Shown piece by piece: positions 1 to 64,000 of a stretch of 64,000 nt of DNA. A program made the position numbers and the translations under genes. Below the pieces are notes generated by a model. It made no database searches, was not told where the DNA came from, and saw nothing but the letters and a program-made list of their open reading frames with translations. Source of the DNA: a virus; IMG/VR virus record IMGVR_UViG_3300037517_003820, positions 36,280 to 100,279 of that record. One strand, given 5' to 3'. The first letter of the stretch is position 1. Each line of letters begins with the position of its first letter.

Positions 1-1
1 C

Positions 2-1846
2 TCTAGCATTAATATTAATAATTTAAAACCATATTCCACATATTCTTTTGAAATAGTTGATTTCAAAAGTAATCACTTAATAGGATTCGAACAATTATCT
101 GGCTCTTTTACTACTAATAACGAAACAACCCATACTCTAAATAATTCGATTATTTTCTGTGAAAGTAGTGGCTATTGCAATAATTATCAAACTACTGGCA
201 CAATAAATAGTGATAGATTTGCAAATATTCTTAATACATCATTTAGAGTAAAATTAAACTCAACATGTTTACCAGCTCCTGTATATAGTGATCCTGTTCT
301 TATCGATTGCGAATATTGTTTGCCATATATAGATATTGATATTCCATCAGAAGTTACTTTAACACAAGCTAGTGGTAATATATACTCATTAAATATACCA
401 ATTAGTCCACTCAAACCATATTCTGATTATGAATATTCTATTAAAAATATAACAACAAATCATATGATAGGTTTTGAATCATTATCAGGATCTTTTAATA
501 CAGAAAATAGTGAGGCTTTTAACCTTACCAACAAGGTGGTGTTTTGCGAAAGTAGCGGCTACTGCAATAGTTATGTAAAAACCGGATCAATGAATAGTGA
601 TTCATGTAATAATAAATTAAACGCATCTTTTAAGATAGAATTAAACAATGATAATCTTTATTCGCCAGTATTAAGTAGATTAATTAAAATTAATTGTGAT
701 AACTGTATTCCTCAAATCAATATACAAACACCAAGTAAAGCCACATTAACTTCTACGAATATTTATCCTATGAATATAGTTTTAACAAACCTAAAACCAT
801 ATTCGGAATACTCTTACTCTTTTGAAAACATTAAGAGTAATCACCTTGTGGGATTAAAAGAGTTGAGTGGCGTTATTAAAACTAAAACTAATACTACCGC
901 AAATATTAGTAATTCGTTAGTATTTTGTGAAAGCAGTGGTTATTGTAATACCTATTATACTAGTGGATCGATTAATAGTAATGCTTGTAATAATTTACTA
1001 TCTACAAGTTTGCAAGTTAAATTAAATAGCTCTTGTTTATCTAGTCCGGTTATTAGCGATATTGTGGAGGTTGATTGTAACAACTGTATTCCAATACTTG
1101 GTGCTTCGTTACCATCAACTACTGTTAATTTAACATCAACTAATCTAGTATCCATCACAGGCACAGTTTCAGGATTAAGGCCACTTCAATCTTATGATTA
1201 TTATTTTACTGGAGATAATAATTGGCCAATCTTATTAGATAATATTTCTGGTTCTTTTGTTGCAAAAACATCAACAGAGAGCATAGTATCTAAAGTATTA
1301 TTCTGCTATCCATCGGGCAATTGCTCTAATGAAAATGGTCTTCTACCATACTCACTCAGCTCTGCTGCTCAAAAAATCTTGAATAATAATGTTTTATTTG
1401 GTAAATTAAAATTGAATGTAAAATCTTCATCTTGCAATAGCACAGTATATTCTAGTAATGTTAGTACCATTAATTGCAAAGACTGTTTACCTTGTGTAAG
1501 ATATGCTGATGTACAAATTAGTGGATCTCCGGTTATAGCTCTTGATAATAGTTGCTGTATTGGTCAAAAATTACTTAGTGTTAATGTTACAAATGCTGTA
1601 CCATCCGAGAGATATATATATTCCTTTAGTTCAACATCAGGAGTTGGTGTTAATCTATTACAGTTTAATCCTCAAACTGGCGAAATGTATTTTGGTAGCG
1701 GCGGAGCCGGAACAATTAATAGTATATGTGCAATAGACCTAATTGATTATACTCAAACATTAATTAATTTTGAATTGACACACACTAATACCAACTTTAA
1801 AGTTTATGATAGTATAGGATTAGTATGCAACACAGGATCATGTTAA
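2..1846 (+). CDS. Cys-rich tandem-repeat virion protein (5' partial)
   Basis: The frame is open from the left edge, so the gene starts outside the window and at least 614 residues are visible. I do not recognise a named family. The protein is made of about four tandem domains of 126-129 residues. Each has an N-LKPYS-Y segment, a CESSGYCN motif (Cys codons at 158, 545 and 926; a divergent CYPSGNC at 1304) and a closing CxxC(I/L)P (CEYCLP, CDNCIP, CNNCIP, CKDCLP). A shorter unrelated C-terminal segment follows. The regular paired cysteines and beta-rich composition suggest disulfide- or metal-stabilised Ig-like domains, as in phage fibres. Repeat copies differ mostly at synonymous positions, so the duplications are old and under selection. 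It heads a plus-strand run of virion genes. A tail or fibre role is inferred from context only. Confidence 0.6.
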   Translation, partial: SSININNLKPYSTYSFEIVDFKSNHLIGFEQLSGSFTTNNETTHTLNNSIIFCESSGYCNNYQTTGTINSDRFANILNTSFRVKLNSTCLPAPVYSDPVLIDCEYCLPYIDIDIPSEVTLTQASGNIYSLNIPISPLKPYSDYEYSIKNITTNHMIGFESLSGSFNTENSEAFNLTNKVVFCESSGYCNSYVKTGSMNSDSCNNKLNASFKIELNNDNLYSPVLSRLIKINCDNCIPQINIQTPSKATLTSTNIYPMNIVLTNLKPYSEYSYSFENIKSNHLVGLKELSGVIKTKTNTTANISNSLVFCESSGYCNTYYTSGSINSNACNNLLSTSLQVKLNSSCLSSPVISDIVEVDCNNCIPILGASLPSTTVNLTSTNLVSITGTVSGLRPLQSYDYYFTGDNNWPILLDNISGSFVAKTSTESIVSKVLFCYPSGNCSNENGLLPYSLSSAAQKILNNNVLFGKLKLNVKSSSCNSTVYSSNVSTINCKDCLPCVRYADVQISGSPVIALDNSCCIGQKLLSVNVTNAVPSERYIYSFSSTSGVGVNLLQFNPQTGEMYFGSGGAGTINSICAIDLIDYTQTLINFELTHTNTNFKVYDSIGLVCNTGSC

Positions 1847-1879
1847 TACATTTTTTGGTAAAGGATAAAATATAAATAT

Positions 1880-4408
1880 ATGAGCAATCCAGTATACACA
1901 ACAGATATTATTAAAGCGCAATTACAAAACTTAATAGTTTGTCACAACTACAAAGTGTCTTATACTTTGCATTATACAAATAAAAATTTTGAAGCATATC
2001 TTGATAAAAATACTTTAGAGTTTAGAGCAAATAATACTATTCAGAATGTTTTTGTGGTACTAACCAAAGATATTAGAATTAATGGAGTTTTATTAGAAAT
2101 TAAAGCTGTGGATTTAGATAATGAATCTACTCTTGTTCATAGTAGTTTTGTGGTTTGTGATAATTTTGATAGTTGCGAACCAGCATATCCTAGTCCGACT
2201 CCAACACCATCCGTAACAGCTACTCCTACTGTTACTCCTACTGTTACTCCAAGCTTTACTCCAACTGTTACAACAACGCCGACTGTTACTCCTAGTAATA
2301 CTGTTACTCCTAGCATAACCCCCAGTAATACTGTTACACCTAGTGTAACACCTAGTAATACTGCTACTCCTAGCGTAACTCCTAGCATAACACCAACAAC
2401 TACTGTTACACCAACAAATACTCCGACACAAACAACCACACCAACAAATACTCCGACACAAACAACCACACCCACAAATACTCCGACACAAACAACCACA
2501 CCCACAAATACTCCGACACAAACAACCACACCCACAAATACTCCAACACAAACAAGAACTTCTGCGGCTACTCCGACACCGACAAGAACTTCTGCGGCTA
2601 CTCCGACACCGACAACCACCCCAACAATCACTCCGACACCCACAAGTATTGCTCCTGGTACATTTTCTATCACGCATGATTCAACTTCACCAATTCAAAT
2701 AGAAATATTGAGCAATAGTGTTGGAACTATAGATTTTGGAGATAATGATCAACGGGTATTTTCTTCAAATACAGTAGTAACTAAAAATTATTCTTATAAC
2801 GAAGCCAGAATAGCTAGTGCTCATGCTCAAATTGGTGGCTTTAGTACATTCGTGATTAAGGATTCTGAAAATTATTCGGATGCATGTATGAGTAGTGATG
2901 GATCTAATATTTTTGTGTCATGCAGAAAACGTAGCAATCTTGTTACTTACGAAGGAATAGGCGTCATCAATGGAGGACTTTTTAAGAATGGATCTTTAGC
3001 TTCTAGTCTACCGGTTTCTAATCCAGATGTTTCCTCAGTAACTTGTTCTAATGATGGTATAATAGTCCTTGTTTCCATTTTTAATGGAGGAATTTATTAT
3101 AGTAATAATAATGGTATTTCTTTTAGTTTGGTTGATGCTACTAATAGAAATTGGAGAAAGGTGCGCTTATCTAACGATGGATCCTTTGCTGTTGGAATAG
3201 TCGAAAATGGAAATATATACGTTAGTCAAAATGGAAATTATAGTAGTTGGACACCAAAAGAATCAAGTAGATTCTGGACAGACATAGCCATAGCTTCGCA
3301 GACAAATAAAATAGTTGCAGTTGGAGATAATACTAATATATATATATCGACTGATTCAGGATCGACTTGGACCACAACAGAATCAATTAGGGATTGGAAG
3401 AGTATAGCTATCTCTGATGATGGATTACGAATAGTAGCTTGTGATTCTAATCTAGTATATTTAAGTAATGATGGAGGTGTAAGTTGGACAAATCCCTATT
3501 TAAGGGATAATAACAACTACAACTCAGTATCTATTTCTAGTGATGGTAGCACCATAACCTGTTCTACAGGGCATGGTGTTTTTGTTAGCTATGATGGTGG
3601 AATTAGTTGGTCTAATAAACCACTAACAAACTGGATTCAAAAAAACAGTTATCAACAATCCTCGGGGTTTGTTAAAAGTTTGATATCTAAGAATAAAAAT
3701 AAGTTATTAGTTTTACTACAATCTAGTCCACTTATACAACAGATTCCACAAGGATTTGATCATAATTATCAAAGCTTCATGAATATATATACAAAAAATT
3801 ATATTGTATTTGATATTAAACTAAGGACCATAAACATACTTGCAAACAACAATTTAAGTTTAAGATTTAAAACTACTCAGAACGGATTTACAACTATTAA
3901 TCAGCCCAACAATTCATATCAGCTTGCTGTTATATCTGATAGTAAAAATGCTGAAATAAATTCTGGAATTATAAAAGTAAATAATTGGGGAGCTATTACG
4001 GGTTTAGCACATATGTTTGCTAATTTAGTCTCTACTGAGGATTCACTACCAGTCGGATGCAGAGGTCTTTCGGATTCTCCAATTCCACCTAATTTAGGAT
4101 CTATAAATGGTTTATTCGATGGTTGCATCTCTCTTAATAAAGATTTTACCGGTTGGAATATAAGTTCTATAACAAATGCCACACTGGATAAAATATTAAG
4201 AGGCACAAAGTTAAGTAATACTAATTATAATAAATTATTAAATTACTTTAATAGTAATAAGAATGCTTTCTTAAATAATATTAATATAAATTTTGGTAAT
4301 GCTAGATCAGATACTAATAGCGGCGGTATAAATGGAAATAGTGCAAAAATAGCTTTGGTATCTTACGGATGGAGAATAACAGATGGAGACGGTACTTTTG
4401 TCTTATAA
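1880..4408 (+). CDS. Virion protein: Thr/Pro linker, Asp-box repeats, BspA-like C-terminus
   Basis: 842 residues. An N-terminal domain of about 105 residues is followed by a Thr/Pro/Ser-rich, mucin-like stretch (about residues 108-260). Then comes a region with several Asp-box-like motifs ([24 protein letters not shown]; about residues 405-580), as in sialidase-type beta-propellers. The C-terminus (about 705-800) resembles the DUF285 or BspA-like surface repeat, with the pattern [19 protein letters not shown]. Together these suggest a long stalk carrying carbohydrate- or surface-binding modules, that is, a tail fibre or adhesin. This is inference; no enzymatic Arg triad of a sialidase is evident. 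AAAGGA lies 12 nt before the ATG. A TATAAATA string directly before the start is probably fortuitous. Confidence 0.6.
2411..2560 (+). repeat. Five tandem 30-nt repeats coding [10 protein letters not shown]
   Basis: Five near-identical 30-nt units, starting at 2411, 2441, 2471, 2501 and 2531, encode the decapeptide [10 protein letters not shown]. They differ by single bases (ccaacaaat or cccacaaat; the last unit diverges at its end). Two further 30-nt units starting tctgcggctactccg follow at 2561 and 2591. The near-identity at DNA level points to recent slippage or unequal exchange within the Thr/Pro linker. Confidence 0.9.
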
Positions 4409-4417
4409 GGAAAATAT

Positions 4418-4606
4418 ATGATACTAATATTTAACTATGAAAATAATTTAATTAAATTTATTCCAAATAAAAATATAGATCTAGTACAATATGCAAAAGA
4501 AAATTTATTAAGTGGTACTAAATATAAAATTTTTGATGATAATAGTATAAATTTAAATATAGATGAATTAAAACTACTATTTGAAGATGCGAACATAGTA
4601 CCATAG
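4418..4606 (+). CDS. Small protein of unknown function
   Basis: 62 residues, with AAGGA 8 nt before the ATG and only 9 nt after the preceding stop. No recognised motif. It looks like a small alpha/beta domain (a beta-rich start, then an amphipathic stretch ending DELKLLFEDANIVP). It lies between two virion genes and is probably co-transcribed with them. A role as a small virion component or assembly factor is only a guess. Confidence 0.55.
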   Translation: MILIFNYENNLIKFIPNKNIDLVQYAKENLLSGTKYKIFDDNSINLNIDELKLLFEDANIVP

Positions 4607-4634
4607 TTACTATTTAGGATTTTAAAGTACAGAT

Positions 4635-6596
4635 ATGATTTATAATCAATTAAATTTACAGGATAACAATTTTACTAATCAAAGTATTGGTAGTAATCCA
4701 AAAATAATTATTGAATATAATGGAATAGATATTCATACCATAACCGGACCAGTTCCTGTTGTAGATATTGGATATAGTTTTAATAATAATGGTAATGATC
4801 TGCCTGAGAGCGTAACCACAAGCATTAATCTTGTGGGCAAAATTTTAAGACGTCCAGACAATGGTAATTTACCAGGAGTAAATTTAAATGCTGCTATGCC
4901 AGGATTTAGTGGAATAATAGCTGGCGTTAGCGGATTAAGAAATCTTTTTACACAAGAACCTTACGGAGTTCTTAAATTTAAGTGTGATGGTACGGTATTG
5001 CACGAAGTAAGTGGACTAAGGGTGCGAGATATACAAATTAGTAACACAGAAGATAATTGGGTACAAACAGCAGATTATACTATTAATTTAGAAGGATCTC
5101 AAAGATTATGGTCAGGAGATCCAGTAGAAGCATTTGTTACAGAAAGACAGGACAGTTGGAGCATAGAGCCGCTGGACGATGCTGTATTTACAGATTTTAA
5201 TAGAAACGTACTTGGTAAATATGAATATAGTAATCCAAAAATCAATAGATCGTCATCATCAAATACTCCGCCTACCGAAACTAATGTTCTAAAAATTTTA
5301 AATATTCCACAATTCAGAATAACTCGTAGATTATCAGCTAAAGGATCGGTTAGACCAAACGATCCGAGCGGAAAAATATCCAGATCAGAATTATATAATG
5401 AAAATACAAAACCTTATGTTTTTGCTAAAGCATGGGTTGAATATATGTCCAAAAAAGGATTTCAAACATCCGATACGACCAATAATAGCTCTCCGTATTT
5501 TAAATCACCATTTGATCAAAATTTATTTGCTTTTAATCATAATAGAACTGTTAATATTGATATTTTTAATGGAACATACGAAGTTAATGATACTTGGCTA
5601 GCTATGCCTAGTGGGGTACCGTACACAGAAACGTATACGCTAGAAACATCAACAGGAGAAGATTATATCAGAACAGTAAGAGTTGCTGGCAATATTGCTG
5701 GTTTATCAATATCTAATCAAGGATTAATGACGGATAGCGGAGTATTGCCGAGTGGAACAGGCAATGGTGGAGACATTGATTCACAACTAAAATTAAATAC
5801 ATATATGGTAAATGGACAGACTAATTCTCAAACTTATAATACTTTAGATATGACAACACCTAGCACAACAATATTTCCACCCTCTCAATCTATTGCTAAT
5901 AATAAATATCAGAATGCTCTTAATGCCTGGCTAAACCATATTAAACCAATGTTATATAGAAGAGCTTGTTTAGCAGTAAATAGCGAAGATAGAACATTAA
6001 ATTATACGCCTGCATATACTACTACGCCACCAACAGTTCCTAATAATCCTATATATAGTAGGGAAACATTGTTGAGTACCATACCAATTGGTACTAGTGA
6101 AGGTCATGATCCACGAAAAGGAACCATCAACTATAGTTATGAATATACAACCAGATTAACTATTATAAGCGGTGTTATTAGTGAAAATATTAGTATTAGT
6201 TATGACAATCCTGTTGATAATACTAGTGAACTACAAATTATTGGTCGAGCATTAGGTCCCATAATACAAAGAACAGGCAGATCAACACCTAAAAAAACCA
6301 TAAGCGTTGAAATCGGTATTCCGCCGGTAACATCAGTACTCCAATCGTCATTAAATCACCCATCATGTCCATTGCATAAAAATGGATATTTATTTAGCAC
6401 AATTGAGCAGCTTATAGAGGCTCATAGACCATATTCTCCTAGTTCTTTTTTAAACGAACCCTCAATGTCAATAAATGGTGTAGTATACACATCTAGTGAT
6501 AGCGAACAATGGAGTCCCACAACAGGAAAATATTCTCGTAATGTTAGTTGGACATATCAGCAAGCTAATATAGGTGTTGATTTTAGGGATCATTAA
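4635..6596 (+). CDS. Putative tail or baseplate structural protein
   Basis: 653 residues, not assigned to a named family. It is rich in Asn, Ser, Thr and Gly with alternating beta-like segments, no signal peptide and no TM segment. The N-terminal third (residues 30-170) contains VPVVDIGYSFNN and a segment on metric-like beta strands ending YTINLEGSQRLWSG. The C-terminus ends near a PSCPLHKNGYLF motif and an SWTYQQANIGVDF close. It lies just upstream of the hub-like giant protein, separated by 2 nt, with AGGGA before that gene. Shared composition and position argue for a baseplate or tail component. Confidence 0.5.
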   Translation: MIYNQLNLQDNNFTNQSIGSNPKIIIEYNGIDIHTITGPVPVVDIGYSFNNNGNDLPESVTTSINLVGKILRRPDNGNLPGVNLNAAMPGFSGIIAGVSGLRNLFTQEPYGVLKFKCDGTVLHEVSGLRVRDIQISNTEDNWVQTADYTINLEGSQRLWSGDPVEAFVTERQDSWSIEPLDDAVFTDFNRNVLGKYEYSNPKINRSSSSNTPPTETNVLKILNIPQFRITRRLSAKGSVRPNDPSGKISRSELYNENTKPYVFAKAWVEYMSKKGFQTSDTTNNSSPYFKSPFDQNLFAFNHNRTVNIDIFNGTYEVNDTWLAMPSGVPYTETYTLETSTGEDYIRTVRVAGNIAGLSISNQGLMTDSGVLPSGTGNGGDIDSQLKLNTYMVNGQTNSQTYNTLDMTTPSTTIFPPSQSIANNKYQNALNAWLNHIKPMLYRRACLAVNSEDRTLNYTPAYTTTPPTVPNNPIYSRETLLSTIPIGTSEGHDPRKGTINYSYEYTTRLTIISGVISENISISYDNPVDNTSELQIIGRALGPIIQRTGRSTPKKTISVEIGIPPVTSVLQSSLNHPSCPLHKNGYLFSTIEQLIEAHRPYSPSSFLNEPSMSINGVVYTSSDSEQWSPTTGKYSRNVSWTYQQANIGVDFRDH

Positions 6597-6598
6597 TT

Positions 6599-9500
6599 AT
6601 GAAAATTGTAGGACAAACATTATTTTTAGGAGCTAGTGTTAGTAGTTTTAGTAGCAATATTGGATGGGGTGGAACTAGTAGTTCTATTACCGTAGAATTA
6701 GTAGAAGATTTTCAACCTTTTGGAAAATTTCCTTTTAGAAAATTTAATCAAAATAAAACTGCTGATTATGGTGAATTGATTGTGGATGGAACTAATACTT
6801 TGCCGAGGGGCCATGCCGCCACTCCCGGACGATCAATAGGAGACGATGCTTATACCGTTCCTCATTATATTCCAAGCTCCTATCCTAATGATCATTATTA
6901 TACTTGTGGTGGAACGGATAGTTGTTATGTGGACGAACTAGGAAGACCATATAGTAGTAGTCCAACAAAAAAAGAAAAGAATGTTCCCGGTAAAATATTT
7001 TATGAATGGGTCAATGGTAAATTTGTTTCTAAGTATTGGTATGCAGAAGATCCTGGTTTTTTTGCTACTGGAACACGAATTAATCATAATGGCATATACG
7101 TCCCTTCTTTGGGTCGCGGTGGATCAAGCTCCGATTTATTTATTTATGATATAATAAACACACCAGTTTATTTTAAGTTCGATAATTTTGAATTTATAGG
7201 ATTAGTAAAAAATTGGGAAAGAAACAATAGGCCTGGTGGCATATCGTATACTGTTACTATAGAAAGTTTTGATGAGATATTAGATAATTGTCATGTTATT
7301 TTACAATCTTTTAATGGAGCTATTTTTAATGTTAACTCCTCTGTTCTTCAAAGCATATTAGATGGTCTTGGAGATGCTGGAATAGCATCTACAACCAATC
7401 TACAACCAAACCAAATAGGAGGACCAGTTAATTTTCCATTAGCTAACACTGCGCCTGGTACTATTCCAAGATTTGATGAAAAAATAAAAAGAGGAAATTT
7501 ACCGAATGTATTTAATGTATATGGATTTTTGGAAAGTATGGGTAATAGTGGTTTCGGAGGATCCAAATTAAATAGCGAGGGTTTAAAAGCAAGTGATATT
7601 ATAGACGCATTACAAGCATTAACATCAAGTATTAATTTCAATAGTAGAACAACAGTATCTGATAAAGCATTTTCACCATTTGGTAGAATTATTACAAAAA
7701 CAATATCTAATGCAAGAACCGGATCTGTGGTGAATAGTCTTGGATCTTTTGGTATTATTGGGCCAACAATACCACAAAGAACACAAGCGGACCCATCAAC
7801 AGGCTATAATAGCTTTAGACTAGATTTGAGTAGTTTGCCAAGACCTCCGGATTTGTATAGAATTCAGGGAAATCCCAGCTTAAGCATACTATCTTTGATT
7901 AGACAAATAACAGACGATACTGGAGTAGATTTTTTATCAATAGTTGTTCCTGTACAAAATGGTACTTATACAGACTTTATCATAAAAATTCTAACCGTTG
8001 ATCGAAGAAACTATAATCCTCTTTATCAAATACCAAATGTTATTTTAACTTTGGAGCAAAATAACTACGAGATAGAAAATAGTAGTTTTGGTCAAGAAAA
8101 AAATAATAATTTTACTCGTAAATTAATTTTTGGAGGAAATCAACAAAGACTATACCAAGTCAAAAATTATAGATTATCTTATCATCAAAATAATTTAGTA
8201 TATAATCCTATTACTAAACAATTTATGAATTTAAATTCTAATAATCCAAAAAATAGAATTAATAAAATTCGTAATCCTGATTTATCTTCTACTAGAAATA
8301 GAATAGTATCAGACTTTGTTCATCCGGTAGAAAGCCCGATCTTTTTAAGAGATGATAACGATGCAAGTACCAGATTTACTTCTCCGATACCTGAGTGGTC
8401 AGACATAGAGCTAGGAAGAGCAGAGAATATAGTACGAGGTAACTATAAACCAACAATTATCGACCCACAACCAACCGCTCCCGTTACTGTACAAACCAGA
8501 TTTGTGTCCTTATCAAATGATGTAATTAGTCCATATTTTGGTTTAAAATCAGAAACTAGAGCGCCTATAGGAGATAATACTAACGAATTTAGATCGCCAA
8601 GACCAGTATTATTTGATACATGGACTCACCAGATTACTGTATTATTTAGTTTAGATGAATTACCAATTTTATCAGTTGGCGAACCACTAAGCATATACAA
8701 CCCTAATCTTTTTCCTCAACAATCAGGAGCAAATCAAACAGGAGGGGGTGTCCAAGGAGCATCTTCAGAGATCACAGCTGGTGGTACCCCACCAGTACCT
8801 CCCGCAACAAATTTTGGAGGTCCAGCATCTAGTGGTATTAATCCAACAAGAACCTTAAATTATACTTTTCCTGGTTTTACTATTAAAGAATCAGAATTTA
8901 GATGTCCAAATTTTGATAGTTATTTGACATATTGTTTAGGTAAATCAAAGTATAGTAAGCCTGATTTGTTTGTAATGTTAGTTAATGCCTATAAAGCTAA
9001 AGGTCTTTTTACAACAGCTCCATCACCTATGCCTTCTGTTGATACTGGAGGAGGCATTAGTGGCATCGATGGAAAACTAACCTCAAATAGTAGCACTTCT
9101 CAAAATGGTGTTCCGTCAAGTCCAGTGCCGGGATTAAGAACAAAAATGGATATGAATTGGGATATATGGCTAAATCATAATTTTATTAAAGATTTACAAA
9201 TAATATTTGCTTTTATTAAGAATATCAGTGATACATATTATGGTAAAAAATATGCTATTAAATCTCCTGCTTTGTATTCCTATAAGGATACTCAATATGC
9301 TAATATCCAATTACCGTCTACGGTTGGAAATATTTCTGTGTTTCAAGGAAGCAATCAAATCTTTTATGACTATGAAATTGTTGACGGAGCATGGGAGGAG
9401 TATGGAAACTATATAGACGACAGTATTGTTTGTGGAGATCCCAACTGGCATGTGTTGAGAAACGAAGACGGTTTGATTCCAACAATCCTAGGCTATAATA

Positions 9501-12475
9501 ATAGCTCTAATATTGATGATCTTACCAGATATTGGTGTTCTCTAGATGCTGCTGCAAAAAGAGATCTTATATCTCAAGCTGGTTTTACAATAACGAATAA
9601 CGCTAATAAGCCAGAAGAATTAAGGAGACTGATCAGAGACAACATAGCTTGCTCTGATCCGACTAAAATATATATTCCTTCATTGGATATATCTAGCATA
9701 GAACCAGGATCATATGTTAATATCCAAAAAAATATACTAAATACGGATAGTTTTAACAGACCCGTTCCATCAAATAAACTGTATACAAAAACTAATTCAG
9801 ATAAGATTGTTTTTATCAATCCAATTAATCTTTCTGGTCCTAGAATTATTGTTGATGCACCTGGAATTACTTTGGCAAATGCTAGCTATAGTTATTCTAC
9901 AGATCCTAATTTATCTGTTATAAGCAATATTGCTTTAGAAGATTATTGTATGTTTATAAATCTAGAAAATCTTATAAGATCTGATCGTACAATACAAGCC
10001 ACAATAGAACCGATAGAACTACAATATCTAGAATATTTATTAAGTTTTATTTCACCACTAGCTATTGATATTAGAAGATTAGTACCTCAAGGACCAACCG
10101 CTAATTCATCTCCTGGTAATCAATCACTAAATCCCAAAATGGCCACTCCGTTTTTTGCTGCTGTTCCTCTAAAAAGTAACAGGGCTGTTTACGGCCCTTG
10201 GACCAATTATCCGGGCCTTGCTATGAATCCTAGTTTAGCAGACAATTTAATTGGAAATATTAAAGTTGAACAAAATAATGATTATGTACCGTGGAATTAT
10301 GGTGGAATGAGTCAATTAGATAAAGTAATCTCTTATAGTATGAATGTGGATGTTAATTATCAAAGCATAATAGAAAATGGTAGAGTTTCAATAGTTGGAC
10401 CTCCTATTTTTGGCATAGGCGGAGCTTTTTCTTATGAAAGAGTATCTTCAGTAAATAGTTATAGAGGAAATGCTGCTTATATAGTTTATGATAATAGTTT
10501 CTATAGTAAAACTGATTATTCTGTTATTTTTATAGATAATAATAACTCTAGTCCAAGTCCAATATCGTATCAAACCGTACAATTACAACAACAAAGTTAT
10601 GGGGTAAGCGCATTAATAAGTAATATTAGTATACAAACATCATCTGATGGAATAAGAACCAGTTATAGCTTTCAGACATATAGTCCAAAAACAGGATTAT
10701 TTAATAAAGAATTTAGTGACAATATTAAAAAACAAAATTCTCAAGCATTAAAATTTAATAAATTACTTTTTGGTAAATCTAACCAAATAGGAAATAAACA
10801 ACTTAAAAACATTTTGGATATTAAAGAAACAGCAAAAACATCTAGAGAGCCATATAGTATAGGAAAAAACGCTACGCAACTATTCGGAACAAGTCCTGTA
10901 GAATTAATAGTTGGTCAAGCAACAGAATTTGCTCCGTCTCCGCCTTCTGGGGCTCGCACACTACAGTCATTTAATAAAAGTAGAAGAAACCATCATTGGG
11001 CCGGTATAATTCCAGGAGTTGAAACCGGTGCCGAATTAATGAATGACTACGATAGTAAATCAGCCATGAGTCTTGATGGATTATTATCTCCTGTTTCTTT
11101 CTATCCAACCAGATTAAATACAACATATAGTCTTAGTGATCATTCTATAAAAATATCTGGCTATCCTATTACTCCAATATGTCCAAGGTGTGGAAATACT
11201 AGATTTATTACTATGAGTTATGTTGACTATAATAGTAATCGAAGAACAAAAACCGATTTACAAATTGCTTGTCCAGTTTGTTCCAAGTCTCAAACAACTA
11301 TTGTTAAAACAGACAAGAATCCCACCAGAGAAACTGGTTTACCAGACATAAATCTATATAGTTTGAATCCGATCATAGTATCAAGTGGAGAATTTGCAAA
11401 TCCTTATTGTCCATCTGGACATATTGGCAAACACAGTGTTTTAGCAATATCAAGGGGATCTTCTTTACCAACTGGAAATAAAAACTTTTTAGTATATGCT
11501 AATAGTGGCGAATTCGATTATGGTCAATTCGATACTAGTTTTCCTGTCAACAATAGCGGAATATTGATGAATCAAAGATTTTTTTCTCTTAGGGGACCAA
11601 TCATGTTACATGGTTGGGGCTTTGATATTGATGGATATCCCGTACCTAATGCGACAGGACAACCTTTACAATTTGATAATTATAATAGACCTTTAAGATT
11701 TGTGTTAGACACAGGAACTATGAAAAATGATCTAACTAAAGCTGGACAATATGTACCATCTGCTGGAACGAGACTAGGAGATATTATTCCAGTTAATTAC
11801 CAATTTATTAATAATAGATGGAGTAAAATATCAAATAAAAAATCTAAATTTTTTCATCCAAAATGGGGAGAAAGACCGGATCTTTGGCCAGTAGGACCCA
11901 TAGATCTAAGATGGGATAGCGAAAGAAGAGTTTGGGACGCTAGTGGCGGATGTAAAGAAGAGGCACTGCCACCGTTCATAGTCAGTAATAAAAGCGATAT
12001 AAATACATTACAAGAATTTTTAGATAATAGAACAACAAATAGATGTCCATATAGAATGATAAATGTTGTATTAGAACAAGATATGGTTAAAGAAGATAAT
12101 TTTGATAGTACATATCCTACAAGAGCTTTTATAGACGATTTAGAGTATAGCAAAGAACCTTTACAAAATAATTATAGAAGATTAGTATATGTTATAGATA
12201 CTGCCGGATATACAGCTCCAAGAGGAGCAAAACTATTATGTCGATACAACAAAACTACAGGGTTTTATGAACCGATAGCAAAACCAATATTAACAGCTAT
12301 AGGAACAATAAGTAATAATCAAGTTAGTATAGAAATGTCTTATGTACAAGGTCGTAGATCTAGCATTGTACCAACATATGTTTCATCTTTTGTTAATCCA
12401 TTAAATTTATCATTAGGAACACGAGGATTATTTAATTATATTAATGGGAAATGGACTCTTATATCCACAGGATAG
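6599..12475 (+). CDS. Giant baseplate-hub-like structural protein
   Basis: 1958 residues. The first 250 residues include a stretch FKFDNFEFIGLVKNWERN followed by YTVTIESFDEILDN. Around residues 420-470 there is SLSILSLIRQITDDTGVDF followed by a charged beta segment. Both patterns recall the gpD/gp27-type tail hub fold (a short surface strand pair, then an SLLxLLxQIxDDxGxDF helix), so I call it hub-like with moderate confidence. Around residues 1530-1575 two CxxC pairs (CPRCGN and CPVCSK) form a probable zinc ribbon, unusual in a hub protein. The length is several times that of T4 gp27, implying extra decorating domains. It is translated 2 nt after the previous gene and 3 nt before the next. 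Confidence 0.45.
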   Translation: MKIVGQTLFLGASVSSFSSNIGWGGTSSSITVELVEDFQPFGKFPFRKFNQNKTADYGELIVDGTNTLPRGHAATPGRSIGDDAYTVPHYIPSSYPNDHYYTCGGTDSCYVDELGRPYSSSPTKKEKNVPGKIFYEWVNGKFVSKYWYAEDPGFFATGTRINHNGIYVPSLGRGGSSSDLFIYDIINTPVYFKFDNFEFIGLVKNWERNNRPGGISYTVTIESFDEILDNCHVILQSFNGAIFNVNSSVLQSILDGLGDAGIASTTNLQPNQIGGPVNFPLANTAPGTIPRFDEKIKRGNLPNVFNVYGFLESMGNSGFGGSKLNSEGLKASDIIDALQALTSSINFNSRTTVSDKAFSPFGRIITKTISNARTGSVVNSLGSFGIIGPTIPQRTQADPSTGYNSFRLDLSSLPRPPDLYRIQGNPSLSILSLIRQITDDTGVDFLSIVVPVQNGTYTDFIIKILTVDRRNYNPLYQIPNVILTLEQNNYEIENSSFGQEKNNNFTRKLIFGGNQQRLYQVKNYRLSYHQNNLVYNPITKQFMNLNSNNPKNRINKIRNPDLSSTRNRIVSDFVHPVESPIFLRDDNDASTRFTSPIPEWSDIELGRAENIVRGNYKPTIIDPQPTAPVTVQTRFVSLSNDVISPYFGLKSETRAPIGDNTNEFRSPRPVLFDTWTHQITVLFSLDELPILSVGEPLSIYNPNLFPQQSGANQTGGGVQGASSEITAGGTPPVPPATNFGGPASSGINPTRTLNYTFPGFTIKESEFRCPNFDSYLTYCLGKSKYSKPDLFVMLVNAYKAKGLFTTAPSPMPSVDTGGGISGIDGKLTSNSSTSQNGVPSSPVPGLRTKMDMNWDIWLNHNFIKDLQIIFAFIKNISDTYYGKKYAIKSPALYSYKDTQYANIQLPSTVGNISVFQGSNQIFYDYEIVDGAWEEYGNYIDDSIVCGDPNWHVLRNEDGLIPTILGYNNSSNIDDLTRYWCSLDAAAKRDLISQAGFTITNNANKPEELRRLIRDNIACSDPTKIYIPSLDISSIEPGSYVNIQKNILNTDSFNRPVPSNKLYTKTNSDKIVFINPINLSGPRIIVDAPGITLANASYSYSTDPNLSVISNIALEDYCMFINLENLIRSDRTIQATIEPIELQYLEYLLSFISPLAIDIRRLVPQGPTANSSPGNQSLNPKMATPFFAAVPLKSNRAVYGPWTNYPGLAMNPSLADNLIGNIKVEQNNDYVPWNYGGMSQLDKVISYSMNVDVNYQSIIENGRVSIVGPPIFGIGGAFSYERVSSVNSYRGNAAYIVYDNSFYSKTDYSVIFIDNNNSSPSPISYQTVQLQQQSYGVSALISNISIQTSSDGIRTSYSFQTYSPKTGLFNKEFSDNIKKQNSQALKFNKLLFGKSNQIGNKQLKNILDIKETAKTSREPYSIGKNATQLFGTSPVELIVGQATEFAPSPPSGARTLQSFNKSRRNHHWAGIIPGVETGAELMNDYDSKSAMSLDGLLSPVSFYPTRLNTTYSLSDHSIKISGYPITPICPRCGNTRFITMSYVDYNSNRRTKTDLQIACPVCSKSQTTIVKTDKNPTRETGLPDINLYSLNPIIVSSGEFANPYCPSGHIGKHSVLAISRGSSLPTGNKNFLVYANSGEFDYGQFDTSFPVNNSGILMNQRFFSLRGPIMLHGWGFDIDGYPVPNATGQPLQFDNYNRPLRFVLDTGTMKNDLTKAGQYVPSAGTRLGDIIPVNYQFINNRWSKISNKKSKFFHPKWGERPDLWPVGPIDLRWDSERRVWDASGGCKEEALPPFIVSNKSDINTLQEFLDNRTTNRCPYRMINVVLEQDMVKEDNFDSTYPTRAFIDDLEYSKEPLQNNYRRLVYVIDTAGYTAPRGAKLLCRYNKTTGFYEPIAKPILTAIGTISNNQVSIEMSYVQGRRSSIVPTYVSSFVNPLNLSLGTRGLFNYINGKWTLISTG

Positions 12476-12478
12476 TTT

Positions 12479-15400
12479 ATGTCTCTATTAGACTTATCTC
12501 AAAATTGTAATATCACAAATAATACTTTTCAACAAGATTTATTTTCTTATTCTGTTTCGGGTGATAATATAGTCTGGTCAGATAATTCGACAACCCCATA
12601 TTCTGTTCGATTAATTAATGGACAATCAATATTTGATATTGTTGCAACAACAGGGCATTGGACACCTTATATTATCGATTCGGACACTCAGGTATTATAT
12701 AAGACTATTAGCCATTATGGATCAATATGGAATAATAAAGACTTTACTACAAATAGACTAGGAATAGATGATTTTATAACTTTTGCGCCAAAATTTAGAA
12801 ATTGGACCTCCAACGGAACAATGACTATAGACTGGATAACAAACAGAGCAAGATCGCCATATACTGTGTATGGAGGATTATCTTGTTGGGGCAAAATTAT
12901 ACCACCTAAAACAGGTAGTATAGATAAATTTCCTATTTATAGCAAACTAGAATACAATAATAATACTTATATTAAAATAGACTCTAATATTGTTAGGCGT
13001 ATAACTCCGGACAGAGGATCTTCTTACACTTTTTTATCAAATAATATTACATTCAATTATGATAATTATGGAGATATTCTTCTTAAAGAACCACCGGCCA
13101 CAAACGCAGAAGGATTAACAATAAGAACAATCTTTTCTTTATATGGCTCAGGAAAAAAAGTTCTTTGGATCCCTGATGGAGATCAGATTTTTTACTTCTA
13201 TAATAATGTGGAAAAAGAAGCAAATCTGAGAAAAGATATAGGACCACGATCATACATATCAGCATCCTTGTATCAGTATTATACTAATATATATAATGCT
13301 TTAACGATAGATGCTCCTTTAATAAGTGTTAATCAAAGCAGATCGCTAAGAAAACTAAGATTATTTAAAAAGCTTTCTCATTCATTAGCTACTAGTCCAT
13401 TTATATCTGAATTTTTTATTAATGCTTTATTGGATCCATCAAATACGCTAAAAACAGCCGTTAATACATATTTAAATTCAACATCATCTTCTATATCTAT
13501 CGATTTTAATAACCTAAGAACTGTTTTGGACGCTATAGCGATAGAGTTTAATGCTTATGAAATATCTTCTTTTAATAATATTATTAATAATAATTCAGAA
13601 TTATTTCAAAAATTTATTAATAAATATGGAGCTAAATTAAAACTTACGGGAAATGCTTCGGTATCATATCAAGGACTTAAATATGGAGATAGTGTTCTAT
13701 ATAATGAAGTTGGAGATATGTTTGTACCGAAAGAATTAACGAACACAACGGTTATAAATAATAAGACTGTTAGAGTCGGTCAATTAAGTTATGAAACTAA
13801 TTTTTCTGAAGAAACAGCAACAATACTATTAAAAGTTAATAATGTAACTAAAAATACAATATATCTTAATAATCATATAAAACCAAATATTGTTAATACA
13901 ATAGATCCTTATTACGATATTAGAGGAAGGCTTGCTAGATATGGATCTAGTCTTGGTATTGTTTTAAATACTAATTATATTGATGGTATCTCTAATACTC
14001 CTCGAATTATTGAGGGCGCAACAGGACCTGTTGATTATAGTCCTTCATCGTGGCAAGGTAATGGTTCAGTATTATACTGGAATTATACTGCTCCATTAGT
14101 ACAGAATATAGTAGATGGTCAAAGAACAAGCACTATACAAAAGCCTCCTATTAGAATATATCCAAGATTAAGGGTTTTAGACTTAGCTGTTGATCTAAGA
14201 TTAAGTCCTGTTGATGCTGCCATATATGGCAGGGGAAATAATGCATACAATCTTATTGCTAATCAATTTATTTGTCAGTGGGAAAAAGTAGAAGGCCCAG
14301 AATTAAGATTTGTGGATTTTAATAAAAAACCTAATCTAAATCAGCCTTTGGGTATTAGTCCGGACACAGACGTATACGGAGAACCTATTGGCAATAGTAA
14401 TACTACTGCTTTAGGTTTTACAGCGAATGGACCCGAAGTAATAATGATACCATCTAATTTAGGTAAATATACTATAAAATGCACTGTAAATAGTCCTTAC
14501 GGATCCTATGTTTTGTACCGTACCATTTTTGTTGTAGATGGTAGGCCAGGCATATTCTATAATCGATATTATGAAGTTACTGACGATATGATGCCTATTT
14601 ATACTAGACAAGAAGGTGATGACCCTATTTTAGCTTTAGATTATTATGCTATTGGAATGAATTTTGTTTATCAAAGAGATAATAATACAGGACAGGAAAT
14701 TGTTCCAAACGATATATTTCCTTTGGTAACTCAAGATATAATTAATGAATTTTCTTTACAAAATCGTAGAATACGAATTAATCAAGATAATCTTAAAATA
14801 CATGGAGCTAATTTAGGATCATACGCTATTCATCGTAATGGATTATTTACAGGTATAGATAGTGAATACTATATTGAAACAGTCTATCAGAATGAAAGAC
14901 CAATAGAGAAATTATCTAATAATAATTTTCAGTTTCTGTTTTCCGAATCAGAGCCTATACAACCTAGAACACAAGATTCAAGTTTCACCATAGACTATAT
15001 ATTAAATAATACAGTAGTAAAACTAGATAGTATTATTTTAGAAAATATTAGGCAAGACAACGAGGAATGCTCTCAGTGCTATAGTCTGTACAATCCAAAA
15101 TTTAGAGCTTACATTACTAAGAAAAATTCTGCTGATACTGGACGAACAATTTTCGAAAGATCAAGAAAAGCCCCAGACGATTTTGGTGTTCAAAAATATA
15201 ATTATAATCTTCAGACAAATTCTGTTACAACTTCTGATATTATATATTACCAATATCCAATAATTAGCACAGATATTGCTCCTCCTATTAAATCATACGG
15301 CGGTTATGGATACAAAGTATTAAATAAAATAGGAATTACAGGAATACCAAATCATACTAAGCCAACAACCACCAGAAATAATGTTGGTATTATTGCAGAA

Positions 15401-18400
15401 AGTCCGTATGTATTACCATCTGTTACTGGGCATAAATTAGACTATGAAGATGATTATGAAAATCAAATGACCCCAGGACCATTGGGCGGTGGAAAGATAG
15501 GTTATAAGTTTTGTTATCAAAAATATATTGATCAAACAAATAATTCTATAGAATTTACTAAAGGTGTTTTTAATCCCAATAGTGGATGGATAATGAATAG
15601 TAATGATAATTTATCGAGTGTATTAAAATTTAATCCTGGAGCAAGAGATTCTTTTAGTTTTGTTGGACCGTCGATTGATAGATTATCTACATTTACCAGC
15701 ACAGATATGCTAAAGCCTTCGATTTATAGTAGTTCAATTAGTATTAAAATAAATCCATTAATAGTGTGGAGCCCAGGACCAGAGATTATGGGCGATTCGA
15801 ATAAATGTTGTGGGGCTCCATGCGTACCAGGAGCTAAGGCCGAATATTATTGGGGTAATGATATCGGCTTAGATATTTCTGATCAATTCCAAGCTACAGT
15901 ACCAGACGAGGCCGGTGCTGGATATCATCATGGATATAGAATACTGGGAGGTGGTTTATCTAAAACGGCGGAGACTAATTATAAAGATCAACAGGATCCA
16001 TCCAATGATGAATTTAAGCTTTTTACAGATAAAATAAAAAATAAACATTCGTATTATTTTAATACTGTTGGATATAACAAAAAAATAACACCGCCACCAA
16101 GTTTTATAAATATCTTTTCTCTTGATCCTAGCCAACAAGATCCATTGTTACGAAACCAAGCTATCGAAGAGTTGAACTCTCCCAATAGATGGGGTCTGAG
16201 GAATCCAAAAATATTATCTTTAAATGCTTCTGATATTGAGGTTAAATTAAATTTTCTAAATAGTATCAACACAAAAAATTTAGCCATATGGATCGAAATG
16301 AAACCGTCGGCAGGATCTCTATTGCCACCTTTGGCGCAAGATAACAGAAGACCACAATCTCAATCTCCAATAGTTACTACAAATAATTTTATTGATCAAA
16401 TTTTTGATCCAAAAACATATATGGGTGATTATTTGAATTATGCTGATCCAAATTTTCCATCATCATACTCTATAGATGTATTAAACCAGGATCTTAATCG
16501 ATTTTTAATTGATCTAACCAACCACAATTCTGTTAGTGGTTCGTATGAGACTATGAAATTATTCTTATTGAATCAAGAAACTGTTCAAAATCAACAATAT
16601 AATTTTTCATTAACTTTTTCTGATAGAGCCAATGCTTCTAGTTGTTTATTTGATATCAACTCGTATTCTAATTCTAAGATTAAGCCTAATCAAGAAATTT
16701 TATTAAATAATGGAAGATGTAGACCCTCTTATTCTAGTCCTGGATACTCAACAAAACAAAATAGCTATTATCGTAATCTTATTCAATACCATAAATTAAA
16801 TATTACAAATAATACATTGAGTAAGTTTTGTTCCAAATCCTTATTTATTGGAGTTTTACAATCTGATAGTTGTCAACCAATATTTCCTATTCATAATTCT
16901 TCTACAGAATTTGTTCTTAAAGTAGCTATTTTGGATGAAGAAGATGAGATGTTTCCTATAGATACTATTATTTCGAGTGATTTATATACTAATTTAGTTG
17001 GTTCTACTAAATTAAGCCCAAATAATATTTTTAATAATTTATGTAATTGGGAAATTATAATTCATGGAGGAAAAACACCAAAACCTTATGTTCAATCAGT
17101 AAATAATATAGACACATACGGCTCAACAGATGCTCTAAGCTTAATAAGCTACGGTGATCATCCTCAATATCCAGGCTATAGTTTTATTGCTGATCTTAGT
17201 GATAGTTTATTTTTATTACCATATATTAATCAAAATGCTCCTAATACATTTTTTCAAAATTGTGATCTATGTAATAATTTATCCGTAGATCCTATTATTC
17301 GTAATCAACCATTTATAGAAAGACCAAGATTTCCAAGCGAGGCAATTTTAGCGATCACAGCAAATAGAGTTGGAGCCTTAGTTTTGGGCAGAGGTGGTCC
17401 GTATCAGGCTTTGGTTGATTATTTTAATGCATCTTCTGCAATTTATAATTTAGAATTTGCACAAAGAGAAGCCTATGATATAGAGTATGATTCTTATACA
17501 AATGGCGGATCGGACAAAGTATTGTTGAATGTTAGTGACGATGGTTGTTTTTGGTATAAGTTGGAGGCTAGTATCTTTAAATTAGACAATACTCCGGCTC
17601 TTCCTCTTCAAAAATACCAGTTTCATAAGGGATCTGGCGATTTGTTTAAGTTTGATTTTGAAATTATAAATCAGAAAAAAGATTTGATAGATGAAAGTTT
17701 TATAGATAATTTTATTGATGAACAATCGTGTCAAGACAGCACGTCTGTAGAATGTAATCCGAATAATATTCCAACCATAGATCTATTAAATAATAATGAA
17801 TATATATCATACAATAAAGTATTAGCTTTTAATAATATTTTTCAATATTTAAATAATACATCATATGAAATTATATCAATAGATAATTCTATAGCATATG
17901 ATCTATTCGATAGAAACGATATAGTAAGATTAACAAATTGTTCTCTAGAAAATGATAACTCTGATATACCTATTAGAGTAGTTGCAAAATCTTTAATTTA
18001 TAAAGACAATTCTTATAAAACTATTTTAGTTCTATACAAAGGATCTGCTGTGATACCATGTGGTCAAATAAGAGTACCAAATAATATTATTATTGTTTAT
18101 GCAAGCAATAATACACATTATAGTTTAAATAAAATTAGTCCAATTTCTGATATAGGATTACATGTAGATAGATTTCCAAAACCGGATCAAATGAATACGT
18201 TTTCCACTAACAGTATCGGATCTTATGGCGACGGTTCTGTTGTTAAAGCAAAAAATATATTATCAGACACAATTAGTTTATATAGCCTGGAGCCACTATA
18301 TGAATTGTTAAATAATCATAAGCACGATAAATTCTTTTATAATTCCTTATTTTTAAATGGATCCGGGATTAATCCGTCCTCTATAAAAGCGTATCCTACA

Positions 18401-20281
18401 TACTACAATACATCTAATATTAATAGTAATAGTGTTAAGAATTCTTTTTATTATATTCAACAAGATAGTGTGCAAAACATTGAAAATCTTTTAGATAATA
18501 ATCATAATACATTAAATGATAATAAAACCTATTTAAAAGATAAATCATATAATATGCTATATCTTAAAATTTCTGATACTAATAATTTTATATCTAGTTT
18601 ACCAATAGGTATAGTAGGAGATATACAAATAGAAAATAGCTATACTTATAAAGAAACAATAGAAAAATTAACAGATACGGAATTCTCAACATTAACTAGT
18701 AGACTAGCGGTGATAAATATGGAAAAGATACAATCTTTGGACAATCTAGTTGGAAATACAAGAAGCACAGCATCTATTTTGAATAGTGATTCTATTAAAT
18801 ACATACAAGATCATTACTCTGCTATAGAAGACGATCCAGCAAATTGTGGTAATTTATGTTATAAAAAACAAACACTTAATAAATTAACAAAATTATACAC
18901 AGAACGTAGCGAGATACTGAAACTATTAGAAGATCAAGGAATTAAAAAAGCCAAAATTTATGTTAGAGAAAATGATGGACCCATAGAGGGCGAAATATTA
19001 TATGATGATTTTGGTAGTCAAAAAATTAAGCTCAATAATAGTCAAGAATTTGATAAAAATTCTATTTTTAAGATAGAATATTTCTATATACCTAATCCAG
19101 AAAAAAATATATATACGACAACTAGTGGTGGTATTTTACCGAATCAAAAAGCTATTATTACATCTAATATAGATGGATCGATTAATATAGTATATAATAA
19201 TTTAACTAAAAATAAATACTGGATTAATATCGATCCTAGACAATCATGCAGTATAGCAGAAGAACTTAGACCGAAGGTTCTAAAAGCAACCTATTATAGA
19301 GTAGACTTAACCAATCCTCCATCGGAGACGAGAAGAAACTTAAATGCCAACAATAATATTTCTCCAGATTTCTTATATAAGGGTGGAAACGTATTTTTTG
19401 GCGATGTCAAAGTCTATAACGGCCCTTTTAGTTTTACTTATTTGGAGAAGGGGGCTGATTTGAACTTGGCCGGTCAGGCTAATGCTTATGCTGGTATTCC
19501 TGTTAAAAGCAACACAATAGAATTAGACACCTCTGGTCCAATAGCAACAAAAAAAACAGAAATAGAAAATCAATTTGCTGGTAAAATTTATGGATGGAAA
19601 GAAAAATTTGTTGAAAGAAGATTTAGAATTCATAACGATAAAGCCATCGATAGTATTCTTGATGATAATGAATTTATAATTAGGGTTTTAGAAGTGTATG
19701 ATGTTGCTATAACTAGATTAGAATTTTTTTCCGATCTTAGTATTTCGGATTTGGTTTCACAAAATATTGTTCAAAATGATTTTTCAGCAGATGTTGGTGG
19801 TGGCCTATTGAATGGCTTATCCACCGACACAAAAAATAGAAGACCGACGAGAGTGTATAACATATTTAATATGAATAATCTATCAAGTCTTAAAGTACAA
19901 TTTCGTAAAACTCCTAGATTAATTAGAGGTGTAGATCTTGCTGGTACCGTACTGAGATATGGAAGCAACACAAGCTACAGGCCACAATCTATTGTTCCGG
20001 CAGAAGCTCCAGATGATATATTCAGTATGGCTAATTTGAATCAACCATCATTAATAAATAATATGTATTGTTGGCATTGCTATCAGTTAGAACCAGAGAC
20101 ATATCGTATTATTTCGGCAGAAATACCACCTATTTTTCAGCATATGAACGAAATGTGGTTTAGATCATTTTATGGAAGTGCAGATAATATTGAAGTCAAA
20201 GGAAAGGTTATGAAGAGTCAATATGACTGGGAAACAATTCCTTTCGAATACTTCACCAAAAGGATAGAAAATTCCGAATAA
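12479..20281 (+). CDS. Giant 2600-aa virion protein with PKD/Ig-like module
   Basis: 2600 residues, the largest gene in the window, with AGGA 6 nt before the ATG. About residues 584-690 match a PKD/REJ-like pattern: FICQWEKVEGPELRF, then VIMIPSNLGKYTIKCTV, then a closing beta strand. Much of the rest is Asn/Ser/Tyr-rich beta structure, with Cys pairs such as CSQCYS, CCGAPC and CDLCN. Near residues 2110-2160 there is a charged helical segment. The C-terminus contains YCWHCYQLEPETYRI. No enzymatic motif was found. Position and size suggest a tail, baseplate or long side-fibre scaffold. It ends 3 nt from the convergent stop of the minus-strand genes. Confidence 0.5.
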   Translation: MSLLDLSQNCNITNNTFQQDLFSYSVSGDNIVWSDNSTTPYSVRLINGQSIFDIVATTGHWTPYIIDSDTQVLYKTISHYGSIWNNKDFTTNRLGIDDFITFAPKFRNWTSNGTMTIDWITNRARSPYTVYGGLSCWGKIIPPKTGSIDKFPIYSKLEYNNNTYIKIDSNIVRRITPDRGSSYTFLSNNITFNYDNYGDILLKEPPATNAEGLTIRTIFSLYGSGKKVLWIPDGDQIFYFYNNVEKEANLRKDIGPRSYISASLYQYYTNIYNALTIDAPLISVNQSRSLRKLRLFKKLSHSLATSPFISEFFINALLDPSNTLKTAVNTYLNSTSSSISIDFNNLRTVLDAIAIEFNAYEISSFNNIINNNSELFQKFINKYGAKLKLTGNASVSYQGLKYGDSVLYNEVGDMFVPKELTNTTVINNKTVRVGQLSYETNFSEETATILLKVNNVTKNTIYLNNHIKPNIVNTIDPYYDIRGRLARYGSSLGIVLNTNYIDGISNTPRIIEGATGPVDYSPSSWQGNGSVLYWNYTAPLVQNIVDGQRTSTIQKPPIRIYPRLRVLDLAVDLRLSPVDAAIYGRGNNAYNLIANQFICQWEKVEGPELRFVDFNKKPNLNQPLGISPDTDVYGEPIGNSNTTALGFTANGPEVIMIPSNLGKYTIKCTVNSPYGSYVLYRTIFVVDGRPGIFYNRYYEVTDDMMPIYTRQEGDDPILALDYYAIGMNFVYQRDNNTGQEIVPNDIFPLVTQDIINEFSLQNRRIRINQDNLKIHGANLGSYAIHRNGLFTGIDSEYYIETVYQNERPIEKLSNNNFQFLFSESEPIQPRTQDSSFTIDYILNNTVVKLDSIILENIRQDNEECSQCYSLYNPKFRAYITKKNSADTGRTIFERSRKAPDDFGVQKYNYNLQTNSVTTSDIIYYQYPIISTDIAPPIKSYGGYGYKVLNKIGITGIPNHTKPTTTRNNVGIIAESPYVLPSVTGHKLDYEDDYENQMTPGPLGGGKIGYKFCYQKYIDQTNNSIEFTKGVFNPNSGWIMNSNDNLSSVLKFNPGARDSFSFVGPSIDRLSTFTSTDMLKPSIYSSSISIKINPLIVWSPGPEIMGDSNKCCGAPCVPGAKAEYYWGNDIGLDISDQFQATVPDEAGAGYHHGYRILGGGLSKTAETNYKDQQDPSNDEFKLFTDKIKNKHSYYFNTVGYNKKITPPPSFINIFSLDPSQQDPLLRNQAIEELNSPNRWGLRNPKILSLNASDIEVKLNFLNSINTKNLAIWIEMKPSAGSLLPPLAQDNRRPQSQSPIVTTNNFIDQIFDPKTYMGDYLNYADPNFPSSYSIDVLNQDLNRFLIDLTNHNSVSGSYETMKLFLLNQETVQNQQYNFSLTFSDRANASSCLFDINSYSNSKIKPNQEILLNNGRCRPSYSSPGYSTKQNSYYRNLIQYHKLNITNNTLSKFCSKSLFIGVLQSDSCQPIFPIHNSSTEFVLKVAILDEEDEMFPIDTIISSDLYTNLVGSTKLSPNNIFNNLCNWEIIIHGGKTPKPYVQSVNNIDTYGSTDALSLISYGDHPQYPGYSFIADLSDSLFLLPYINQNAPNTFFQNCDLCNNLSVDPIIRNQPFIERPRFPSEAILAITANRVGALVLGRGGPYQALVDYFNASSAIYNLEFAQREAYDIEYDSYTNGGSDKVLLNVSDDGCFWYKLEASIFKLDNTPALPLQKYQFHKGSGDLFKFDFEIINQKKDLIDESFIDNFIDEQSCQDSTSVECNPNNIPTIDLLNNNEYISYNKVLAFNNIFQYLNNTSYEIISIDNSIAYDLFDRNDIVRLTNCSLENDNSDIPIRVVAKSLIYKDNSYKTILVLYKGSAVIPCGQIRVPNNIIIVYASNNTHYSLNKISPISDIGLHVDRFPKPDQMNTFSTNSIGSYGDGSVVKAKNILSDTISLYSLEPLYELLNNHKHDKFFYNSLFLNGSGINPSSIKAYPTYYNTSNINSNSVKNSFYYIQQDSVQNIENLLDNNHNTLNDNKTYLKDKSYNMLYLKISDTNNFISSLPIGIVGDIQIENSYTYKETIEKLTDTEFSTLTSRLAVINMEKIQSLDNLVGNTRSTASILNSDSIKYIQDHYSAIEDDPANCGNLCYKKQTLNKLTKLYTERSEILKLLEDQGIKKAKIYVRENDGPIEGEILYDDFGSQKIKLNNSQEFDKNSIFKIEYFYIPNPEKNIYTTTSGGILPNQKAIITSNIDGSINIVYNNLTKNKYWINIDPRQSCSIAEELRPKVLKATYYRVDLTNPPSETRRNLNANNNISPDFLYKGGNVFFGDVKVYNGPFSFTYLEKGADLNLAGQANAYAGIPVKSNTIELDTSGPIATKKTEIENQFAGKIYGWKEKFVERRFRIHNDKAIDSILDDNEFIIRVLEVYDVAITRLEFFSDLSISDLVSQNIVQNDFSADVGGGLLNGLSTDTKNRRPTRVYNIFNMNNLSSLKVQFRKTPRLIRGVDLAGTVLRYGSNTSYRPQSIVPAEAPDDIFSMANLNQPSLINNMYCWHCYQLEPETYRIISAEIPPIFQHMNEMWFRSFYGSADNIEVKGKVMKSQYDWETIPFEYFTKRIENSE

Positions 20282-20284
20282 GTA

Positions 20285-20608
20285 CTATTCTTTATCTTTA
20301 GTCCACTTATGCCATCCACTGTGTGGCAAATAATTGCCGTTATCGTCTTTACGTTTGGGAAATAAAGTACCACCCTTTTTGTGTTGACCAAAGGCTAAAA
20401 CTGCTCCACAATCAGAGCATCTTAATTCATAATAATCATTTCCATCAACATTTCTAACAACAAATTTAATATTAGTACTACCACACATTCCACACTTGGC
20501 TTCTCCAAAAATTTCTTGGATTAAAGCAAGCTCTTTGAATATTTCTTTTTGTCCGCTGCCTTCTAATTCAAATTGTAATTTATCATTAGCTTTATATAGT
20601 ACTTTCAT
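20285..20608 (-). CDS. Zinc-ribbon phage protein
   Basis: 107 residues. A central four-cysteine ribbon (CGMCGS, then CSDCGA about 25 residues later) sits between an N-terminal beta segment and a basic tail ending HSGWHKWTKDKE. Small ribbon proteins of this kind are common in phage DNA-metabolism regions. DNA or RNA binding is likely but unproven. It starts 3 nt after the stop of the upstream 242-aa gene. A consensus sigma-70 promoter inside that gene (20691-20719) would drive it independently. Confidence 0.6.
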   Translation of the reverse strand: MKVLYKANDKLQFELEGSGQKEIFKELALIQEIFGEAKCGMCGSTNIKFVVRNVDGNDYYELRCSDCGAVLAFGQHKKGGTLFPKRKDDNGNYLPHSGWHKWTKDKE

Positions 20609-20611
20609 AAA

Positions 20612-21340
20612 TTATTTCCATTCGTTAGAGTAGCCTAAAATATCTTGTGGTATACTATCAATATTTTGTTGGTATTTTGATAATAATCTTATTATATCAA
20701 CAGCGCTCTCGTGTGTCAAACTATAAATATTCTTAGTTTCCATATTATTTTGTTCTAATAATTTGACAACATTAATATTTAATCTCTGAGCTAAAACATC
20801 TATGAAATTAATTTGTTGATTACTAATCTTATTTACTGTGTTTTGATCAGGATGATCTTCTATATCTTTTGATAGCTCTTCGGCTGCTACTACTTTGCGT
20901 AATCTTAATGCTCTTCTTAAGGCTCTTCCTTCTGCTCTAGTTTCCGCAACTGCCACTGGATGATTGCGGTATATTTTGTCGCAGTTGCCCCAATAAACGT
21001 CTGCGGAGCCGTCCACAGACACAATATTTAAACCGTTTAAGTCCTGAACGGTTGGATTTAAACAGTACGCTAGAGAGTGTATAACTGTTGCTCTTTTTTC
21101 ATTTTCTGGACTAGGAGATTGAACAACCGAGCTTGTTGACGATATTAATCTACAATTTAGTACAGTTTCGAAAATACGTCTTAAACCATCAGTTGTTGGA
21201 TTACCAGCAATCTTTTCGTCATCCGATAAAAGTCCAAGAACATAATCTGTCCAATCTAAGTCAGCAATAGTTGGAATTTTCTTTTCAACGATATTATCTT
21301 CAGTAGTCTCAATCGTTTCGTTCTTATCTTTTTTAGCCAT
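20612..21340 (-). CDS. Possible ssDNA-annealing or recombination protein
   Basis: 242 residues, ATG with AAAGGA 6 nt upstream. The central segment carries AVAETRAEGRALRRALRL, a pattern frequent in Rad52/Sak/ERF-like annealing proteins (AxTRAxGRALRxAL), preceded by a beta-rich half. The C-terminal third looks like a small helical domain. I read it as a possible single-strand annealing protein on that motif only; it could instead be an unrelated conserved phage protein. The upstream homing-endonuclease ORF overlaps its start by 8 nt, so the two may be translationally coupled. Confidence 0.35.
   Translation of the reverse strand: MAKKDKNETIETTEDNIVEKKIPTIADLDWTDYVLGLLSDDEKIAGNPTTDGLRRIFETVLNCRLISSTSSVVQSPSPENEKRATVIHSLAYCLNPTVQDLNGLNIVSVDGSADVYWGNCDKIYRNHPVAVAETRAEGRALRRALRLRKVVAAEELSKDIEDHPDQNTVNKISNQQINFIDVLAQRLNINVVKLLEQNNMETKNIYSLTHESAVDIIRLLSKYQQNIDSIPQDILGYSNEWK
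20691..20719 (-). promoter_or_regulatory. Consensus sigma-70 promoter inside a gene
   Basis: On the minus strand TTGACA (20714-20719) is followed after exactly 17 nt by TATAAT (20691-20696), a perfect match to both boxes. It lies within the 242-aa gene and would feed the zinc-ribbon gene at 20285-20608. A chance match is possible, but uncommon for a double-perfect site. Confidence 0.5.
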
Positions 21341-22145
21341 TGGTGTCCTTTATAGTAAATTTCTGTTGCCCAGAAATAAGGTTGGAATGATTTGTTTTTA
21401 TAATTTGGACTATTTGATCATAAATTAAGAAGGCGCGAGCATCAGAATAATCTTTGGTTTGTATGATCCTCAATAAATTCCATCCTTTACCAATTATTAG
21501 TCCTTCTTTTTTATTATCGTAATTTTTATTTCTTTTTAATGATTCTTGGCCCCAAACAGGGGTGAAGTGAGACGGACCATCGACCTCTATCGCTAGGTTT
21601 ATACTAGGAACGAACAGATCAATCTGCAACCTCGTATTCACCAGAGTTTGTTCTTTATGAAATTCTACTTTATATCCGTCGTTTAATAGTCTTTTATGTA
21701 GATATTTTTCTAGTTTTGATCCCACTTTACTAGTGGCTCTGACCGCGGTATTAGCAGATTTAAGGATGTTCTCTTTTGTATTATCGTCTAAGTTTTCCCA
21801 ATTTTGTTTAGCTTGAAGTTTTCTTTTTTGTATTTCATCATCTTCTAGATTTTCCCATGCATTCAATACGCCCATACCTATCTTTTGTTTTGTGTCTTGA
21901 GATCTTTCTTTACCTTTTGTCGGATGTGAGTGTTTACCAGTTTTTAGAGCATTTTTTTGAGCTTCGCTTTTATCTCGTATTTTAATATTTAATTTTTTAG
22001 CATCCCTCCTTATTCTATTAGCGTACGTATCATACATAACAGCTATATCTGCAAAACTTTTTCCCTGTTCAGAATATAGGGACAGAATTAAGTCTTTTTT
22101 GTCTTGGTCAGACAAATTATCATAAGATGTGTTGTATTTTTTCAT
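21333..22145 (-). CDS. Vsr-like (EDxHD-type) homing endonuclease with NUMOD3
   Basis: 270 residues. The N-terminus (about 1-60) looks like a helix-turn-helix. Residues 70-95 contain SHPTKGKERSQDTKQKIGMG, typical of NUMOD3 DNA-binding modules of homing endonucleases, followed by basic helical repeats (NAWENL, QNWENL). The C-terminal domain has LQIDLFVPSINLAIEVDG then SHFTPVWGQ and a closing GWNLLRI, the layout of very-short-patch-repair-like nucleases as in I-Bth0305I. It is a free-standing gene, not inside an intron. The start has GGAG 10 nt upstream. It lies between the glycan island and the 242-aa gene and is probably a mobile insertion. Confidence 0.75.
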   Translation of the reverse strand: MKKYNTSYDNLSDQDKKDLILSLYSEQGKSFADIAVMYDTYANRIRRDAKKLNIKIRDKSEAQKNALKTGKHSHPTKGKERSQDTKQKIGMGVLNAWENLEDDEIQKRKLQAKQNWENLDDNTKENILKSANTAVRATSKVGSKLEKYLHKRLLNDGYKVEFHKEQTLVNTRLQIDLFVPSINLAIEVDGPSHFTPVWGQESLKRNKNYDNKKEGLIIGKGWNLLRIIQTKDYSDARAFLIYDQIVQIIKTNHSNLISGQQKFTIKDTNG

Positions 22146-22578
22146 AATCGAAATGCTCCATAATATCTAATGGTTTTTTCCAACATATTTCATATATATC
22201 ATATAGGTATTTGTTTGTTGTTACAAAATCCAACTTATTATCATAAATTTTTGACCATTCGCTATAAAAATTTTCTCTATTTTTAATCCAAGGCATATCA
22301 TTACAATATAGTACCTTTTTATCAATATTTGTAAAGTTTTTGCTAACTATAATTCCTATAAGATCGAACAGCCATAAATCTCCACTAAAAAATTTTGCAT
22401 GACTTAGATGAAGAATTGGTATGTTATATGTTATGATTTTATCACAAGTACTATTAAATATTACTATATTTTTATAGGGATTATTTTTTATCAATAGAGA
22501 AATTTGCTTTAATATACTATCATAATAGTCTGTATTCTCTATCGTTGTAAGAAGAAAACCTAGGTTATTTTTTATCAC
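22120..22578 (-). CDS. Conserved phage protein in glycan island
   Basis: 152 residues, unknown family. It reads as an alpha/beta fold: an N-terminal GFLLTTIENTDYYDSIL, a central strand NIVIFNS, then ILHLSHAKFFSGDLWLFDLIG and a CWKKPLDIMEHF close. The pattern resembles the Rossmann-like N-terminal half of a GT-B glycosyltransferase without its sugar-nucleotide half. It overlaps its upstream neighbour by 14 nt, and the homing endonuclease overlaps its end by 26 nt. As the last gene of the island it probably acts with the neighbouring transferases. Confidence 0.5.
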   Translation of the reverse strand: MIKNNLGFLLTTIENTDYYDSILKQISLLIKNNPYKNIVIFNSTCDKIITYNIPILHLSHAKFFSGDLWLFDLIGIIVSKNFTNIDKKVLYCNDMPWIKNRENFYSEWSKIYDNKLDFVTTNKYLYDIYEICWKKPLDIMEHFDYEKIQHIL

Positions 22579-23281
22579 TTAACAACACCTTTAAAAAATT
22601 AGAATACGATTGAAAATTTTTGCTGCTCTTAAATTTTTTGGGTTCTAATGACACAAGATCTTCCACTGTCAAAACTTTTGATCCACATGCCCAAGCTTCC
22701 GGAACATAGTCTTCTTCCAGTGCTAAATAGTATTCTGATTGTTGCAACAAAGACGCTTTATCTTTTTCGAGAAGCAATCCAAGGTTTTGTGGATGAATAA
22801 TATTTTTATTGTTAAATAGTTTAATTGGAAGATTCGAAACGGGATAAAGGAATTGGTTTAATTCCATTGGTATAGACTCCATAGAGTCTAAGAAACTTAT
22901 GATCTGATAATTCTTTTGCACAGAACTATCTATATAAAAAATTTCATTATTCACTAATTTTGGTATAGATATAATTTTGTTTTTGGATTCACTTTTTTCT
23001 TTTTGTATTACTGCTATGATATTTTTATTATAGGGTATATTTGAATGTGTATCATTGTATATAAAAATATTTACATCTTTACTAAATTCTAAAATAAATT
23101 GATTGATTTCATTATTTAGTAACGAAGCAATAAAAATACAATCTGTAAATTGATATTTATAGTATATTTTATATAGTTGATTATCAATATTTGTAACTAA
23201 TTTAGAACAAAAATCTAGTGACGATAAAGCTATGTTATTAATAAACTTATCATTCTTTTGTTGTACTAGTAGTTTTATCAT
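22565..23281 (-). CDS. Glycosyltransferase-like protein
   Basis: 238 residues. The C-terminal half has ALEEDYVPEAWACGSKVLTVEDL, which matches the GT-B acceptor/donor-site pattern (E-x-AxACGxPVxT) of family 4-like glycosyltransferases. The N-terminal half shows alternating strands and helices typical of a Rossmann domain. It is short for the family (usual length about 350). It overlaps both neighbours by a few bases in a single operon. The substrate cannot be told from sequence. Confidence 0.45.
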   Translation of the reverse strand: MIKLLVQQKNDKFINNIALSSLDFCSKLVTNIDNQLYKIYYKYQFTDCIFIASLLNNEINQFILEFSKDVNIFIYNDTHSNIPYNKNIIAVIQKEKSESKNKIISIPKLVNNEIFYIDSSVQKNYQIISFLDSMESIPMELNQFLYPVSNLPIKLFNNKNIIHPQNLGLLLEKDKASLLQQSEYYLALEEDYVPEAWACGSKVLTVEDLVSLEPKKFKSSKNFQSYSNFLKVLLSDKK

Positions 23282-23946
23282 ATAAATACTTTAGCCTTGC
23301 TTAGATCTTTAGAATTATTTATTTTCATAACGTTATTTTTATTAAGATATATTTTTTCAAACTTGATATTATTCTGTAGTAGAAAATTTATGGTTTCGAA
23401 CAGATACATTTGATCGAACATTCCCGTGTCTTGATTTACTAAAATATCAATTGCTTCACTATTTAAATAAACAATCTCGGCCCAGGGTTGTTCCATATCA
23501 AAAAATAGATACTCCAAGTTATTGGATATAGAAGAACCCACAGAAAAATTATGTTTAGGTTTATTTAGCATAAAAATTTTAGAATTATCTTGCAAATATG
23601 ACTTGTGAATAGTCCCGTCTTTAAGTAAAAGTCCACTCGTAAATATTAATAAATTATTAGGTCTGTGTTTCTTAATATATAGAAGTAGATTATTGGCCTG
23701 ATTAGTTAGTTCATATTTTTCGTTGATTAGATACTTTAAACTTCTATACCTATATAATTTAGACATAATATTTTCTGAATCAAATCCAATATTTATTGTA
23801 ATAGATGCATTTCTAGATATTTTTTGAGCCTGCATAACTTGGTATTCTATAATACTTAGATTTTTTCTTAATGGAAGTAAACATTTGGAACCAACAGATT
23901 TCATCCCTTTTGTTATTTCTGGCGTAATAATAAGAATATCAATCAT
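23278..23946 (-). CDS. Sugar nucleotidyltransferase-like protein
   Basis: 222 residues. The N-terminus reads IITPEITKGMKSVGSKCLLPL followed by LSIIEYQVMQAQKI. It resembles the nucleotide-binding signature of sugar-1-phosphate nucleotidyltransferases (GxGxRM...PKxLLP then IxxQ), but the glycine-rich loop is degenerate. Later FDMEQPWAEIVYL and the C-terminal NNVMKINNSKDLSKA also fit this fold (the end of such enzymes often reads W-DI-T-DL-A). It may supply an activated sugar or phosphosugar to the neighbouring transferases. The weak loop leaves open that it is a glycosyltransferase-A-like relative. Confidence 0.5.
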   Translation of the reverse strand: MIDILIITPEITKGMKSVGSKCLLPLRKNLSIIEYQVMQAQKISRNASITINIGFDSENIMSKLYRYRSLKYLINEKYELTNQANNLLLYIKKHRPNNLLIFTSGLLLKDGTIHKSYLQDNSKIFMLNKPKHNFSVGSSISNNLEYLFFDMEQPWAEIVYLNSEAIDILVNQDTGMFDQMYLFETINFLLQNNIKFEKIYLNKNNVMKINNSKDLSKAKVFI

Positions 23947-24667
23947 AATTTATAGTTAATACATTAGGACTATTTTCTATTAAATAATCATTTTTAGATG
24001 ATAAGTTTATATAGTTATTCATATTAATAAATATACCATAAAACTGAGAGTCTATAGATGAACACTTATAATAGTGAGCTGGTTTTTGTTCTACATTAAT
24101 TATATAGTTAATATTTTGAATACTATCATTTTCTACAACTTTAGTTAAACTATCATAATTTAATAACCATATAAGATTACCAACTTTATTTTTATTGGTC
24201 TCCAAAGCAATATGCAAAGATCTTGGCCCAGAAATGTTCTCTAAAAAATTATGTACTTTATAATCTATATCAAATTTTAGATTAGATTTCAATAAGTCAT
24301 ATAGTTTATTACCATCGGCATAACAAATAATAGTTATATATGACGGTTTAATAGATAGTCTATTTATAGAATCTACACATGATTCGAAACTGTCTTCCGT
24401 TTCTACTATTAGTCCAATCGAATATTTTACTATATTTTGTTGTTTAACATATTCTTGCATATCCAAAGAACTTAGTTTATCAATATGCTCATTATATATT
24501 TTTTTACTAAAACCATATCTACAATTATAGTTTTTAATTATATTATATCCCTGATAGGTTTCTATATTTTTATATTCTTGAACAATATTTGGTATATTAA
24601 ATACACATGGTTTATCTGAGGTTGTTGGTTGTGCAAAATAGCAGTCCTTGCATATGGTGTTGATCAT
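23939..24667 (-). CDS. GT-A-like protein with N-terminal Cys cluster
   Basis: 242 residues. The N-terminus has CKDCYFAQ, KPC and later NYNC, four cysteines that could bind a metal and recall a small phage CxxCxFA...C module. From about residue 85 it reads like a family 2 glycosyltransferase start (KYSIGLIVETEDSFESCVDSI, then a strand ITIICYADG). The expected DxD is not clear; LLNYDSL occupies about its place. Function is uncertain. It overlaps its neighbours by 4-8 nt in the operon. Confidence 0.45.
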   Translation of the reverse strand: MINTICKDCYFAQPTTSDKPCVFNIPNIVQEYKNIETYQGYNIIKNYNCRYGFSKKIYNEHIDKLSSLDMQEYVKQQNIVKYSIGLIVETEDSFESCVDSINRLSIKPSYITIICYADGNKLYDLLKSNLKFDIDYKVHNFLENISGPRSLHIALETNKNKVGNLIWLLNYDSLTKVVENDSIQNINYIINVEQKPAHYYKCSSIDSQFYGIFINMNNYINLSSKNDYLIENSPNVLTINYD

Positions 24668-25071
24668 AGTTCTTTTCTCTCGAAAACGATGGTTATAAAA
24701 GTGTTGGTAATATCTAAATCGATCATATCAAATAATGCAAAATCCATAAAAGTATATAATGATTCGACTGAAATAAGGCTCTGCTTATTTGCAAAGAAAT
24801 TGAGAAAACTATCATTGGATATAGCGCTCTTTATGTATTGTTGAGCTATGCTTTTGGCATTGCTTATAATGATACTCAACCTACCACTCTGTCTAAGTTT
24901 CTCCAAAAGAATCCTAATAATAACCTGATGATCGCTTTCTTTAAGATATTCTAATATATCTATTGTTATAGAATCACAAGAATGATTAACTATAGAATTT
25001 AGATTATTTATATGTACATGAGAACCGTCTTCTTTTGATGGATCTATCACTATGGTTATATTACGTTTCAT
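24664..25071 (-). CDS. Truncated methyltransferase-like protein
   Basis: 135 residues. The middle, ILEYLKESDHQVIIRILLEKLRQSGRLSIII, follows the pattern of the post-motif region of class I SAM methyltransferases (LEHL...L..VLKPGGRL), and the C-terminal strands fit the rest of that half. The N-terminal glycine-rich SAM loop is missing, so it is probably not an independent methyltransferase. It may work as a subunit, or be a remnant. Overlaps both neighbours. Confidence 0.4.
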   Translation of the reverse strand: MKRNITIVIDPSKEDGSHVHINNLNSIVNHSCDSITIDILEYLKESDHQVIIRILLEKLRQSGRLSIIISNAKSIAQQYIKSAISNDSFLNFFANKQSLISVESLYTFMDFALFDMIDLDITNTFITIVFERKEL

Positions 25072-25915
25072 ATTTAAATACTCTTTGTGAAATTTTAGAA
25101 TATAAATCTGTCATATTACTATAAAATGTGTTTAATGAATAATGTTCTGTTATATAATTTTTACTTGATTCTATTATGTGTTGTAAATTATCCCAATTAT
25201 TAAGAGTATTATTAATATCATTAATAATAGAATTATAATTATCTATATAGGATATATTAGATATATTTTTATCTATTAGTAAAGATGATGAGAACACCCA
25301 TGTTCCGCAAGATGCGCTTAGAATTGTATCATATATATTATGAGGGCTAATACAAATCTTATAAAAAGATATGTTTTTAATTGGATCACTATTACTATTC
25401 GTAATCAGATCACAATTAATGTAATTATTTATATGTTGGTATAATCTATTGATTCCATCATTATTTTCAAAATTTAAAATACATACGTTTTTTTCTTTAG
25501 ATACTATATCCGATTTTGGAACACCATAAGACATAGTGAGAGTTTCGTTTGTGTCTGGTAGCGCCCAAAGAGATCTTATCTTATCGTTAAAAAATACCCT
25601 ATAAGTATTATCTAGTTTTTTATGTAGTATAATACGATCTTCTTTTTTAAGATGTGTCGGTGGACTATCCATAAACAATATGAGCGTGTTAACATGGTAT
25701 GCCAATGATAACTTATTTATTATTTGAGAATAATTTAGAGGATTATCAGCGATAATAAAAGAAAATGGTTGATTTGCTTCATAAATAAAGTTGGCATCCC
25801 TATGCTGCTCCAGAATATTGGAAAATAAATTCTTATTTCCAAGATAGTAAACAGTACTGTGTTTTCTGTTTAATGTATTGACAATAATATTTGTGATATC
25901 TAAATTATTGAGCAT
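25061..25915 (-). CDS. Glycosyltransferase-like protein (GT-B fold)
   Basis: 284 residues. It has an alternating strand/helix pattern with a short central strand pair (VCILNFENND) and the C-terminal arrangement DTILSASCGTWVFSSSLLID, which sits where GT4 enzymes carry the E-x-xACG.P donor loop; the glutamate is not conserved. The last 60 residues are helical (NYITEHYSLNTFYSNMTDLYSKI), as in GT4 C-termini. It overlaps the preceding GT-like gene by 11 nt. Probably part of the same modification pathway; sugar unknown. Confidence 0.4.
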   Translation of the reverse strand: MLNNLDITNIIVNTLNRKHSTVYYLGNKNLFSNILEQHRDANFIYEANQPFSFIIADNPLNYSQIINKLSLAYHVNTLILFMDSPPTHLKKEDRIILHKKLDNTYRVFFNDKIRSLWALPDTNETLTMSYGVPKSDIVSKEKNVCILNFENNDGINRLYQHINNYINCDLITNSNSDPIKNISFYKICISPHNIYDTILSASCGTWVFSSSLLIDKNISNISYIDNYNSIINDINNTLNNWDNLQHIIESSKNYITEHYSLNTFYSNMTDLYSKISQRVFKYET

Positions 25916-26879
25916 GAGTTTCTAGTATTTCTTGAATATTATCTTTGGGAATTATATTAGTATATGCAATATCTTTTATATTAGAATCGTTTAAGCTAGA
26001 TACACTTCCGTTCTTATTAAGATCAAGTTGATTCCACCAAATATGATTATTAACAGATATATTAATGATGGGTCTATTCAACTTATTAGCAAATGGCGTT
26101 TGAATATTATCGCTTAATGAAAGAAAAATATCTCCAGTATTATGTGCTGTGATTACATTAGAAATAGTATTATCTATTGGAACAATAACTATATTAGTAA
26201 TACTATAATTAATTTCAAATAAATTATACATATCTTTTATATATTTATTATATGTCTCTAGCGTTTGCTGAGATATATTACATATATACAAAATTAAACA
26301 AGTATTACTATTGTCCTCGAAAGTTTTTATGAAATTGATAATAACATCTTTAACAATATATTCTGGTAAATTATCAATAATAGTATAATATTTTTTATAT
26401 TTTGAATATATTCCTAAGTTATATTTACCTATATTATTTTGTGAATAAAATCTATGATTTATTGTATATGTTAGTTCTTTTTTATTTTTAATATCAATAT
26501 TATCTAGTATGAATTTAGTAGTATTATTACTATACAAATAATTTATTTTTTCATCTAATATAGCATATTTTTGTTTTTGCTCATAAGATGGCATTATATT
26601 ATGTGTTATTGGCCAAAATATATGATATGGTATTTTTGATGTGTAACAGTAATTCAAAATCGAGACATTCTGTATAATAACATCAAATGAATTTATCTGT
26701 TTATTTTCTGTTATTTCTAATATATCTGTAAATTTTTTATCTTTTATTGTTTTTGTTCCATCGAATACTGGTCTACTAACTACATCTAATCCCATATCAT
26801 ATAAATTACATAGTAAATTTATAGATTCGTATCCTATACTATTTGATAATCTATATGGTGCAATATATAATATTTTCAT
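25905..26879 (-). CDS. Glycosyltransferase-like protein (GT4-type)
   Basis: 324 residues. It begins MKILYIAPYRLSNSIGYESIN, a typical family 4 start (KILxxxPxxxxxxG) that binds the acceptor side. The Rossmann strands continue, and near the C-terminus GDIFLSLSDNIQTPFANKLNRPII fits the donor-site segment, although the usual EGxG is replaced. It is AT-rich like the island around it. The start overlaps the upstream 550-aa gene by 4 nt (ATGA). Likely role: glycan transfer to a virion protein or another phage product. Confidence 0.5.
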   Translation of the reverse strand: MKILYIAPYRLSNSIGYESINLLCNLYDMGLDVVSRPVFDGTKTIKDKKFTDILEITENKQINSFDVIIQNVSILNYCYTSKIPYHIFWPITHNIMPSYEQKQKYAILDEKINYLYSNNTTKFILDNIDIKNKKELTYTINHRFYSQNNIGKYNLGIYSKYKKYYTIIDNLPEYIVKDVIINFIKTFEDNSNTCLILYICNISQQTLETYNKYIKDMYNLFEINYSITNIVIVPIDNTISNVITAHNTGDIFLSLSDNIQTPFANKLNRPIINISVNNHIWWNQLDLNKNGSVSSLNDSNIKDIAYTNIIPKDNIQEILETHAQ

Positions 26880-28528
26880 GTGTTATTTTTTAGATGTGCG
26901 TATTGAATAAAGTCTTCTTCGAATTTATGATTTGTTTTTCTTATATCTTCGGATCTATTATTGTTATCTATCATAACATTTATATAATCATATATATTAT
27001 TAATATCATATGCGGATATTTGGGTTGGAGAATTATAGCTAAATCCATAATCAGCGTTTTGTAGCATATTCAAAAATTTAAATGAAGATAATAAATCTGC
27101 ATTTCTTACATAATTATTACAAAGATTTGCTAATACGCTAAAATTATTTTTATTACCATCCGACTGGGTTTTATCGGCTTTATTTAAGATAGTTAATGGT
27201 ACGTTCCAGTCTGCTCTATATTCCAGATTATCAAAATAGTTTTCCCATACTTTGGATATATCATCCCAATTATAATATTTTTCTGTTAGTTGTCTTATTT
27301 TTAATCTTTCTGTATTTCTAATCGGTATTGGTTTGGCTATTTGCTTGAGTATAATACCAATTAGATCTTTGTTATTTGGATATACACGAATTGCTTTTGT
27401 TTCTAACTCTTTGAAATAAGAACTAGGATTAACTTTGAACGCCTGTAATTTTTCTATAATGTCAACCATTGCACTATAATCTACGGTAGCAATAGGTATC
27501 CCACACGCGCCTGCTTCAACTTGTGGCATACCAAAACCTTCACAAATAGCATATTGTACATAAAGATCAAACAGATTGTATATTTCACTTAATTGAGTAT
27601 CTGAAACACCATTTGATACAGATGGAAACTGACAGGTTTTATTTAGGCATTTTGAACACACTTTTAATGGACCACTAAAAACACAAGCCTCAGTATTCTG
27701 ACAAGTTTTGCATAGATATGTAAATAGGACATGGTTGGATACTTGGTATTGGCTAAGTAATTCCGGTATATCCCAGCCCATGTCCGGATATGTGGTATGT
27801 AGATATAGGTAAATTTTTTGATTAGTATTTTGTATTTCGGGCAAGGAGATTATCTGTTTAAGACTATATAAGAGTTCTGGTATTAGTTTGCGTTTCTGAT
27901 TTCTCATCACGGAACCAAACACAAAAGCTTCTTGTGGTATATTAAATTTTTGACGTAGTAGATTTTTATCTTTGATAGAAAAAATATTTAAATTTACACC
28001 TGGGCTGGTTGTTGCTATGTACTTAATTTTATTATTAGTTTGTTCTTTTAGAACTTTTGCCCCCCAATCACTATATGTAAAAATGGCATCTGTTGATAGA
28101 AATACGTCTACCCACTCTTCTTGTTGTGGAGCAGAATCTACTGTGGGCATAAGGATATGATGAAAATAAGATCTTAAAGGAGATAAGGTTTGGTAGCCGC
28201 TCATCCAAAAATCTCTTACGTCAACAACAACATCAGGCTTAAAGTCTAATAGAACTTTCTCAAATCTCCACCTTCCAAATTGGTTATCTGTCCTAGACAT
28301 GTATTCCTTATATCTAGGATCATTATCTCTCACAGCATTTGCATAATAAATCCAGTCTATATTTTTATCTCTCGGATCATTGACCATACCATAGGAAGCA
28401 AATTCTGCAACAACGTATTTGTTAGTTTTATGCCATCTGGATAAAATCTCGTAAGCATATTTACCAAAACCAGAATTTATGAAGCTGGCTTCGGAGCACA
28501 TCAATATTTTTAGTTTAGATTTTGCCAT
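26876..28528 (-). CDS. Family 4 glycosyltransferase with embedded Cys-rich insertion
   Basis: 550 residues. The N-terminal domain opens KLKILMCSEASFINSGFGKYAYEIL and the C-terminal domain has the clear donor-site motif ICEGFGMPQVEAGACGIPIATVD, diagnostic of GT4 (EGFGxPxxEAxACGxP). Inserted near residues 273-300 are eight or so cysteines (CKTCQNTEAC, then CSKCLNKTC), probably a zinc module not usual in GT4 enzymes. A region of about 110 residues follows the catalytic part. It is the first gene of the second glycan island. No good Shine-Dalgarno is visible, because the strong hairpin at 28535-28571 ends only 7 nt from the ATG. Confidence 0.75.
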   Translation of the reverse strand: MAKSKLKILMCSEASFINSGFGKYAYEILSRWHKTNKYVVAEFASYGMVNDPRDKNIDWIYYANAVRDNDPRYKEYMSRTDNQFGRWRFEKVLLDFKPDVVVDVRDFWMSGYQTLSPLRSYFHHILMPTVDSAPQQEEWVDVFLSTDAIFTYSDWGAKVLKEQTNNKIKYIATTSPGVNLNIFSIKDKNLLRQKFNIPQEAFVFGSVMRNQKRKLIPELLYSLKQIISLPEIQNTNQKIYLYLHTTYPDMGWDIPELLSQYQVSNHVLFTYLCKTCQNTEACVFSGPLKVCSKCLNKTCQFPSVSNGVSDTQLSEIYNLFDLYVQYAICEGFGMPQVEAGACGIPIATVDYSAMVDIIEKLQAFKVNPSSYFKELETKAIRVYPNNKDLIGIILKQIAKPIPIRNTERLKIRQLTEKYYNWDDISKVWENYFDNLEYRADWNVPLTILNKADKTQSDGNKNNFSVLANLCNNYVRNADLLSSFKFLNMLQNADYGFSYNSPTQISAYDINNIYDYINVMIDNNNRSEDIRKTNHKFEEDFIQYAHLKNNT

Positions 28529-28534
28529 TATATA

Positions 28535-28571
28535 ATAGAATAAGGGGGATGTTTCACCCCCAATATTCTAT
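28535..28571 (-). terminator. Strong hairpin between ssb and GT gene
   Basis: An 8-bp outer stem (28535-28542 with 28564-28571) encloses a small internal loop and a GGGGG/CCCCC stem (28544-28548 with 28557-28561) with a short loop. On the minus strand it follows the ssb stop by about 20 nt. The downstream tract is only moderately T-rich (TTATTCTATT), so it may be a partial terminator, an mRNA 3'-end stabiliser, or a control element for the next gene. Confidence 0.6.
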
Positions 28572-28593
28572 ATTCATTCCTCTTTGAGTATTG

Positions 28594-28968
28594 TCAGAAA
28601 GCAACCGATTCTGATTCTTCTGCCTTTGATCTACTAAGCTTAGTGATCTTCGAAAAGTTATTAACTCTAACTTTTAGACTACTATGCTTAACTCCATCTT
28701 TTTCCCATGTGTCATTTCTAAGAGATCCTTCTACCATAACCAAATCTCCCTTTTTAAGGGATTCGGCAATAGTTTCTGCTCCGCTGTCCCATGCTTCGCA
28801 GTTAATGAAAGATGTAATTCTGTCTTTTTCTCCATTAGACTTTACATAGTCTCTATTAACAGCAATAGTAAAGTTTACTACGCTAGTTTGTTTTCCGTTT
28901 GGATTAACAACTCTTAGCTCAGGATCTCGTGCAAGATTACCCTTCAACAATGTGATATTCATTTTCAA
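28594..28968 (-). CDS. ssb: Single-stranded DNA-binding protein
   Basis: 124 residues. It has the bacterial OB-fold SSB pattern: an N-terminal MNITLLKGNLARDPELR, then SVVNFTIAVNRDY, INCEAWDSGAETIAESLKKGDLVMVEGSL and a closing VRVNNFSKI. The tail ends in an acidic-hydrophobic tip (EESESVAF) like the protein-interaction tip of cellular SSBs, although it is shortened. It coats ssDNA at the fork and should recruit the adjacent polymerase parts. ATG with AGGAG 8 nt upstream, a consensus promoter 35 nt upstream, and a hairpin downstream make it a likely separate transcription unit. Confidence 0.93.
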   Translation of the reverse strand: MKMNITLLKGNLARDPELRVVNPNGKQTSVVNFTIAVNRDYVKSNGEKDRITSFINCEAWDSGAETIAESLKKGDLVMVEGSLRNDTWEKDGVKHSSLKVRVNNFSKITKLSRSKAEESESVAF

Positions 28969-29003
28969 AACTCCTAAAAGTAAAAACGCTACAACTATAT
29001 AAC

Positions 29004-29031
29004 ATTATACCAAGCGGCAGCGTTTTGTCAA
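29004..29031 (-). promoter_or_regulatory. Sigma-70 promoter for ssb
   Basis: Minus strand TTGACA (29026-29031) and TATAAT (29004-29009), both perfect, with a 16-nt spacer. The stop codon TGA of the polymerase C-terminal gene lies inside the -35 box. The predicted start point near 28997 leaves a leader of about 29 nt with AGGAG before the ssb ATG. Confidence 0.8.
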
Positions 29032-30641
29032 GATCTTGGTATAAAACATTTTTCTACTATAAAAGAGTCTTTTTTAGGACTCTTATTGCCTAGAAATATT
29101 AGTACATTTCCTTCGAATAGATAGTTTCGATATTTAGACAATTGATCAGGAAATAGGATAACGGAATCCAAGGATGCGTATTGATCCTCTATTGTGACAA
29201 AAGCCATTTCTGCACCAGCATTTTTCCCATTCTTTGTCTTAACAAAATTTATATTACTAATTTCACCAGCTAAAATAATATTTTTAACATTATTGGTATG
29301 TTTAAACATTTTGCAATCACAGTTGGTCATACTAATGTCGTACGAGTCTATTTTAAAACAGGTAATAGACGCACCAAGCAACGCATTTTCTGTGTCAGAT
29401 AACCATTCTATTTTATCGTTTAGTGAGTATGGTGGATTTTTATATAGTTTAATCAAATTTTGTATATTAGTTTTTCGCTTGATATTAATCTTACTATTAG
29501 TCAGCAGATTCTCTAAAACTTGTCCTAGATGTTTTTGGTTTATATCTAAAAGATCTAATTCTCTAGATGTTAATTCTGATATTATGTCATATTCAAACAA
29601 CATTTGTGTGCGCGACATATGATAATAATCAAGGGCTCCGCACGATATTAGTGCCTTAGCGGCTGTAGAGTTTATTTTATTGAGCAATTTTACTAAGCAT
29701 CCATACCATGATATAGAATTAAGATCCATATTTTTGACTATTTCCATAATCTTATCATATACCGAATAACCAACACCTTTTATATCTGTTAAACCAAAAT
29801 AAATTTTATCATCGTTTATAGTAAAGTGTTTATTAAGTTTTCTTAAATCTGGAACGCAAACAGTAACATCCATTTCTGTCGCGTTTCTAATTAATTCCTT
29901 GATCTCTTTTTGGGGATCCATCTTGTCTTTTGCGAACTTTAAATATGATGCAAAAAATACTTTGGCAAAGTGTGCTTTTGCATATGCTGATGAATATGCA
30001 TTCATAGCATAACTTACAGCGTGGCTCTTGTTAAAGCTATATCTTTGACTTTTTTCTATCCAACCAAAAATTTCTTCGCTCTCATCTTCTGAGACAATAT
30101 TAAGTTTTTTAACACCATCTTTGAATTTAACTTTGATTTTTGCCATTTCTTCTGGTTTCTTTTTGCCTATGGCCTTACGAAGCATATCGGCTTCTTGAAG
30201 ATCGAACCCGGCCACCGCCTGAGCGATTTGCATGGCCTGTTCTTGATAAATCATCTCGCCATAGGTGGATTTTAATGAAGGCTCAAGAGAAGGATGGAAG
30301 TAATCTAATTCTTCTAGACCATTTTTTTTATCTATATAATGATCACTGATGCTTTTGCCTTCCCTATATGCCTCTAATGATCCTGGTCGCATAATACTAA
30401 TCAATGCAGAAAGCTGCTCTATATTTTGTGGTTTAAGTTTTTTGGACATGCTAGAGCCTAGTCTGGACTCTAATTGGAAAACGCCTTTTGTGTTTCCTTG
30501 TGCTATCATATCCCATGTTTTGGAACATTCTAGATTCAGATTTTCTAGTTTGCCATCGAAATCTATTCTAGGAATACCATCCTGGGTATAGTCCAATACC
30601 TTAAATTTACAACCACAATCAAACGTATAGTGATGATTCAT
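29028..30641 (-). CDS. dnaE: DNA polymerase III alpha, C-terminal piece (fingers to OB)
   Basis: 537 residues. It carries the family C fingers and beyond: DMIAQGNTKGVFQLESRLG, KKLKPQNIEQLSALISIMRPG, then YGEMIYQEQAMQIAQAVAGFDLQEADMLRKAIGKKKPEEM, all strongly conserved in DnaE. The following helical region has an HhH-like stretch, and the last 110 residues look like an OB fold (NIILAGEISNINFV to YLFEGNVLIFLGN). It lacks the PHP domain and the catalytic aspartates, which are in two other ORFs (33218-34516 and 31523-32407). It starts 6 nt after the DnaQ-like gene. Activity must require assembly with the other two pieces. Confidence 0.9.
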   Translation of the reverse strand: MNHHYTFDCGCKFKVLDYTQDGIPRIDFDGKLENLNLECSKTWDMIAQGNTKGVFQLESRLGSSMSKKLKPQNIEQLSALISIMRPGSLEAYREGKSISDHYIDKKNGLEELDYFHPSLEPSLKSTYGEMIYQEQAMQIAQAVAGFDLQEADMLRKAIGKKKPEEMAKIKVKFKDGVKKLNIVSEDESEEIFGWIEKSQRYSFNKSHAVSYAMNAYSSAYAKAHFAKVFFASYLKFAKDKMDPQKEIKELIRNATEMDVTVCVPDLRKLNKHFTINDDKIYFGLTDIKGVGYSVYDKIMEIVKNMDLNSISWYGCLVKLLNKINSTAAKALISCGALDYYHMSRTQMLFEYDIISELTSRELDLLDINQKHLGQVLENLLTNSKINIKRKTNIQNLIKLYKNPPYSLNDKIEWLSDTENALLGASITCFKIDSYDISMTNCDCKMFKHTNNVKNIILAGEISNINFVKTKNGKNAGAEMAFVTIEDQYASLDSVILFPDQLSKYRNYLFEGNVLIFLGNKSPKKDSFIVEKCFIPRS

Positions 30642-30646
30642 AAATA

Positions 30647-31348
30647 TTATGCGGACGCTGTGGCGAACGCGTTTTTGAATTTAACCTTATTACCAAGATT
30701 TCTATGAAGTTTCATAAATCTAATAAGAATATCAGCCGTGGCTCTTACATCATTTAGCGCATCATGAGATCCACTATTGCCAAGACCTAGGTATTCTCTA
30801 ACATTATCTAATGTATAGTTTTTTAGTTCATTGTTTCCTTCAAACCAATAAAATATAACATTCATTAGATCTATAACGTCTCGTGGATAAAAAAGAGATG
30901 TTCTTCCCTCCTTATTGACATTATTATATTTCGTACTTAGTCTTTCTATGATTCTAAGATCAAATCTATTTATATTGTATCCAGCAGCTATTGGTGCTGT
31001 AAAACAAGATTTTTTATCCGATCTTATATGATATTTCTCTAAATAAGATACGAACATTTTCCATCCATTATCCTGATTTTGATAAGATTTCCAGTCCTCT
31101 AATATTTTGGTTTTCTCGCATCCTCTAACCTTGGCATGGAAATCAAGAACATCACTATCATCATATATATAATCAGGTTTTTCATCCAATATGGATGGTT
31201 TTAGATTAATATTAAATTCTGAGTCTTTGATAATTTCTAATTTATATGGATCTATTATCAGAGAGGCAATTTGAACGGGGCTACAAAGGTCAGGATTAGC
31301 CCCGTCCGTTTCTAAATCAAATACACAAATTTTTTGTAAATTAGCCAT
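30647..31348 (-). CDS. DnaQ-like 3'-5' exonuclease (DEDDh)
   Basis: 233 residues. ExoI motif FDLETDG, ExoII NINRFDLRII and ExoIII HDALNDVRAT supply the DEDDh metal ligands of the proofreading family. A C-terminal helical extension follows. It is encoded between the middle and C-terminal pieces of the split polymerase, so its likely job is proofreading for that enzyme, as the epsilon subunit does in bacteria. It overlaps the upstream 60-aa gene by 8 nt. Confidence 0.88.
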   Translation of the reverse strand: MANLQKICVFDLETDGANPDLCSPVQIASLIIDPYKLEIIKDSEFNINLKPSILDEKPDYIYDDSDVLDFHAKVRGCEKTKILEDWKSYQNQDNGWKMFVSYLEKYHIRSDKKSCFTAPIAAGYNINRFDLRIIERLSTKYNNVNKEGRTSLFYPRDVIDLMNVIFYWFEGNNELKNYTLDNVREYLGLGNSGSHDALNDVRATADILIRFMKLHRNLGNKVKFKNAFATASA

Positions 31349-31523
31349 TTGTCTCCACTACTGTGTTTCCTGGGAAAAAAGTCCTTTGATTACTATCTGT
31401 TGCAACATGACAATTAACGCTTCTGCAACAACTTACTCTAACTTCTTGGATCTTAGTATATTCTACATTATTAGCTTTAAAGTTTTCGCCCACAGCAACT
31501 TGGTCTAATGTTTTTGTTAACAT
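31341..31523 (-). CDS. Small Cys-containing phage protein
   Basis: 60 residues, overlapping the polymerase middle piece as TAATG and the DnaQ gene by 8 nt. It reads like a small beta-barrel (VAVGENFKANNVEYTKI, then VRVSCCRSVNC, then RTFFPGNTVVE). Similar short modules occur in other phages next to DNA-metabolism genes, but no function is known to me. Its place inside the polymerase locus suggests a cofactor or an accessory protein. Confidence 0.55.
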   Translation of the reverse strand: MLTKTLDQVAVGENFKANNVEYTKIQEVRVSCCRSVNCHVATDSNQRTFFPGNTVVETNG

Positions 31524-32407
31524 TATAGTTCTCCGTTTTTTAGGTATTCTGATACAGACATGATTTTGTCCAAATAAGCTATACCCAATATATCAAATTT
31601 AATTAAACCCAAACTCTCTAGATCATTCATCTCCATGCCCGCTATCAGCTGATCATTTCTATTATCATAGACCATAGGACACAGAGATGCAAGATCTTCG
31701 GTACCTATTATTACACCAGCAGCGTGTTTGCTTTGGTTGGATTTTGTTCCTTCAAGCCTTATGGCCTGTTCAAATCTTTTTGACAATGGACCAGCCAACG
31801 AACCATCTTCTGCTATGTAGCACCATTCTTTAAGCTTGTCTGTATTATTCTCTAAGGCCCATCTAATAATTGAGGCTTCTCCGGTATCTTCTTTCATCTC
31901 TTGAAGCTCGTCGGCTATTTTTGCTTCGTCAGGAATAAATTTGGTAATAGAATTCATTTCTTCGAAAGATATATTACCATATACTCTTAGCACATCTTTT
32001 AATGCTCCTCTACCTTTCATAGTATTAAAAGTAATCATTTGTGATACTTTGCCATGTCCATATTTACTTTTTATATATTCTAATACTTGTTCTCGTTTAT
32101 CTATTGGGATATCTATATCGATATCTGGCATTTGTATTCTGGCTGGAATGCTTTGTATTGGACGAGTATTATCAAGCTGATCGACAATACCATATATCCA
32201 CATTATATAACTATTAATAGTGTTTTCGGATAAAATATTTTTATTTACTATTATATGATTATAGTATGATATATTTTCTGGAGCCGAAAGAACTATAGAG
32301 CATTCATGTTCAAGAAATCTATTATTTTTTTCTTGTTCTAACCTTTCGATTATAGGCTGGCTTTTAATCTCATGTACTAGTCTAGTAAGTATAGAATTTT
32401 TTTCCAT
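31523..32407 (-). CDS. dnaE: DNA polymerase III alpha, middle piece (catalytic palm)
   Basis: 294 residues. It contains all three catalytic aspartates expected for family C: two in MPDIDIDIPIDKREQV and one in LIKFDILGIAYLDKIM. Between them is the typical VSQMITFNTMKGRGALKDVLRVYG and EGTKSNQSKHAAGVII. The first 100 residues (to SIPAR) have no clear counterpart in standard DnaE. The frame is open upstream of the ATG, and codons tat aga cta caa just before it join smoothly to the end of the N-terminal piece, so this is the continuation of one gene broken by the insertion at 32377-33195. There is no clear Shine-Dalgarno; translation may be coupled to the endonuclease ORF, which ends 30 nt inside it. 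Confidence 0.88.
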   Translation of the reverse strand: MEKNSILTRLVHEIKSQPIIERLEQEKNNRFLEHECSIVLSAPENISYYNHIIVNKNILSENTINSYIMWIYGIVDQLDNTRPIQSIPARIQMPDIDIDIPIDKREQVLEYIKSKYGHGKVSQMITFNTMKGRGALKDVLRVYGNISFEEMNSITKFIPDEAKIADELQEMKEDTGEASIIRWALENNTDKLKEWCYIAEDGSLAGPLSKRFEQAIRLEGTKSNQSKHAAGVIIGTEDLASLCPMVYDNRNDQLIAGMEMNDLESLGLIKFDILGIAYLDKIMSVSEYLKNGEL

Positions 32408-33195
32408 TTGTAGTCTATATATAAATGATTGTTTAGTAAATATTTTGCTATAACTTTAATTTCACTCTTGTTTTGGTATATTAACTGATACAAGTCTCTA
32501 TTTTTTATTTTTGTTGGTTTTTTATATTTTACAGGTAAGGCTTTGGATACTGTTTCCAAATTTTCTGGAAGATATGAACATATACCTATGTTGTAACCAG
32601 TGTAGACTTTATTTTTATTGGTTTGTTTTTTTATACTAACCCATCCATCAGCATCCCAATATCCTCTTATAAAATCTGGCCATAATAATTGATCCGACGG
32701 TAATTTTAAAGTACTATACCATGTTTTTCTTGGTATAATACCATATTTTGATATATTATTTGCTAAAATATCACTAGTAAATTGAAATGTACACCTATTA
32801 TCGTAGTCTTTTACTATATTAGAGCCTATTAAAAATTTAGAAAATTTAATCAAATGTTTTTTTGATTCTGATCCCAAGCATAATTGTAGCTTATTACTAT
32901 CACTAATATTTCCATCGCCAAAAATAAAACCAAGCCAATAAGCTGATGCGGCATCTAATTTAGAGAAATCATTTAATAATTTTTTTTTACTATTTTTAGT
33001 AAATCTAGTTGATTTTGCTAAACAACCACAACTTTTAACATGGTTAATCTTTATCATAGATAGTTTCTTATAACAGACATTGCCGCATTTACATTTACAC
33101 TTAGCAATTGTTTCTCCTTTACTATCCGAAACTAAAGTTATTATAGTAAGTAAATTATAACTCTTATTTTTATAGTCTTTTATTTTAGCTTTCAT
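32377..33195 (-). CDS. LAGLIDADG homing endonuclease inserted in dnaE
   Basis: 272 residues from the ATG at 33195, chosen because GGAGG lies 6 nt upstream; an in-frame ATG at 33228 lacks such a site. Two LAGLIDADG motifs are visible, AYWLGFIFGDGNIS and WPDFIRGYWDADGWVS, about 115 residues apart as in single-chain two-motif enzymes. The N-terminus has a CKCKCGNVC...SCGC cysteine cluster, a likely zinc DNA-binding module. The gene fills almost the whole space between the two polymerase pieces, so there is no room for a group I intron core outside it. It is best read as a free-standing homing endonuclease gene that splits its host gene. Confidence 0.88.
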   Translation of the reverse strand: MKAKIKDYKNKSYNLLTIITLVSDSKGETIAKCKCKCGNVCYKKLSMIKINHVKSCGCLAKSTRFTKNSKKKLLNDFSKLDAASAYWLGFIFGDGNISDSNKLQLCLGSESKKHLIKFSKFLIGSNIVKDYDNRCTFQFTSDILANNISKYGIIPRKTWYSTLKLPSDQLLWPDFIRGYWDADGWVSIKKQTNKNKVYTGYNIGICSYLPENLETVSKALPVKYKKPTKIKNRDLYQLIYQNKSEIKVIAKYLLNNHLYIDYKWKKILYLLD

Positions 33196-33217
33196 ATTGC
33201 CTCCGGAATTATACTGT

Positions 33218-34516
33218 TTATACACCATTTTTAAATGTTTGTATAGAAAATTCCGGAAAAGATATGTGTTCTTTTACATTCCTGCCATCGGAATAAAATC
33301 TTTCAAATAGTAATTCGTGTTTAATAGGGTCTATATCTGTAATACCTATTAAATAAGAAACCAAGCATCCGGCTGCGCTTCCTCGTCCTGGTCCTGCTAA
33401 CCAATTATTATTTTTAACATATCTTAGTATGTCTTGAACAATTAGAAAATAACTACTAAGCCCAGCATTTTGCAAAACCTGTAGTTCATATTTTATTCTA
33501 TCAACATAAATATCGTGTTGTGATTTGTCAATATTCGGTATAATTCTATTTTTCCAACCTTTTCTACATAATTCTCTTAAATATTCATCCGGAGAGAATC
33601 CTTCGGGACATTCGAATTTAGGTAATTTAGGTGGTGATAGTATATCAAAATTTTCTATTAGACTATCCACAAATAAAGTGTTTTCTATCTCTTCATCGCT
33701 ATGAAGAGTTTTCATTTCTTCCGGAGACAGAATATAGTATTTGTCACTTTTAAAGAAACACTCCATAGGTACAGATTGATTATGAAGCATCTTAGTATTT
33801 ATATCTGATAATGTTGTTTTAAGATTATTACAGAGTAATATTCTTTGATCTATAGCATCGTCTTGTTCGCAATAATGAGCATCCGGTGTGCATACCGCTT
33901 TTGTTTTACTTAATTCAGAAATTCTTCTTATTGTATCTGTCAAATATGTTTGTTGTTTTAAATATGCTTGATCAAATAGTTGTGTCTCTAGAAAAAAATT
34001 ATCAGTGCCAAATATAGTTTTCATATAGTCCACAAAAGATAATCCATTATCTATAGCTTTGGATTCGTCGCATAATATCTTATCTGCTAATGTTGATCCC
34101 AAATGTCCACAAATACCTATAATGTTACCATCCAGTATTTCTGCTAATTTCGCCAAACTTAAACGCGGCTTATGATAAAAGTAATCGGGTCTGTTAGATT
34201 CGGAAACAATCTTTATTAAGGTTTTCCATCCTTGCAAATTTTTCGCCAATACCAAAAAATGTGATAATGAAGCATTTTCTTTTGTTTGTATACTCGGATC
34301 ATCTTCACATATATATAATTCACAACCAAGAATTGGTTTTATATTTTTATTTCGCATTTTCTGATAGAACTGTACAGAGCCGGCGATGTTACCATGATCG
34401 GTTAAGGCACAAGAATTAATGCCTAATTTAGAACATCTATTAGCTATTTGTTCTGGACGATTAAGACCATCCAAAAGACTAAAATGCGAATGACAATGAA
34501 GAACAGAATAGGTCAT
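33218..34516 (-). CDS. dnaE: DNA polymerase III alpha, N-terminal PHP and palm piece
   Basis: 432 residues. It begins with a PHP domain (VLHCHSHFSLLDGLNRPEQI, then CALTDHGNIAGSVQFY and GCELYI, with further His and Asp such as TPDAHYCE) and continues into the palm with WLAGPGRGSAAGCLVSYLIG and LLFERFYSDGRN. It stops at FSIQTFKNGV, where the downstream DNA is the homing endonuclease insertion. Standard DnaE would run directly on to the PDIDID motif. The PHP metal ligands look mostly preserved, so a metal-bound or proofreading PHP is possible. Its ATG overlaps the nuclease gene stop (ATGA). Confidence 0.88.
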   Translation of the reverse strand: MTYSVLHCHSHFSLLDGLNRPEQIANRCSKLGINSCALTDHGNIAGSVQFYQKMRNKNIKPILGCELYICEDDPSIQTKENASLSHFLVLAKNLQGWKTLIKIVSESNRPDYFYHKPRLSLAKLAEILDGNIIGICGHLGSTLADKILCDESKAIDNGLSFVDYMKTIFGTDNFFLETQLFDQAYLKQQTYLTDTIRRISELSKTKAVCTPDAHYCEQDDAIDQRILLCNNLKTTLSDINTKMLHNQSVPMECFFKSDKYYILSPEEMKTLHSDEEIENTLFVDSLIENFDILSPPKLPKFECPEGFSPDEYLRELCRKGWKNRIIPNIDKSQHDIYVDRIKYELQVLQNAGLSSYFLIVQDILRYVKNNNWLAGPGRGSAAGCLVSYLIGITDIDPIKHELLFERFYSDGRNVKEHISFPEFSIQTFKNGV

Positions 34517-36501
34517 ACTGATCCTGGCGCTTTGTAAGATCCAAAAGAATGATTCGGGTGTTTGTACATACTCATTGTAGCATCGATCCCATAAAGTTCA
34601 AGGTCGTGCTTGACTTGTTCGCACTTTGTCATGACAGATCCTTTTTGACATATTTGTCCATCTCTATATTCCTCCAAAGGTTGTATGCTAGTATTTTCAA
34701 AAGTGGTTTTACCGAAATGGCATAATTTATTACACATCCATGTTTTATTAAGCTTAGGACGTTTTGTTTTCTTAATAATATCAAATTTTTCTCTCAACAT
34801 ATTTTCTGTGTCTATGAGATCGCTATCATGAAATACCATAGAAAAAGGACCACCATCATTAATAAAGTAGATAGAAAAAATTACATTTTCAATATGCGGA
34901 TATAATTTTTTAATAGCATAGTGATAAATTTTAAGTTGTGGATCTTTTTCTAACTTTTCTTGGGTTTTTTCTTGACCGGTTGCCCAATCTAGTCTTCGTC
35001 CAGTATTATGTGTTGGAATATAATTTTCTGTACACAGATAAGTATTGTCTGGACTGTCTACGGAAATGCATTGAGTTTTTTGTATAATCGATTCTTCTAT
35101 TTTAGAAACTCGTCTAACCCTAGATCTTCCAGATCCCCAATTTACATCCACAAGTTCTTTTTTCCTGTTCAATAGAAAAGGATTAATGTCAATTGGACGA
35201 AACGAAATAGGATATATGATTACGTTTTTTTTGTAATTTGTATCTCTTTTAATACACGCTTGATTCGGTCTTTGCCCAAGGGTTAAAAGTAGGTCTTTAA
35301 CATCGTCGGATAGTTTTTTATTACAAGAAGTAAACACAGTTTGTTTTCTAATTGGATTTACATTTCCGTCTGTATCCATCAAACCCCTTAGTAAGTCTAG
35401 CCTTTGTTGAAAAGATGCTCTCAAATAAATTTTTGGTATATGTTTATTATTCAATAGATTTAAAGATTTTAGTATTTTTGTCACATTTAGGATCGATACT
35501 GTCTTATTTTTTGATCTTTTATCATTTTGAATTTTTCCTAGCTCATAACCTCTTGCTTGTATTTCTTCAAAAATTTCAGTATCATTGCCACTAATCTCGC
35601 AACCTCTATTTCTTCCGTCTCCTAACCAGACTCCTAATAGATAAGGATCTATTGGTAGGGATTGTTCATTACATTTTAATGGTTTTGTCACATTAATAGT
35701 ATCGCCAATAGCTAGATCCTGTATAGATACCGTTTCACCATTAGATAATTTCCATAAATGCTCATCGTCACAAATTACCGATGTTTTGTCATCAAAAGTT
35801 ACTCTGAAACATTTTTTTGTTTTGACTTTTGATTTTCCAACAACGCGACATATATTACCGTATTGATCAAAGACATTACATCCCACATTTATATCTGCAA
35901 TTGTTGTCCATCCGTCAAGAGTAGGTAATTTTGTATCTAATGGCAATCCTTTCCAATCTATGACCTCAATAGTATTATCATTAGCCAAAGTTATAAGATC
36001 TATAGTGCCTTTTAAGCCCAAATATCCATCTAGTTTTTGATTATTAATATTATACTCGTATTTAGCCCATGGTTTTTCTATTACCAAATCAAAGTGTTGT
36101 TCTGGTCTAAGAATGGTGCGATTTCTAGGATCAAACATACCGCCATTAAATTCTATAGCCTTGTAAACCCAATTATAGCAGTCCTTATAGTCTTTTAGAG
36201 TCCAAGTATGATGACTATTAGCGGTACTATAATGCTTGTATACTTTTTCTATTATGGTATTAAGACTATAGTCATTTATATCTATAAGACCTAAGAATTC
36301 GTCGTCGTTTATATGAGATAATTTATCTTGCTGACCTTGTTTGATCATGGCAAGAATTTCTAAAACTTTATGGACTATTGTTCCTTTATCCGCCTTTTGT
36401 CCACTTGGACCCCTCCATCCTAGTACATATTCAAAAAAATATTGTTGTTCGCACATAGAATGGGCATTATAAGACGAACTACGGAAATAAGTTATAATCA
36501 T
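34513..36501 (-). CDS. RecB/AddB-like Fe-S nuclease interrupted by an intein
   Basis: 662 residues, of which 347 remain after removing the intein (185-499). The extein is a PD-(D/E)XK nuclease of the RecB/Cas4 type: H44 in KGTIVHKVLE, D168 in GTIDLI, and D182-W-K184 then T-G-R-R of the DxKTGR motif. Cys7 (SMCEQQYFFEYV) and the C-terminal WMCNKLC plus later cysteines fit the four-Cys Fe-S cluster of AddB/Cas4 nucleases. The intein sits between K184 and T500, inside the catalytic motif, so the precursor should be inactive until spliced. Likely job: end-processing exonuclease for replication or recombination, next to the polymerase and dNMP kinase genes. Confidence 0.85.
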   Translation of the reverse strand: MIITYFRSSSYNAHSMCEQQYFFEYVLGWRGPSGQKADKGTIVHKVLEILAMIKQGQQDKLSHINDDEFLGLIDINDYSLNTIIEKVYKHYSTANSHHTWTLKDYKDCYNWVYKAIEFNGGMFDPRNRTILRPEQHFDLVIEKPWAKYEYNINNQKLDGYLGLKGTIDLITLANDNTIEVIDWKGLPLDTKLPTLDGWTTIADINVGCNVFDQYGNICRVVGKSKVKTKKCFRVTFDDKTSVICDDEHLWKLSNGETVSIQDLAIGDTINVTKPLKCNEQSLPIDPYLLGVWLGDGRNRGCEISGNDTEIFEEIQARGYELGKIQNDKRSKNKTVSILNVTKILKSLNLLNNKHIPKIYLRASFQQRLDLLRGLMDTDGNVNPIRKQTVFTSCNKKLSDDVKDLLLTLGQRPNQACIKRDTNYKKNVIIYPISFRPIDINPFLLNRKKELVDVNWGSGRSRVRRVSKIEESIIQKTQCISVDSPDNTYLCTENYIPTHNTGRRLDWATGQEKTQEKLEKDPQLKIYHYAIKKLYPHIENVIFSIYFINDGGPFSMVFHDSDLIDTENMLREKFDIIKKTKRPKLNKTWMCNKLCHFGKTTFENTSIQPLEEYRDGQICQKGSVMTKCEQVKHDLELYGIDATMSMYKHPNHSFGSYKAPGSV
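35005..35949 (-). mobile_element. Class 3 intein with LAGLIDADG endonuclease
   Basis: 315 residues (185-499 of the host protein). It starts G-LPLDTKLPTLDGW, not with the usual Cys or Ser, and ends TENYIPTHN before extein T500. Instead of an N-terminal nucleophile it shows the class 3 signature W-C-T: Trp250 in DDEHLWKL (block B, with His248), Cys478 in QCISVDSPD (block F) and Thr497 in THN (block G). The central part has two LAGLIDADG-type motifs, YLLGVWLGDGRN and LLRGLMDTDGNVN. It is therefore predicted to splice by the branched-ester class 3 route and to home at the DWK-TG site. Confidence 0.88.
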
Positions 36502-36510
36502 GATATCCTA

Positions 36511-37104
36511 TTATTGGGGTAGTACATTAAAATGTAACATAAGTTTTTTAAGTTTATCGTATTGCTCTCTAACTGTCATATGTTCATTATTAATGATAGC
36601 ATTAAAATTATTCCAATCATATCTACAAGCGTCTAATATTGATTCGCTAATATGTTCTGATTTGTGTGGATTTCTATTTAGTCGAAATACTATTCCTCCA
36701 TTATTTTTTATAGCTTCTACTTCATTAGGAAATCTACAATCAGAAACTATAACAACTTGAAGTTTACTCTTTTTAATTTTATTGATAAGAGCATTTACCC
36801 AAACATTATTATTTAATTTTCTAAATAAGTCAGTACCTATTAATTGCATTAAATCTCTAGCTGTTAGTTGCTTATCTTCCCAATAGGCATCAACTAGTTC
36901 ATTCTTGTTATGATCTTCACCATAACATTGAACATATGATAATCCAAACATATTCATGCATATGTCTTCTTTTAATGGGTCTGCAAAGTTATATATTTCA
37001 ACATCAGAATATCCATTGGATAATAATAATCCTTTTAAAAATTCTGAACAAATAGTTTTGCCAGACTGCTTACGGCCAGAAAATGCTATTATTTTAGTAT
37101 TCAT
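36511..37104 (-). CDS. Deoxynucleoside monophosphate kinase
   Basis: 197 residues. The N-terminal P-loop is FSGRKQSGKT (residues 8-17), followed by a lid/NMP region with DLMQLIGTDLFRKLN, VVIVSDCRFPNEVEAI and FRLNR, the layout of T4 gp1-like dNMP kinases. It phosphorylates dNMPs to dNDPs. With RNR, dCMP deaminase and the MazG-like protein it completes dNTP supply. It overlaps the primase gene by 1 nt (ATG within TAATG) and ends 9 nt before the nuclease gene. Confidence 0.85.
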   Translation of the reverse strand: MNTKIIAFSGRKQSGKTICSEFLKGLLLSNGYSDVEIYNFADPLKEDICMNMFGLSYVQCYGEDHNKNELVDAYWEDKQLTARDLMQLIGTDLFRKLNNNVWVNALINKIKKSKLQVVIVSDCRFPNEVEAIKNNGGIVFRLNRNPHKSEHISESILDACRYDWNNFNAIINNEHMTVREQYDKLKKLMLHFNVLPQ

Positions 37105-38273
37105 TAGTATTTATCTTTTAATTGTGGTAAAATAATCTCTTTTACTTCAGCTACTGACATATCAGCAACATCACTGTGGTCAATATCAATATAGAAAACA
37201 TTATATGTTTTATGACATTTATCATAGATTTTTTGAGCAGCTCTTTTGCCAGCGTCGTCATTGTCCATAAGTATATATATACTCATTGCTCCAGAAATAT
37301 CCAATAACAATTTTTGTTTTTCTTGTAATACAGAGCCGAATAGGGCTACGCTATTATGAATTCCGGCCTCTTCTAATCTCCAAACATTTCCTGGACTTTC
37401 GACCAGCACAACATTTTTATTTTGTTGTATATAGTCTTTTGCATACCATAGATTATATAGATATTCTTGTGTTTTAAATCCCTTATTATGTTTCCACTTA
37501 GAATATTGCCATAAATAATCTGAATTTGGACAATCTTTTGTTAAATTATGATAACTTTTACATTTAGAGCATTGAGTAAAAATACTTCTACCAGAACAAC
37601 CTACCATATGTTCATGAGTGTCGTCGTATACTGGCACAACAGCCCTATCGCCCATTTCTTTTTCGGAACTTAAACATTCACCAACATCATATTTGATAAG
37701 TATCTCAGAAGAAAATCCTCTACTAATAAAATAATCTGATGGAATTTTTAAATTCTTTACTATTTTATCTCTTGTGATTTTAGGAGTATCGTCAACAGAT
37801 CTAATATCTGTTTGTATATTATTAACAATATTTACAAAATTATTTTTTTCTACTTCTTTTTTACTAACTTTTATTTGACTAGGATTCTTTTTAGTAAAAT
37901 TAATAGCATATTCTACAGCATCATTAAAAGAAACGGTTGGATCGCCCGGTCCTGTCCAACCATTTTGTTTAGACAAACAACCTCTTATAAATCCTATAAT
38001 AGATCCTTTGAATGTTTCTTCGCATTGATGCGTTCTGCATTTCCAGTTGCCTCTATATGAGTCTCCTTTGTAATATAAATTACAAGCAGAATTATTATCT
38101 CCGCCATGAATTGGACATCTCATGGCTATCATGCGATCAAAAGTTTTGTATTCTCCAACATTTAAATTATCTAGTAAATTATCTATATCTTCACATAAAT
38201 AATCAGATAGTACTTTAAGTTGTTGTTGATTATACGAACGGGATTTCTTGATCGTCATTGTTGTTCTCATCAT
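37104..38273 (-). CDS. DnaG-type DNA primase
   Basis: 389 residues. The N-terminal zinc-binding part is CPIHGG (C53, H56) with WKCRTHQC (C79, C84). The TOPRIM core contains VVLVESPGNVWRLEEAG, NSVALFGS and IYILMDNDDAGKRAAQ. A second Cys cluster (CSKCKS, then C) lies before the TOPRIM region. It is short, with no separate C-terminal helicase-interaction domain, as in many phage primases. Three closely spaced ATGs exist (38273, 38270, 38258) and none has a strong ribosome site, so the exact start is uncertain. The gene overlaps the helicase gene, with which it should act. Confidence 0.88.
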   Translation of the reverse strand: MMRTTMTIKKSRSYNQQQLKVLSDYLCEDIDNLLDNLNVGEYKTFDRMIAMRCPIHGGDNNSACNLYYKGDSYRGNWKCRTHQCEETFKGSIIGFIRGCLSKQNGWTGPGDPTVSFNDAVEYAINFTKKNPSQIKVSKKEVEKNNFVNIVNNIQTDIRSVDDTPKITRDKIVKNLKIPSDYFISRGFSSEILIKYDVGECLSSEKEMGDRAVVPVYDDTHEHMVGCSGRSIFTQCSKCKSYHNLTKDCPNSDYLWQYSKWKHNKGFKTQEYLYNLWYAKDYIQQNKNVVLVESPGNVWRLEEAGIHNSVALFGSVLQEKQKLLLDISGAMSIYILMDNDDAGKRAAQKIYDKCHKTYNVFYIDIDHSDVADMSVAEVKEIILPQLKDKY

Positions 38274-39696
38274 TAACGATAAATCCTTTGTCTGTGTTAG
38301 TATTATTATTTACTAATTCCAATCTTGTCTTACCTTCTTCAATTTTTGCACACCAGCCCTTCATGTGACAATTAATATAGTCATTGTCGTCTAGGCCTCC
38401 ACCATGTCTACTAATAATAGGAACAAGTTTTCTATTACCGTTAGTCGGTCCGTCTTCGGCAATCTCTTCGTCGCTTTTTCTTTTGAAAATAGTAAAATTG
38501 CTACATAACCATATTATACGATCAGAGCCGCTGGCGGTATCTGTGGTTTCTTTTGTTATACCATCCCTATTTAATTGTATAAAACCAAGAATAGGAACTT
38601 TATATCTGACAGCAAAATTATGTAAGCTTGTCATCATAAAACCTAAAACCTGATACTCTTTCATATCCTGAGATATTCCTGCACTATCCATTAGTTTTAG
38701 ATAATCATAAACAATAACGCAGTCTTTGGCTGTTCCATCTGGGTGTAGCCCAACCTCCTTAACAAGCCATCTTCTCATGATAGCCAATTGTTCTTCAAAT
38801 GGTTTACCAGCGATTGACTTGTAATACAGTCTAACATCTTTAAGTTCTTTTTGAGCCGTTTGTAATCTATTATTTTTATCCGGAGACTCAAATGCTTTAC
38901 CGGTTTCTATACTTGAAATCTCTATTTCTGTCATCATGGCCAAAACTCTATTAAGATGATCGTCTGTGCTCATCTCGGTGTCCATATTTAATACTGGCAC
39001 TTTGACATTTTTTGCTATGTGTAAACCAATATTATCTGCTAGCAGAGTCTTACCAGTTTTTGGTCTTGCTGCTATAATACTTACTGATCCTTTTCTAAGA
39101 CCACCACCTATAGCATTGTCATAAACATGAAATCCTGTAGATATGCCAACTTGATCAATGGGATTTTCTTTGATATTATTGATATAATCATCAACGATAT
39201 TTGCTATACAAACAGGATTATTGTCGGTATCATTTAGCAGTGTTGAGAAATTGAAGATACTATCTTCTGCTAATCCTATAATCGACGATATTGGTTCGGC
39301 ACCGGTTATATCTAATAATTTTTCTTTTGCTTCTTCTAGTTGATCTCTAAGCAATCTAGCTATTTGTAGTTTTCTAATTTTAGCTGCAAATTTTCTAACA
39401 TTTTCTAGATTAACCGGAAAATCTATAATAGCTTTTAAATGTTGAGTCTCATTTTTTTGAGATAAAATATGACCAAAATTTAATGATTGAGCAACAGATA
39501 GGATTGATGCTATATCTATGGAAGGACTATGATCTTTTTCACATATCTCTTTTATTACTTGATATATCATTATATTACTATCAACAGTAAATGTTGATGG
39601 CTGTATAATATCCGCAATATCTAAGTATGCATTTTCACCGTATTTGCATATTCCAGACAATACCGCTCTTTCTGCGGCAGGATCACAAAGTATCAT
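38230..39696 (-). CDS. DnaB-like replicative helicase
   Basis: 488 residues, about the usual length. The N-terminal domain begins CDPAAERAVLSGICKYG, as in DnaB. The RecA-like core has Walker A ARPKTGKT (residues 210-217), a following strand/Asp region (VPVLNMDTEMS), a Walker B-like stretch DCVIVYDYLKLMD, and the QLNRDG sensor segment. It unwinds DNA at the fork and pairs with the primase encoded immediately downstream. The C-terminal extension after DDNDYINCHM ends with an acidic tail. It starts 4 nt after the zinc-ribbon gene stop. Confidence 0.92.
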   Translation of the reverse strand: MILCDPAAERAVLSGICKYGENAYLDIADIIQPSTFTVDSNIMIYQVIKEICEKDHSPSIDIASILSVAQSLNFGHILSQKNETQHLKAIIDFPVNLENVRKFAAKIRKLQIARLLRDQLEEAKEKLLDITGAEPISSIIGLAEDSIFNFSTLLNDTDNNPVCIANIVDDYINNIKENPIDQVGISTGFHVYDNAIGGGLRKGSVSIIAARPKTGKTLLADNIGLHIAKNVKVPVLNMDTEMSTDDHLNRVLAMMTEIEISSIETGKAFESPDKNNRLQTAQKELKDVRLYYKSIAGKPFEEQLAIMRRWLVKEVGLHPDGTAKDCVIVYDYLKLMDSAGISQDMKEYQVLGFMMTSLHNFAVRYKVPILGFIQLNRDGITKETTDTASGSDRIIWLCSNFTIFKRKSDEEIAEDGPTNGNRKLVPIISRHGGGLDDNDYINCHMKGWCAKIEEGKTRLELVNNNTNTDKGFIVNDENNNDDQEIPFV

Positions 39697-39699
39697 TTT

Positions 39700-40101
39700 T
39701 CATCCAGCGTTTGTTGAACAGTTATTACATTTATAGCGAGAAGGACTATCATGCACAAGGGCCGGATTTATATTTTCTGTTTTTCCACACACCCTGCATT
39801 TCACAGATACCGGCTCGTATTCTCTTGTTCGTGCAACTGGTGGATGTTTTGCTAATTTTTCATCTATTAGATTATCATCTTTGTGCATATGAAACTCACT
39901 CATTTTTTCAAATTTATTACCAGACTGTGCTGGAAGTCTTTTATTTTTAGTACGGATACTATTTGTTAGTTGAGTATCTTCGCTCTCGACAGAGGAAATC
40001 TCTTCTTTTGTTTCAGCTTTTTCGTCTGGTAACAAAGACTGAAGTACGGTAATTAAATTTTTTATTTGTTCTGGGTTGTTTAATAAATCTTTAAGATCCA
40101 T
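39700..40101 (-). CDS. C-terminal zinc-ribbon phage protein
   Basis: 133 residues. A low-complexity acidic and basic region is followed by a zinc ribbon at the C-terminus (VKCRVCGKTENINP...RYKCNNCSTN). The N-terminus has a short helix (LKDLLNNPEQIKNLITVLQSLLP). Position directly before the helicase and overlap with the previous gene suggest a replication accessory, for example a helicase loader-like or adaptor protein, but this is inference. Confidence 0.6.
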   Translation of the reverse strand: MDLKDLLNNPEQIKNLITVLQSLLPDEKAETKEEISSVESEDTQLTNSIRTKNKRLPAQSGNKFEKMSEFHMHKDDNLIDEKLAKHPPVARTREYEPVSVKCRVCGKTENINPALVHDSPSRYKCNNCSTNAG

Positions 40102-40582
40102 GTTTACTTTTACTCTTTTGGATGGAAATCATAACATCAGATAAGTTTTTTATACTATTAGCCAGATATTGCAATCTATCACTACGTTGTTTTGCATATT
40201 TTTTTATACTATTCAATCCATTAGCTTTTTCATTATGTTTAATAGCCTGTATTGATTTTTCAATATAACCATATCCTTTATAGTTATTAATATCGTCTGC
40301 TATAACTTCTTTTATATTTTCGTCCGCCCAGTTATATCTTGCTATTTCTCTATTTAAACTACGTTGTACATAGAAAGAGAATTGGGATAATCTATATGAT
40401 ATTTGCGCACAATCTTCTGGACTTAATTTCTCTATTTCATCTCTGTTCATTGATGTATATTTATTAATTTCTTCCGATGGTATAATACTAGCAGAGAATT
40501 CTGATAAACCTATAGAATTTTCGTATTCGTCTAAAATCTTATCCCAATACTGTAATTCTTCTTTAGATGATTTGCTGTTCAT
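40091..40582 (-). CDS. Helical protein of unknown function
   Basis: 163 residues, predicted mostly helical, with no named motif. Features: PEDCAQISYRLSQFSFYVQRSLNREIARYNWADENI, then a Lys-rich segment SIKKYAKQRSDRLQYLANSI. It overlaps the upstream nuclease gene by 20 nt and the downstream zinc-ribbon gene by 11 nt. Location between recombination and replication genes suggests a DNA-metabolism accessory. Not otherwise recognised. Confidence 0.55.
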   Translation of the reverse strand: MNSKSSKEELQYWDKILDEYENSIGLSEFSASIIPSEEINKYTSMNRDEIEKLSPEDCAQISYRLSQFSFYVQRSLNREIARYNWADENIKEVIADDINNYKGYGYIEKSIQAIKHNEKANGLNSIKKYAKQRSDRLQYLANSIKNLSDVMISIQKSKSKHGS

Positions 40583-40982
40583 GATTTATTCTTTGTGTCC
40601 ATTGATCTATATTTTCATGATATGGTAATTCTATGTATCTTATATTATTAATATTGCACCATTCTGATTTTTCTCTATCTTTTTTTTGAGCTTTAAGAAA
40701 ACTCATCATGTTACCATGATAATATGGTACATACTTATAGTGTTGTTCTCCATGAACCTCAACACACCATTTTAATAGTGGTAGATAAAAATCTAAATAT
40801 GCTATTTGGCCTTTTCTTATTGGTATCAAAACTTCTTCCAAGATTTGTAGTGTTGGATGAAGAGAAATTAATAGGTTTCTTGCCTGCAAATGGTACGATG
40901 ACTTATTTTGTATTTTACCTTTTGAAACGTAACCTGTCAAGGCCCAAGAAACAACTTCTCCATCCAAGTTAGTTATATTCAT
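40563..40982 (-). CDS. PD-(D/E)XK (Vsr-like) endonuclease
   Basis: 139 residues. The core pattern is LHPTLQILEEVLIPIRKG, then AYLDFYLPLLKWCVEVHGEQHY, with a later FLKAQKKDREKSEWCNINNI and YIELPYHE. The D and E-x-H positions, strand order and final ELPY strand fit Vsr-like or type II-like nucleases found in phages. It could process recombination or repair intermediates, given its position right after recA (1-nt overlap). There is no NUMOD3 or other homing module, so it is probably a resident gene and not a selfish one. Confidence 0.65.
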   Translation of the reverse strand: MNITNLDGEVVSWALTGYVSKGKIQNKSSYHLQARNLLISLHPTLQILEEVLIPIRKGQIAYLDFYLPLLKWCVEVHGEQHYKYVPYYHGNMMSFLKAQKKDREKSEWCNINNIRYIELPYHENIDQWTQRINHEQQII

Positions 40983-41995
40983 TACTTTTTAATACCCAAC
41001 AGGCTTTTAACAGAATCTTCGACCTCTTTTGCTATTTCTGGATTTTCCATCAAAAATATTCTGGTTTTTTCTGCTCCTTGAAATTTATGAGAGTCTTTGC
41101 TGGTTTTGATGGTATACCATGCTCCACCTTTATTTATAACTCCGACGTCTGAGGCCAAATTGACAAGTTCTGTGAGCTTATCTATACCTTCGTTATAGCG
41201 AATAAAGCTTTTTGCTACTCCTCCAGGAGGACCGAGAGCAGAACAAATAACTTGCCATTCAACCTCTTGGCCTATCTGAGTATCGTCTGCTCCTAAAGAC
41301 CATGGCTTAGAACTTTTTGCTCGTAGTTTAATATCGGTTTGATACGCAATACCTTGACCGCTTTTCTCCTTAAATTCTGCCCCATATCCTGTTGGATTAC
41401 CCATCAAATGAGTAATCCCAATCACAATATTTTTATTTACAGGAATAACATTAGAAACTTTTCTACAGAATTTAGCTAATAATTTTGCACCATCTGCTCT
41501 TTGCATTTTATCCATATCGCTGGTGATTTCAGCTTCTGTGCATAGCGCAGAATAAGAATCGATAATTACTATCGAACCAGGAATTTCATTAATAATTCTT
41601 TCTGCTATTTGTAGATATTCTTCAGCATGTAAAATCTTACCCTGTTGAGATCCTATAATATGAAATCGAGTTAAATCTAATCCCTTAATACCCAATAAAT
41701 CTCTTTGTTTTAGTCTACCTTCGATATTTAGGTAGTACACTTCTCTGGGATTTTTAAGATCTCCTTGGTATTCTGGTTTTTGTGCTGTGGTGGCAAAGTC
41801 CAGTGAGGATAAAGTTTTTCCACATTTAGGTTGTCCTGTAAATATCACAAAACTACCTTCTGGTATTCCTCCGCCTAGAACTATATCCAGAGCAGGACTA
41901 ATAGGAATAGTGAGTATCTTTTTTTCTACCAGTGAATTACCTGATAATATAATATCGTCTCCAAAATTTTTAATTATATCTTCTTTAAGACTCAT
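40982..41995 (-). CDS. RecA/UvsX-type recombinase
   Basis: 337 residues. Walker A is GQPKCGKT (54-61), and a Walker B-type strand reads SIVIIDSYSALC. The pattern NIVIGITHLMGNPTGYG corresponds to the region before loop L2, and KEKSGQGIAYQTDIKLRA to the strand after it. The short N-terminal helix region and a C-terminal extension complete the family length. Promotes strand exchange and recombination-dependent replication. ATG with GAGG upstream, overlapping the preceding ORF. Its surroundings (annealing or nuclease genes, helicase, primase) fit. Confidence 0.88.
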   Translation of the reverse strand: MSLKEDIIKNFGDDIILSGNSLVEKKILTIPISPALDIVLGGGIPEGSFVIFTGQPKCGKTLSSLDFATTAQKPEYQGDLKNPREVYYLNIEGRLKQRDLLGIKGLDLTRFHIIGSQQGKILHAEEYLQIAERIINEIPGSIVIIDSYSALCTEAEITSDMDKMQRADGAKLLAKFCRKVSNVIPVNKNIVIGITHLMGNPTGYGAEFKEKSGQGIAYQTDIKLRAKSSKPWSLGADDTQIGQEVEWQVICSALGPPGGVAKSFIRYNEGIDKLTELVNLASDVGVINKGGAWYTIKTSKDSHKFQGAEKTRIFLMENPEIAKEVEDSVKSLLGIKK

Positions 41996-42407
41996 TATCT
42001 ATATCCTCTAGTTTTGAAAGTATATTATTAGATTTTTTATGATTGTTTGTTTTATATTTTTTATGAGATGATCTGTCTATATCTTTTGAAAATTCTTTGT
42101 TTTGTGAATCTAAGATTTTCTGATGATGTTCTATAATAGGTTTGAGCATGGGCGCTCGCAACGAATAAGTATTTACGGTTTTGCTATCTTGTAAGGCTTT
42201 TACTATAGCCAAAGGATTATATTGTTTAACTAACTTATTTGCTGTTGCAATCTGATTTCTATAAAAAGCAGACCATTCTTTATTTAGCCAAAATTTATAG
42301 TGAATATCTTTTTTGTCAAGTTTTGCCTTTTTTTCACAAATAATTTCTGTGATATATTGGGCAGCAGATACTTCCTTATTATTGGAGTATCTAGATATGA
42401 ATTTCAT
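41985..42407 (-). CDS. Basic protein of unknown function
   Basis: 140 residues. The N-terminal half is helical (KEVSAAQYITEIICEKKAKL, then HYKFWLNKEWSAFYRNQIATANKLV); the C-terminal 60 residues are very basic and Ser/Asn-rich with a KKYKTNNHKKSNN stretch. This composition suggests nucleic-acid binding, but no family was recognised. Starts inside the HTH gene (4-nt overlap) and overlaps recA by 11 nt, so it is co-transcribed with it. Confidence 0.5.
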   Translation of the reverse strand: MKFISRYSNNKEVSAAQYITEIICEKKAKLDKKDIHYKFWLNKEWSAFYRNQIATANKLVKQYNPLAIVKALQDSKTVNTYSLRAPMLKPIIEHHQKILDSQNKEFSKDIDRSSHKKYKTNNHKKSNNILSKLEDIDNES

Positions 42408-42718
42408 TTGGTGAACGGTTTGAATATATGGTCTGGTGACTTTTGCGGATTAGATAATTTTGATCTGTTATGATCGTTCATCATAGATGCTTCTTGTGTC
42501 ATAATAGCAACGGTGTTATTTTTTTTAACAGCAGTTTTTGTTATCATCAAATCTTTAGCTGTCGGTTGTTGATTCACCTTTATCAGATTTTCTGATTCTA
42601 TCACAGATTGTACACTCTCAACAGATAAATTGGTTTCAGAAGCTATCTGTTCTGTTGTAAAATTCTGAGAAAATAAATATTTGATAGCGTAAATATTATT
42701 TTTTGATATTTTTGCCAT
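42404..42718 (-). CDS. HTH protein
   Basis: 104 residues starting at the ATG at 42718 (TAATG overlap with the previous stop, and GAGAGG 6 nt upstream). The N-terminal part has a predicted helix-turn-helix: NNIYAIKYLFSQNFTTEQIASETNLSVESVQSVI. The remainder is a disordered Lys/Ser/Asn-rich tail. It may regulate phage genes or bind DNA at the replication locus; the target is unknown. Confidence 0.55.
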   Translation of the reverse strand: MAKISKNNIYAIKYLFSQNFTTEQIASETNLSVESVQSVIESENLIKVNQQPTAKDLMITKTAVKKNNTVAIMTQEASMMNDHNRSKLSNPQKSPDHIFKPFTK

Positions 42719-43110
42719 TACATCCTCTCTCTTTCTGCTTTGATCAGCCAAGCTGAATTGCCTGTTAATAAAAAATTTAGATAAAATGAAAATGTGGTAG
42801 AGTTTACAGATACAAATTTACTAGCTGGTCTTACAACATTATGTAGAAAACTGTAGCTTTGTTCTCTGTCCAATTTTGATATTGGATTAAATAATTGATT
42901 ATTGTTTGAAACTTTTATTTGATAAAACGCATTATTATCTTTATACAAGATTTTGGCTAATGTATTAGAATTCTCAGAAATAGTTCTACCATAATTATTA
43001 TCATCTATAAAATCAGCATACTCTTTTTGACAAAAATATTGATTTTGTAATATTTTTTTTGTATTTGTGTCTTGTTTAAAAATGAAATTTTCAGTTATAT
43101 TTTGATCCAT
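42718..43110 (-). CDS. Unknown protein, paralogue of 43808-44215
   Basis: 130 residues. Its C-terminal half aligns with the protein at 43808-44215: LFNPISKLDREQSYSFLHNV beside IFNPKKILSSIEEKNSLSFI, then FYLNFLLTGNSAWLIKAERE beside KYITFLKTKNLSWLKDAQRD. No known domain. The repeated order (this family, then a 113-122 aa gene) suggests an old tandem duplication. Unknown role. Overlaps its upstream neighbour by 20 nt. Confidence 0.55.
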   Translation of the reverse strand: MDQNITENFIFKQDTNTKKILQNQYFCQKEYADFIDDNNYGRTISENSNTLAKILYKDNNAFYQIKVSNNNQLFNPISKLDREQSYSFLHNVVRPASKFVSVNSTTFSFYLNFLLTGNSAWLIKAERERM

Positions 43111-43459
43111 TGACTTCTGCTTTCTCTGCTGATGTTAGCATACAGTTTTCTAGGTAATTAAAAAATATTTTTACATATTCATTATGGTCGTTTCCAGATG
43201 GCACCGGTATAAAATAATTATTAGCATAAACGTTTCTGTGTTCTGGAAATTCGGAGCCTTCTATATTTTCCATAATATTTGCTGTCATATTTATGAATAT
43301 TTCGTATTGAGCATTGGTTTGTTTTCTAATTTTATTTATATCGTCAAAAATATACTTATATTCTGATAGATTTACAGACTCTTCATCTGTTATTTGTTTT
43401 ATTTGGTTTCTTAAAAAGTCTGCATAGTCAGTACCAGATGGTAAGGGCTGATTATCCAT
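43091..43459 (-). CDS. Unknown helical protein
   Basis: 122 residues, mostly helical with an acidic character and no known motif. It contains YADFLRNQIKQITDEESVNL and IMENIEGSEFPEHRNVYANN. It lies between the zinc-ribbon gene and the paralogue gene; the 3-nt gap and the following overlap suggest the same transcript. Not recognised. Confidence 0.45.
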   Translation of the reverse strand: MDNQPLPSGTDYADFLRNQIKQITDEESVNLSEYKYIFDDINKIRKQTNAQYEIFINMTANIMENIEGSEFPEHRNVYANNYFIPVPSGNDHNEYVKIFFNYLENCMLTSAEKAEVNGSKYN

Positions 43460-43462
43460 ATG

Positions 43463-43804
43463 TTAAGTCCATTTCGTTTTTGGTGGTTTTTTTATTCTAT
43501 TCATACCTTTTGGTAAAACATTATCGTTTGTTGATTTATATGAATTATGTTTTGAATAAAGGGTTTGTTTTTGGTCATCGCTCAGTCTGTCTCTATTCCT
43601 ATTAGCTAAATCCCCGATGGTTTTTAGTTCACTATCATGTTTTTTAATAGATCCTTGAATGCTTGATACATCATCAGCATAACTTCTTTCTGTTTGTTTG
43701 CTGTTACACAAACTACATTTTGGAGAAGCTATATAGTCTTTAATATAAAAAAATAGTTCAAATTTTTTGGAACAGGAGTTGCATATGTATGTGTAGGTCG
43801 GCAT
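43463..43804 (-). CDS. FmdB-like zinc-ribbon protein
   Basis: 113 residues. MPTYTYICNSCSKKFELF, then ASPKCSLCNSKQTERSY, is the FmdB-type zinc ribbon (two CxxC pairs). The long Lys/Ser/Asn-rich tail is unlike bacterial FmdB. In phages such ribbons probably bind nucleic acid or partner proteins. It starts 3 nt after the preceding stop. Confidence 0.75.
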   Translation of the reverse strand: MPTYTYICNSCSKKFELFFYIKDYIASPKCSLCNSKQTERSYADDVSSIQGSIKKHDSELKTIGDLANRNRDRLSDDQKQTLYSKHNSYKSTNDNVLPKGMNRIKKPPKTKWT

Positions 43805-43807
43805 GAT

Positions 43808-44215
43808 TTATTTTAGGTCTCTTTGAGCATCTTTTAGCCAAGATAGATTTTTTGTCTTTAGAAAAGTTATGTATTTTTGAAATACTTGTGGGGTGACCTC
43901 TTTAAAATCCCATTCGCTTTTACATATGCTATTAATAAATGATAAAGAATTTTTTTCTTCTATAGAAGATAGAATTTTCTTAGGATTGAAAATTTTTGAA
44001 TTTGGATCCAATTTAATGTAATATCTACCATAAGATTTATCATTATCGGTAAAATGTTTTGGTTTTTTAGAAAATACTATTTTAGCAACAGCATTTGACA
44101 TATTCTCGTTGTTTAATCTTGGATATCCATCATCATCAAGATAGTCTTCGAGTCCTAATAAACAATAAAATTTATCTTCATTAGAAGTAGATCGATTTGT
44201 ATTAAAAATAGCCAT
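43808..44215 (-). CDS. Unknown protein, paralogue of 42718-43110
   Basis: 135 residues. The N-terminal part reads KFYCLLGLEDYLDDDGYPRL, then VAKIVFSKKPKHF, and its C-terminal half matches the product of 42718-43110 (FNP...LSFI, then ITFLKTKNLSWLKDAQRDLK). No catalytic motif was found. It overlaps the HNH gene by 14 nt. Role unknown. Confidence 0.55.
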   Translation of the reverse strand: MAIFNTNRSTSNEDKFYCLLGLEDYLDDDGYPRLNNENMSNAVAKIVFSKKPKHFTDNDKSYGRYYIKLDPNSKIFNPKKILSSIEEKNSLSFINSICKSEWDFKEVTPQVFQKYITFLKTKNLSWLKDAQRDLK

Positions 44216-44789
44216 CTATATATTTTATCCATTCTTTTTGGTCTGAATCACTACTATATATAGTAGGAAGTTCTTTTGCTAGCGGCAAGTATCTTGGCTC
44301 ATAAAATGGTTTTTTAGGAACATTCAGTAATTTCATATTAGCTTGTTCGGGCGTTTTATTTGATTTTTTCCTATTACATTTAACACAAGCGGTTGCTATA
44401 TTTAGCCAATTAGTAGCATCCTTTTTATTAGGATGAAATTGACTTTTTGGAATAACATGATCATAAGTTAATTCGTTATGATTAAATCTTAATCCACAAT
44501 ACTGACAAGTATGATCGTCTCTGATAAATAGATTTTTTCTAGAAAATTTTAATGATCTATTATGAATGTTGAAATATTTTTGCGTTTTTGCCACTAATGG
44601 AACTTTAAATTGTTTATCATTAGTTCCTTGAATATATTTGTCTTTATAATATTCAATAATTTCTATCTTAAAAGTTGGATTATCCTCATATTTTATAGAC
44701 CAAATAATAGCTTTTTGCCAACTAATAATTCTTAATGGTGAATAATCAGCATTTAATAATAAACACTTACTATTTTCTGCCTTGTTCAT
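44202..44789 (-). CDS. HNH endonuclease
   Basis: 195 residues. It has the full HNH/zinc layout: CQYCGLRF, then LTYDHVIPKSQFHP, NWLNIATACVKCNRKKSNKTP, that is, two CxxC pairs with the DH and N...H/N positions. The N-terminal half (CLLLNADYSPLRIISWQKAI) matches the widespread bacterial and phage HNH type that begins LNADYxPL. No intron or intein surrounds it, so it may be a resident nuclease rather than a homing gene. It overlaps the phoH ORF by 20 nt. Confidence 0.85.
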   Translation of the reverse strand: MNKAENSKCLLLNADYSPLRIISWQKAIIWSIKYEDNPTFKIEIIEYYKDKYIQGTNDKQFKVPLVAKTQKYFNIHNRSLKFSRKNLFIRDDHTCQYCGLRFNHNELTYDHVIPKSQFHPNKKDATNWLNIATACVKCNRKKSNKTPEQANMKLLNVPKKPFYEPRYLPLAKELPTIYSSDSDQKEWIKYIDGYF

Positions 44790-45507
44790 AATTATCTAGT
44801 TTTGCTAAAATTTTAGCTATAATAGGATTACGAATGATATCATGATCAGTTAATGTAGCGATACCTATACCATCTACATCCGATAAATTTTTTATCATTT
44901 CATGAAAACCACCCTGTAAATGTCTAGCAAGATCTGATTGCGAAACATCTCCAGTTAATACCATTTTACTGTTTTGACCAATTCTTGTCAATAGCATTTT
45001 TAGTTGTTCATAGGAAGCGTTTTGGCATTCGTCTGCTACTATAAAACAATCATGAAAATTTCTTCCTCTCATAAATCCCAAAGGAACAATTTCTATCTTA
45101 TTATTTAATTTAAGAGTTGCGTTTAATGCTGGACCAATAAAATAATTTATCTCATCTTCTATAGGTAATAGATAAGGAAATAATTTTTCTTCATATTTGC
45201 CTGGAAGGTAACCTATTTTTTCTCCTGCTTCAACAACTGGTCTGGTTATTATGATTTTTTTGATTTTATCTTCTAATAAATGTTCTAAGGCTAAGCCAAC
45301 AGCGCAATGAGTTTTGCCACTACCGGCACTACCTTGACAAAAAGTAATAGTATTTTCTATGATAGATCGTATATATTCTTTTTGATTTTCTGTTCTTGGC
45401 TTTAATCTATTCCTAGATGATAGTCTTGTATTATCTTGATTAAGGGGCGAATTTGTGAGATCAATGATTTTTTCTTTTCTAGTGCTACCATTTTTTTTCT
45501 TTCTCAA
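44770..45507 (-). CDS. phoH: PhoH-like ATPase
   Basis: 245 residues. Walker A is QGSAGSGKTHCAVGLALEHL (58-77), followed by KKIIITRPVVEAGEKIGYLPG, a Walker B-type FIVADECQNASYEQLKMLL and MVLTGDVSQSDL, all characteristic of the PhoH P-loop family widespread in phages. It probably binds RNA or participates in RNA handling, although the biological role of phage PhoH is unclear. The start is a TTG at 45507 (no in-frame ATG nearby), preceded by AAGGG. It is first in a block with a 58-nt upstream gap containing a recurring GGTGTAT motif. Confidence 0.85.
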   Translation of the reverse strand: MRKKKNGSTRKEKIIDLTNSPLNQDNTRLSSRNRLKPRTENQKEYIRSIIENTITFCQGSAGSGKTHCAVGLALEHLLEDKIKKIIITRPVVEAGEKIGYLPGKYEEKLFPYLLPIEDEINYFIGPALNATLKLNNKIEIVPLGFMRGRNFHDCFIVADECQNASYEQLKMLLTRIGQNSKMVLTGDVSQSDLARHLQGGFHEMIKNLSDVDGIGIATLTDHDIIRNPIIAKILAKLDNYEQGRK

Positions 45508-45545
45508 GTTATGCCCTTTATAATAAGTTATATATTAATAACGAC

Positions 45546-45560
45546 ATATTAATATACACC
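45546..45560 (-). promoter_or_regulatory. Candidate GGTGTATATTA motif upstream of phoH
   Basis: Minus strand GGTGTATATTAATAT lies 38 nt or more upstream of the phoH TTG, in the 58-nt gap after the MazG-like gene. The same core recurs at 57709-57723 and 61964-61978, each time in one of the few longer gaps. No matching -35 box is obvious, so it may be a phage-specific promoter or a control site. Confidence 0.3.
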
Positions 45561-45565
45561 ATATA

Positions 45566-45931
45566 TCATATTACAAACGACTTAAGATCAGGAGCTTTCC
45601 ATCCTTCTGGTTTTAGTACTTTGCCATCTTCTCTCTTTTTTACTTTTCCTGTAACAGGGTCCACTTTAGCAAAATTCGTTTTCATAACTTCGTCCCATGC
45701 TCCTTGAGCATTACTACCAGTGCTATTTATAGCACCTGCCGTAACCACAATAATATCTATTAAGGCATCTAGTATTTCTACTCTATCTATATTGTTGATA
45801 GCCTCCTGAAGCTCCGACACTTCTTCTTTTATAAGAGTGTGATACATATCAAATTGAGATTGATTCCACTCGCATACTGTTTGATCACAGGCTACCATAA
45901 ACTTGGTTTGGTCTTCAAACACATTACCCAT
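45566..45931 (-). CDS. MazG-like nucleotide pyrophosphohydrolase
   Basis: 121 residues. The all-alpha NTP-pyrophosphatase signature is present: HTLIKEEVSELQEAINN (EExxE) followed by EILDALIDIIVV (ExxD). The C-terminal segment NFAKVDPVTGKVKKREDG and KPEGWKAPDL is typical of phage and cyanophage versions. It hydrolyses NTPs or dNTPs, probably to clean up unusual nucleotides or to lower alarmones. ATG with AAGGA upstream; an 18-nt gap separates it from nrdA. Confidence 0.8.
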   Translation of the reverse strand: MGNVFEDQTKFMVACDQTVCEWNQSQFDMYHTLIKEEVSELQEAINNIDRVEILDALIDIIVVTAGAINSTGSNAQGAWDEVMKTNFAKVDPVTGKVKKREDGKVLKPEGWKAPDLKSFVI

Positions 45932-45949
45932 AATTTAATATCCTTTATA

Positions 45950-47602
45950 TTAAGATTCACAGTTTGTACAAGCTAAAATATTACGTGCTAATTCTTGTGC
46001 TGGATTAGCACTTCGTTGATAATAAAAGGTTTTGATTCCTAATTTCCATCCTTCTATGAGAAGATCACTAACTTGTTTTGGTGGTATGTCTGGCCCAATC
46101 ATTAGATTCAAAGATTGAGACTGATCTATATATTTTTGTCTTTGAGATGCTTGAATAATAATTTCTTTCTGACTAATTTCGCCGAATGTTTTAAATACTT
46201 CTTTTTCGTTATCAGATAAAAACTTTAGATGCTGAACAGAACCTCCTTTAACCAAGATACTCTTCCAAACTGTTTCATCATTTTTATTATATTTTTTGAG
46301 AATTTCTTTTAGATGAGGATTCTTATAGGTGAATTTCCCTTTTGCTAAATTCTTAACAAAATAATTACTATTCAATGGCTCTATACTAGGACTAACTTGT
46401 CCTAATATAAAACTACTACTAGTTGTAGGGGCGATGGCTAATGTTGTGACGTTTCTACGACCATATCCTTCGAGAATAGGAGCTTCTCCGAATTTTTCTG
46501 CTAATTCTTTTGATGCTTTGTCTGATCGTTCTCTAATAGTTTGCCACATATTAGCATTAATGAGTTTAGCTTGCATACTTTCAAAACTTATCATTTTGCT
46601 TTGAAGATACGAATGCCATCCTAATACCCCCATACCTAATGCTCTATGATTTAGAGCAAAGTTTCTGGCACTCTTCATAAAACGAATATTCTCTGTTTTA
46701 TTTACAAACTCTTGATTAACACTGTCTAAGAAATATATAAGAGTTTCTATCGCATCTGTTTGTATTATTTCGTCCCAATGAAGCAGATTAAGAGAACTTA
46801 GAACACAAACAAAACTATTATTTTCGTCTGATGCTAAAGTAATTTCCGAACATAGATTACTACTATTTATTTTTATAATCTTGTCTTTATAAGCTTGTGG
46901 AGCATTATTGTTTACAGTATCATAAAAGAATATGTATGGATATCCACTTTCAAATCGTTTTTGAATAATTTTAGCCCAAATTTTTCTTTTATGTTTGTCT
47001 CCTTCAACCATACTATTCATCCATTCATCAGTGATGGTAACGCCAATACTCATATTTTGAATAGGATGGCCTTCATTACGAATTTGTAAAAATTCCTCTA
47101 TATCAGGATGCTCTACGGGTAAATATGCTGCAAAACTTCCTCTTCGTGCTGATCCTTGACTAATCACATCTGCTACTTTATCAAACAACTCCATAAAGTG
47201 AACAGGGCCGCTACTTTCTCCACCAACGCTAATACTTGCTCCTCGTGATCTTAACTCACCAAAATAACCACTAGTACCACCCCCTAATTTGCTCATCATA
47301 CCAACTTCGGCCACTTTATACAGGATACTGTCCATCCTATCTCCAATATGAGAATTGAAGCAACTAACCGGTAATCCTCGGGAATTGCCATAATTGGTCC
47401 ATACTGGGGTGGACAATGAGTAAAATCCTAAACTCATATAACGTTCAAATTTTTCTGCAAAACCCGGGATGTTTAATAGTCTCTCAGAGTTTTGCGATAT
47501 GCTTTTTATTCTATCTTCTGGAGAAACACCTTGTTCAAGGTATCCTCTTTCTAAGAATAAGCGACTATGCGAATTAAGCCAATAGTACGGTTGCGTTGTC
47601 AT
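45950..47602 (-). CDS. nrdA: Class I ribonucleotide reductase large subunit, no ATP cone
   Basis: 550 residues, shorter than the roughly 760 of E. coli NrdA. The catalytic residues are present: Cys81 (VSCFNS), N249-x-C251-x-E253 (NLCSEI), Cys266 (FVCVL), a tandem Tyr (TFYYQRS) for radical transfer, and the C-terminal C545-x2-C548 (CTNCES) that exchanges with thioredoxin or glutaredoxin. The N-terminus starts in the catalytic domain, so the ATP-cone allosteric module is lost and dATP inhibition is probably absent. It reduces ribonucleotides for phage DNA synthesis. Paired with nrdB immediately upstream. ATG with AGGAC upstream. Confidence 0.92.
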   Translation of the reverse strand: MTTQPYYWLNSHSRLFLERGYLEQGVSPEDRIKSISQNSERLLNIPGFAEKFERYMSLGFYSLSTPVWTNYGNSRGLPVSCFNSHIGDRMDSILYKVAEVGMMSKLGGGTSGYFGELRSRGASISVGGESSGPVHFMELFDKVADVISQGSARRGSFAAYLPVEHPDIEEFLQIRNEGHPIQNMSIGVTITDEWMNSMVEGDKHKRKIWAKIIQKRFESGYPYIFFYDTVNNNAPQAYKDKIIKINSSNLCSEITLASDENNSFVCVLSSLNLLHWDEIIQTDAIETLIYFLDSVNQEFVNKTENIRFMKSARNFALNHRALGMGVLGWHSYLQSKMISFESMQAKLINANMWQTIRERSDKASKELAEKFGEAPILEGYGRRNVTTLAIAPTTSSSFILGQVSPSIEPLNSNYFVKNLAKGKFTYKNPHLKEILKKYNKNDETVWKSILVKGGSVQHLKFLSDNEKEVFKTFGEISQKEIIIQASQRQKYIDQSQSLNLMIGPDIPPKQVSDLLIEGWKLGIKTFYYQRSANPAQELARNILACTNCES

Positions 47603-47630
47603 TTAAAGTCCTATAAACCATTAATAATGA

Positions 47631-48602
47631 TTAAAACAAAGCCTCTATATCAAACGATAGGGCTTTCTTAGAGTATTCTACGGGGCGAGAATGAAAGAAA
47701 TCGGTCATATTGTTACCAAGAATCTGTTCATCAAACCACAGTGTTTTTGATAACAATTTTTGATCAATATCGAATACCGGTTCGTATCCTATTTGATCTA
47801 GTGATTCGTTTAATCTATTTTTAATAAATTCTTTAAGAAGATCGGAGTTTAAGTTTTCTTCTGCATAGCCATTAACAATCCAGTCAATTATTTCACATTC
47901 GTATCTAACTGCTTCTTTAGACTCGTGAATAATCTTATCTTCTAGTTCTTTATCGAACAGTTCTGGATATTCTTGTTTGATGGTATTGATTATTTTAATA
48001 CCTATCATAGCATGAAGATTCTCTTCTCTGCTAGTATATTCAACTTGTTTATTTGTGTCTTTAAGCAAATTCAAGAATCTGCCAAAATAACTAATAGTAT
48101 AAAATTGAGAAAATAATGCTATGTTCTCAACAAATAGAGTAAATAGAATAAGAGAATAAATAAATTGTTTTTTATTGTCTTGATGAAATTTATGCAAATG
48201 CTTACGAAGGTAATTCACTCTGCCTTTGATAATATCTAATTCTAGAATTTTTTCAAAGTTATCATCTATACCTAAAACCTCCAAAAGTCTTTCGTAGGCA
48301 TCACCATGAATAACTTCCACATGAGCCATTGTGTAACCTAAATCATTAAGAGAAGGATGAGGTAAATTATCACCAAGTTTGGCCCAAAATTTCTTTACAC
48401 TAATTTCTAATTGACCAATGGTGGATAATGCTCTAACAATAATCTGTTTTTGTTGTTCTGTTAAATTTACTCTAAAATCTTGAACATCGCTACTAAAATT
48501 AAATTCGCGATGAGTCCAGAACCCATTATGCATAGCTTCTATAAAGTCTTGGGTCCAAGGATAATTGTCGGGTTTTCTGGAAATTTGTTCGTCGAATATC
48601 AT
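47631..48602 (-). CDS. nrdB: Class I ribonucleotide reductase small subunit
   Basis: 323 residues. Metal ligands and the radical site are conserved: E66 (QLEISVKKFW), E96-x2-H99 and Tyr103 (EVIHGDAY), E159 (LFVENIALFS), E194-x2-H197 (REENLHAM), so it is a tyrosyl-radical diiron type. The C-terminus ends FDIEALF, presumably the peptide that docks into NrdA. It delivers the radical to NrdA, encoded next (28-nt gap). Its ATG overlaps the stop of the 50-aa membrane protein gene (ATGA). Confidence 0.93.
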   Translation of the reverse strand: MIFDEQISRKPDNYPWTQDFIEAMHNGFWTHREFNFSSDVQDFRVNLTEQQKQIIVRALSTIGQLEISVKKFWAKLGDNLPHPSLNDLGYTMAHVEVIHGDAYERLLEVLGIDDNFEKILELDIIKGRVNYLRKHLHKFHQDNKKQFIYSLILFTLFVENIALFSQFYTISYFGRFLNLLKDTNKQVEYTSREENLHAMIGIKIINTIKQEYPELFDKELEDKIIHESKEAVRYECEIIDWIVNGYAEENLNSDLLKEFIKNRLNESLDQIGYEPVFDIDQKLLSKTLWFDEQILGNNMTDFFHSRPVEYSKKALSFDIEALF

Positions 48603-48751
48603 AATGGTTTTCTTTCTTTTTTTACTAAAATAGCAGCTAAACCTAATATTGTTAAAGTTGTAAATTCTTTGCCAATAGGATTAAAGTTTTCTATTAGATA
48701 TAGTTGTACGAAGTATATGATAGATAAAATATAAAATAGGGTAACCATCAT
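48599..48751 (-). CDS. 50-aa membrane protein hidden between dCMP deaminase and nrdB
   Basis: 50 residues: MMVTLFYILSIIYFVQLYLI, then a short polar turn and a second hydrophobic segment TTLTILGLAAILV, ending KKERKPL. Its first ATG (48751) overlaps the TGA of dCMP deaminase and its TGA overlaps the nrdB ATG, so both junctions are ATGA. This coupled packing argues that it is a real, translated gene. It has two probable membrane segments with a basic tail. Function unknown; its site between two dNTP-pathway genes is curious. Confidence 0.7.
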   Translation of the reverse strand: MMVTLFYILSIIYFVQLYLIENFNPIGKEFTTLTILGLAAILVKKERKPL

Positions 48752-49230
48752 ATTACACCATTCAATTGTCTCAGCCATTCAAGATTTGGATCTATATAAG
48801 AAATTTTCATGCCACTCATTTCAACGAACATATCGAATCTATTTTTTGCATCATTATCAAATAAAATTGTGCCATGATCGTCTATCATATAAACTGTATC
48901 TATGCCCTCTTGGTGTAGAGCTATTATGCAATCATTACAGCATTGACCAGTAACATAAGCTGTGCCACCATCCGGTCTAACAACACAATTAGCAAGAGCA
49001 TTTCTTTCGCTGTGTACCATCCAATGGTATTTTTCAGGTCTTGTTAGAGGTAATCGGCTATCGTCCAACCCTTTGGGAAATCCATTGTATCCTACCCCGA
49101 GAATACGATTTTGTTTATCGGTTATGACACATCCGTGCTGAGTATGAATATCGTGGCTTCTTTGAGAAACCACTTTGGCTAGCCCGAGAAAATAATCGGT
49201 CCATGACGGTCTGTTTTTTGATTGTATCAT
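48748..49230 (-). CDS. dCMP deaminase
   Basis: 160 residues. The zinc site is HSERNAL (H73, E75) with QCCNDC (C98, C101). The family pattern GCVITDKQNRILGVGYNGFPKG fits phage dCMP deaminases of the T4 cd type, including the additional Cys/His region for allosteric zinc or nucleotide. It converts dCMP to dUMP for thymidylate synthesis. A perfect-box sigma-70 promoter (49237-49264) ends just upstream of the ATG, so the mRNA may begin at or near the start codon (leaderless). No Shine-Dalgarno is visible. Confidence 0.9.
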   Translation of the reverse strand: MIQSKNRPSWTDYFLGLAKVVSQRSHDIHTQHGCVITDKQNRILGVGYNGFPKGLDDSRLPLTRPEKYHWMVHSERNALANCVVRPDGGTAYVTGQCCNDCIIALHQEGIDTVYMIDDHGTILFDNDAKNRFDMFVEMSGMKISYIDPNLEWLRQLNGVI

Positions 49231-50186
49231 TCATGTATTATACTGTCATTCCTGATCGTGTCAACCCGTTTTTGTATGATCGTGGCTTTGTCAACAAACT
49301 CATATTTTTGAATAGGATTTGGTAACATATGATGCCATTCGATTGTGAAATTTGATTCTGATTCATCTAATATGTGACCATAAACATTAAGATCTTCTTG
49401 TAAATAACAGTCATTATTATATAGTTTTACCATATGAAAATAATTATTTGGAGCTTTAGTGTTTAAAATCTTTATATATTGTAGTTGAGGATAATAAAAA
49501 TTAAGATGATTATATGGAATAATATAACCAAATATTCTTTCCAAAGAATGAGAATACGTTCCCAGAATTGATTCATTTACTTTTTTAGTCTCTTGAGATA
49601 ATAATTTCTGAAGCAAATGGTTGTGGGGTAGAAAATGCTGTTTAAATAACTCTGTTTTGCTCATAAACATATTACCACCAAAAAAAGAATATTGATATAT
49701 GTTAGAATATTGAATATTTAATATGTCACACAAATATAAAATTTTTTGATTATGATATAGTTCATTATTACTAGATAGTAAAAATTTATTACCAATAGCG
49801 CCACAGTTGCTATGATGTATTGTTTTATAGTTGTTATTAAAAATATCATTATCACCAAAAAAATCGTGTAATAAAATGTGTCTCCAAGCAATTTGATTGT
49901 ATTGTCCTAATAAGCTTTTTTTACTATGTAGTTTTATAAAATATGGTTCTTTAATTAATTCTAAAATATTGAGAAAAGGAGCAACATCTGCTCCATAATT
50001 ATCACAAAATAAAATTGTTGTATCAAAATTTTTTTCTGCATTTTTTATAATATGTTTTTGAGATCCATTATCGTTATACAAACAGAGATATAGATGGATA
50101 TGATCCTTAAAAGGAGATAATATCTGTAAAAAATTGCTCCATAAATCTAAATAATACAAAGATAAACTAATAGCTAATTTATTCAT
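49227..50186 (-). CDS. RgpF-like glycan protein (longer paralogue)
   Basis: 319 residues. The first 230 align with the 232-aa protein at 54345-55043: LYYLDLWSNF and LYHTDLWDEY, NYGADVAPFL and NYGADIAPFL, FIKLHSKKSLLG and FIKTHSKKSLWG, TYSHSLERIFGYI and TYTHSLERIFGYI. These are the signature stretches of the RgpF/rhamnan-synthesis F family of GT-A-like glycan enzymes. This copy adds about 90 residues, including NFTIEWHHMLP. Role: probable glycosyl transfer or polymer extension on a phage glycan. Overlaps its upstream neighbour by 8 nt and ends in the promoter region of dCMP deaminase. Confidence 0.7.
   Translation of the reverse strand: MNKLAISLSLYYLDLWSNFLQILSPFKDHIHLYLCLYNDNGSQKHIIKNAEKNFDTTILFCDNYGADVAPFLNILELIKEPYFIKLHSKKSLLGQYNQIAWRHILLHDFFGDNDIFNNNYKTIHHSNCGAIGNKFLLSSNNELYHNQKILYLCDILNIQYSNIYQYSFFGGNMFMSKTELFKQHFLPHNHLLQKLLSQETKKVNESILGTYSHSLERIFGYIIPYNHLNFYYPQLQYIKILNTKAPNNYFHMVKLYNNDCYLQEDLNVYGHILDESESNFTIEWHHMLPNPIQKYEFVDKATIIQKRVDTIRNDSIIHE
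49237..49264 (-). promoter_or_regulatory. Sigma-70 promoter for dCMP deaminase operon
   Basis: Minus strand TTGACA (49259-49264) and TATAAT (49237-49242), both perfect, with a 16-nt spacer. The -10 box ends 6 nt before the dCMP deaminase ATG at 49230, so the predicted start point is at or within 2 nt of the ATG. The -35/-10 region lies inside the end of the RgpF-like gene. Confidence 0.75.
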
Positions 50187-50874
50187 CTTGTATATTAGGA
50201 TAAAAGTTTTGTAGCAAAAGAATTTCGAATTGAAGTAAAGATTTAAGATTTTGTAAAACTTTTTTGGATATATTTGCGTTATAATTATTGGTATTTACTC
50301 TTGATTCTTCCAAAATAAGACCGAATGGATTGTTATGATTCAATTCTGTAATTGATTCATTCATATAATCTGATTTTATAATAAAATTATATTTTGATAA
50401 TTCTTCTATAGCGATATTATATTTTGTTTCTATATCTAAGTTTAGATGGCTATATTTAAAATATGTTAAGTAATCTATGGTTATGTTGCCGTATTCTTTA
50501 GTTTTTTCTTTTAGTATATTGTATGAACAGTATTCTGGATTTAATTTATCAAAAAAATACATATGGCTAATAAATCTTAATATAGGATGTCTAATACTAA
50601 TAATCCTGAATGTTGAAGAAATATCTAAATTAAAAGTTTTTTCAAAAAAATATGCATGGCTATGATCAGCAAATAATTTTGTGTCATTATGAATAATAGG
50701 TATATATTGGTTATCTTTTTGTAAACACATATTATTATGTGTAAATTCTGATATATATATTGGAGTTTGTGAGAAATATGAGTTGGATAAACAAGCTTTA
50801 TATAAGGATGTTTTAAAGCTACTTCCTCCACACTTTGGGGTATGATTAAAAACAAGATGAGAAAAATTATTCAT
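50179..50874 (-). CDS. Sulfotransferase-family protein
   Basis: 231 residues. The N-terminal VFNHTPKCGGSSFKTSLYKA is the PAPS 5'-phosphosulfate-binding loop (PKCGGT/S) of the HS2ST/uronyl-sulfotransferase type. FRIISIRHPILRFISHMYFF is the 3'-phosphate-binding strand/helix (R-P...R..S...F). The length is typical of bacterial members. It would transfer sulfate from PAPS (host supplied) to a sugar hydroxyl. Flanked by methyltransferase, GT and RgpF-like genes in one operon, it likely acts on the same glycan. Confidence 0.75.
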   Translation of the reverse strand: MNNFSHLVFNHTPKCGGSSFKTSLYKACLSNSYFSQTPIYISEFTHNNMCLQKDNQYIPIIHNDTKLFADHSHAYFFEKTFNLDISSTFRIISIRHPILRFISHMYFFDKLNPEYCSYNILKEKTKEYGNITIDYLTYFKYSHLNLDIETKYNIAIEELSKYNFIIKSDYMNESITELNHNNPFGLILEESRVNTNNYNANISKKVLQNLKSLLQFEILLLQNFYPNIQDE

Positions 50875-51475
50875 AAAATAAATTTTTTATAATTACTGCA
50901 ATAGATGATGGATTTTCTCTGGTTCCTTTTAATAGAATATCTTCTACACTGGCAAATGTTTCGATATATAATTTTTCTGATAATGTAGCAAAATTACTAT
51001 TCCATATTTTGTGATGCATTAAATTTTCAATATTATCTATTGTAAATTTTCCCAATTCATATATTTTTTCGCACCAAGGTGCGTGTAAATCTTCTATAAT
51101 ATATGTTCTACAAAAAGGGAATAAGCAAGCAAAAGAGGTCTCGATGCTTTCTTGTGAATGTAAACCATCGTCTAGTATCAGATCATATATACCGGTTATA
51201 TTTTCTAGTATCTCTTTTCTTTTAGTTTGATTTACATTTTTTAATACTGTATTTTCTATAGTTGGTATATTATTGATATCCCATCCTTCTATAATTGTTT
51301 CTACATTTAGCCATTCTCTCCACATTCTTATAGATGCACCGTCTTTTATTCCTATTTCTAATATTTTTTTGAATGTGTCTTTTTTTAGATTAAGATATTG
51401 TTCATAAAAATCTAAATATTTATGATAAGTAGCTTTATCTGTATTATATTTTATTCCTATTTTTTGAAGTTCCAT
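50867..51475 (-). CDS. Class I SAM methyltransferase (macrocin-O-methyltransferase-like)
   Basis: 202 residues. It begins GIKYNTDKATYHKYLDFYEQYL, the typical G-TDK-T.HxY..xYE start of the sugar O-methyltransferase family, followed by motif I KKILEIGIKDGASIRMWREW, motif II IIEGWDIN and the post-motif DLILDDGLHSQESI. It therefore probably methylates a sugar hydroxyl. It is next to the sulfotransferase and GT genes (8-nt overlap and 1-nt gap). Confidence 0.8.
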   Translation of the reverse strand: MELQKIGIKYNTDKATYHKYLDFYEQYLNLKKDTFKKILEIGIKDGASIRMWREWLNVETIIEGWDINNIPTIENTVLKNVNQTKRKEILENITGIYDLILDDGLHSQESIETSFACLFPFCRTYIIEDLHAPWCEKIYELGKFTIDNIENLMHHKIWNSNFATLSEKLYIETFASVEDILLKGTRENPSSIAVIIKNLFYE

Positions 51476-51476
51476 G

Positions 51477-52268
51477 TTAAATATTTTCTTTTATATAGTT
51501 ATTAATATCTAATATATCATACATATATTCTGTATCTTGATTAGATAATATTGTTGTAAAGTTTTGGTTAGTTTTTTGATTATAATATTTAGAATAAGAG
51601 TCTGCCTGGTATGTATTTCTATAACACCTGGGTATCAAAGGATAAAAGGTATGCATATCCAAATTATTGCAAACTTGACCAAAATATATATCTCCTTCTG
51701 GTTTTAGTCCTCTTAAATATCCAAAATTTTTCCATATTTTATATGTGATGCCGAACTCGAAACTGGGAATCCAATTAGCATAATATATTTTATCTATATG
51801 GGAGTGTGGGAAATCGTATTTTTCTGGACTATACATCAAAGATCCGGATATTGCAAATGTTTTTGGATATTTATATACATAATGATTGTACATATATTCG
51901 TGATATAGTAAAAAATCTTTAGAGACAACGCAATCATCTTCTAAAAATATAACATAATCACTAAATTTAAAACCAAGATTTATAATTGTTTGACATGCTT
52001 TGTATGGGCCATAATTTGTATTTAATATTATTAAGTTTATTAATTTAAAATTATATTTTTTTAAAGCAATATATTTTATAAGTTCTTTTTTTAATATTTT
52101 GTTTTGTATTATCCAATCATTTTTATCTAAATATGGCATATTATTTGTTGAATCTATACTTATAAGTATTTGATATTTATGAGAATTTACACAATTATTT
52201 AAAGTATCAAGTAATAAAAAAGTATCTTTTATTTTAATAAATGTATTGATGCAAATTATATTGTTCAT
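51477..52268 (-). CDS. Glycosyltransferase (GT2/GNT-I-like)
   Basis: 263 residues. A GT-A pattern: N-terminal strand IICINTFIKIKDTFLLLDTL, then LIILNTNYGPYKACQTIINLGF and the metal-binding VIFLEDDCVVSKDFLLYH (EDD, DxD-type), followed by ISGSLMYSP. The last part has a histidine-containing loop. It fits a small GNT-I or family 2-like transferase that adds one sugar. Overlaps the upstream GT fusion by 4 nt. Confidence 0.65.
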   Translation of the reverse strand: MNNIICINTFIKIKDTFLLLDTLNNCVNSHKYQILISIDSTNNMPYLDKNDWIIQNKILKKELIKYIALKKYNFKLINLIILNTNYGPYKACQTIINLGFKFSDYVIFLEDDCVVSKDFLLYHEYMYNHYVYKYPKTFAISGSLMYSPEKYDFPHSHIDKIYYANWIPSFEFGITYKIWKNFGYLRGLKPEGDIYFGQVCNNLDMHTFYPLIPRCYRNTYQADSYSKYYNQKTNQNFTTILSNQDTEYMYDILDINNYIKENI

Positions 52269-54352
52269 TTTATTTTAAAATTTTTTATAACATCTATAAA
52301 TTTAAGTCTATTAATTTCTTGAAATCGCTTTGTTCCATTCTCAATGTTTGTACCAGCGCTAGATCCTTCATTATGAATAGCTATCGCTCTAGGTTCATAT
52401 AAGGTATTTAAACCAAAGGAATGTCCTCTGTATTGTAATTCGCTATCCTCATAATACATAGGATAAAATATAGTATTAAATACGCCTATTCTATTTATGG
52501 TTTCTCTTTTGATTAATAAAAAACATCCGGAACAATATCCAACATATTTAGGTATATTATATATGAGACTATTTGGATCATCATATCTTCCTATATTTCT
52601 ACCAAATCCGTCTTCATACAATTCTGCCCCTGCTTCCGCTAATCTTCCATCAGGAAAAATAGTTTTACCGCCAACAAAACCAATATCTCCGGAAGAATAT
52701 GCGGATGATACCATATGCGATAGCCAATCTTCTGATACTATTTCAATATCATCGTTAATCAATACTACATCAGAATTTTTATATTTTATATCTAGCATTA
52801 CTTTATTATTTGGAATAATAAAAAATTCATTACTTTTATTTTTAATATAGGTAACTTTATTTTCTATGTTATTTTCTTTTAAAAAATCTCCTATAGAATT
52901 TTCTATTTGCTGTGTTGTGCTATTATCTGTAACTACTATATGATAATTTTTATAGCTTGTTTTTCTTATGATAGAAGATAGGCATTTGTATAGTCGTTCT
53001 TTGTTATTAAAAGCAACAATACTGATCACCATATGTTTATCTTCTAATGTATTTTTTAAAACATCAATACTTCTTTGTGTAGACACTATATTATGTATAT
53101 GTTTTTGTCCTAAATTTGCTATTTTTTGTTGTTCATTGATGTTGTTTTTATAGAAAGCACATAAACTTTTAACAAAACTATCGTTACTAGTACAAATAAA
53201 TCCATTTACAGAGTCAGTAAGATTTATGCCCTCATTACCTATTGGTGACGTTATAATTGCGAGATTTGCCATAGCAGCGTCGCATATTTTGCCTTTTATA
53301 CCAGCACCCCAATTTAATGGGGCTAATAATACCGAACATTTTGAATATATACTGTTCAAATCAGAAACATGATCAGTAATAATTATCTGTTTATCATTAT
53401 AAATATCAGAAGAAAAATTGATATTTTTACTATTAGGACCAACAATAAATAATTTTGGTTTTTGGTAAATAATATTTTTGTATTCTTTAGTTTCTTGAAA
53501 TTTTTTATATATTTCAACAGCTTGTTGTGCGGCATCTATATTTGGGCGATGATCATAACTACCAATAAATAAAATATTATATTCTATTTTTTTTATATTT
53601 TTAGGATCATGAATATTACTAAGAATTTTAATATTATTATTATATCCTATTTCTTTTTGTAGAAATATTTTATCATCATTTGTAACAGTAAATATAACAT
53701 TCGCTTTTTTATAAGTATTTATTTCTTTGTTTTTATTACTATATAATAGTTCGTCTGTGATATTTAATAATCCCGCATTTTTTCCTCTGTGTTCTCTAAT
53801 CCAATGTATATCAACAGTATCAATAATAATTTTAATATTAGGATAATAAGATTTTACAATATCAATATATTGATCTGCTATATCATACCAAGAAAATATT
53901 GCATTGTTATATATAATATTATTATCAGCTGCTTTTTTTAGATTTATATCAAAATATTTATTATTTTTTATGTCTGGTAAATTAATTGTTATACCTAGTT
54001 GTTGTAATTTTTTAATATGATAATTTTTTTTATATCCATTACAAAAAAAAGATACGTTATATTTTAAATATAATTTTAGAATTGTTAGTATTTGTAAAAG
54101 TCTATTACCCCCGCTACTCATGTCGTAGTCTGGTGCGATTGGTGAAAAATAGAGTAGATTTTTTCCACTATTCCAAAATTCTGCATTATTTTTTGTTTTA
54201 TAATCTATATAACGTCTATTTTGTTTGATTCCAAAATTTAGATAGTGTTCTATACATGCTTTATCATTTGGTAATATTGATTGTATATCTTTGTTAATCT
54301 CAAAATATTTTTTAGGATTAAAGTTTATTGGTAACATGCTATAGTTAGTCAT
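52265..54352 (-). CDS. GT4-GT2 bifunctional glycosyltransferase fusion
   Basis: 695 residues. The N-terminal part (to about 430) is a GT-B family 4 enzyme: NLLYFSPIAPDYDMSSGGNRL, then ILFIGSYDHRPNIDAAQQAV and VLLAPLNWGAGIKGKICDAA. The C-terminal part (about 440-695) is a GT2: VISIVAFNNKERLYKCLSSI, then VVLINDDIEIVSEDWLSHMV (DDD/DD metal site), VGGKTIFPDGRLAEAGAELY and YEDSELQYRG. Such fusions build alternating polymers or disaccharides in phage and bacterial surface-glycan clusters. It overlaps both neighbours by 4-8 nt. Confidence 0.85.
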   Translation of the reverse strand: MTNYSMLPINFNPKKYFEINKDIQSILPNDKACIEHYLNFGIKQNRRYIDYKTKNNAEFWNSGKNLLYFSPIAPDYDMSSGGNRLLQILTILKLYLKYNVSFFCNGYKKNYHIKKLQQLGITINLPDIKNNKYFDINLKKAADNNIIYNNAIFSWYDIADQYIDIVKSYYPNIKIIIDTVDIHWIREHRGKNAGLLNITDELLYSNKNKEINTYKKANVIFTVTNDDKIFLQKEIGYNNNIKILSNIHDPKNIKKIEYNILFIGSYDHRPNIDAAQQAVEIYKKFQETKEYKNIIYQKPKLFIVGPNSKNINFSSDIYNDKQIIITDHVSDLNSIYSKCSVLLAPLNWGAGIKGKICDAAMANLAIITSPIGNEGINLTDSVNGFICTSNDSFVKSLCAFYKNNINEQQKIANLGQKHIHNIVSTQRSIDVLKNTLEDKHMVISIVAFNNKERLYKCLSSIIRKTSYKNYHIVVTDNSTTQQIENSIGDFLKENNIENKVTYIKNKSNEFFIIPNNKVMLDIKYKNSDVVLINDDIEIVSEDWLSHMVSSAYSSGDIGFVGGKTIFPDGRLAEAGAELYEDGFGRNIGRYDDPNSLIYNIPKYVGYCSGCFLLIKRETINRIGVFNTIFYPMYYEDSELQYRGHSFGLNTLYEPRAIAIHNEGSSAGTNIENGTKRFQEINRLKFIDVIKNFKIK

Positions 54353-55043
54353 TATAATATAAACCTATTTTAAGATTATGATGAGATACTATATATCCAA
54401 ATATTCTTTCTAAAGAGTGAGTATACGTTCCGTGTTCTTCATTAATTTTATTTTTTTCATTTTTCAGATAAGACTCAAGTATCGAATACTGCGGCAGTAA
54501 TATTTGTTTAAACATATTAGTTTTACTAATAAAGGTTGATCCAGCAAAAAATGGACTATTTTTTAATTTAGTATAATTTAATTGTAGTAAATTGCATAAT
54601 GTTTTTATTTTATTTATATGTATAGATTTATCATTATTATGTAGTAAATATTTTTTATTTCCTATCATTCCTATTGTGGGTAATGATAATGTTTTAATAG
54701 CACGATCTACAATAGATGGTTTAAGTAAATGATTTAAATCATATCTCCAATTGGTATTTCCGTATCCCCATAAACTTTTTTTACTGTGTGTTTTTATAAA
54801 GAATGGTTCGGAGATAGCTTTTAACTGATATAAAAATGGTGCTATATCAGCTCCATAATTTTCATGGAAACTTAGAGAATAGTTCCAAGACAAATTAGAT
54901 AGGTCTTTTAGAATATGAGAAAAATTAGTATTAATACATAATCCTAAATATAATTTTATCTTATATTTTATATTTTCAATTAGTTCTTTATACTCGTCCC
55001 ATAAATCTGTATGATATAGATATAATGCTACAGCAATTTTCAT
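54345..55043 (-). CDS. RgpF-like glycan protein (short paralogue)
   Basis: 232 residues, with the same signature blocks as the longer paralogue at 49227-50186: KIAVALYLYHTDLWDEYKEL, FHENYGADIAPFLYQLKAI, FFIKTHSKKSLWG, IGMIGNKKYLLH, SPFFAGSTFISK and THSLERIFGYIV. It is the RgpF or rhamnan-synthesis F type. Its start overlaps the stop of the Thr/Pro FGE-like gene (TAATG). Duplication of this gene at both ends of the island suggests two steps that use related sugars. Confidence 0.7.
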   Translation of the reverse strand: MKIAVALYLYHTDLWDEYKELIENIKYKIKLYLGLCINTNFSHILKDLSNLSWNYSLSFHENYGADIAPFLYQLKAISEPFFIKTHSKKSLWGYGNTNWRYDLNHLLKPSIVDRAIKTLSLPTIGMIGNKKYLLHNNDKSIHINKIKTLCNLLQLNYTKLKNSPFFAGSTFISKTNMFKQILLPQYSILESYLKNEKNKINEEHGTYTHSLERIFGYIVSHHNLKIGLYYND

Positions 55044-56620
55044 TACTGGTTAGTTGGTGTTTGGGTAATTGTTGGTGTTAATGTGGTGGTAGATGTTGGG
55101 GTTATTGTAGGTGTTAATGTGACGGTGGGTGTTGGGGTGGAGGTTTTTGTTACTGATGGAGTAGGAGTTTGTGATACATTCGGCATTTCTTTTACTAACA
55201 TAATTTTATCATTGATACGTCCTTCTAAAATAAAACCCTTATATAATACTTTGATGTCATCATTACTATAAATATTAGGATTATATTGTAGTTGTCCAAT
55301 TTTAAATGTATCACATAGAGCTTTAGTAGAAGTAGGAGTTGGAGTATATGTTGGTGTTGGTGTTGGCGTGTGAGAGGATGTAAAGCTTACTGTTGGCGTT
55401 GGTGTTTGAGTTCTAGTAACCGTTCTAGTGGGTGTTTTTGTAGGTGTACGAGTAGGAGTTGATGTTTTTGTTTGAGTCGGAGTTTGAGTATTTGTAACAG
55501 AAGGCGTGAGTGTGGGTGTTGGGGTAGCGCTTGCTGTAAGAGTTGTTGTTGTGGTTAATGTTGGTGTACAAGATGGAGTTAAGGATGGGGTTGTTGAAGG
55601 AGTGGGCGTTGGACTACTTGTTATACTTGGTGTGGGTGTTGGGCTAAGACATGCTCCAGGACTACCAAAAGTATTGTTTGCTATTCCATTATTAACATTA
55701 ACCGTTATAGAGTATGGTTCTGTGTCGCTTTGTGTAGCGTATAACCAATATCCGCCTGTTCCATTTTTTGTCGGATCATAATAGGCTGCTTTTACCCACT
55801 CATCGCGATCAGGAATCCAATAATATGTTTTATTTGAGGCTGTCGGTTTAGGAAGAGGGTTGGTGAAATTAAGAGAATATATTCCTGTTTCTGTCGAATT
55901 GACTGCTAAACCGCCGCTGTTAGGTTTGCCATTACTTAACCAATTAACATATCTAGCCGCGCTATACCAATTAATATAAATAACTGGTTTTTTAGCCATA
56001 TTATCTTTAACGGTATATACTATAGGATTAGTACCGGCTACTACTATACCACCTTGAATATTTGTGGTCATAGCGCCTAAATAGGGCCATATACTATTAG
56101 CTGGTACGGCCAAAGCATTATTTAAAGCAGGAACTCTTGCCACATTATTTAAAAATAAGATATATTCTTCATTTGTTATAGTAAATTTGGATATTTTATA
56201 TTCATAATTAACTTCGCCAAGATCATCTCCATAATGATTTCTATTTGTATCTCCAATATTAGAACCAGATACTGTTACAAAGTTACTATCTGAGATACCA
56301 GAATTTGCACAAATCCTAAATCCGAATCCTTGTAATGAGCTTCCTATTGGCGGAGTAACGCCATAAAGATTTGTAAGATCTATTAATCTTGAATTATGAG
56401 AACCACCATAATATAATATACTTTGTGATGATGGTATTTGGTAATCTATAATTTCCCATACATTACCATTTTGATCGAAGGTGCCATAAAAACTAGGTCT
56501 GCCATTTGCGCCAACGCTTGTGACATTACCATTATTCTCTGTTCCTGGTAGCCATACAGCCGTACCATCATAGTTTGCACTATTACAATTTCCTAATACA
56601 GAATATTCTGGAACACTCAT
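55043..56620 (-). CDS. Thr/Pro virion protein with circularly permuted FGE-sulfatase-like domain
   Basis: 525 residues. The N-terminal domain shows FGE-sulfatase/SUMF1-like motifs in reversed half order: the normally C-terminal half comes first (YGTFDQNGNVWE 45-56, YYGGSHNSRL 70-79, GFGFR 98-102), then the normally N-terminal half (KFTITNEEYILFLN 145-158, KPVIYINWYSAARYVNWL 211-228, IPDRDEWVKAAYY 269-281, YWLYATQSD 291-299). The catalytic cysteines of true FGE are absent, so a C-type-lectin-like binding role is likely. Two Thr/Pro linkers (326-432, 484-524) enclose a short domain (437-480). Probably a fibre or adhesin tip on a mucin-like stalk. Expressed upstream of the glycan genes. Confidence 0.75.
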   Translation of the reverse strand: MSVPEYSVLGNCNSANYDGTAVWLPGTENNGNVTSVGANGRPSFYGTFDQNGNVWEIIDYQIPSSQSILYYGGSHNSRLIDLTNLYGVTPPIGSSLQGFGFRICANSGISDSNFVTVSGSNIGDTNRNHYGDDLGEVNYEYKISKFTITNEEYILFLNNVARVPALNNALAVPANSIWPYLGAMTTNIQGGIVVAGTNPIVYTVKDNMAKKPVIYINWYSAARYVNWLSNGKPNSGGLAVNSTETGIYSLNFTNPLPKPTASNKTYYWIPDRDEWVKAAYYDPTKNGTGGYWLYATQSDTEPYSITVNVNNGIANNTFGSPGACLSPTPTPSITSSPTPTPSTTPSLTPSCTPTLTTTTTLTASATPTPTLTPSVTNTQTPTQTKTSTPTRTPTKTPTRTVTRTQTPTPTVSFTSSHTPTPTPTYTPTPTSTKALCDTFKIGQLQYNPNIYSNDDIKVLYKGFILEGRINDKIMLVKEMPNVSQTPTPSVTKTSTPTPTVTLTPTITPTSTTTLTPTITQTPTNQ

Positions 56621-56635
56621 TGATTATCCCGATTT

Positions 56636-56884
56636 TTATTTATTAACAAATTTATTATATAATATAAGGCTTAATATGCCACCAGCCACGCCCATAAATA
56701 TTCCTGATGGACTCAAACTATCATATGTTCCTAAAATATAAAGTATTGCGCCTCCCATATACGAGCCAGCAACACCGAGAGCAACAGTTTGAAAAAAACC
56801 TAATCGTAAATTAATAGGAACTATAGCTTTTGCTAAAGAACCAACAAATAAACCATAAACTATCCATATAAGCAGATTAAACAT
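56636..56884 (-). CDS. GlsB/YeaQ/YmgE-family small membrane protein
   Basis: 82 residues with three hydrophobic segments: LLIWIVYGLFVGSLAKAIVP, FFQTVALGVAGSYMGGAILYI and PSGIFMGVAGGILSLILY. The Gly-rich GxxGSxxGG helix pattern matches the transglycosylase-associated (GlsB/YeaQ/YmgE) membrane family. Its function there is not settled. It overlaps the upstream gene by 8 nt. Could be a small inner-membrane partner of lysis or of the virion proteins. Confidence 0.75.
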   Translation of the reverse strand: MFNLLIWIVYGLFVGSLAKAIVPINLRLGFFQTVALGVAGSYMGGAILYILGTYDSLSPSGIFMGVAGGILSLILYNKFVNK

Positions 56885-57266
56885 TGGTAGCCTCCAGAAG
56901 TGTTAAGGATTCGTTATCATCGAGATTCTTACCAACTTCCATGATGGCATTTTTTAAACTAACTCCGTATTGTTGATATTGTTTTTTGCTCAAGTGTTGT
57001 TTTAATATTTTGTTTAGTCTATAATTATTTAACCAGCTATCTTTAATAGTTAAATTAACTATAGTATGTCTTAAGTCTAAAGCTTCGCTCATTTTATCAT
57101 TCTTACGTCTTTTGCTTCTACATTCTTGAATTACTCTTATAAGACTTAATATAACACCGATTACTATAATTATTGTTATAGGATCAAAACCATAGTTATT
57201 ATTTTTAATGTTTGCTTTGTCTATAATCTTTTGAGCAATACGTTCCAGATTAGGATCTACTTGCAT
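56877..57266 (-). CDS. Single-TM protein of unknown function
   Basis: 129 residues. A short cytosolic-like N-terminus is followed by one TM segment (FDPITIIIVIGVILSLIRVI, about 27-46), a Cys/Arg/Lys-rich juxtamembrane CRSKRRKNDK, and a helical C-terminal domain ending LDDNESLTLLEATNV. No known family. Position with other small membrane proteins suggests a membrane or lysis-related role. Confidence 0.5.
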   Translation of the reverse strand: MQVDPNLERIAQKIIDKANIKNNNYGFDPITIIIVIGVILSLIRVIQECRSKRRKNDKMSEALDLRHTIVNLTIKDSWLNNYRLNKILKQHLSKKQYQQYGVSLKNAIMEVGKNLDDNESLTLLEATNV

Positions 57267-57281
57267 ATTTTTGTCTTTCTA

Positions 57282-57512
57282 TTAAGGTAAACAATATCCA
57301 CAATCAACCATTTTTATTCCGTCTCCACTCAAATATTTTCCACTTCCTTTACAAACTGGACACTCTTTTCTTTTGTATTTTTTAATTGGTTCATTACCTA
57401 TATGTTTAACTATAGCTCCGGATAAAATAACAGGAGCTGTTGATGATCCGTTATATTTTATCGAAGTAAAAAATAATGATACGAATAAAATTGGTAATAT
57501 TAATTTATTCAT
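57282..57512 (-). CDS. Small secreted or lipid-free protein with DnaJ-like Cys motif
   Basis: 76 residues. An N-terminal hydrophobic signal (NKLILPILFVSLFFTSIKY) precedes a short domain with CPVCKGSGKYLSGDG and a closing CGYC, that is, CxxCxGxG plus CxxC as in the DnaJ zinc-finger repeat. The cysteines could be in the periplasm or on the outside. Overlaps the 61-aa gene by 8 nt. Unknown role. Confidence 0.5.
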   Translation of the reverse strand: MNKLILPILFVSLFFTSIKYNGSSTAPVILSGAIVKHIGNEPIKKYKRKECPVCKGSGKYLSGDGIKMVDCGYCLP

Positions 57513-57690
57513 TTTTATCTCTTGGAAATAATTTTTTACGTTTTAATAGTGGTTTTGGAATAGGAGGAAAAGGATTTATATCATCCAATTTATCTTTTTG
57601 TTTAGGTATTATTAGTTTTGCTATATTTAGTATAAAATTAAGTATTATACTAATTAGTCTATTTAATGCTAACTTATCGAAAAAATTCAT
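57505..57690 (-). CDS. Small protein with hydrophobic N-terminus and basic tail
   Basis: 61 residues, start ATG with AAGGA 9 nt upstream. A hydrophobic helix (LISIILNFILNIAKLIIP) is followed by a Lys/Pro-rich basic tail (KPLLKRKKLFP). Could be a small membrane or antimicrobial-like peptide, or part of a lysis module. It is the first gene of the short block after the 55-nt gap with a GGTGTATATTA motif. Confidence 0.5.
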   Translation of the reverse strand: MNFFDKLALNRLISIILNFILNIAKLIIPKQKDKLDDINPFPPIPKPLLKRKKLFPRDKNE

Positions 57691-57708
57691 AAAATAATTC
57701 CTTATTAT

Positions 57709-57723
57709 GTAGTAATATACACC
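57709..57723 (-). promoter_or_regulatory. Candidate GGTGTATATTA motif
   Basis: Minus strand GGTGTATATTACTAC, 33 nt before the ATG of the 61-aa gene. The same GGTGTAT core occurs at 45546-45560 and 61964-61978. Spacing to the start codons differs (33-56 nt). A sigma-70 -35 box is not visible. Confidence 0.3.
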
Positions 57724-57745
57724 AAAGGTTAGGTTACTAAAATAT

Positions 57746-59161
57746 TTAAGAACAACTATAGTTACTATTTATTGGCCCATTACCATTAGCGTCAGCGGTA
57801 ACACATGTTATGGTATCACTTTGAGTAGCATAAGTCCAATATCCTGCGTTAGTACCACGGCCTTTGTAATAAGCTGCTTTATACCATTCATTTTCACTAG
57901 GAATATAATAAGTAGCATTAATATTACGAGTAATACCAACTCCAGATGTTGCCCCATTTAGAGTATACGATCCGGTTTCGGTGGTAGTATTATCTTGACT
58001 TCCAGAAGGCTTATTATTGTGTAACCAGTTACAATACCGTGCGCAGTCAAACCAGCTAACATAAACTACGGGTTTGTTCCCCATGTTGGTTTTCACAGAG
58101 TAGGTGTAGCTTCCGCTAGAGCCAGATCGGGTTATATTGCCTCCATTATAACTATCCATACTGGTATTATATAAATTATAAGTGTCAGTACTTGCTACAG
58201 CATTTAAGAATTCAACATATTCACAATTAGTAACAGGGTATTGACCGATACTATAAACGTAACTCACACTTCCATAGCCAGTAAAAGAGTCATTACTATT
58301 ATTAATATCCCCTATATTTACAAAGTAAGGAAGGCTTAAAGGGTTAAGGGAGCTTGCGAGACGAAAACTGTTACTGCCATCCTCGTACGATGGGTCATAT
58401 GAGTTCCTGAAGGATCTTGACGAGTAGAACGCGATGCTGAAAAAGCTGCCGCCACGAATTCCACGATCCGAGCCTATAATAGCTTCGTTCCATTCCCAAG
58501 CATTTCCAGTCTGATCATATGTTCCATAAGCAGATGGTCCACCATTAGTTCCAACGGTTGTAACATTACCGAACGTTGTACTGTTCCAATTAGCACAACT
58601 ATTAAAATTAGCGCTATCAGCTCCTATTGGGAAAGGTGGAAGTGTTGGCGTAGGAGTTGGCGTAATAGTTTTGGTAGGTGTAATAGTTGAGGTTGCTGTA
58701 TTTGTTGGAGTAACGCTATTTGTTGGAGTAGGAGTATTAGTCTTGGTAGCTGTCGGCGTAACTGTTGGTGTTACTGTGTTTGATGTAGTAACAGTTGGTG
58801 TTGCTGTAACTGTTGGTGTTGCTGTGTTTGATGTAGTAACAGTTGGTGTTGCGGTATTACTCGGAGTAACTGTTGGTGTTGCAGTATTACTCGGAGTAAC
58901 TGTTGGTGTTCCAGTATTACTCGGAGTAACTGTTGGCGTTGCAGTATTGGACGGAGACACTGTTGGAGTAACTGTGTTAGATGGAGACACCGTTGGCGTT
59001 GCTGTTGGAGTAACAGTGTTTGTTGGAGATACCGATGGCGTAACCGACGTTGTCGGTGTAATAGTTGGTGTTGCGGTATTTGTCGGAGTTATACTCGGCG
59101 TGATCGTCGGCGTGGGGGAAGGTATGATAGGACAACATTTAATATTAACAATATTTTTCAT
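57746..59161 (-). CDS. Thr/Pro virion protein with circularly permuted FGE-sulfatase-like domain
   Basis: 471 residues. After a short CCP start comes a Thr/Pro/Ser/Val stalk (about 15-175) containing tandem decapeptides [10 protein letters not shown]. Then the FGE-sulfatase-like fold appears with its halves swapped: AYGTYDQTGNAWEW (211-224), RGIRGGSF (233-240) and SFRLAS (265-270), then SYVYSIGQYPVTNCEYVEFL (300-319), NKPVVYVSWFDCARYCNWLH (362-381), YIPSENEWYKAAYY (419-432) and YWTYATQSD (441-449). This is the order of a circular permutation of the domain. The catalytic CxxxxC of FGE is absent. One stretch (58343-58462) has distinct composition. Likely a lectin-like tip on a fibre. Confidence 0.78.
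   Translation of the reverse strand: MKNIVNIKCCPIIPSPTPTITPSITPTNTATPTITPTTSVTPSVSPTNTVTPTATPTVSPSNTVTPTVSPSNTATPTVTPSNTGTPTVTPSNTATPTVTPSNTATPTVTTSNTATPTVTATPTVTTSNTVTPTVTPTATKTNTPTPTNSVTPTNTATSTITPTKTITPTPTPTLPPFPIGADSANFNSCANWNSTTFGNVTTVGTNGGPSAYGTYDQTGNAWEWNEAIIGSDRGIRGGSFFSIAFYSSRSFRNSYDPSYEDGSNSFRLASSLNPLSLPYFVNIGDINNSNDSFTGYGSVSYVYSIGQYPVTNCEYVEFLNAVASTDTYNLYNTSMDSYNGGNITRSGSSGSYTYSVKTNMGNKPVVYVSWFDCARYCNWLHNNKPSGSQDNTTTETGSYTLNGATSGVGITRNINATYYIPSENEWYKAAYYKGRGTNAGYWTYATQSDTITCVTADANGNGPINSNYSCS
58343..58462 (-). other. Candidate variable region (DGR-like), 50% G+C with C-ending codons
   Basis: These 120 nt encode residues 234-273 of the permuted FGE-like protein, from GIRGGSF to the start of the LASSLN region. 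I count 60 G+C in 120 nt, against 18 in 60 for the nearby 58261-58320. Many codons end in C (TTC AGC ATC, TTC TAC, TCC TTC), and the protein signature RGGSF...SFRLAS corresponds to the RGGSW...GFRL block targeted by diversity-generating retroelements. A small hairpin (58335-58348, 5-bp stem, 4-nt loop) lies just 3' on the coding strand. No template repeat or reverse transcriptase is in the window. Confidence 0.4.
58772..59014 (-). repeat. Tandem 30-nt repeats coding [10 protein letters not shown]
   Basis: Repeating 30-nt units encode decapeptides [10 protein letters not shown] and close variants across residues 50-130 of the Thr/Pro stalk, with small changes ([30 protein letters not shown]). 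The copies are near-identical at nucleotide level, as in the plus-strand repeats at 2411-2560, so slippage or gene conversion probably keeps them alike. Confidence 0.85.
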
Positions 59162-59448
59162 GATGATGCTAAAGGAATATTGCTTAATTGTCCTTCTATA
59201 GTAGTTAGTCTACTATCCAATGTTTGTAATTGAATATTGAGTAATGTAGAAGTTTGTTCTAGTGTGGTGTTTAACAGATTAAAAGTATTGATGGAGGGAA
59301 CGGTGTCAACGGGTTTTGAATACGGAAATTCTACTATAACTAAAGATGGAGGACTAGTGTCTTGATTAATAGCCCATACTTGGTACTCTGGTAATGGAGG
59401 TAAACTAAATGGTAGTCCACTTATACTTATTAGTCTTGGTAAATTCAT
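59158..59448 (-). CDS. Small virion-associated protein with coiled-coil end
   Basis: 96 residues. The N-terminal half is Pro/Ser-rich (GLPFSLPPLPEYQVWAI), and the C-terminal half is an amphipathic helix (TFNLLNTTLEQTSTLLNIQL, then QTLDSRLTTIEGQLSN), likely a trimeric coiled coil. ATGA overlap with the following Thr/Pro gene suggests the two are made together, so this may be a fibre connector or chaperone. Confidence 0.55.
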   Translation of the reverse strand: MNLPRLISISGLPFSLPPLPEYQVWAINQDTSPPSLVIVEFPYSKPVDTVPSINTFNLLNTTLEQTSTLLNIQLQTLDSRLTTIEGQLSNIPLASS

Positions 59449-59468
59449 AATAAACTCATATTATATAT

Positions 59469-60398
59469 TTATGAAGATAAATAATCAAAACCATAGTCTG
59501 GTAATTTTTGTAATGGAAATCCATCAAAGTCACTAAAAGCGTATGCTGCGTTGCCTTTTAACATACCGGCTGCTACATCTGCCTTTATTAAAAATGACCC
59601 GTCAGGGATTGGTCCCCACGCTGGGTGACCACCATCATTCCATTTACCCCAGCTATTCTGTACGAGAAAAGCCGGTTCGCTACCAGTATCGTCGCAAGCA
59701 ATCCATGCCATAGCATGAGCCCACGATCCCTGTGGTTTAGCAAAACCCTTACTATCTCTTCGACTACTAAAACCATAACTACTACAAACACTAATTCCAT
59801 AACCGTTAGCAAGAGCATCTCGTGCTTCTTCTACTGTTCTAACCAAACTTACAGTTTTAACTTGATGATCGTTTGCAAGATCTATAACTTTGTCTGGTAA
59901 GCTACGACCACCCCATCCGGCACCTAACATACCTTGATATTTACTAAGATCAACAACACCAGGGTAATTTTTTCTAACTAAGACACCACCATATTGGCTG
60001 ACAAATTGTGCTGCTCTAGAACAACTCATTCCTTGTCCGCCATGACCTCTTGCTCCGTATATTGCTTCGGTAGCGCCTCTTGCTATCCAACTTTCTTTAT
60101 GTTTGTCTATATCTATTTCTACAGCACGAGATACGTCTACAGCATTTCTAGTAGAGTGGCTTACACAGTCCCCTGTAACCTGGCGCTCATTGTACGGATT
60201 CTTATCAAACTTCAAAACACTTTTGTATGGAGTAGATAGTTTACCTTTACCGGTTCCAACAATTTTTTTGGCTCCGTCTCCAAAATAACCATACTTAGAA
60301 TTTTCTAATAAATTTTCAAATATATGCTCTTCCCAAAGACATCCCTGAAATCCATCTTTGTATAGTTTTAATAATTGTTCAGGAGATAGTCTTGCCAT
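59469..60398 (-). CDS. Papain-like (C1-type) cysteine peptidase
   Basis: 309 residues. The full papain catalytic set is visible: Gln73 and Cys78 in RQVTGDCVSHSTRNA, His228 in GSWAHAMAWIACDD, and Asn248 in LVQNSWGKW. No signal peptide is seen. Phage homologues may cleave virion precursors or act in lysis. The neighbours here are small membrane proteins and a holin-like gene, so either is possible. ATG preceded by GAGG, overlapping the previous stop. Confidence 0.82.
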   Translation of the reverse strand: MARLSPEQLLKLYKDGFQGCLWEEHIFENLLENSKYGYFGDGAKKIVGTGKGKLSTPYKSVLKFDKNPYNERQVTGDCVSHSTRNAVDVSRAVEIDIDKHKESWIARGATEAIYGARGHGGQGMSCSRAAQFVSQYGGVLVRKNYPGVVDLSKYQGMLGAGWGGRSLPDKVIDLANDHQVKTVSLVRTVEEARDALANGYGISVCSSYGFSSRRDSKGFAKPQGSWAHAMAWIACDDTGSEPAFLVQNSWGKWNDGGHPAWGPIPDGSFLIKADVAAGMLKGNAAYAFSDFDGFPLQKLPDYGFDYLSS

Positions 60399-60898
60399 TA
60401 TTTACTTCCCTCATAAAAAGCCCATGCTAAACCATTAAAAGCTTCGACAGCCTTTTTTCTAAGTTCGGGGTCTAGAGCAACATTATCGTCTCCGATATGC
60501 TGTACAACAACATAAGTAGCGGCCTGCGTTAGATCAGGATATTTACCTTTAAGATCAAGATTATAAAAAGCCCCAGCTATTTTATTAGCTTCTCTAATTT
60601 CATCGGTATTTTTAATTACTTCATTTTCACCATCTAGTTCTATTAGTCTTGCCAAGTCAGAGAATAATCCGCTTAATTTCACACCATCAACTGATCGATC
60701 CGAGCTTCCGGATTTTAGGATCTCGGTTACTTTTTGACAATTATCCTTTAATGACGGATCCAACGGAGCTAATACCGATGGAGCATGATTTATTGGATTG
60801 GTGGATAGATTATTTTTAATAACTGGTCCAAGTAATCCGTATGTTAATAATAGTCCTCCAATAACTAGAACTATTATATTAGTATTTTTAATATTCAT
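60398..60898 (-). CDS. Signal-anchor protein of unknown function
   Basis: 166 residues starting at the ATG at 60898 (AGGAG 8 nt upstream, TGA overlap with the previous gene). One TM or signal anchor (NIIVLVIGGLLLTYGLLGPVI) is followed by a helical extracytoplasmic domain (NCQKVTEILKSG, ..., DLTQAATYVVVQHIG, ..., RKKAVEAFNGLAWAFYEG). It is adjacent to the papain-like peptidase and may be its partner or substrate, by inference. Confidence 0.55.
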   Translation of the reverse strand: MNIKNTNIIVLVIGGLLLTYGLLGPVIKNNLSTNPINHAPSVLAPLDPSLKDNCQKVTEILKSGSSDRSVDGVKLSGLFSDLARLIELDGENEVIKNTDEIREANKIAGAFYNLDLKGKYPDLTQAATYVVVQHIGDDNVALDPELRKKAVEAFNGLAWAFYEGSK

Positions 60899-61230
60899 TT
60901 TGTCTCCTGGCCGCATGTGTTGGGACTAAGATGTGGAAATGCACTGTCTAAAACTTCAACAGCTTTTGGACACTTCATTTTTTCTGCTAAATCCCTAGTA
61001 TTTTTCCAACTACTAATTAATTTTAGAAAATCATTATCATTTTTTGCAACAGCAGACTCTGTGCTGACTCTGTTTACTAGTTTACCAATAAGCCCAGCAA
61101 TATAATCTTTAACTGGTACTAATTGATCCTTAAATAGTACAAATAATATAAGAGCGGCTCCTCCATAAACCATTAGATCTGTTCCTGATAATCTACTACT
61201 AAATTCTTGAAAACTTTCGGCATAATTCAT
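60895..61230 (-). CDS. Single-TM protein of unknown function
   Basis: 111 residues. A hydrophobic segment (GTDLMVYGGAALILFVLF, about 16-33) precedes a helical domain ending with two cysteines (KCPKAVEVLDSAFPHLSPNTC). ATG with AAAGGA upstream. It is one of a series of small membrane proteins next to the peptidase; role unknown. Confidence 0.55.
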   Translation of the reverse strand: MNYAESFQEFSSRLSGTDLMVYGGAALILFVLFKDQLVPVKDYIAGLIGKLVNRVSTESAVAKNDNDFLKLISSWKNTRDLAEKMKCPKAVEVLDSAFPHLSPNTCGQETK

Positions 61231-61243
61231 AAGATTCGTCCTT

Positions 61244-61672
61244 TCAGACTAGATAATTGTGTTGAACTGTTAATTTTGGTTTAAAAACGCCCGCTTCTCT
61301 AAAAATTTTAACCATACTGTCAATTGTTGAACTGACCAAAATCATAAGAAAACTTTTAACATAAGAATGAATGTACCCTTCTATTATGTGCGGCACAACG
61401 GGAATGTCAACTGCTAAAAATAAGCTATCATAAAATTTACTAATCATACTCATAGCTAGCTCTTTTTTTTGTGGACTACTTAAATCTTGTCCAATAATTT
61501 CTATAATTTGTATTATGCTAGCTATTGCTAACTGCAAAAGTTTCCATGCTTGATCTATTGCGAATCTTTTAACATCCTTAAATGATTCTTTTGTTCTACT
61601 TATCAGTTTTTCTACTTCGTTTAGTATTAGTTCTTGGCTTTTTGGTGTTTCTGGACTTTCTTGGTTTATCAT
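61244..61672 (-). CDS. Helical protein in lysis-like cassette
   Basis: 142 residues from the ATG at 61672 (GAGGAG 8 nt upstream; the earlier ATG at 61711 lacks such a site). It overlaps the holin-like gene by 77 nt in another frame. Mostly helical and amphipathic, with a long hydrophobic stretch (WKLLQLAIASIIQIIEIIG) and another (YIHSYVKSFLMILVSSTI). Possibly a membrane-associated regulator of lysis. Not recognised as a named family. Confidence 0.5.
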   Translation of the reverse strand: MINQESPETPKSQELILNEVEKLISRTKESFKDVKRFAIDQAWKLLQLAIASIIQIIEIIGQDLSSPQKKELAMSMISKFYDSLFLAVDIPVVPHIIEGYIHSYVKSFLMILVSSTIDSMVKIFREAGVFKPKLTVQHNYLV

Positions 61673-61940
61673 CTTTTGTCTCCTCATTAACAACTGGTGG
61701 GGTATTGACAACTTCTGGTTTGATTTCAGCTTTAATATTTTTTCTACTATTAATATACTTATATAATATTACAAATTGACCACCAATTAGAATACAACTT
61801 TCTACAGCATGACTAACAACACTAATAAGTTCTTCTTTATTAGTATGATCATTAATGATACCAGTTAGATATAATCCACTAAAAATAAAACTAACGAGTG
61901 TAAACCAGAACTCACTTGTGCGATATCCAGGTTTGATCAT
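61596..61940 (-). CDS. Holin-like two-TM protein
   Basis: 114 residues. Starts MIKPGYRTSEFWFTLVSFIFSG, a common phage holin start, with two TM segments (FWFTLVSFIFSGLYLTGII and ESCILIGGQFVILYKYI) and a very basic C-terminal tail (KPRKSRNTKKPRTNTKRSRK). This topology and charge distribution are typical of holins. GGAG lies 8 nt before the ATG. It opens a cassette that includes the helical protein, two single-TM proteins and the papain-like peptidase. Confidence 0.65.
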   Translation of the reverse strand: MIKPGYRTSEFWFTLVSFIFSGLYLTGIINDHTNKEELISVVSHAVESCILIGGQFVILYKYINSRKNIKAEIKPEVVNTPPVVNEETKDDKPRKSRNTKKPRTNTKRSRKTDK

Positions 61941-61963
61941 GATTTTTCTCCAAAATAAATACC

Positions 61964-61978
61964 GTATAATAATACACC
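61964..61978 (-). promoter_or_regulatory. Candidate GGTGTAT motif upstream of holin
   Basis: Minus strand GGTGTATTATTATAC, 38 nt before the holin ATG. Shares the GGTGTAT core with two other intergenic sites (45546-45560, 57709-57723). Confidence 0.3.
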
Positions 61979-62064
61979 ATACTAACCTTTATTATTATTT
62001 ATCAAATTTTACAGTTTTTAAAGCTTGATCGAATATATTTTGCTTTATATCATAAAAATACTCT

Positions 62065-62093
62065 ATCATAATCATTGTATTTTCCCATGTCAA
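62065..62093 (-). promoter_or_regulatory. Near-consensus sigma-70 promoter for the lysis-like cassette
   Basis: Minus strand TTGACA (62088-62093) and TATGAT (62065-62070), 17-nt spacer. It lies in the 178-nt gap between the sulfotransferase-like gene and the holin-like gene, the longest gap in the window, so a real promoter is likely. The start point would be near 62058. Confidence 0.7.
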
Positions 62094-62118
62094 TTATTAA
62101 TAATTTTTGACTCATAAA

Positions 62119-62595
62119 TTATGTATTCATCAATGATTCCCACAACTCAATATCTGTTGCATATATTTCACGAACTCTATTTTCTTGTTCTGGCGTTAAA
62201 ATAGGTTTATTTTCACTAGCATCCAAATGTGGCAATGGCACGGTAATTCCAAGCCAATCTGCACAGTCTTGTAGTTGCGTTTCAAATAAAAATGCTCTGT
62301 CATAATTTGTAATATGGCAGAACTCACAACCGTATATTGGATTTTCTAATTGTTCTTCAACTGTTCTATTTCTATGAGCCACCATAGATCGAAATCTTTC
62401 AATTGGATTTCTAACAATAACACATTTTTGACCATTGTCTTGGCTAATTGGATAAAAATAAGCAGGATGATATGAATCTGTTATTTCTATATCTGGATAA
62501 AAGGACTGTAACATAGCCATTGCTATTGAGTGCGATCCACTGCGAGGAATTAGAATTATACTATTTCCATTCGGGCTTGTTAATATGCTTGGCAT
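62119..62595 (-). CDS. Sulfotransferase-like protein (short)
   Basis: 158 residues. SNGNSIILIPRSGSHSIAMAM resembles a PAPS-binding start (PRSGSHS), and CVIVRNPIERFRSMVAHRNR resembles the 3'-phosphate segment (RNP..R..S). The C-terminal LTPEQENRVREIYATDIELWES is typical of the end of sulfotransferase-family proteins. The protein is shorter than usual (200-300), so its activity is uncertain. It follows a Thr/Pro virion protein, the possible target of sulfated glycans. Confidence 0.6.
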   Translation of the reverse strand: MPSILTSPNGNSIILIPRSGSHSIAMAMLQSFYPDIEITDSYHPAYFYPISQDNGQKCVIVRNPIERFRSMVAHRNRTVEEQLENPIYGCEFCHITNYDRAFLFETQLQDCADWLGITVPLPHLDASENKPILTPEQENRVREIYATDIELWESLMNT

Positions 62596-62597
62596 GA

Positions 62598-64000
62598 TTA
62601 TGTAAAGTAAAGTATTACTGCTCCAGTTTCTCTAGTTTCATTTGTAAAGAATCCTCCATTACCGCCGCCTATACCGCCAGAGATAAATCCTCCATACTTA
62701 TCAAAATGACTACCAGCACCAAATACATTTGGATTACTAGGCTTAATATTTTCTATATTTGTGGTTGGGTCTATTCCTAATAGATTTAATACGGCAAATA
62801 GACCATCTACATCTGTTGCTTTAAATACTATATATCCTAGTCCAATATTTTGTGAGGTATTTCCACCAACCGCCCCCGCAGCCCAAATTCCGTTACCCAA
62901 ATATTGTATTGATCCTCCTATAGCTCCACCGTCTCCGCCAGAAAATTCTCCACCGTTATATTTGAGAGTTCCATTGCTTGCTCTACCGCCACCAAATCCA
63001 GTAATAGTCGTTCCATTATATGTTACTGTTGTATTATTACCGGGCGCATTAAAATCGCCATTACTAACAGCAGCACCAACTGTATAAGCTACAGAAGAGC
63101 CACTATTAACATTCCAAGTTTTATATGCTGTTCCACCAGCGGATCTTTCATAATTTCCACCACTTCCAATAGCCCATGCTTTCATAGTGGTGGCACCAGT
63201 TGGTACTGTATATGAAGAACCAGTTGTTAGCATAACTGCCATTGGTGAAAATTGTGTCGCAGTGGTGGGGGTTGTCGTTGGTGTTGCTGTTGGGGTTGTT
63301 GTTGTAGTGCCTGTTGGTGTTGTTGTTGTAGTGCCTGTTGGTGTTGTTGTGGGAGTAGTCGTGGGCGTTGTTGTGGTGGTTATGCTTGCTATTGATAATA
63401 TCGCTGTAGCGGTAGGATTTTGACCACCAACCCGTTCATCTTCCATCCAGCGAATGACTAAATACTCACCAGCAGTCACAGAGGCAGTGCCGGTCAGCGT
63501 ACTACCACCAATGGCGATATTAGATATCGCAGTGCCGCCAGAGATAGTGGAGTCTCTTGACCATCCATGCTGACTAGGTGTTCCAGCATGACGAAACAGT
63601 CTTGCTTCGCCCTGATAATCGCTGCCAGAAAGTGATATAGACCATGATACCGTACCGGTCTGGTTGACTAGCACCCACACGCGATGGTCCTCATCGTCAG
63701 TTGACGTATTTCCGCCTCCTACAGTGACCGTCATCGGACTTCCAGACGTTCCCTGTCCAGATACGGTGTACTGATCTGGGAATGGATTTACGTTGTCAGC
63801 AGTAGCCTTGTAATAATTAGAAAATGATAAATTGTTTTGTGCTGCTGGAGTAGCCGTGGGCGTAAGAGTGGTTGTTGTGGTTGGAGTTAGTGTAGGCGTA
63901 ATTATTGTGGTTTGACTCGGAGTTGGTGTGGGCGTAACAGATTCATCTGATTTTCTAACCTTGATAGACCCACCACTATTTAATACTTTATTTAAGTTAA
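62598..64000 (-). CDS. Thr/Pro- and Gly-rich virion protein (5' partial)
   Basis: The frame is open past the internal ATG at 63734 to the right edge, so the start is outside the window. Two Thr/Pro linkers (about 63845-63935 and 63240-63400) separate a beta-rich domain (about 63410-63800: VWVLVNQTGTVSWSISLSG, GEARLFRHAG, EYLVIRWMED) from a Gly-rich C-terminal domain (YTVPTGATTMKAWAIGSGG, then many GG and GN turns; ends GAVILYFT), which looks like a phage tail-fibre Gly-rich tip. The codon use of the middle domain is clearly more G+C-rich than that of the rest (CTG, CGC, GGC, GTG), suggesting recent acquisition. Confidence 0.7.
   Translation of the reverse strand, partial: NLNKVLNSGGSIKVRKSDESVTPTPTPSQTTIITPTLTPTTTTTLTPTATPAAQNNLSFSNYYKATADNVNPFPDQYTVSGQGTSGSPMTVTVGGGNTSTDDEDHRVWVLVNQTGTVSWSISLSGSDYQGEARLFRHAGTPSQHGWSRDSTISGGTAISNIAIGGSTLTGTASVTAGEYLVIRWMEDERVGGQNPTATAILSIASITTTTTPTTTPTTTPTGTTTTTPTGTTTTTPTATPTTTPTTATQFSPMAVMLTTGSSYTVPTGATTMKAWAIGSGGNYERSAGGTAYKTWNVNSGSSVAYTVGAAVSNGDFNAPGNNTTVTYNGTTITGFGGGRASNGTLKYNGGEFSGGDGGAIGGSIQYLGNGIWAAGAVGGNTSQNIGLGYIVFKATDVDGLFAVLNLLGIDPTTNIENIKPSNPNVFGAGSHFDKYGGFISGGIGGGNGGFFTNETRETGAVILYFT
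63240..63400 (-). repeat. Thr/Pro-coding short tandem repeats
   Basis: A run of ACA/ACT/CCA codons with a nearly identical 24-nt block (GTTGTTGTTGTAGTGCCTGTTGG on the plus strand) twice in tandem. It codes for the second Thr/Pro linker (TTTPTGTTTTTPTG) of the partial virion protein. Confidence 0.75.

Follow-up and report, generated by a model that had tools for sequence, protein, structure and literature searches.

The window, a stretch of 64,000 nucleotides (64 kb) from the IMG/VR virus record IMGVR_UViG_3300037517_003820, encodes a family C DNA polymerase that is tiled by three adjacent ORFs, which cover TIGR00594 almost end to end (positions 3-403, 393-572 and 581-1021). It is likely that this replicase consists of three non-covalently associated chains, and that the first of the two cuts (cut 1) stems from a homing endonuclease (HE) cassette, with the C-terminal tail of piece 1 and the N-terminal extension of piece 2 as cassette-borne assembly parts. 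Judging from our analysis of the pieces, the chains probably reassemble into a working enzyme with the help of these added ends.

Table 1. Features of the dnaE locus, in positions of the window
Feature	Position	Strand	Remarks
dnaE piece 1 (ORF1)	33218..34516	-	432 aa; PHP domain and first palm part
GRGSAAG motif	33388-33368	-	ORF1
Co-conversion-like tract	33278..33496	-	60-nt identity profile against unsplit twin L012
Piece 1 C-terminal tail	33218..33277	-	VKEHISFPEFSIQTFKNGV and stop
LAGLIDADG HE ORF	32377..33228	-	Pfam LAGLIDADG_3, E 3.1e-8; between pieces 1 and 2
dnaE piece 2 (ORF2)	31523..32407	-	294 aa; N-extension, PDIDID catalytic strand, thumb, KFDILG strand
Piece 2 N-extension	32132..32407	-	92 aa; predicted all-helical
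PDIDID motif	32128-32111	-	ORF2
KFDILG motif	31600-31583	-	ORF2
60-aa ORF	31341..31523	-	no Pfam match; same position in most relatives
DnaQ/RNase_T-like 3'-5' exonuclease gene	30647..31348	-	Pfam RNase_T, 4.3e-9; between palm and fingers genes
dnaE piece 3 (ORF3)	29028..30641	-	537 aa; fingers, HhH, OB fold
GVFQLES motif	30485-30465	-	ORF3

A preliminary description of this DNA had recognised the three ORFs and their four motifs as one DnaE, and both the motif positions and the tiling agree with it. ORF1 holds the PHP domain (Pfam PHP, E 2.4e-34), covers positions 1-99 of DNA_pol3_alpha and carries LLFERF besides GRGSAAG in its palm part. ORF2 covers positions 96-260 of DNA_pol3_alpha; no DnaE model matched its residues 1-87, and its AF2 model, which is weak over the palm (mean pLDDT 69.9, pTM 0.43), aligns from about residue 91 onward with solved DnaE/PolC chains. 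ORF3 matches DNA_pol3_finger (E 1.5e-47) and HHH_6 (1.1e-10), and its OB match is under Pfam's cut-off. The DnaE domains (PHP, palm with GRGS and PDxDxD...KFD, fingers and OB) are thus spread across three ORFs and, as first described, no single chain holds the whole active site, GRGSAAG being in ORF1 and PDIDID/KFDILG in ORF2. The HE ORF, the 60-aa ORF, the exonuclease gene and the position of ORF2 residues 1-87 outside the DnaE models had not been listed before.

An identical arrangement is found on eight IMG/VR contigs and one MAG contig, and in all nine every piece is an open frame up to the contig limit (L005 and L008 end early), so that the split dnaE is no assembly accident. The source of the phage is a lake, and the related clade is aquatic. 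A complete second dnaE elsewhere, which had been considered at the outset, did not turn up: the 100-kb record, itself a fragment, has no further match to PF07733 or PF17657 and none to PF00476 (PolA) or PF00136 (PolB). Among the related records, this one included, neither PF00476 (14 records) nor PF00136 (15 records) gave a match, and a single fingers match is present in 13 of the 14 records examined. All these records may be fragments, and a second polymerase may lie outside them.

The gene could be dead, inactivated by the HE insertion, with replication carried out by a host or other polymerase. We regard this as improbable. The records may be fragments and piece 1 of the split relative L209 is degenerate, in line with such a loss, but between the window and the split relative L011 dN/dS is about 0.18 for ORF1, 0.09 for the ORF2 core and 0.12 for ORF3, and in these two all pieces are open and 65-79% identical at the amino acid level. 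Furthermore, the frames stay open in the nine near-identical contigs up to the contig limits, the catalytic motifs are intact, and no other polymerase was found among the families searched.

Cut 1 is located just upstream of the PDIDID strand and is filled by the HE ORF. The likely start of this ORF is at 33195, preceded by GGAGG, and the alignment gives a LAGLIDADG domain with both acidic motif residues kept (GDG and DADG); against solved structures the best E was only 0.28. The tail of piece 1, VKEHISFPEFSIQTFKNGV, occupies the place of TKDRISMPDIDID in unsplit relatives, and the Asp residues of the motif are lost. In L012, where the gene is uninterrupted, the DNA is 97.1% identical over 5,991 nt upstream and 95.6% over 1,214 nt downstream, and homology to the window breaks off at 33278 and restarts at 32131. 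The alignment with unsplit L013 also ends at 33278, and the L011 tail is of the same length. In the approximately 220 nt before the site, and only here, identity to L012 falls from 0.92-1.0 to 0.75-0.87 per block, resembling a co-conversion tract. The identity of this tract to split L011 is 0.77, 0.73, 0.82 and 0.79 for the window, and 0.82, 0.62, 0.83 and 0.82 for L012. As the window tract is no nearer to L011 than L012 is, the HE may have been either gained in the window phage or lost in L012.

On sequence grounds cut 1 looks young and mobile, since an HE fills it, only 10 of 106 distinct dnaE sequences have it, and L012, which is about 97% identical, is without it. An HE ORF is accordingly present inside the coding region and absent from close relatives. 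The unsplit homologues that the preliminary description had suggested as a check thus exist for both cuts: cut 1 is absent from the remaining 96 of the 106, L012 among them, and the second cut (cut 2) is absent from L220. The count of 106 omits L161 (broken frame, probably an assembly error), L001/L002 and L170-L200 by number, loci without a full ORF2-core start, and L310, whose contig stops short of the ORF2 core. Split (L009, L011) and unsplit alleles (L025, L032, L079) are both found on contigs with the metagenome number 3300023179.

Five split lineages are found at cut 1: the window-like phages, L011, L209, L210 with L310 (76% identical DNA), and L220. They have in common the site, an upstream HE or HE remnant, a tail in which [IV][SN]F replaces the ISM of unsplit genes, and the N-extension, inside which the L310 contig stops. 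A single clade of split rows was rejected on the DnaE tree (p-AU 0.00675; a quickly built tree in which several rows have long branches), and the split state required five changes on this tree, two of them forced by starred branches. L209 has retained the split with its HE down to 43 residues, whose alignment with the C-terminus of the window HE outscored all of 1000 shuffles; the whole L209 insert is about 400 nt. Because its GRGSAAG is altered to ARGSSCS and its piece 2 is on a very long branch, this copy may be decaying. Two sets of candidates were rejected. The match of L077, L147 and L082 to ORF2 from residue 12 was taken as an alignment run-on, as it lies over their own N-palm in an uninterrupted gene. 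For the distant LAGLIDADG matches L170-L200, only L171 and L172 have weak dnaE matches nearby, and neither of the two N-extension motif strings was found in any of these 31 loci.

Of the 101 distinct related sequences that are readable at cut 2, between palm and fingers, 100 have this cut, which is from this distribution an old, stable gene fission common to the relatives. The exonuclease gene separates the two pieces in 100 of the 101, and in 156 of 159 loci, counting duplicates, the 60-aa ORF lies between the palm and exonuclease genes (L152 and L157 are without a match and L155 begins within the ORF). We propose that palm and thumb were separated from the fingers throughout the aquatic clade of these phages, the gene for the presumed proofreading exonuclease lying in between. 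The two cuts are independent, since L220 is cut at the catalytic strand with no palm-fingers cut, and 92 of the 106 either have the palm-fingers cut without the strand cut or are unreadable at the second cut. The catalytic domain is thus cut twice, as first described, and not in one event: the fission is old and the HE insertion sporadic.

The N-extension overlaps the 3' end of the HE ORF by 31 nt. Across the five lineages 19 of 93 columns are invariant, including NSYIMWI, and the AF2 model has helices throughout. All scan-confirmed loci with the N-extension are split dnaE loci (12 of 12 viral, one of one genome contig). Both new ends carry added sequence that has been retained. In frame, dN is 0.51 and dS 1.44, with dS values near saturation, while in the other frames dN is about equal to or above dS and 8-13 stops occur.

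This frame-specific constraint on the non-HE part of the insert, which is protein-coding, bears on the speculation that cut 1 is a group I or other self-splicing intron with an HE ORF, removed to give an mRNA for a single PHP-palm-thumb chain. HEs are described as riding in group I introns, including those of phage polymerase genes (PMC3428280), Jug phages are reported to be rich in introns (PMC12363816), and the break at cut 1 is clean. However, the 64-kb window has no Rfam match at gathering, although Rfam need not cover every subtype, and at E<=5 the window insert gave one non-intron match (E 3.4) and the L209 insert two (E 3.5 and 3.9). The L209 insert is furthermore short and mostly coding. 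Folding-energy z values of the extension DNA (mononucleotide shuffles) are -1.7, -0.8, -2.6, -1.6 and -0.4 for the window, L209, L210, L220 and L011, suggesting that it is not uniformly structured. An intron is therefore an improbable explanation.

Protein trans-splicing would make the tail and the N-extension the halves of a split intein with a very short N part, and the chains would be ligated. The lengths, approximately 20 and 90 aa, are like those of atypical split inteins, a Ser is found at the ISF/VSF position in four of five tails, and in the relatives L142, L029, L034 and L232 split-intein sequences together with a nuclease-like ORF are found between GRG and SAAG, 34 codons upstream. 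The L142 split intein was confirmed by models (intein_Nterm 35.5 bits, cut-off 24.5), and the search that detected it as a positive control matched neither ORF1 nor ORF2 of the window to any intein family. L209 moreover has Asn in place of this Ser, the terminal residue of the five extensions varies and is never Asn, and the N-extension is predicted to be all-helical, as opposed to the beta-rich Hint fold. We consider trans-splicing highly improbable. Of the earlier proposal that the chains must assemble or the RNA or protein be joined, the need to bring the chains together stands, whereas Rfam, the intein searches and the predicted fold speak against joining.

It might also be speculated that each chain holds a dummy version of the palm half present in the other, the N-extension being a decayed N-palm left by an overlapping duplication and not a cassette-borne domain. 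In support of this, the tail has ISFPEF at the expected place of the catalytic strand, the N-extensions of four of five lineages rank 2, 6, 9 and 22 of 1005 (1000 shuffles and the five real extensions) against an N-palm profile, and a loose structural row places residues 10-294 on E. coli 289-577 (rmsd 14.7). The fifth lineage, L220, ranks 293 of 1005, however, and the profile-profile comparison gave Prob 0.2 and E 0.33-0.38. Searched alone, the N-extension had no Foldseek match at E<=0.001, and the best Z with VIA was 2.6. As the profile-profile and shuffle tests were not significant, the overlapping duplication was rejected, and we think a dummy palm unlikely.

The preferred reading of cut 1 is thus the insertion site of a mobile cassette, which would comprise a free-standing LAGLIDADG HE, an upstream in-frame tail with stop and a downstream helical extension of approximately 90 aa. 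The HE would cleave HE-less dnaE alleles near the codons preceding the catalytic strand and be copied in with flanking DNA, as suggested by the allele distribution and the conversion-like tract. Tail and extension would be kept because they allow the halves to fold and dock, so that GRGSAAG of chain 1 meets the Asp residues of chain 2; their conservation and the precedent of the Aeh1 ribonucleotide reductase (RNR) point to such a role. The start of piece 2 falls within the HE ORF and is not preceded by an evident Shine-Dalgarno; translation of this piece is therefore probably coupled to that of the HE. Tentatively, an HE cassette with its own assembly domain may interrupt an essential polymerase at a point that parts GRGSAAG from the catalytic aspartates, keep its host viable by restoring the active site in trans through tail and extension without RNA or protein splicing, and be hard to lose through this translation tie.

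If true, a family C replicase would join phage RNR and family B polymerase among the HE-associated genes-in-pieces, its cut separating the GRGSAAG loop from the catalytic residues of the same active site. Beside introns and inteins, such a cassette, moving among diverse phage DnaE genes, would give an HE a third means of being tolerated, one that needs no splicing, and the three-chain polymerase would be a ready-made split replicase. Five comparable lineages, one with most of the HE lost, together with near-identical phages that differ in having the insert, make two matters testable: how a selfish endonuclease can persist in an essential gene that is not spliced, and to what extent the DnaE palm tolerates division.

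Polymerase genes of Jug phages are reported to be frequently split by sequences of endonucleases, the passage naming no polymerase family (PMC12363816), and PMC12619734 concerns a different, PolB-bearing aquatic lineage. Among the matches listed, mainly open literature, no title or abstract opening presented an HE or exonuclease gene as splitting a family C polymerase. In cyanobacteria dnaE is in two genes, with no HE known between them, and the product is intein-ligated. The window resembles this in having dnaE in separate genes. Fractured genes with a split intein and an HE were reportedly described by Dassa et al. in 2009. They are like the window dnaE in being broken around an HE ORF, and their arrangement is found in the dnaE relatives cut between GRG and SAAG, but they have intein halves, of which none was detected at cut 1. 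In MIJ3 PolB, a gene of this type, the intein halves are taken to ligate the chains (PMC6892783).

The precedent named in the preliminary description, phage RNR genes in pieces, holds and can be joined by the family B polymerase of phage 25, for which the gene 43A-43B chains are reported to co-purify with polymerase activity, the same review leaving open whether an HE made the split (PMC2988022). The gene 43A-43B polymerase of Aeromonas phages 25 and 44RR is, like the window dnaE, a split phage DNA polymerase, although of family B and with another cut site and other extensions. For the Aeh1 RNR, mobile-element-derived interaction domains reportedly take part in assembly, going by the title of Crona et al. 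2011. The HE-split NrdA-a and NrdA-b chains of this Aeromonas phage are described as forming a working (alpha-a + alpha-b)2 beta2 enzyme (PMC2988022, PMC3267527). In both the mobE-split Aeh1 RNR and the window dnaE an HE interrupts an enzyme essential to the phage, and does so in a critical region, with an HNH-type HE in the RNR and a LAGLIDADG HE in the family C polymerase. Unlike Aeh1, the window dnaE offers five lineages, presence and absence between near-identical phages, and a conserved extension of approximately 90 aa.

The preliminary description had read three ORFs of the window as pieces of one family C DNA polymerase (DnaE), and Pfam and NCBIfam bear this out: ORF1, ORF2 and ORF3 cover positions 3–403, 393–572 and 581–1021 of TIGR00594, respectively. 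The source is an IMG/VR virus record of 100,279 bases, of which the window is 36280–100279. Genes for a primase, a DnaB-like helicase, a UvsX-like recombinase, a dNMP kinase and both RNR subunits are located near the dnaE pieces, as are an SSB and a PD-(D/E)XK nuclease (Pfam). A megablast search with the part of the window from 24 to 40 kb gave no match among 50,697 phage records. Eight IMG/VR contigs and a MAG contig repeat the dnaE arrangement, and their frames are open to the limit of each contig. A near-identical phage contig (L298, RFNS01000104.1) lies inside a MAG titled Alphaproteobacteria bacterium, Lanier, which may offer a weak host lead; misbinning is possible.

Features of the window and of related loci (L-numbers)
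Feature	Source	Position	Strand	Remark
dnaE piece 1 (ORF1)	window	33218-34516	-	
Homing endonuclease ORF	window	32377-33228	-	at cut 1
dnaE piece 2 (ORF2)	window	31523-32407	-	
Conserved 60-aa ORF	window	31341-31523	-	between palm and exonuclease genes; no assigned function
dnaE piece 3 (ORF3)	window	29028-30641	-	
LAGLIDADG intein-like insert, 315 aa	window	35005-35949	-	in PD-(D/E)XK nuclease 34513-36501; DWK/GLPLDTK...PTHN/TGRR
FGE-sulfatase domains, two proteins	window	55043-56620, 57746-59161	-	domain matches
Glycosyltransferase domains	window	52265-54352, 26876-28528		domain matches
Split-intein dnaE	L142	4050-7126		PD-(D/E)XK-like nuclease ORF between
Split-intein dnaE	L029	3536-6615		as L142
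Split-intein dnaE	L034	3536-6615		as L142
Split-intein dnaE	L232	3534-6594		as L142
HE-like ORF outside dnaE pieces	L026	6645-7340		adjoining; by eye or weak tblastn
HE-like ORF outside dnaE pieces	L029	6649-7332		as L026
HE-like ORF outside dnaE pieces	L232	2773-3492		as L026
HE-like ORF outside dnaE pieces	L224	3854-4882		as L026
Broken dnaE frame	L161	3205-4933		near FDRFYN
Piece 1 tail	window			VKEHISFPEFSIQTFKNGV
Piece 1 tail	L011			ISEQISFPEFPIKDFNSSV
Piece 1 tail ending	L210			EKHVSFDELNYLENFK
Piece 1 tail ending	L310			EKHISFDELNYLEKFK
Piece 1 tail	L220			IPKNISFDEEKYEKYMKLV
Piece 1 tail	L209			VSNHVNFSEAPYSSFYEKAEII

The cut before the PDIDID strand (cut 1) appears to result from a mobile insertion. 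Its insert contains a LAGLIDADG homing endonuclease (HE) ORF (Pfam; four HEs aligned), and a near-identical phage, L012, is without it. Upstream of the insert 5,991 nt are 97.1% identical to L012, and downstream 1,214 nt are 95.6% identical; homology stops at 33278, after FERFYSDGRN, and restarts at 32131 (MPDIDID). Along ORF1 identity per 60 nt is 0.92–1.0, the last four blocks before the cut give 0.87, 0.75, 0.80 and 0.77, and past it the first block gives 0.95, followed by 0.92–1.0. Such a diverged tract is the pattern that would be expected from co-conversion during homing. Within the tract the window is not closer to the split L011 than L012 is, and its GRGSAAG (GRGSGAG in L012, L013 and L014) is also usual among other unsplit relatives, so the direction of change, gain or loss, is unproven. 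Holding all seven split rows of a 96-row ORF2-core tree as one clade costs 48.6 log units (p-AU 0.00675); this would fit lateral movement of the insert, and is weighed lightly because several of the rows sit on long branches in what was a quick tree.

The cut 1 cassette would also supply added protein ends to both pieces, namely a C-terminal tail on piece 1 and an N-extension of about 90 residues at the start of piece 2. The latter has 19 of 93 columns invariant in five lineages, NSYIMWI included. Between the window and L011 its dN is 0.51 and dS 1.44 in frame, whereas the two alternative frames of the same DNA contain 8–13 stops and have a dN close to dS or higher; the extension thus appears to be under constraint in its own reading frame, less tightly than the ORF2 core (dN 0.16, dS 1.85). 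AlphaFold2 places helices at residues 5–14, 20–26, 30–41, 43–54 and 67–71 of piece 2, followed by a low-confidence linker, and the match to solved DnaE/PolC chains begins near residue 91 (top 5lew, Z 12.0, rmsd 3.4, 104 aligned). Modelled alone (pLDDT 72.3, pTM 0.60), the N-extension had no PDB match at E<=0.001; Pfam, run on four of the five lineages, gave none in three and one sub-cut-off match in L011. Scans of IMG/VR (135 pattern stretches, 12 confirmed loci) and of GTDB genomes (261 stretches, one confirmed) found it in split dnaE loci in every confirmed case.

Related loci were gathered by viral scans and a genome scan, with up to 80 loci from each, and are samples of the relatives. The 106 dnaE sequences counted are distinct within the 421 nt that start at PDIDID; they do not include the window, whose ORF2 core protein is identical to that of L003. 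The unsplit homologues that the preliminary description had proposed to look for are common at cut 1, where 96 of the 106 are uninterrupted and ten are split (six window-like, L011, L209, L210 and L220). At the palm/fingers cut (cut 2), the exonuclease gene separates the two parts in 100 sequences, five are unreadable and L220 alone is continuous. By contrast, in the 19 GenBank phage records that occur among both the 30 matches listed for ORF2 and the 40 listed for ORF3, the two matches are separated by 178 nt or less, a gap too short to hold an exonuclease gene. The palm/fingers fission is thus a stable trait of this aquatic phage clade. L220 has the HE, tail and N-extension, yet its palm and fingers share one 816-aa chain; the two cuts are thus mutually independent. 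The broken dnaE frame of L161 is likely an assembly error.

The HE of L209 is reduced to a 43-residue frame, which overlaps the piece 1 end and the piece 2 start. Aligned with the C-terminal ends of the HEs of the window and L011 it outscores 1000 of 1000 shuffles, its scores against the L210 and L220 HEs are reached by 5/1000 and 25/1000 shuffles, and Pfam gave no match to it. Because the HE is reduced while tail and N-extension stay, this suggests that the split enzyme, rather than the HE, is what is retained. A translated frame upstream of piece 2 may perhaps be required. Judged by eye, the window piece 2, which starts 31 nt within the HE ORF, has no evident Shine-Dalgarno, and GGAGG precedes the HE start at 33195. 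The L209 copy may itself be decaying, since it has ARGSSCS in place of GRGSAAG and a very long branch in the tree, and no fingers match was found on its 16-kb contig.

With regard to splicing, Rfam gave no match at the gathering threshold in the whole window, and only weak non-intron matches (E 3.4–3.9) in the window and L209 inserts. Inteins are detectable in this dnaE gene by the search used: L142, L029, L034 and L232 are read as having a split intein at GRG/SAAG, with a nuclease-like ORF between the halves. In L142 intein_Nterm scores 35.5 bits against a cut-off of 24.5, and the nuclease ORFs of L142 and L029 have weak Phage_endo_I/PD-(D/E)XK matches under cut-off. The search that detects the L142 intein found no intein family in window ORF1 or ORF2.

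The dnaE locus looks like a hot spot for HE-like ORFs, of which those of L026 and L232 had no Pfam match above cut-off. The insert in the neighbouring PD-(D/E)XK nuclease begins with Gly in the window, L011 and L220, and is lacking in relatives such as L142 and L029; it could be a class 3 intein.

Judged at the sequence level, the window dnaE fits the genes-in-pieces made by HEs, and it would work as they do. As far as the literature was searched, an HE-made split of a family C polymerase appears to be new, as do a cut placed inside the active site, the five-lineage recurrence with a conserved N-extension, and the superposition of cut 1 on an older second fission.
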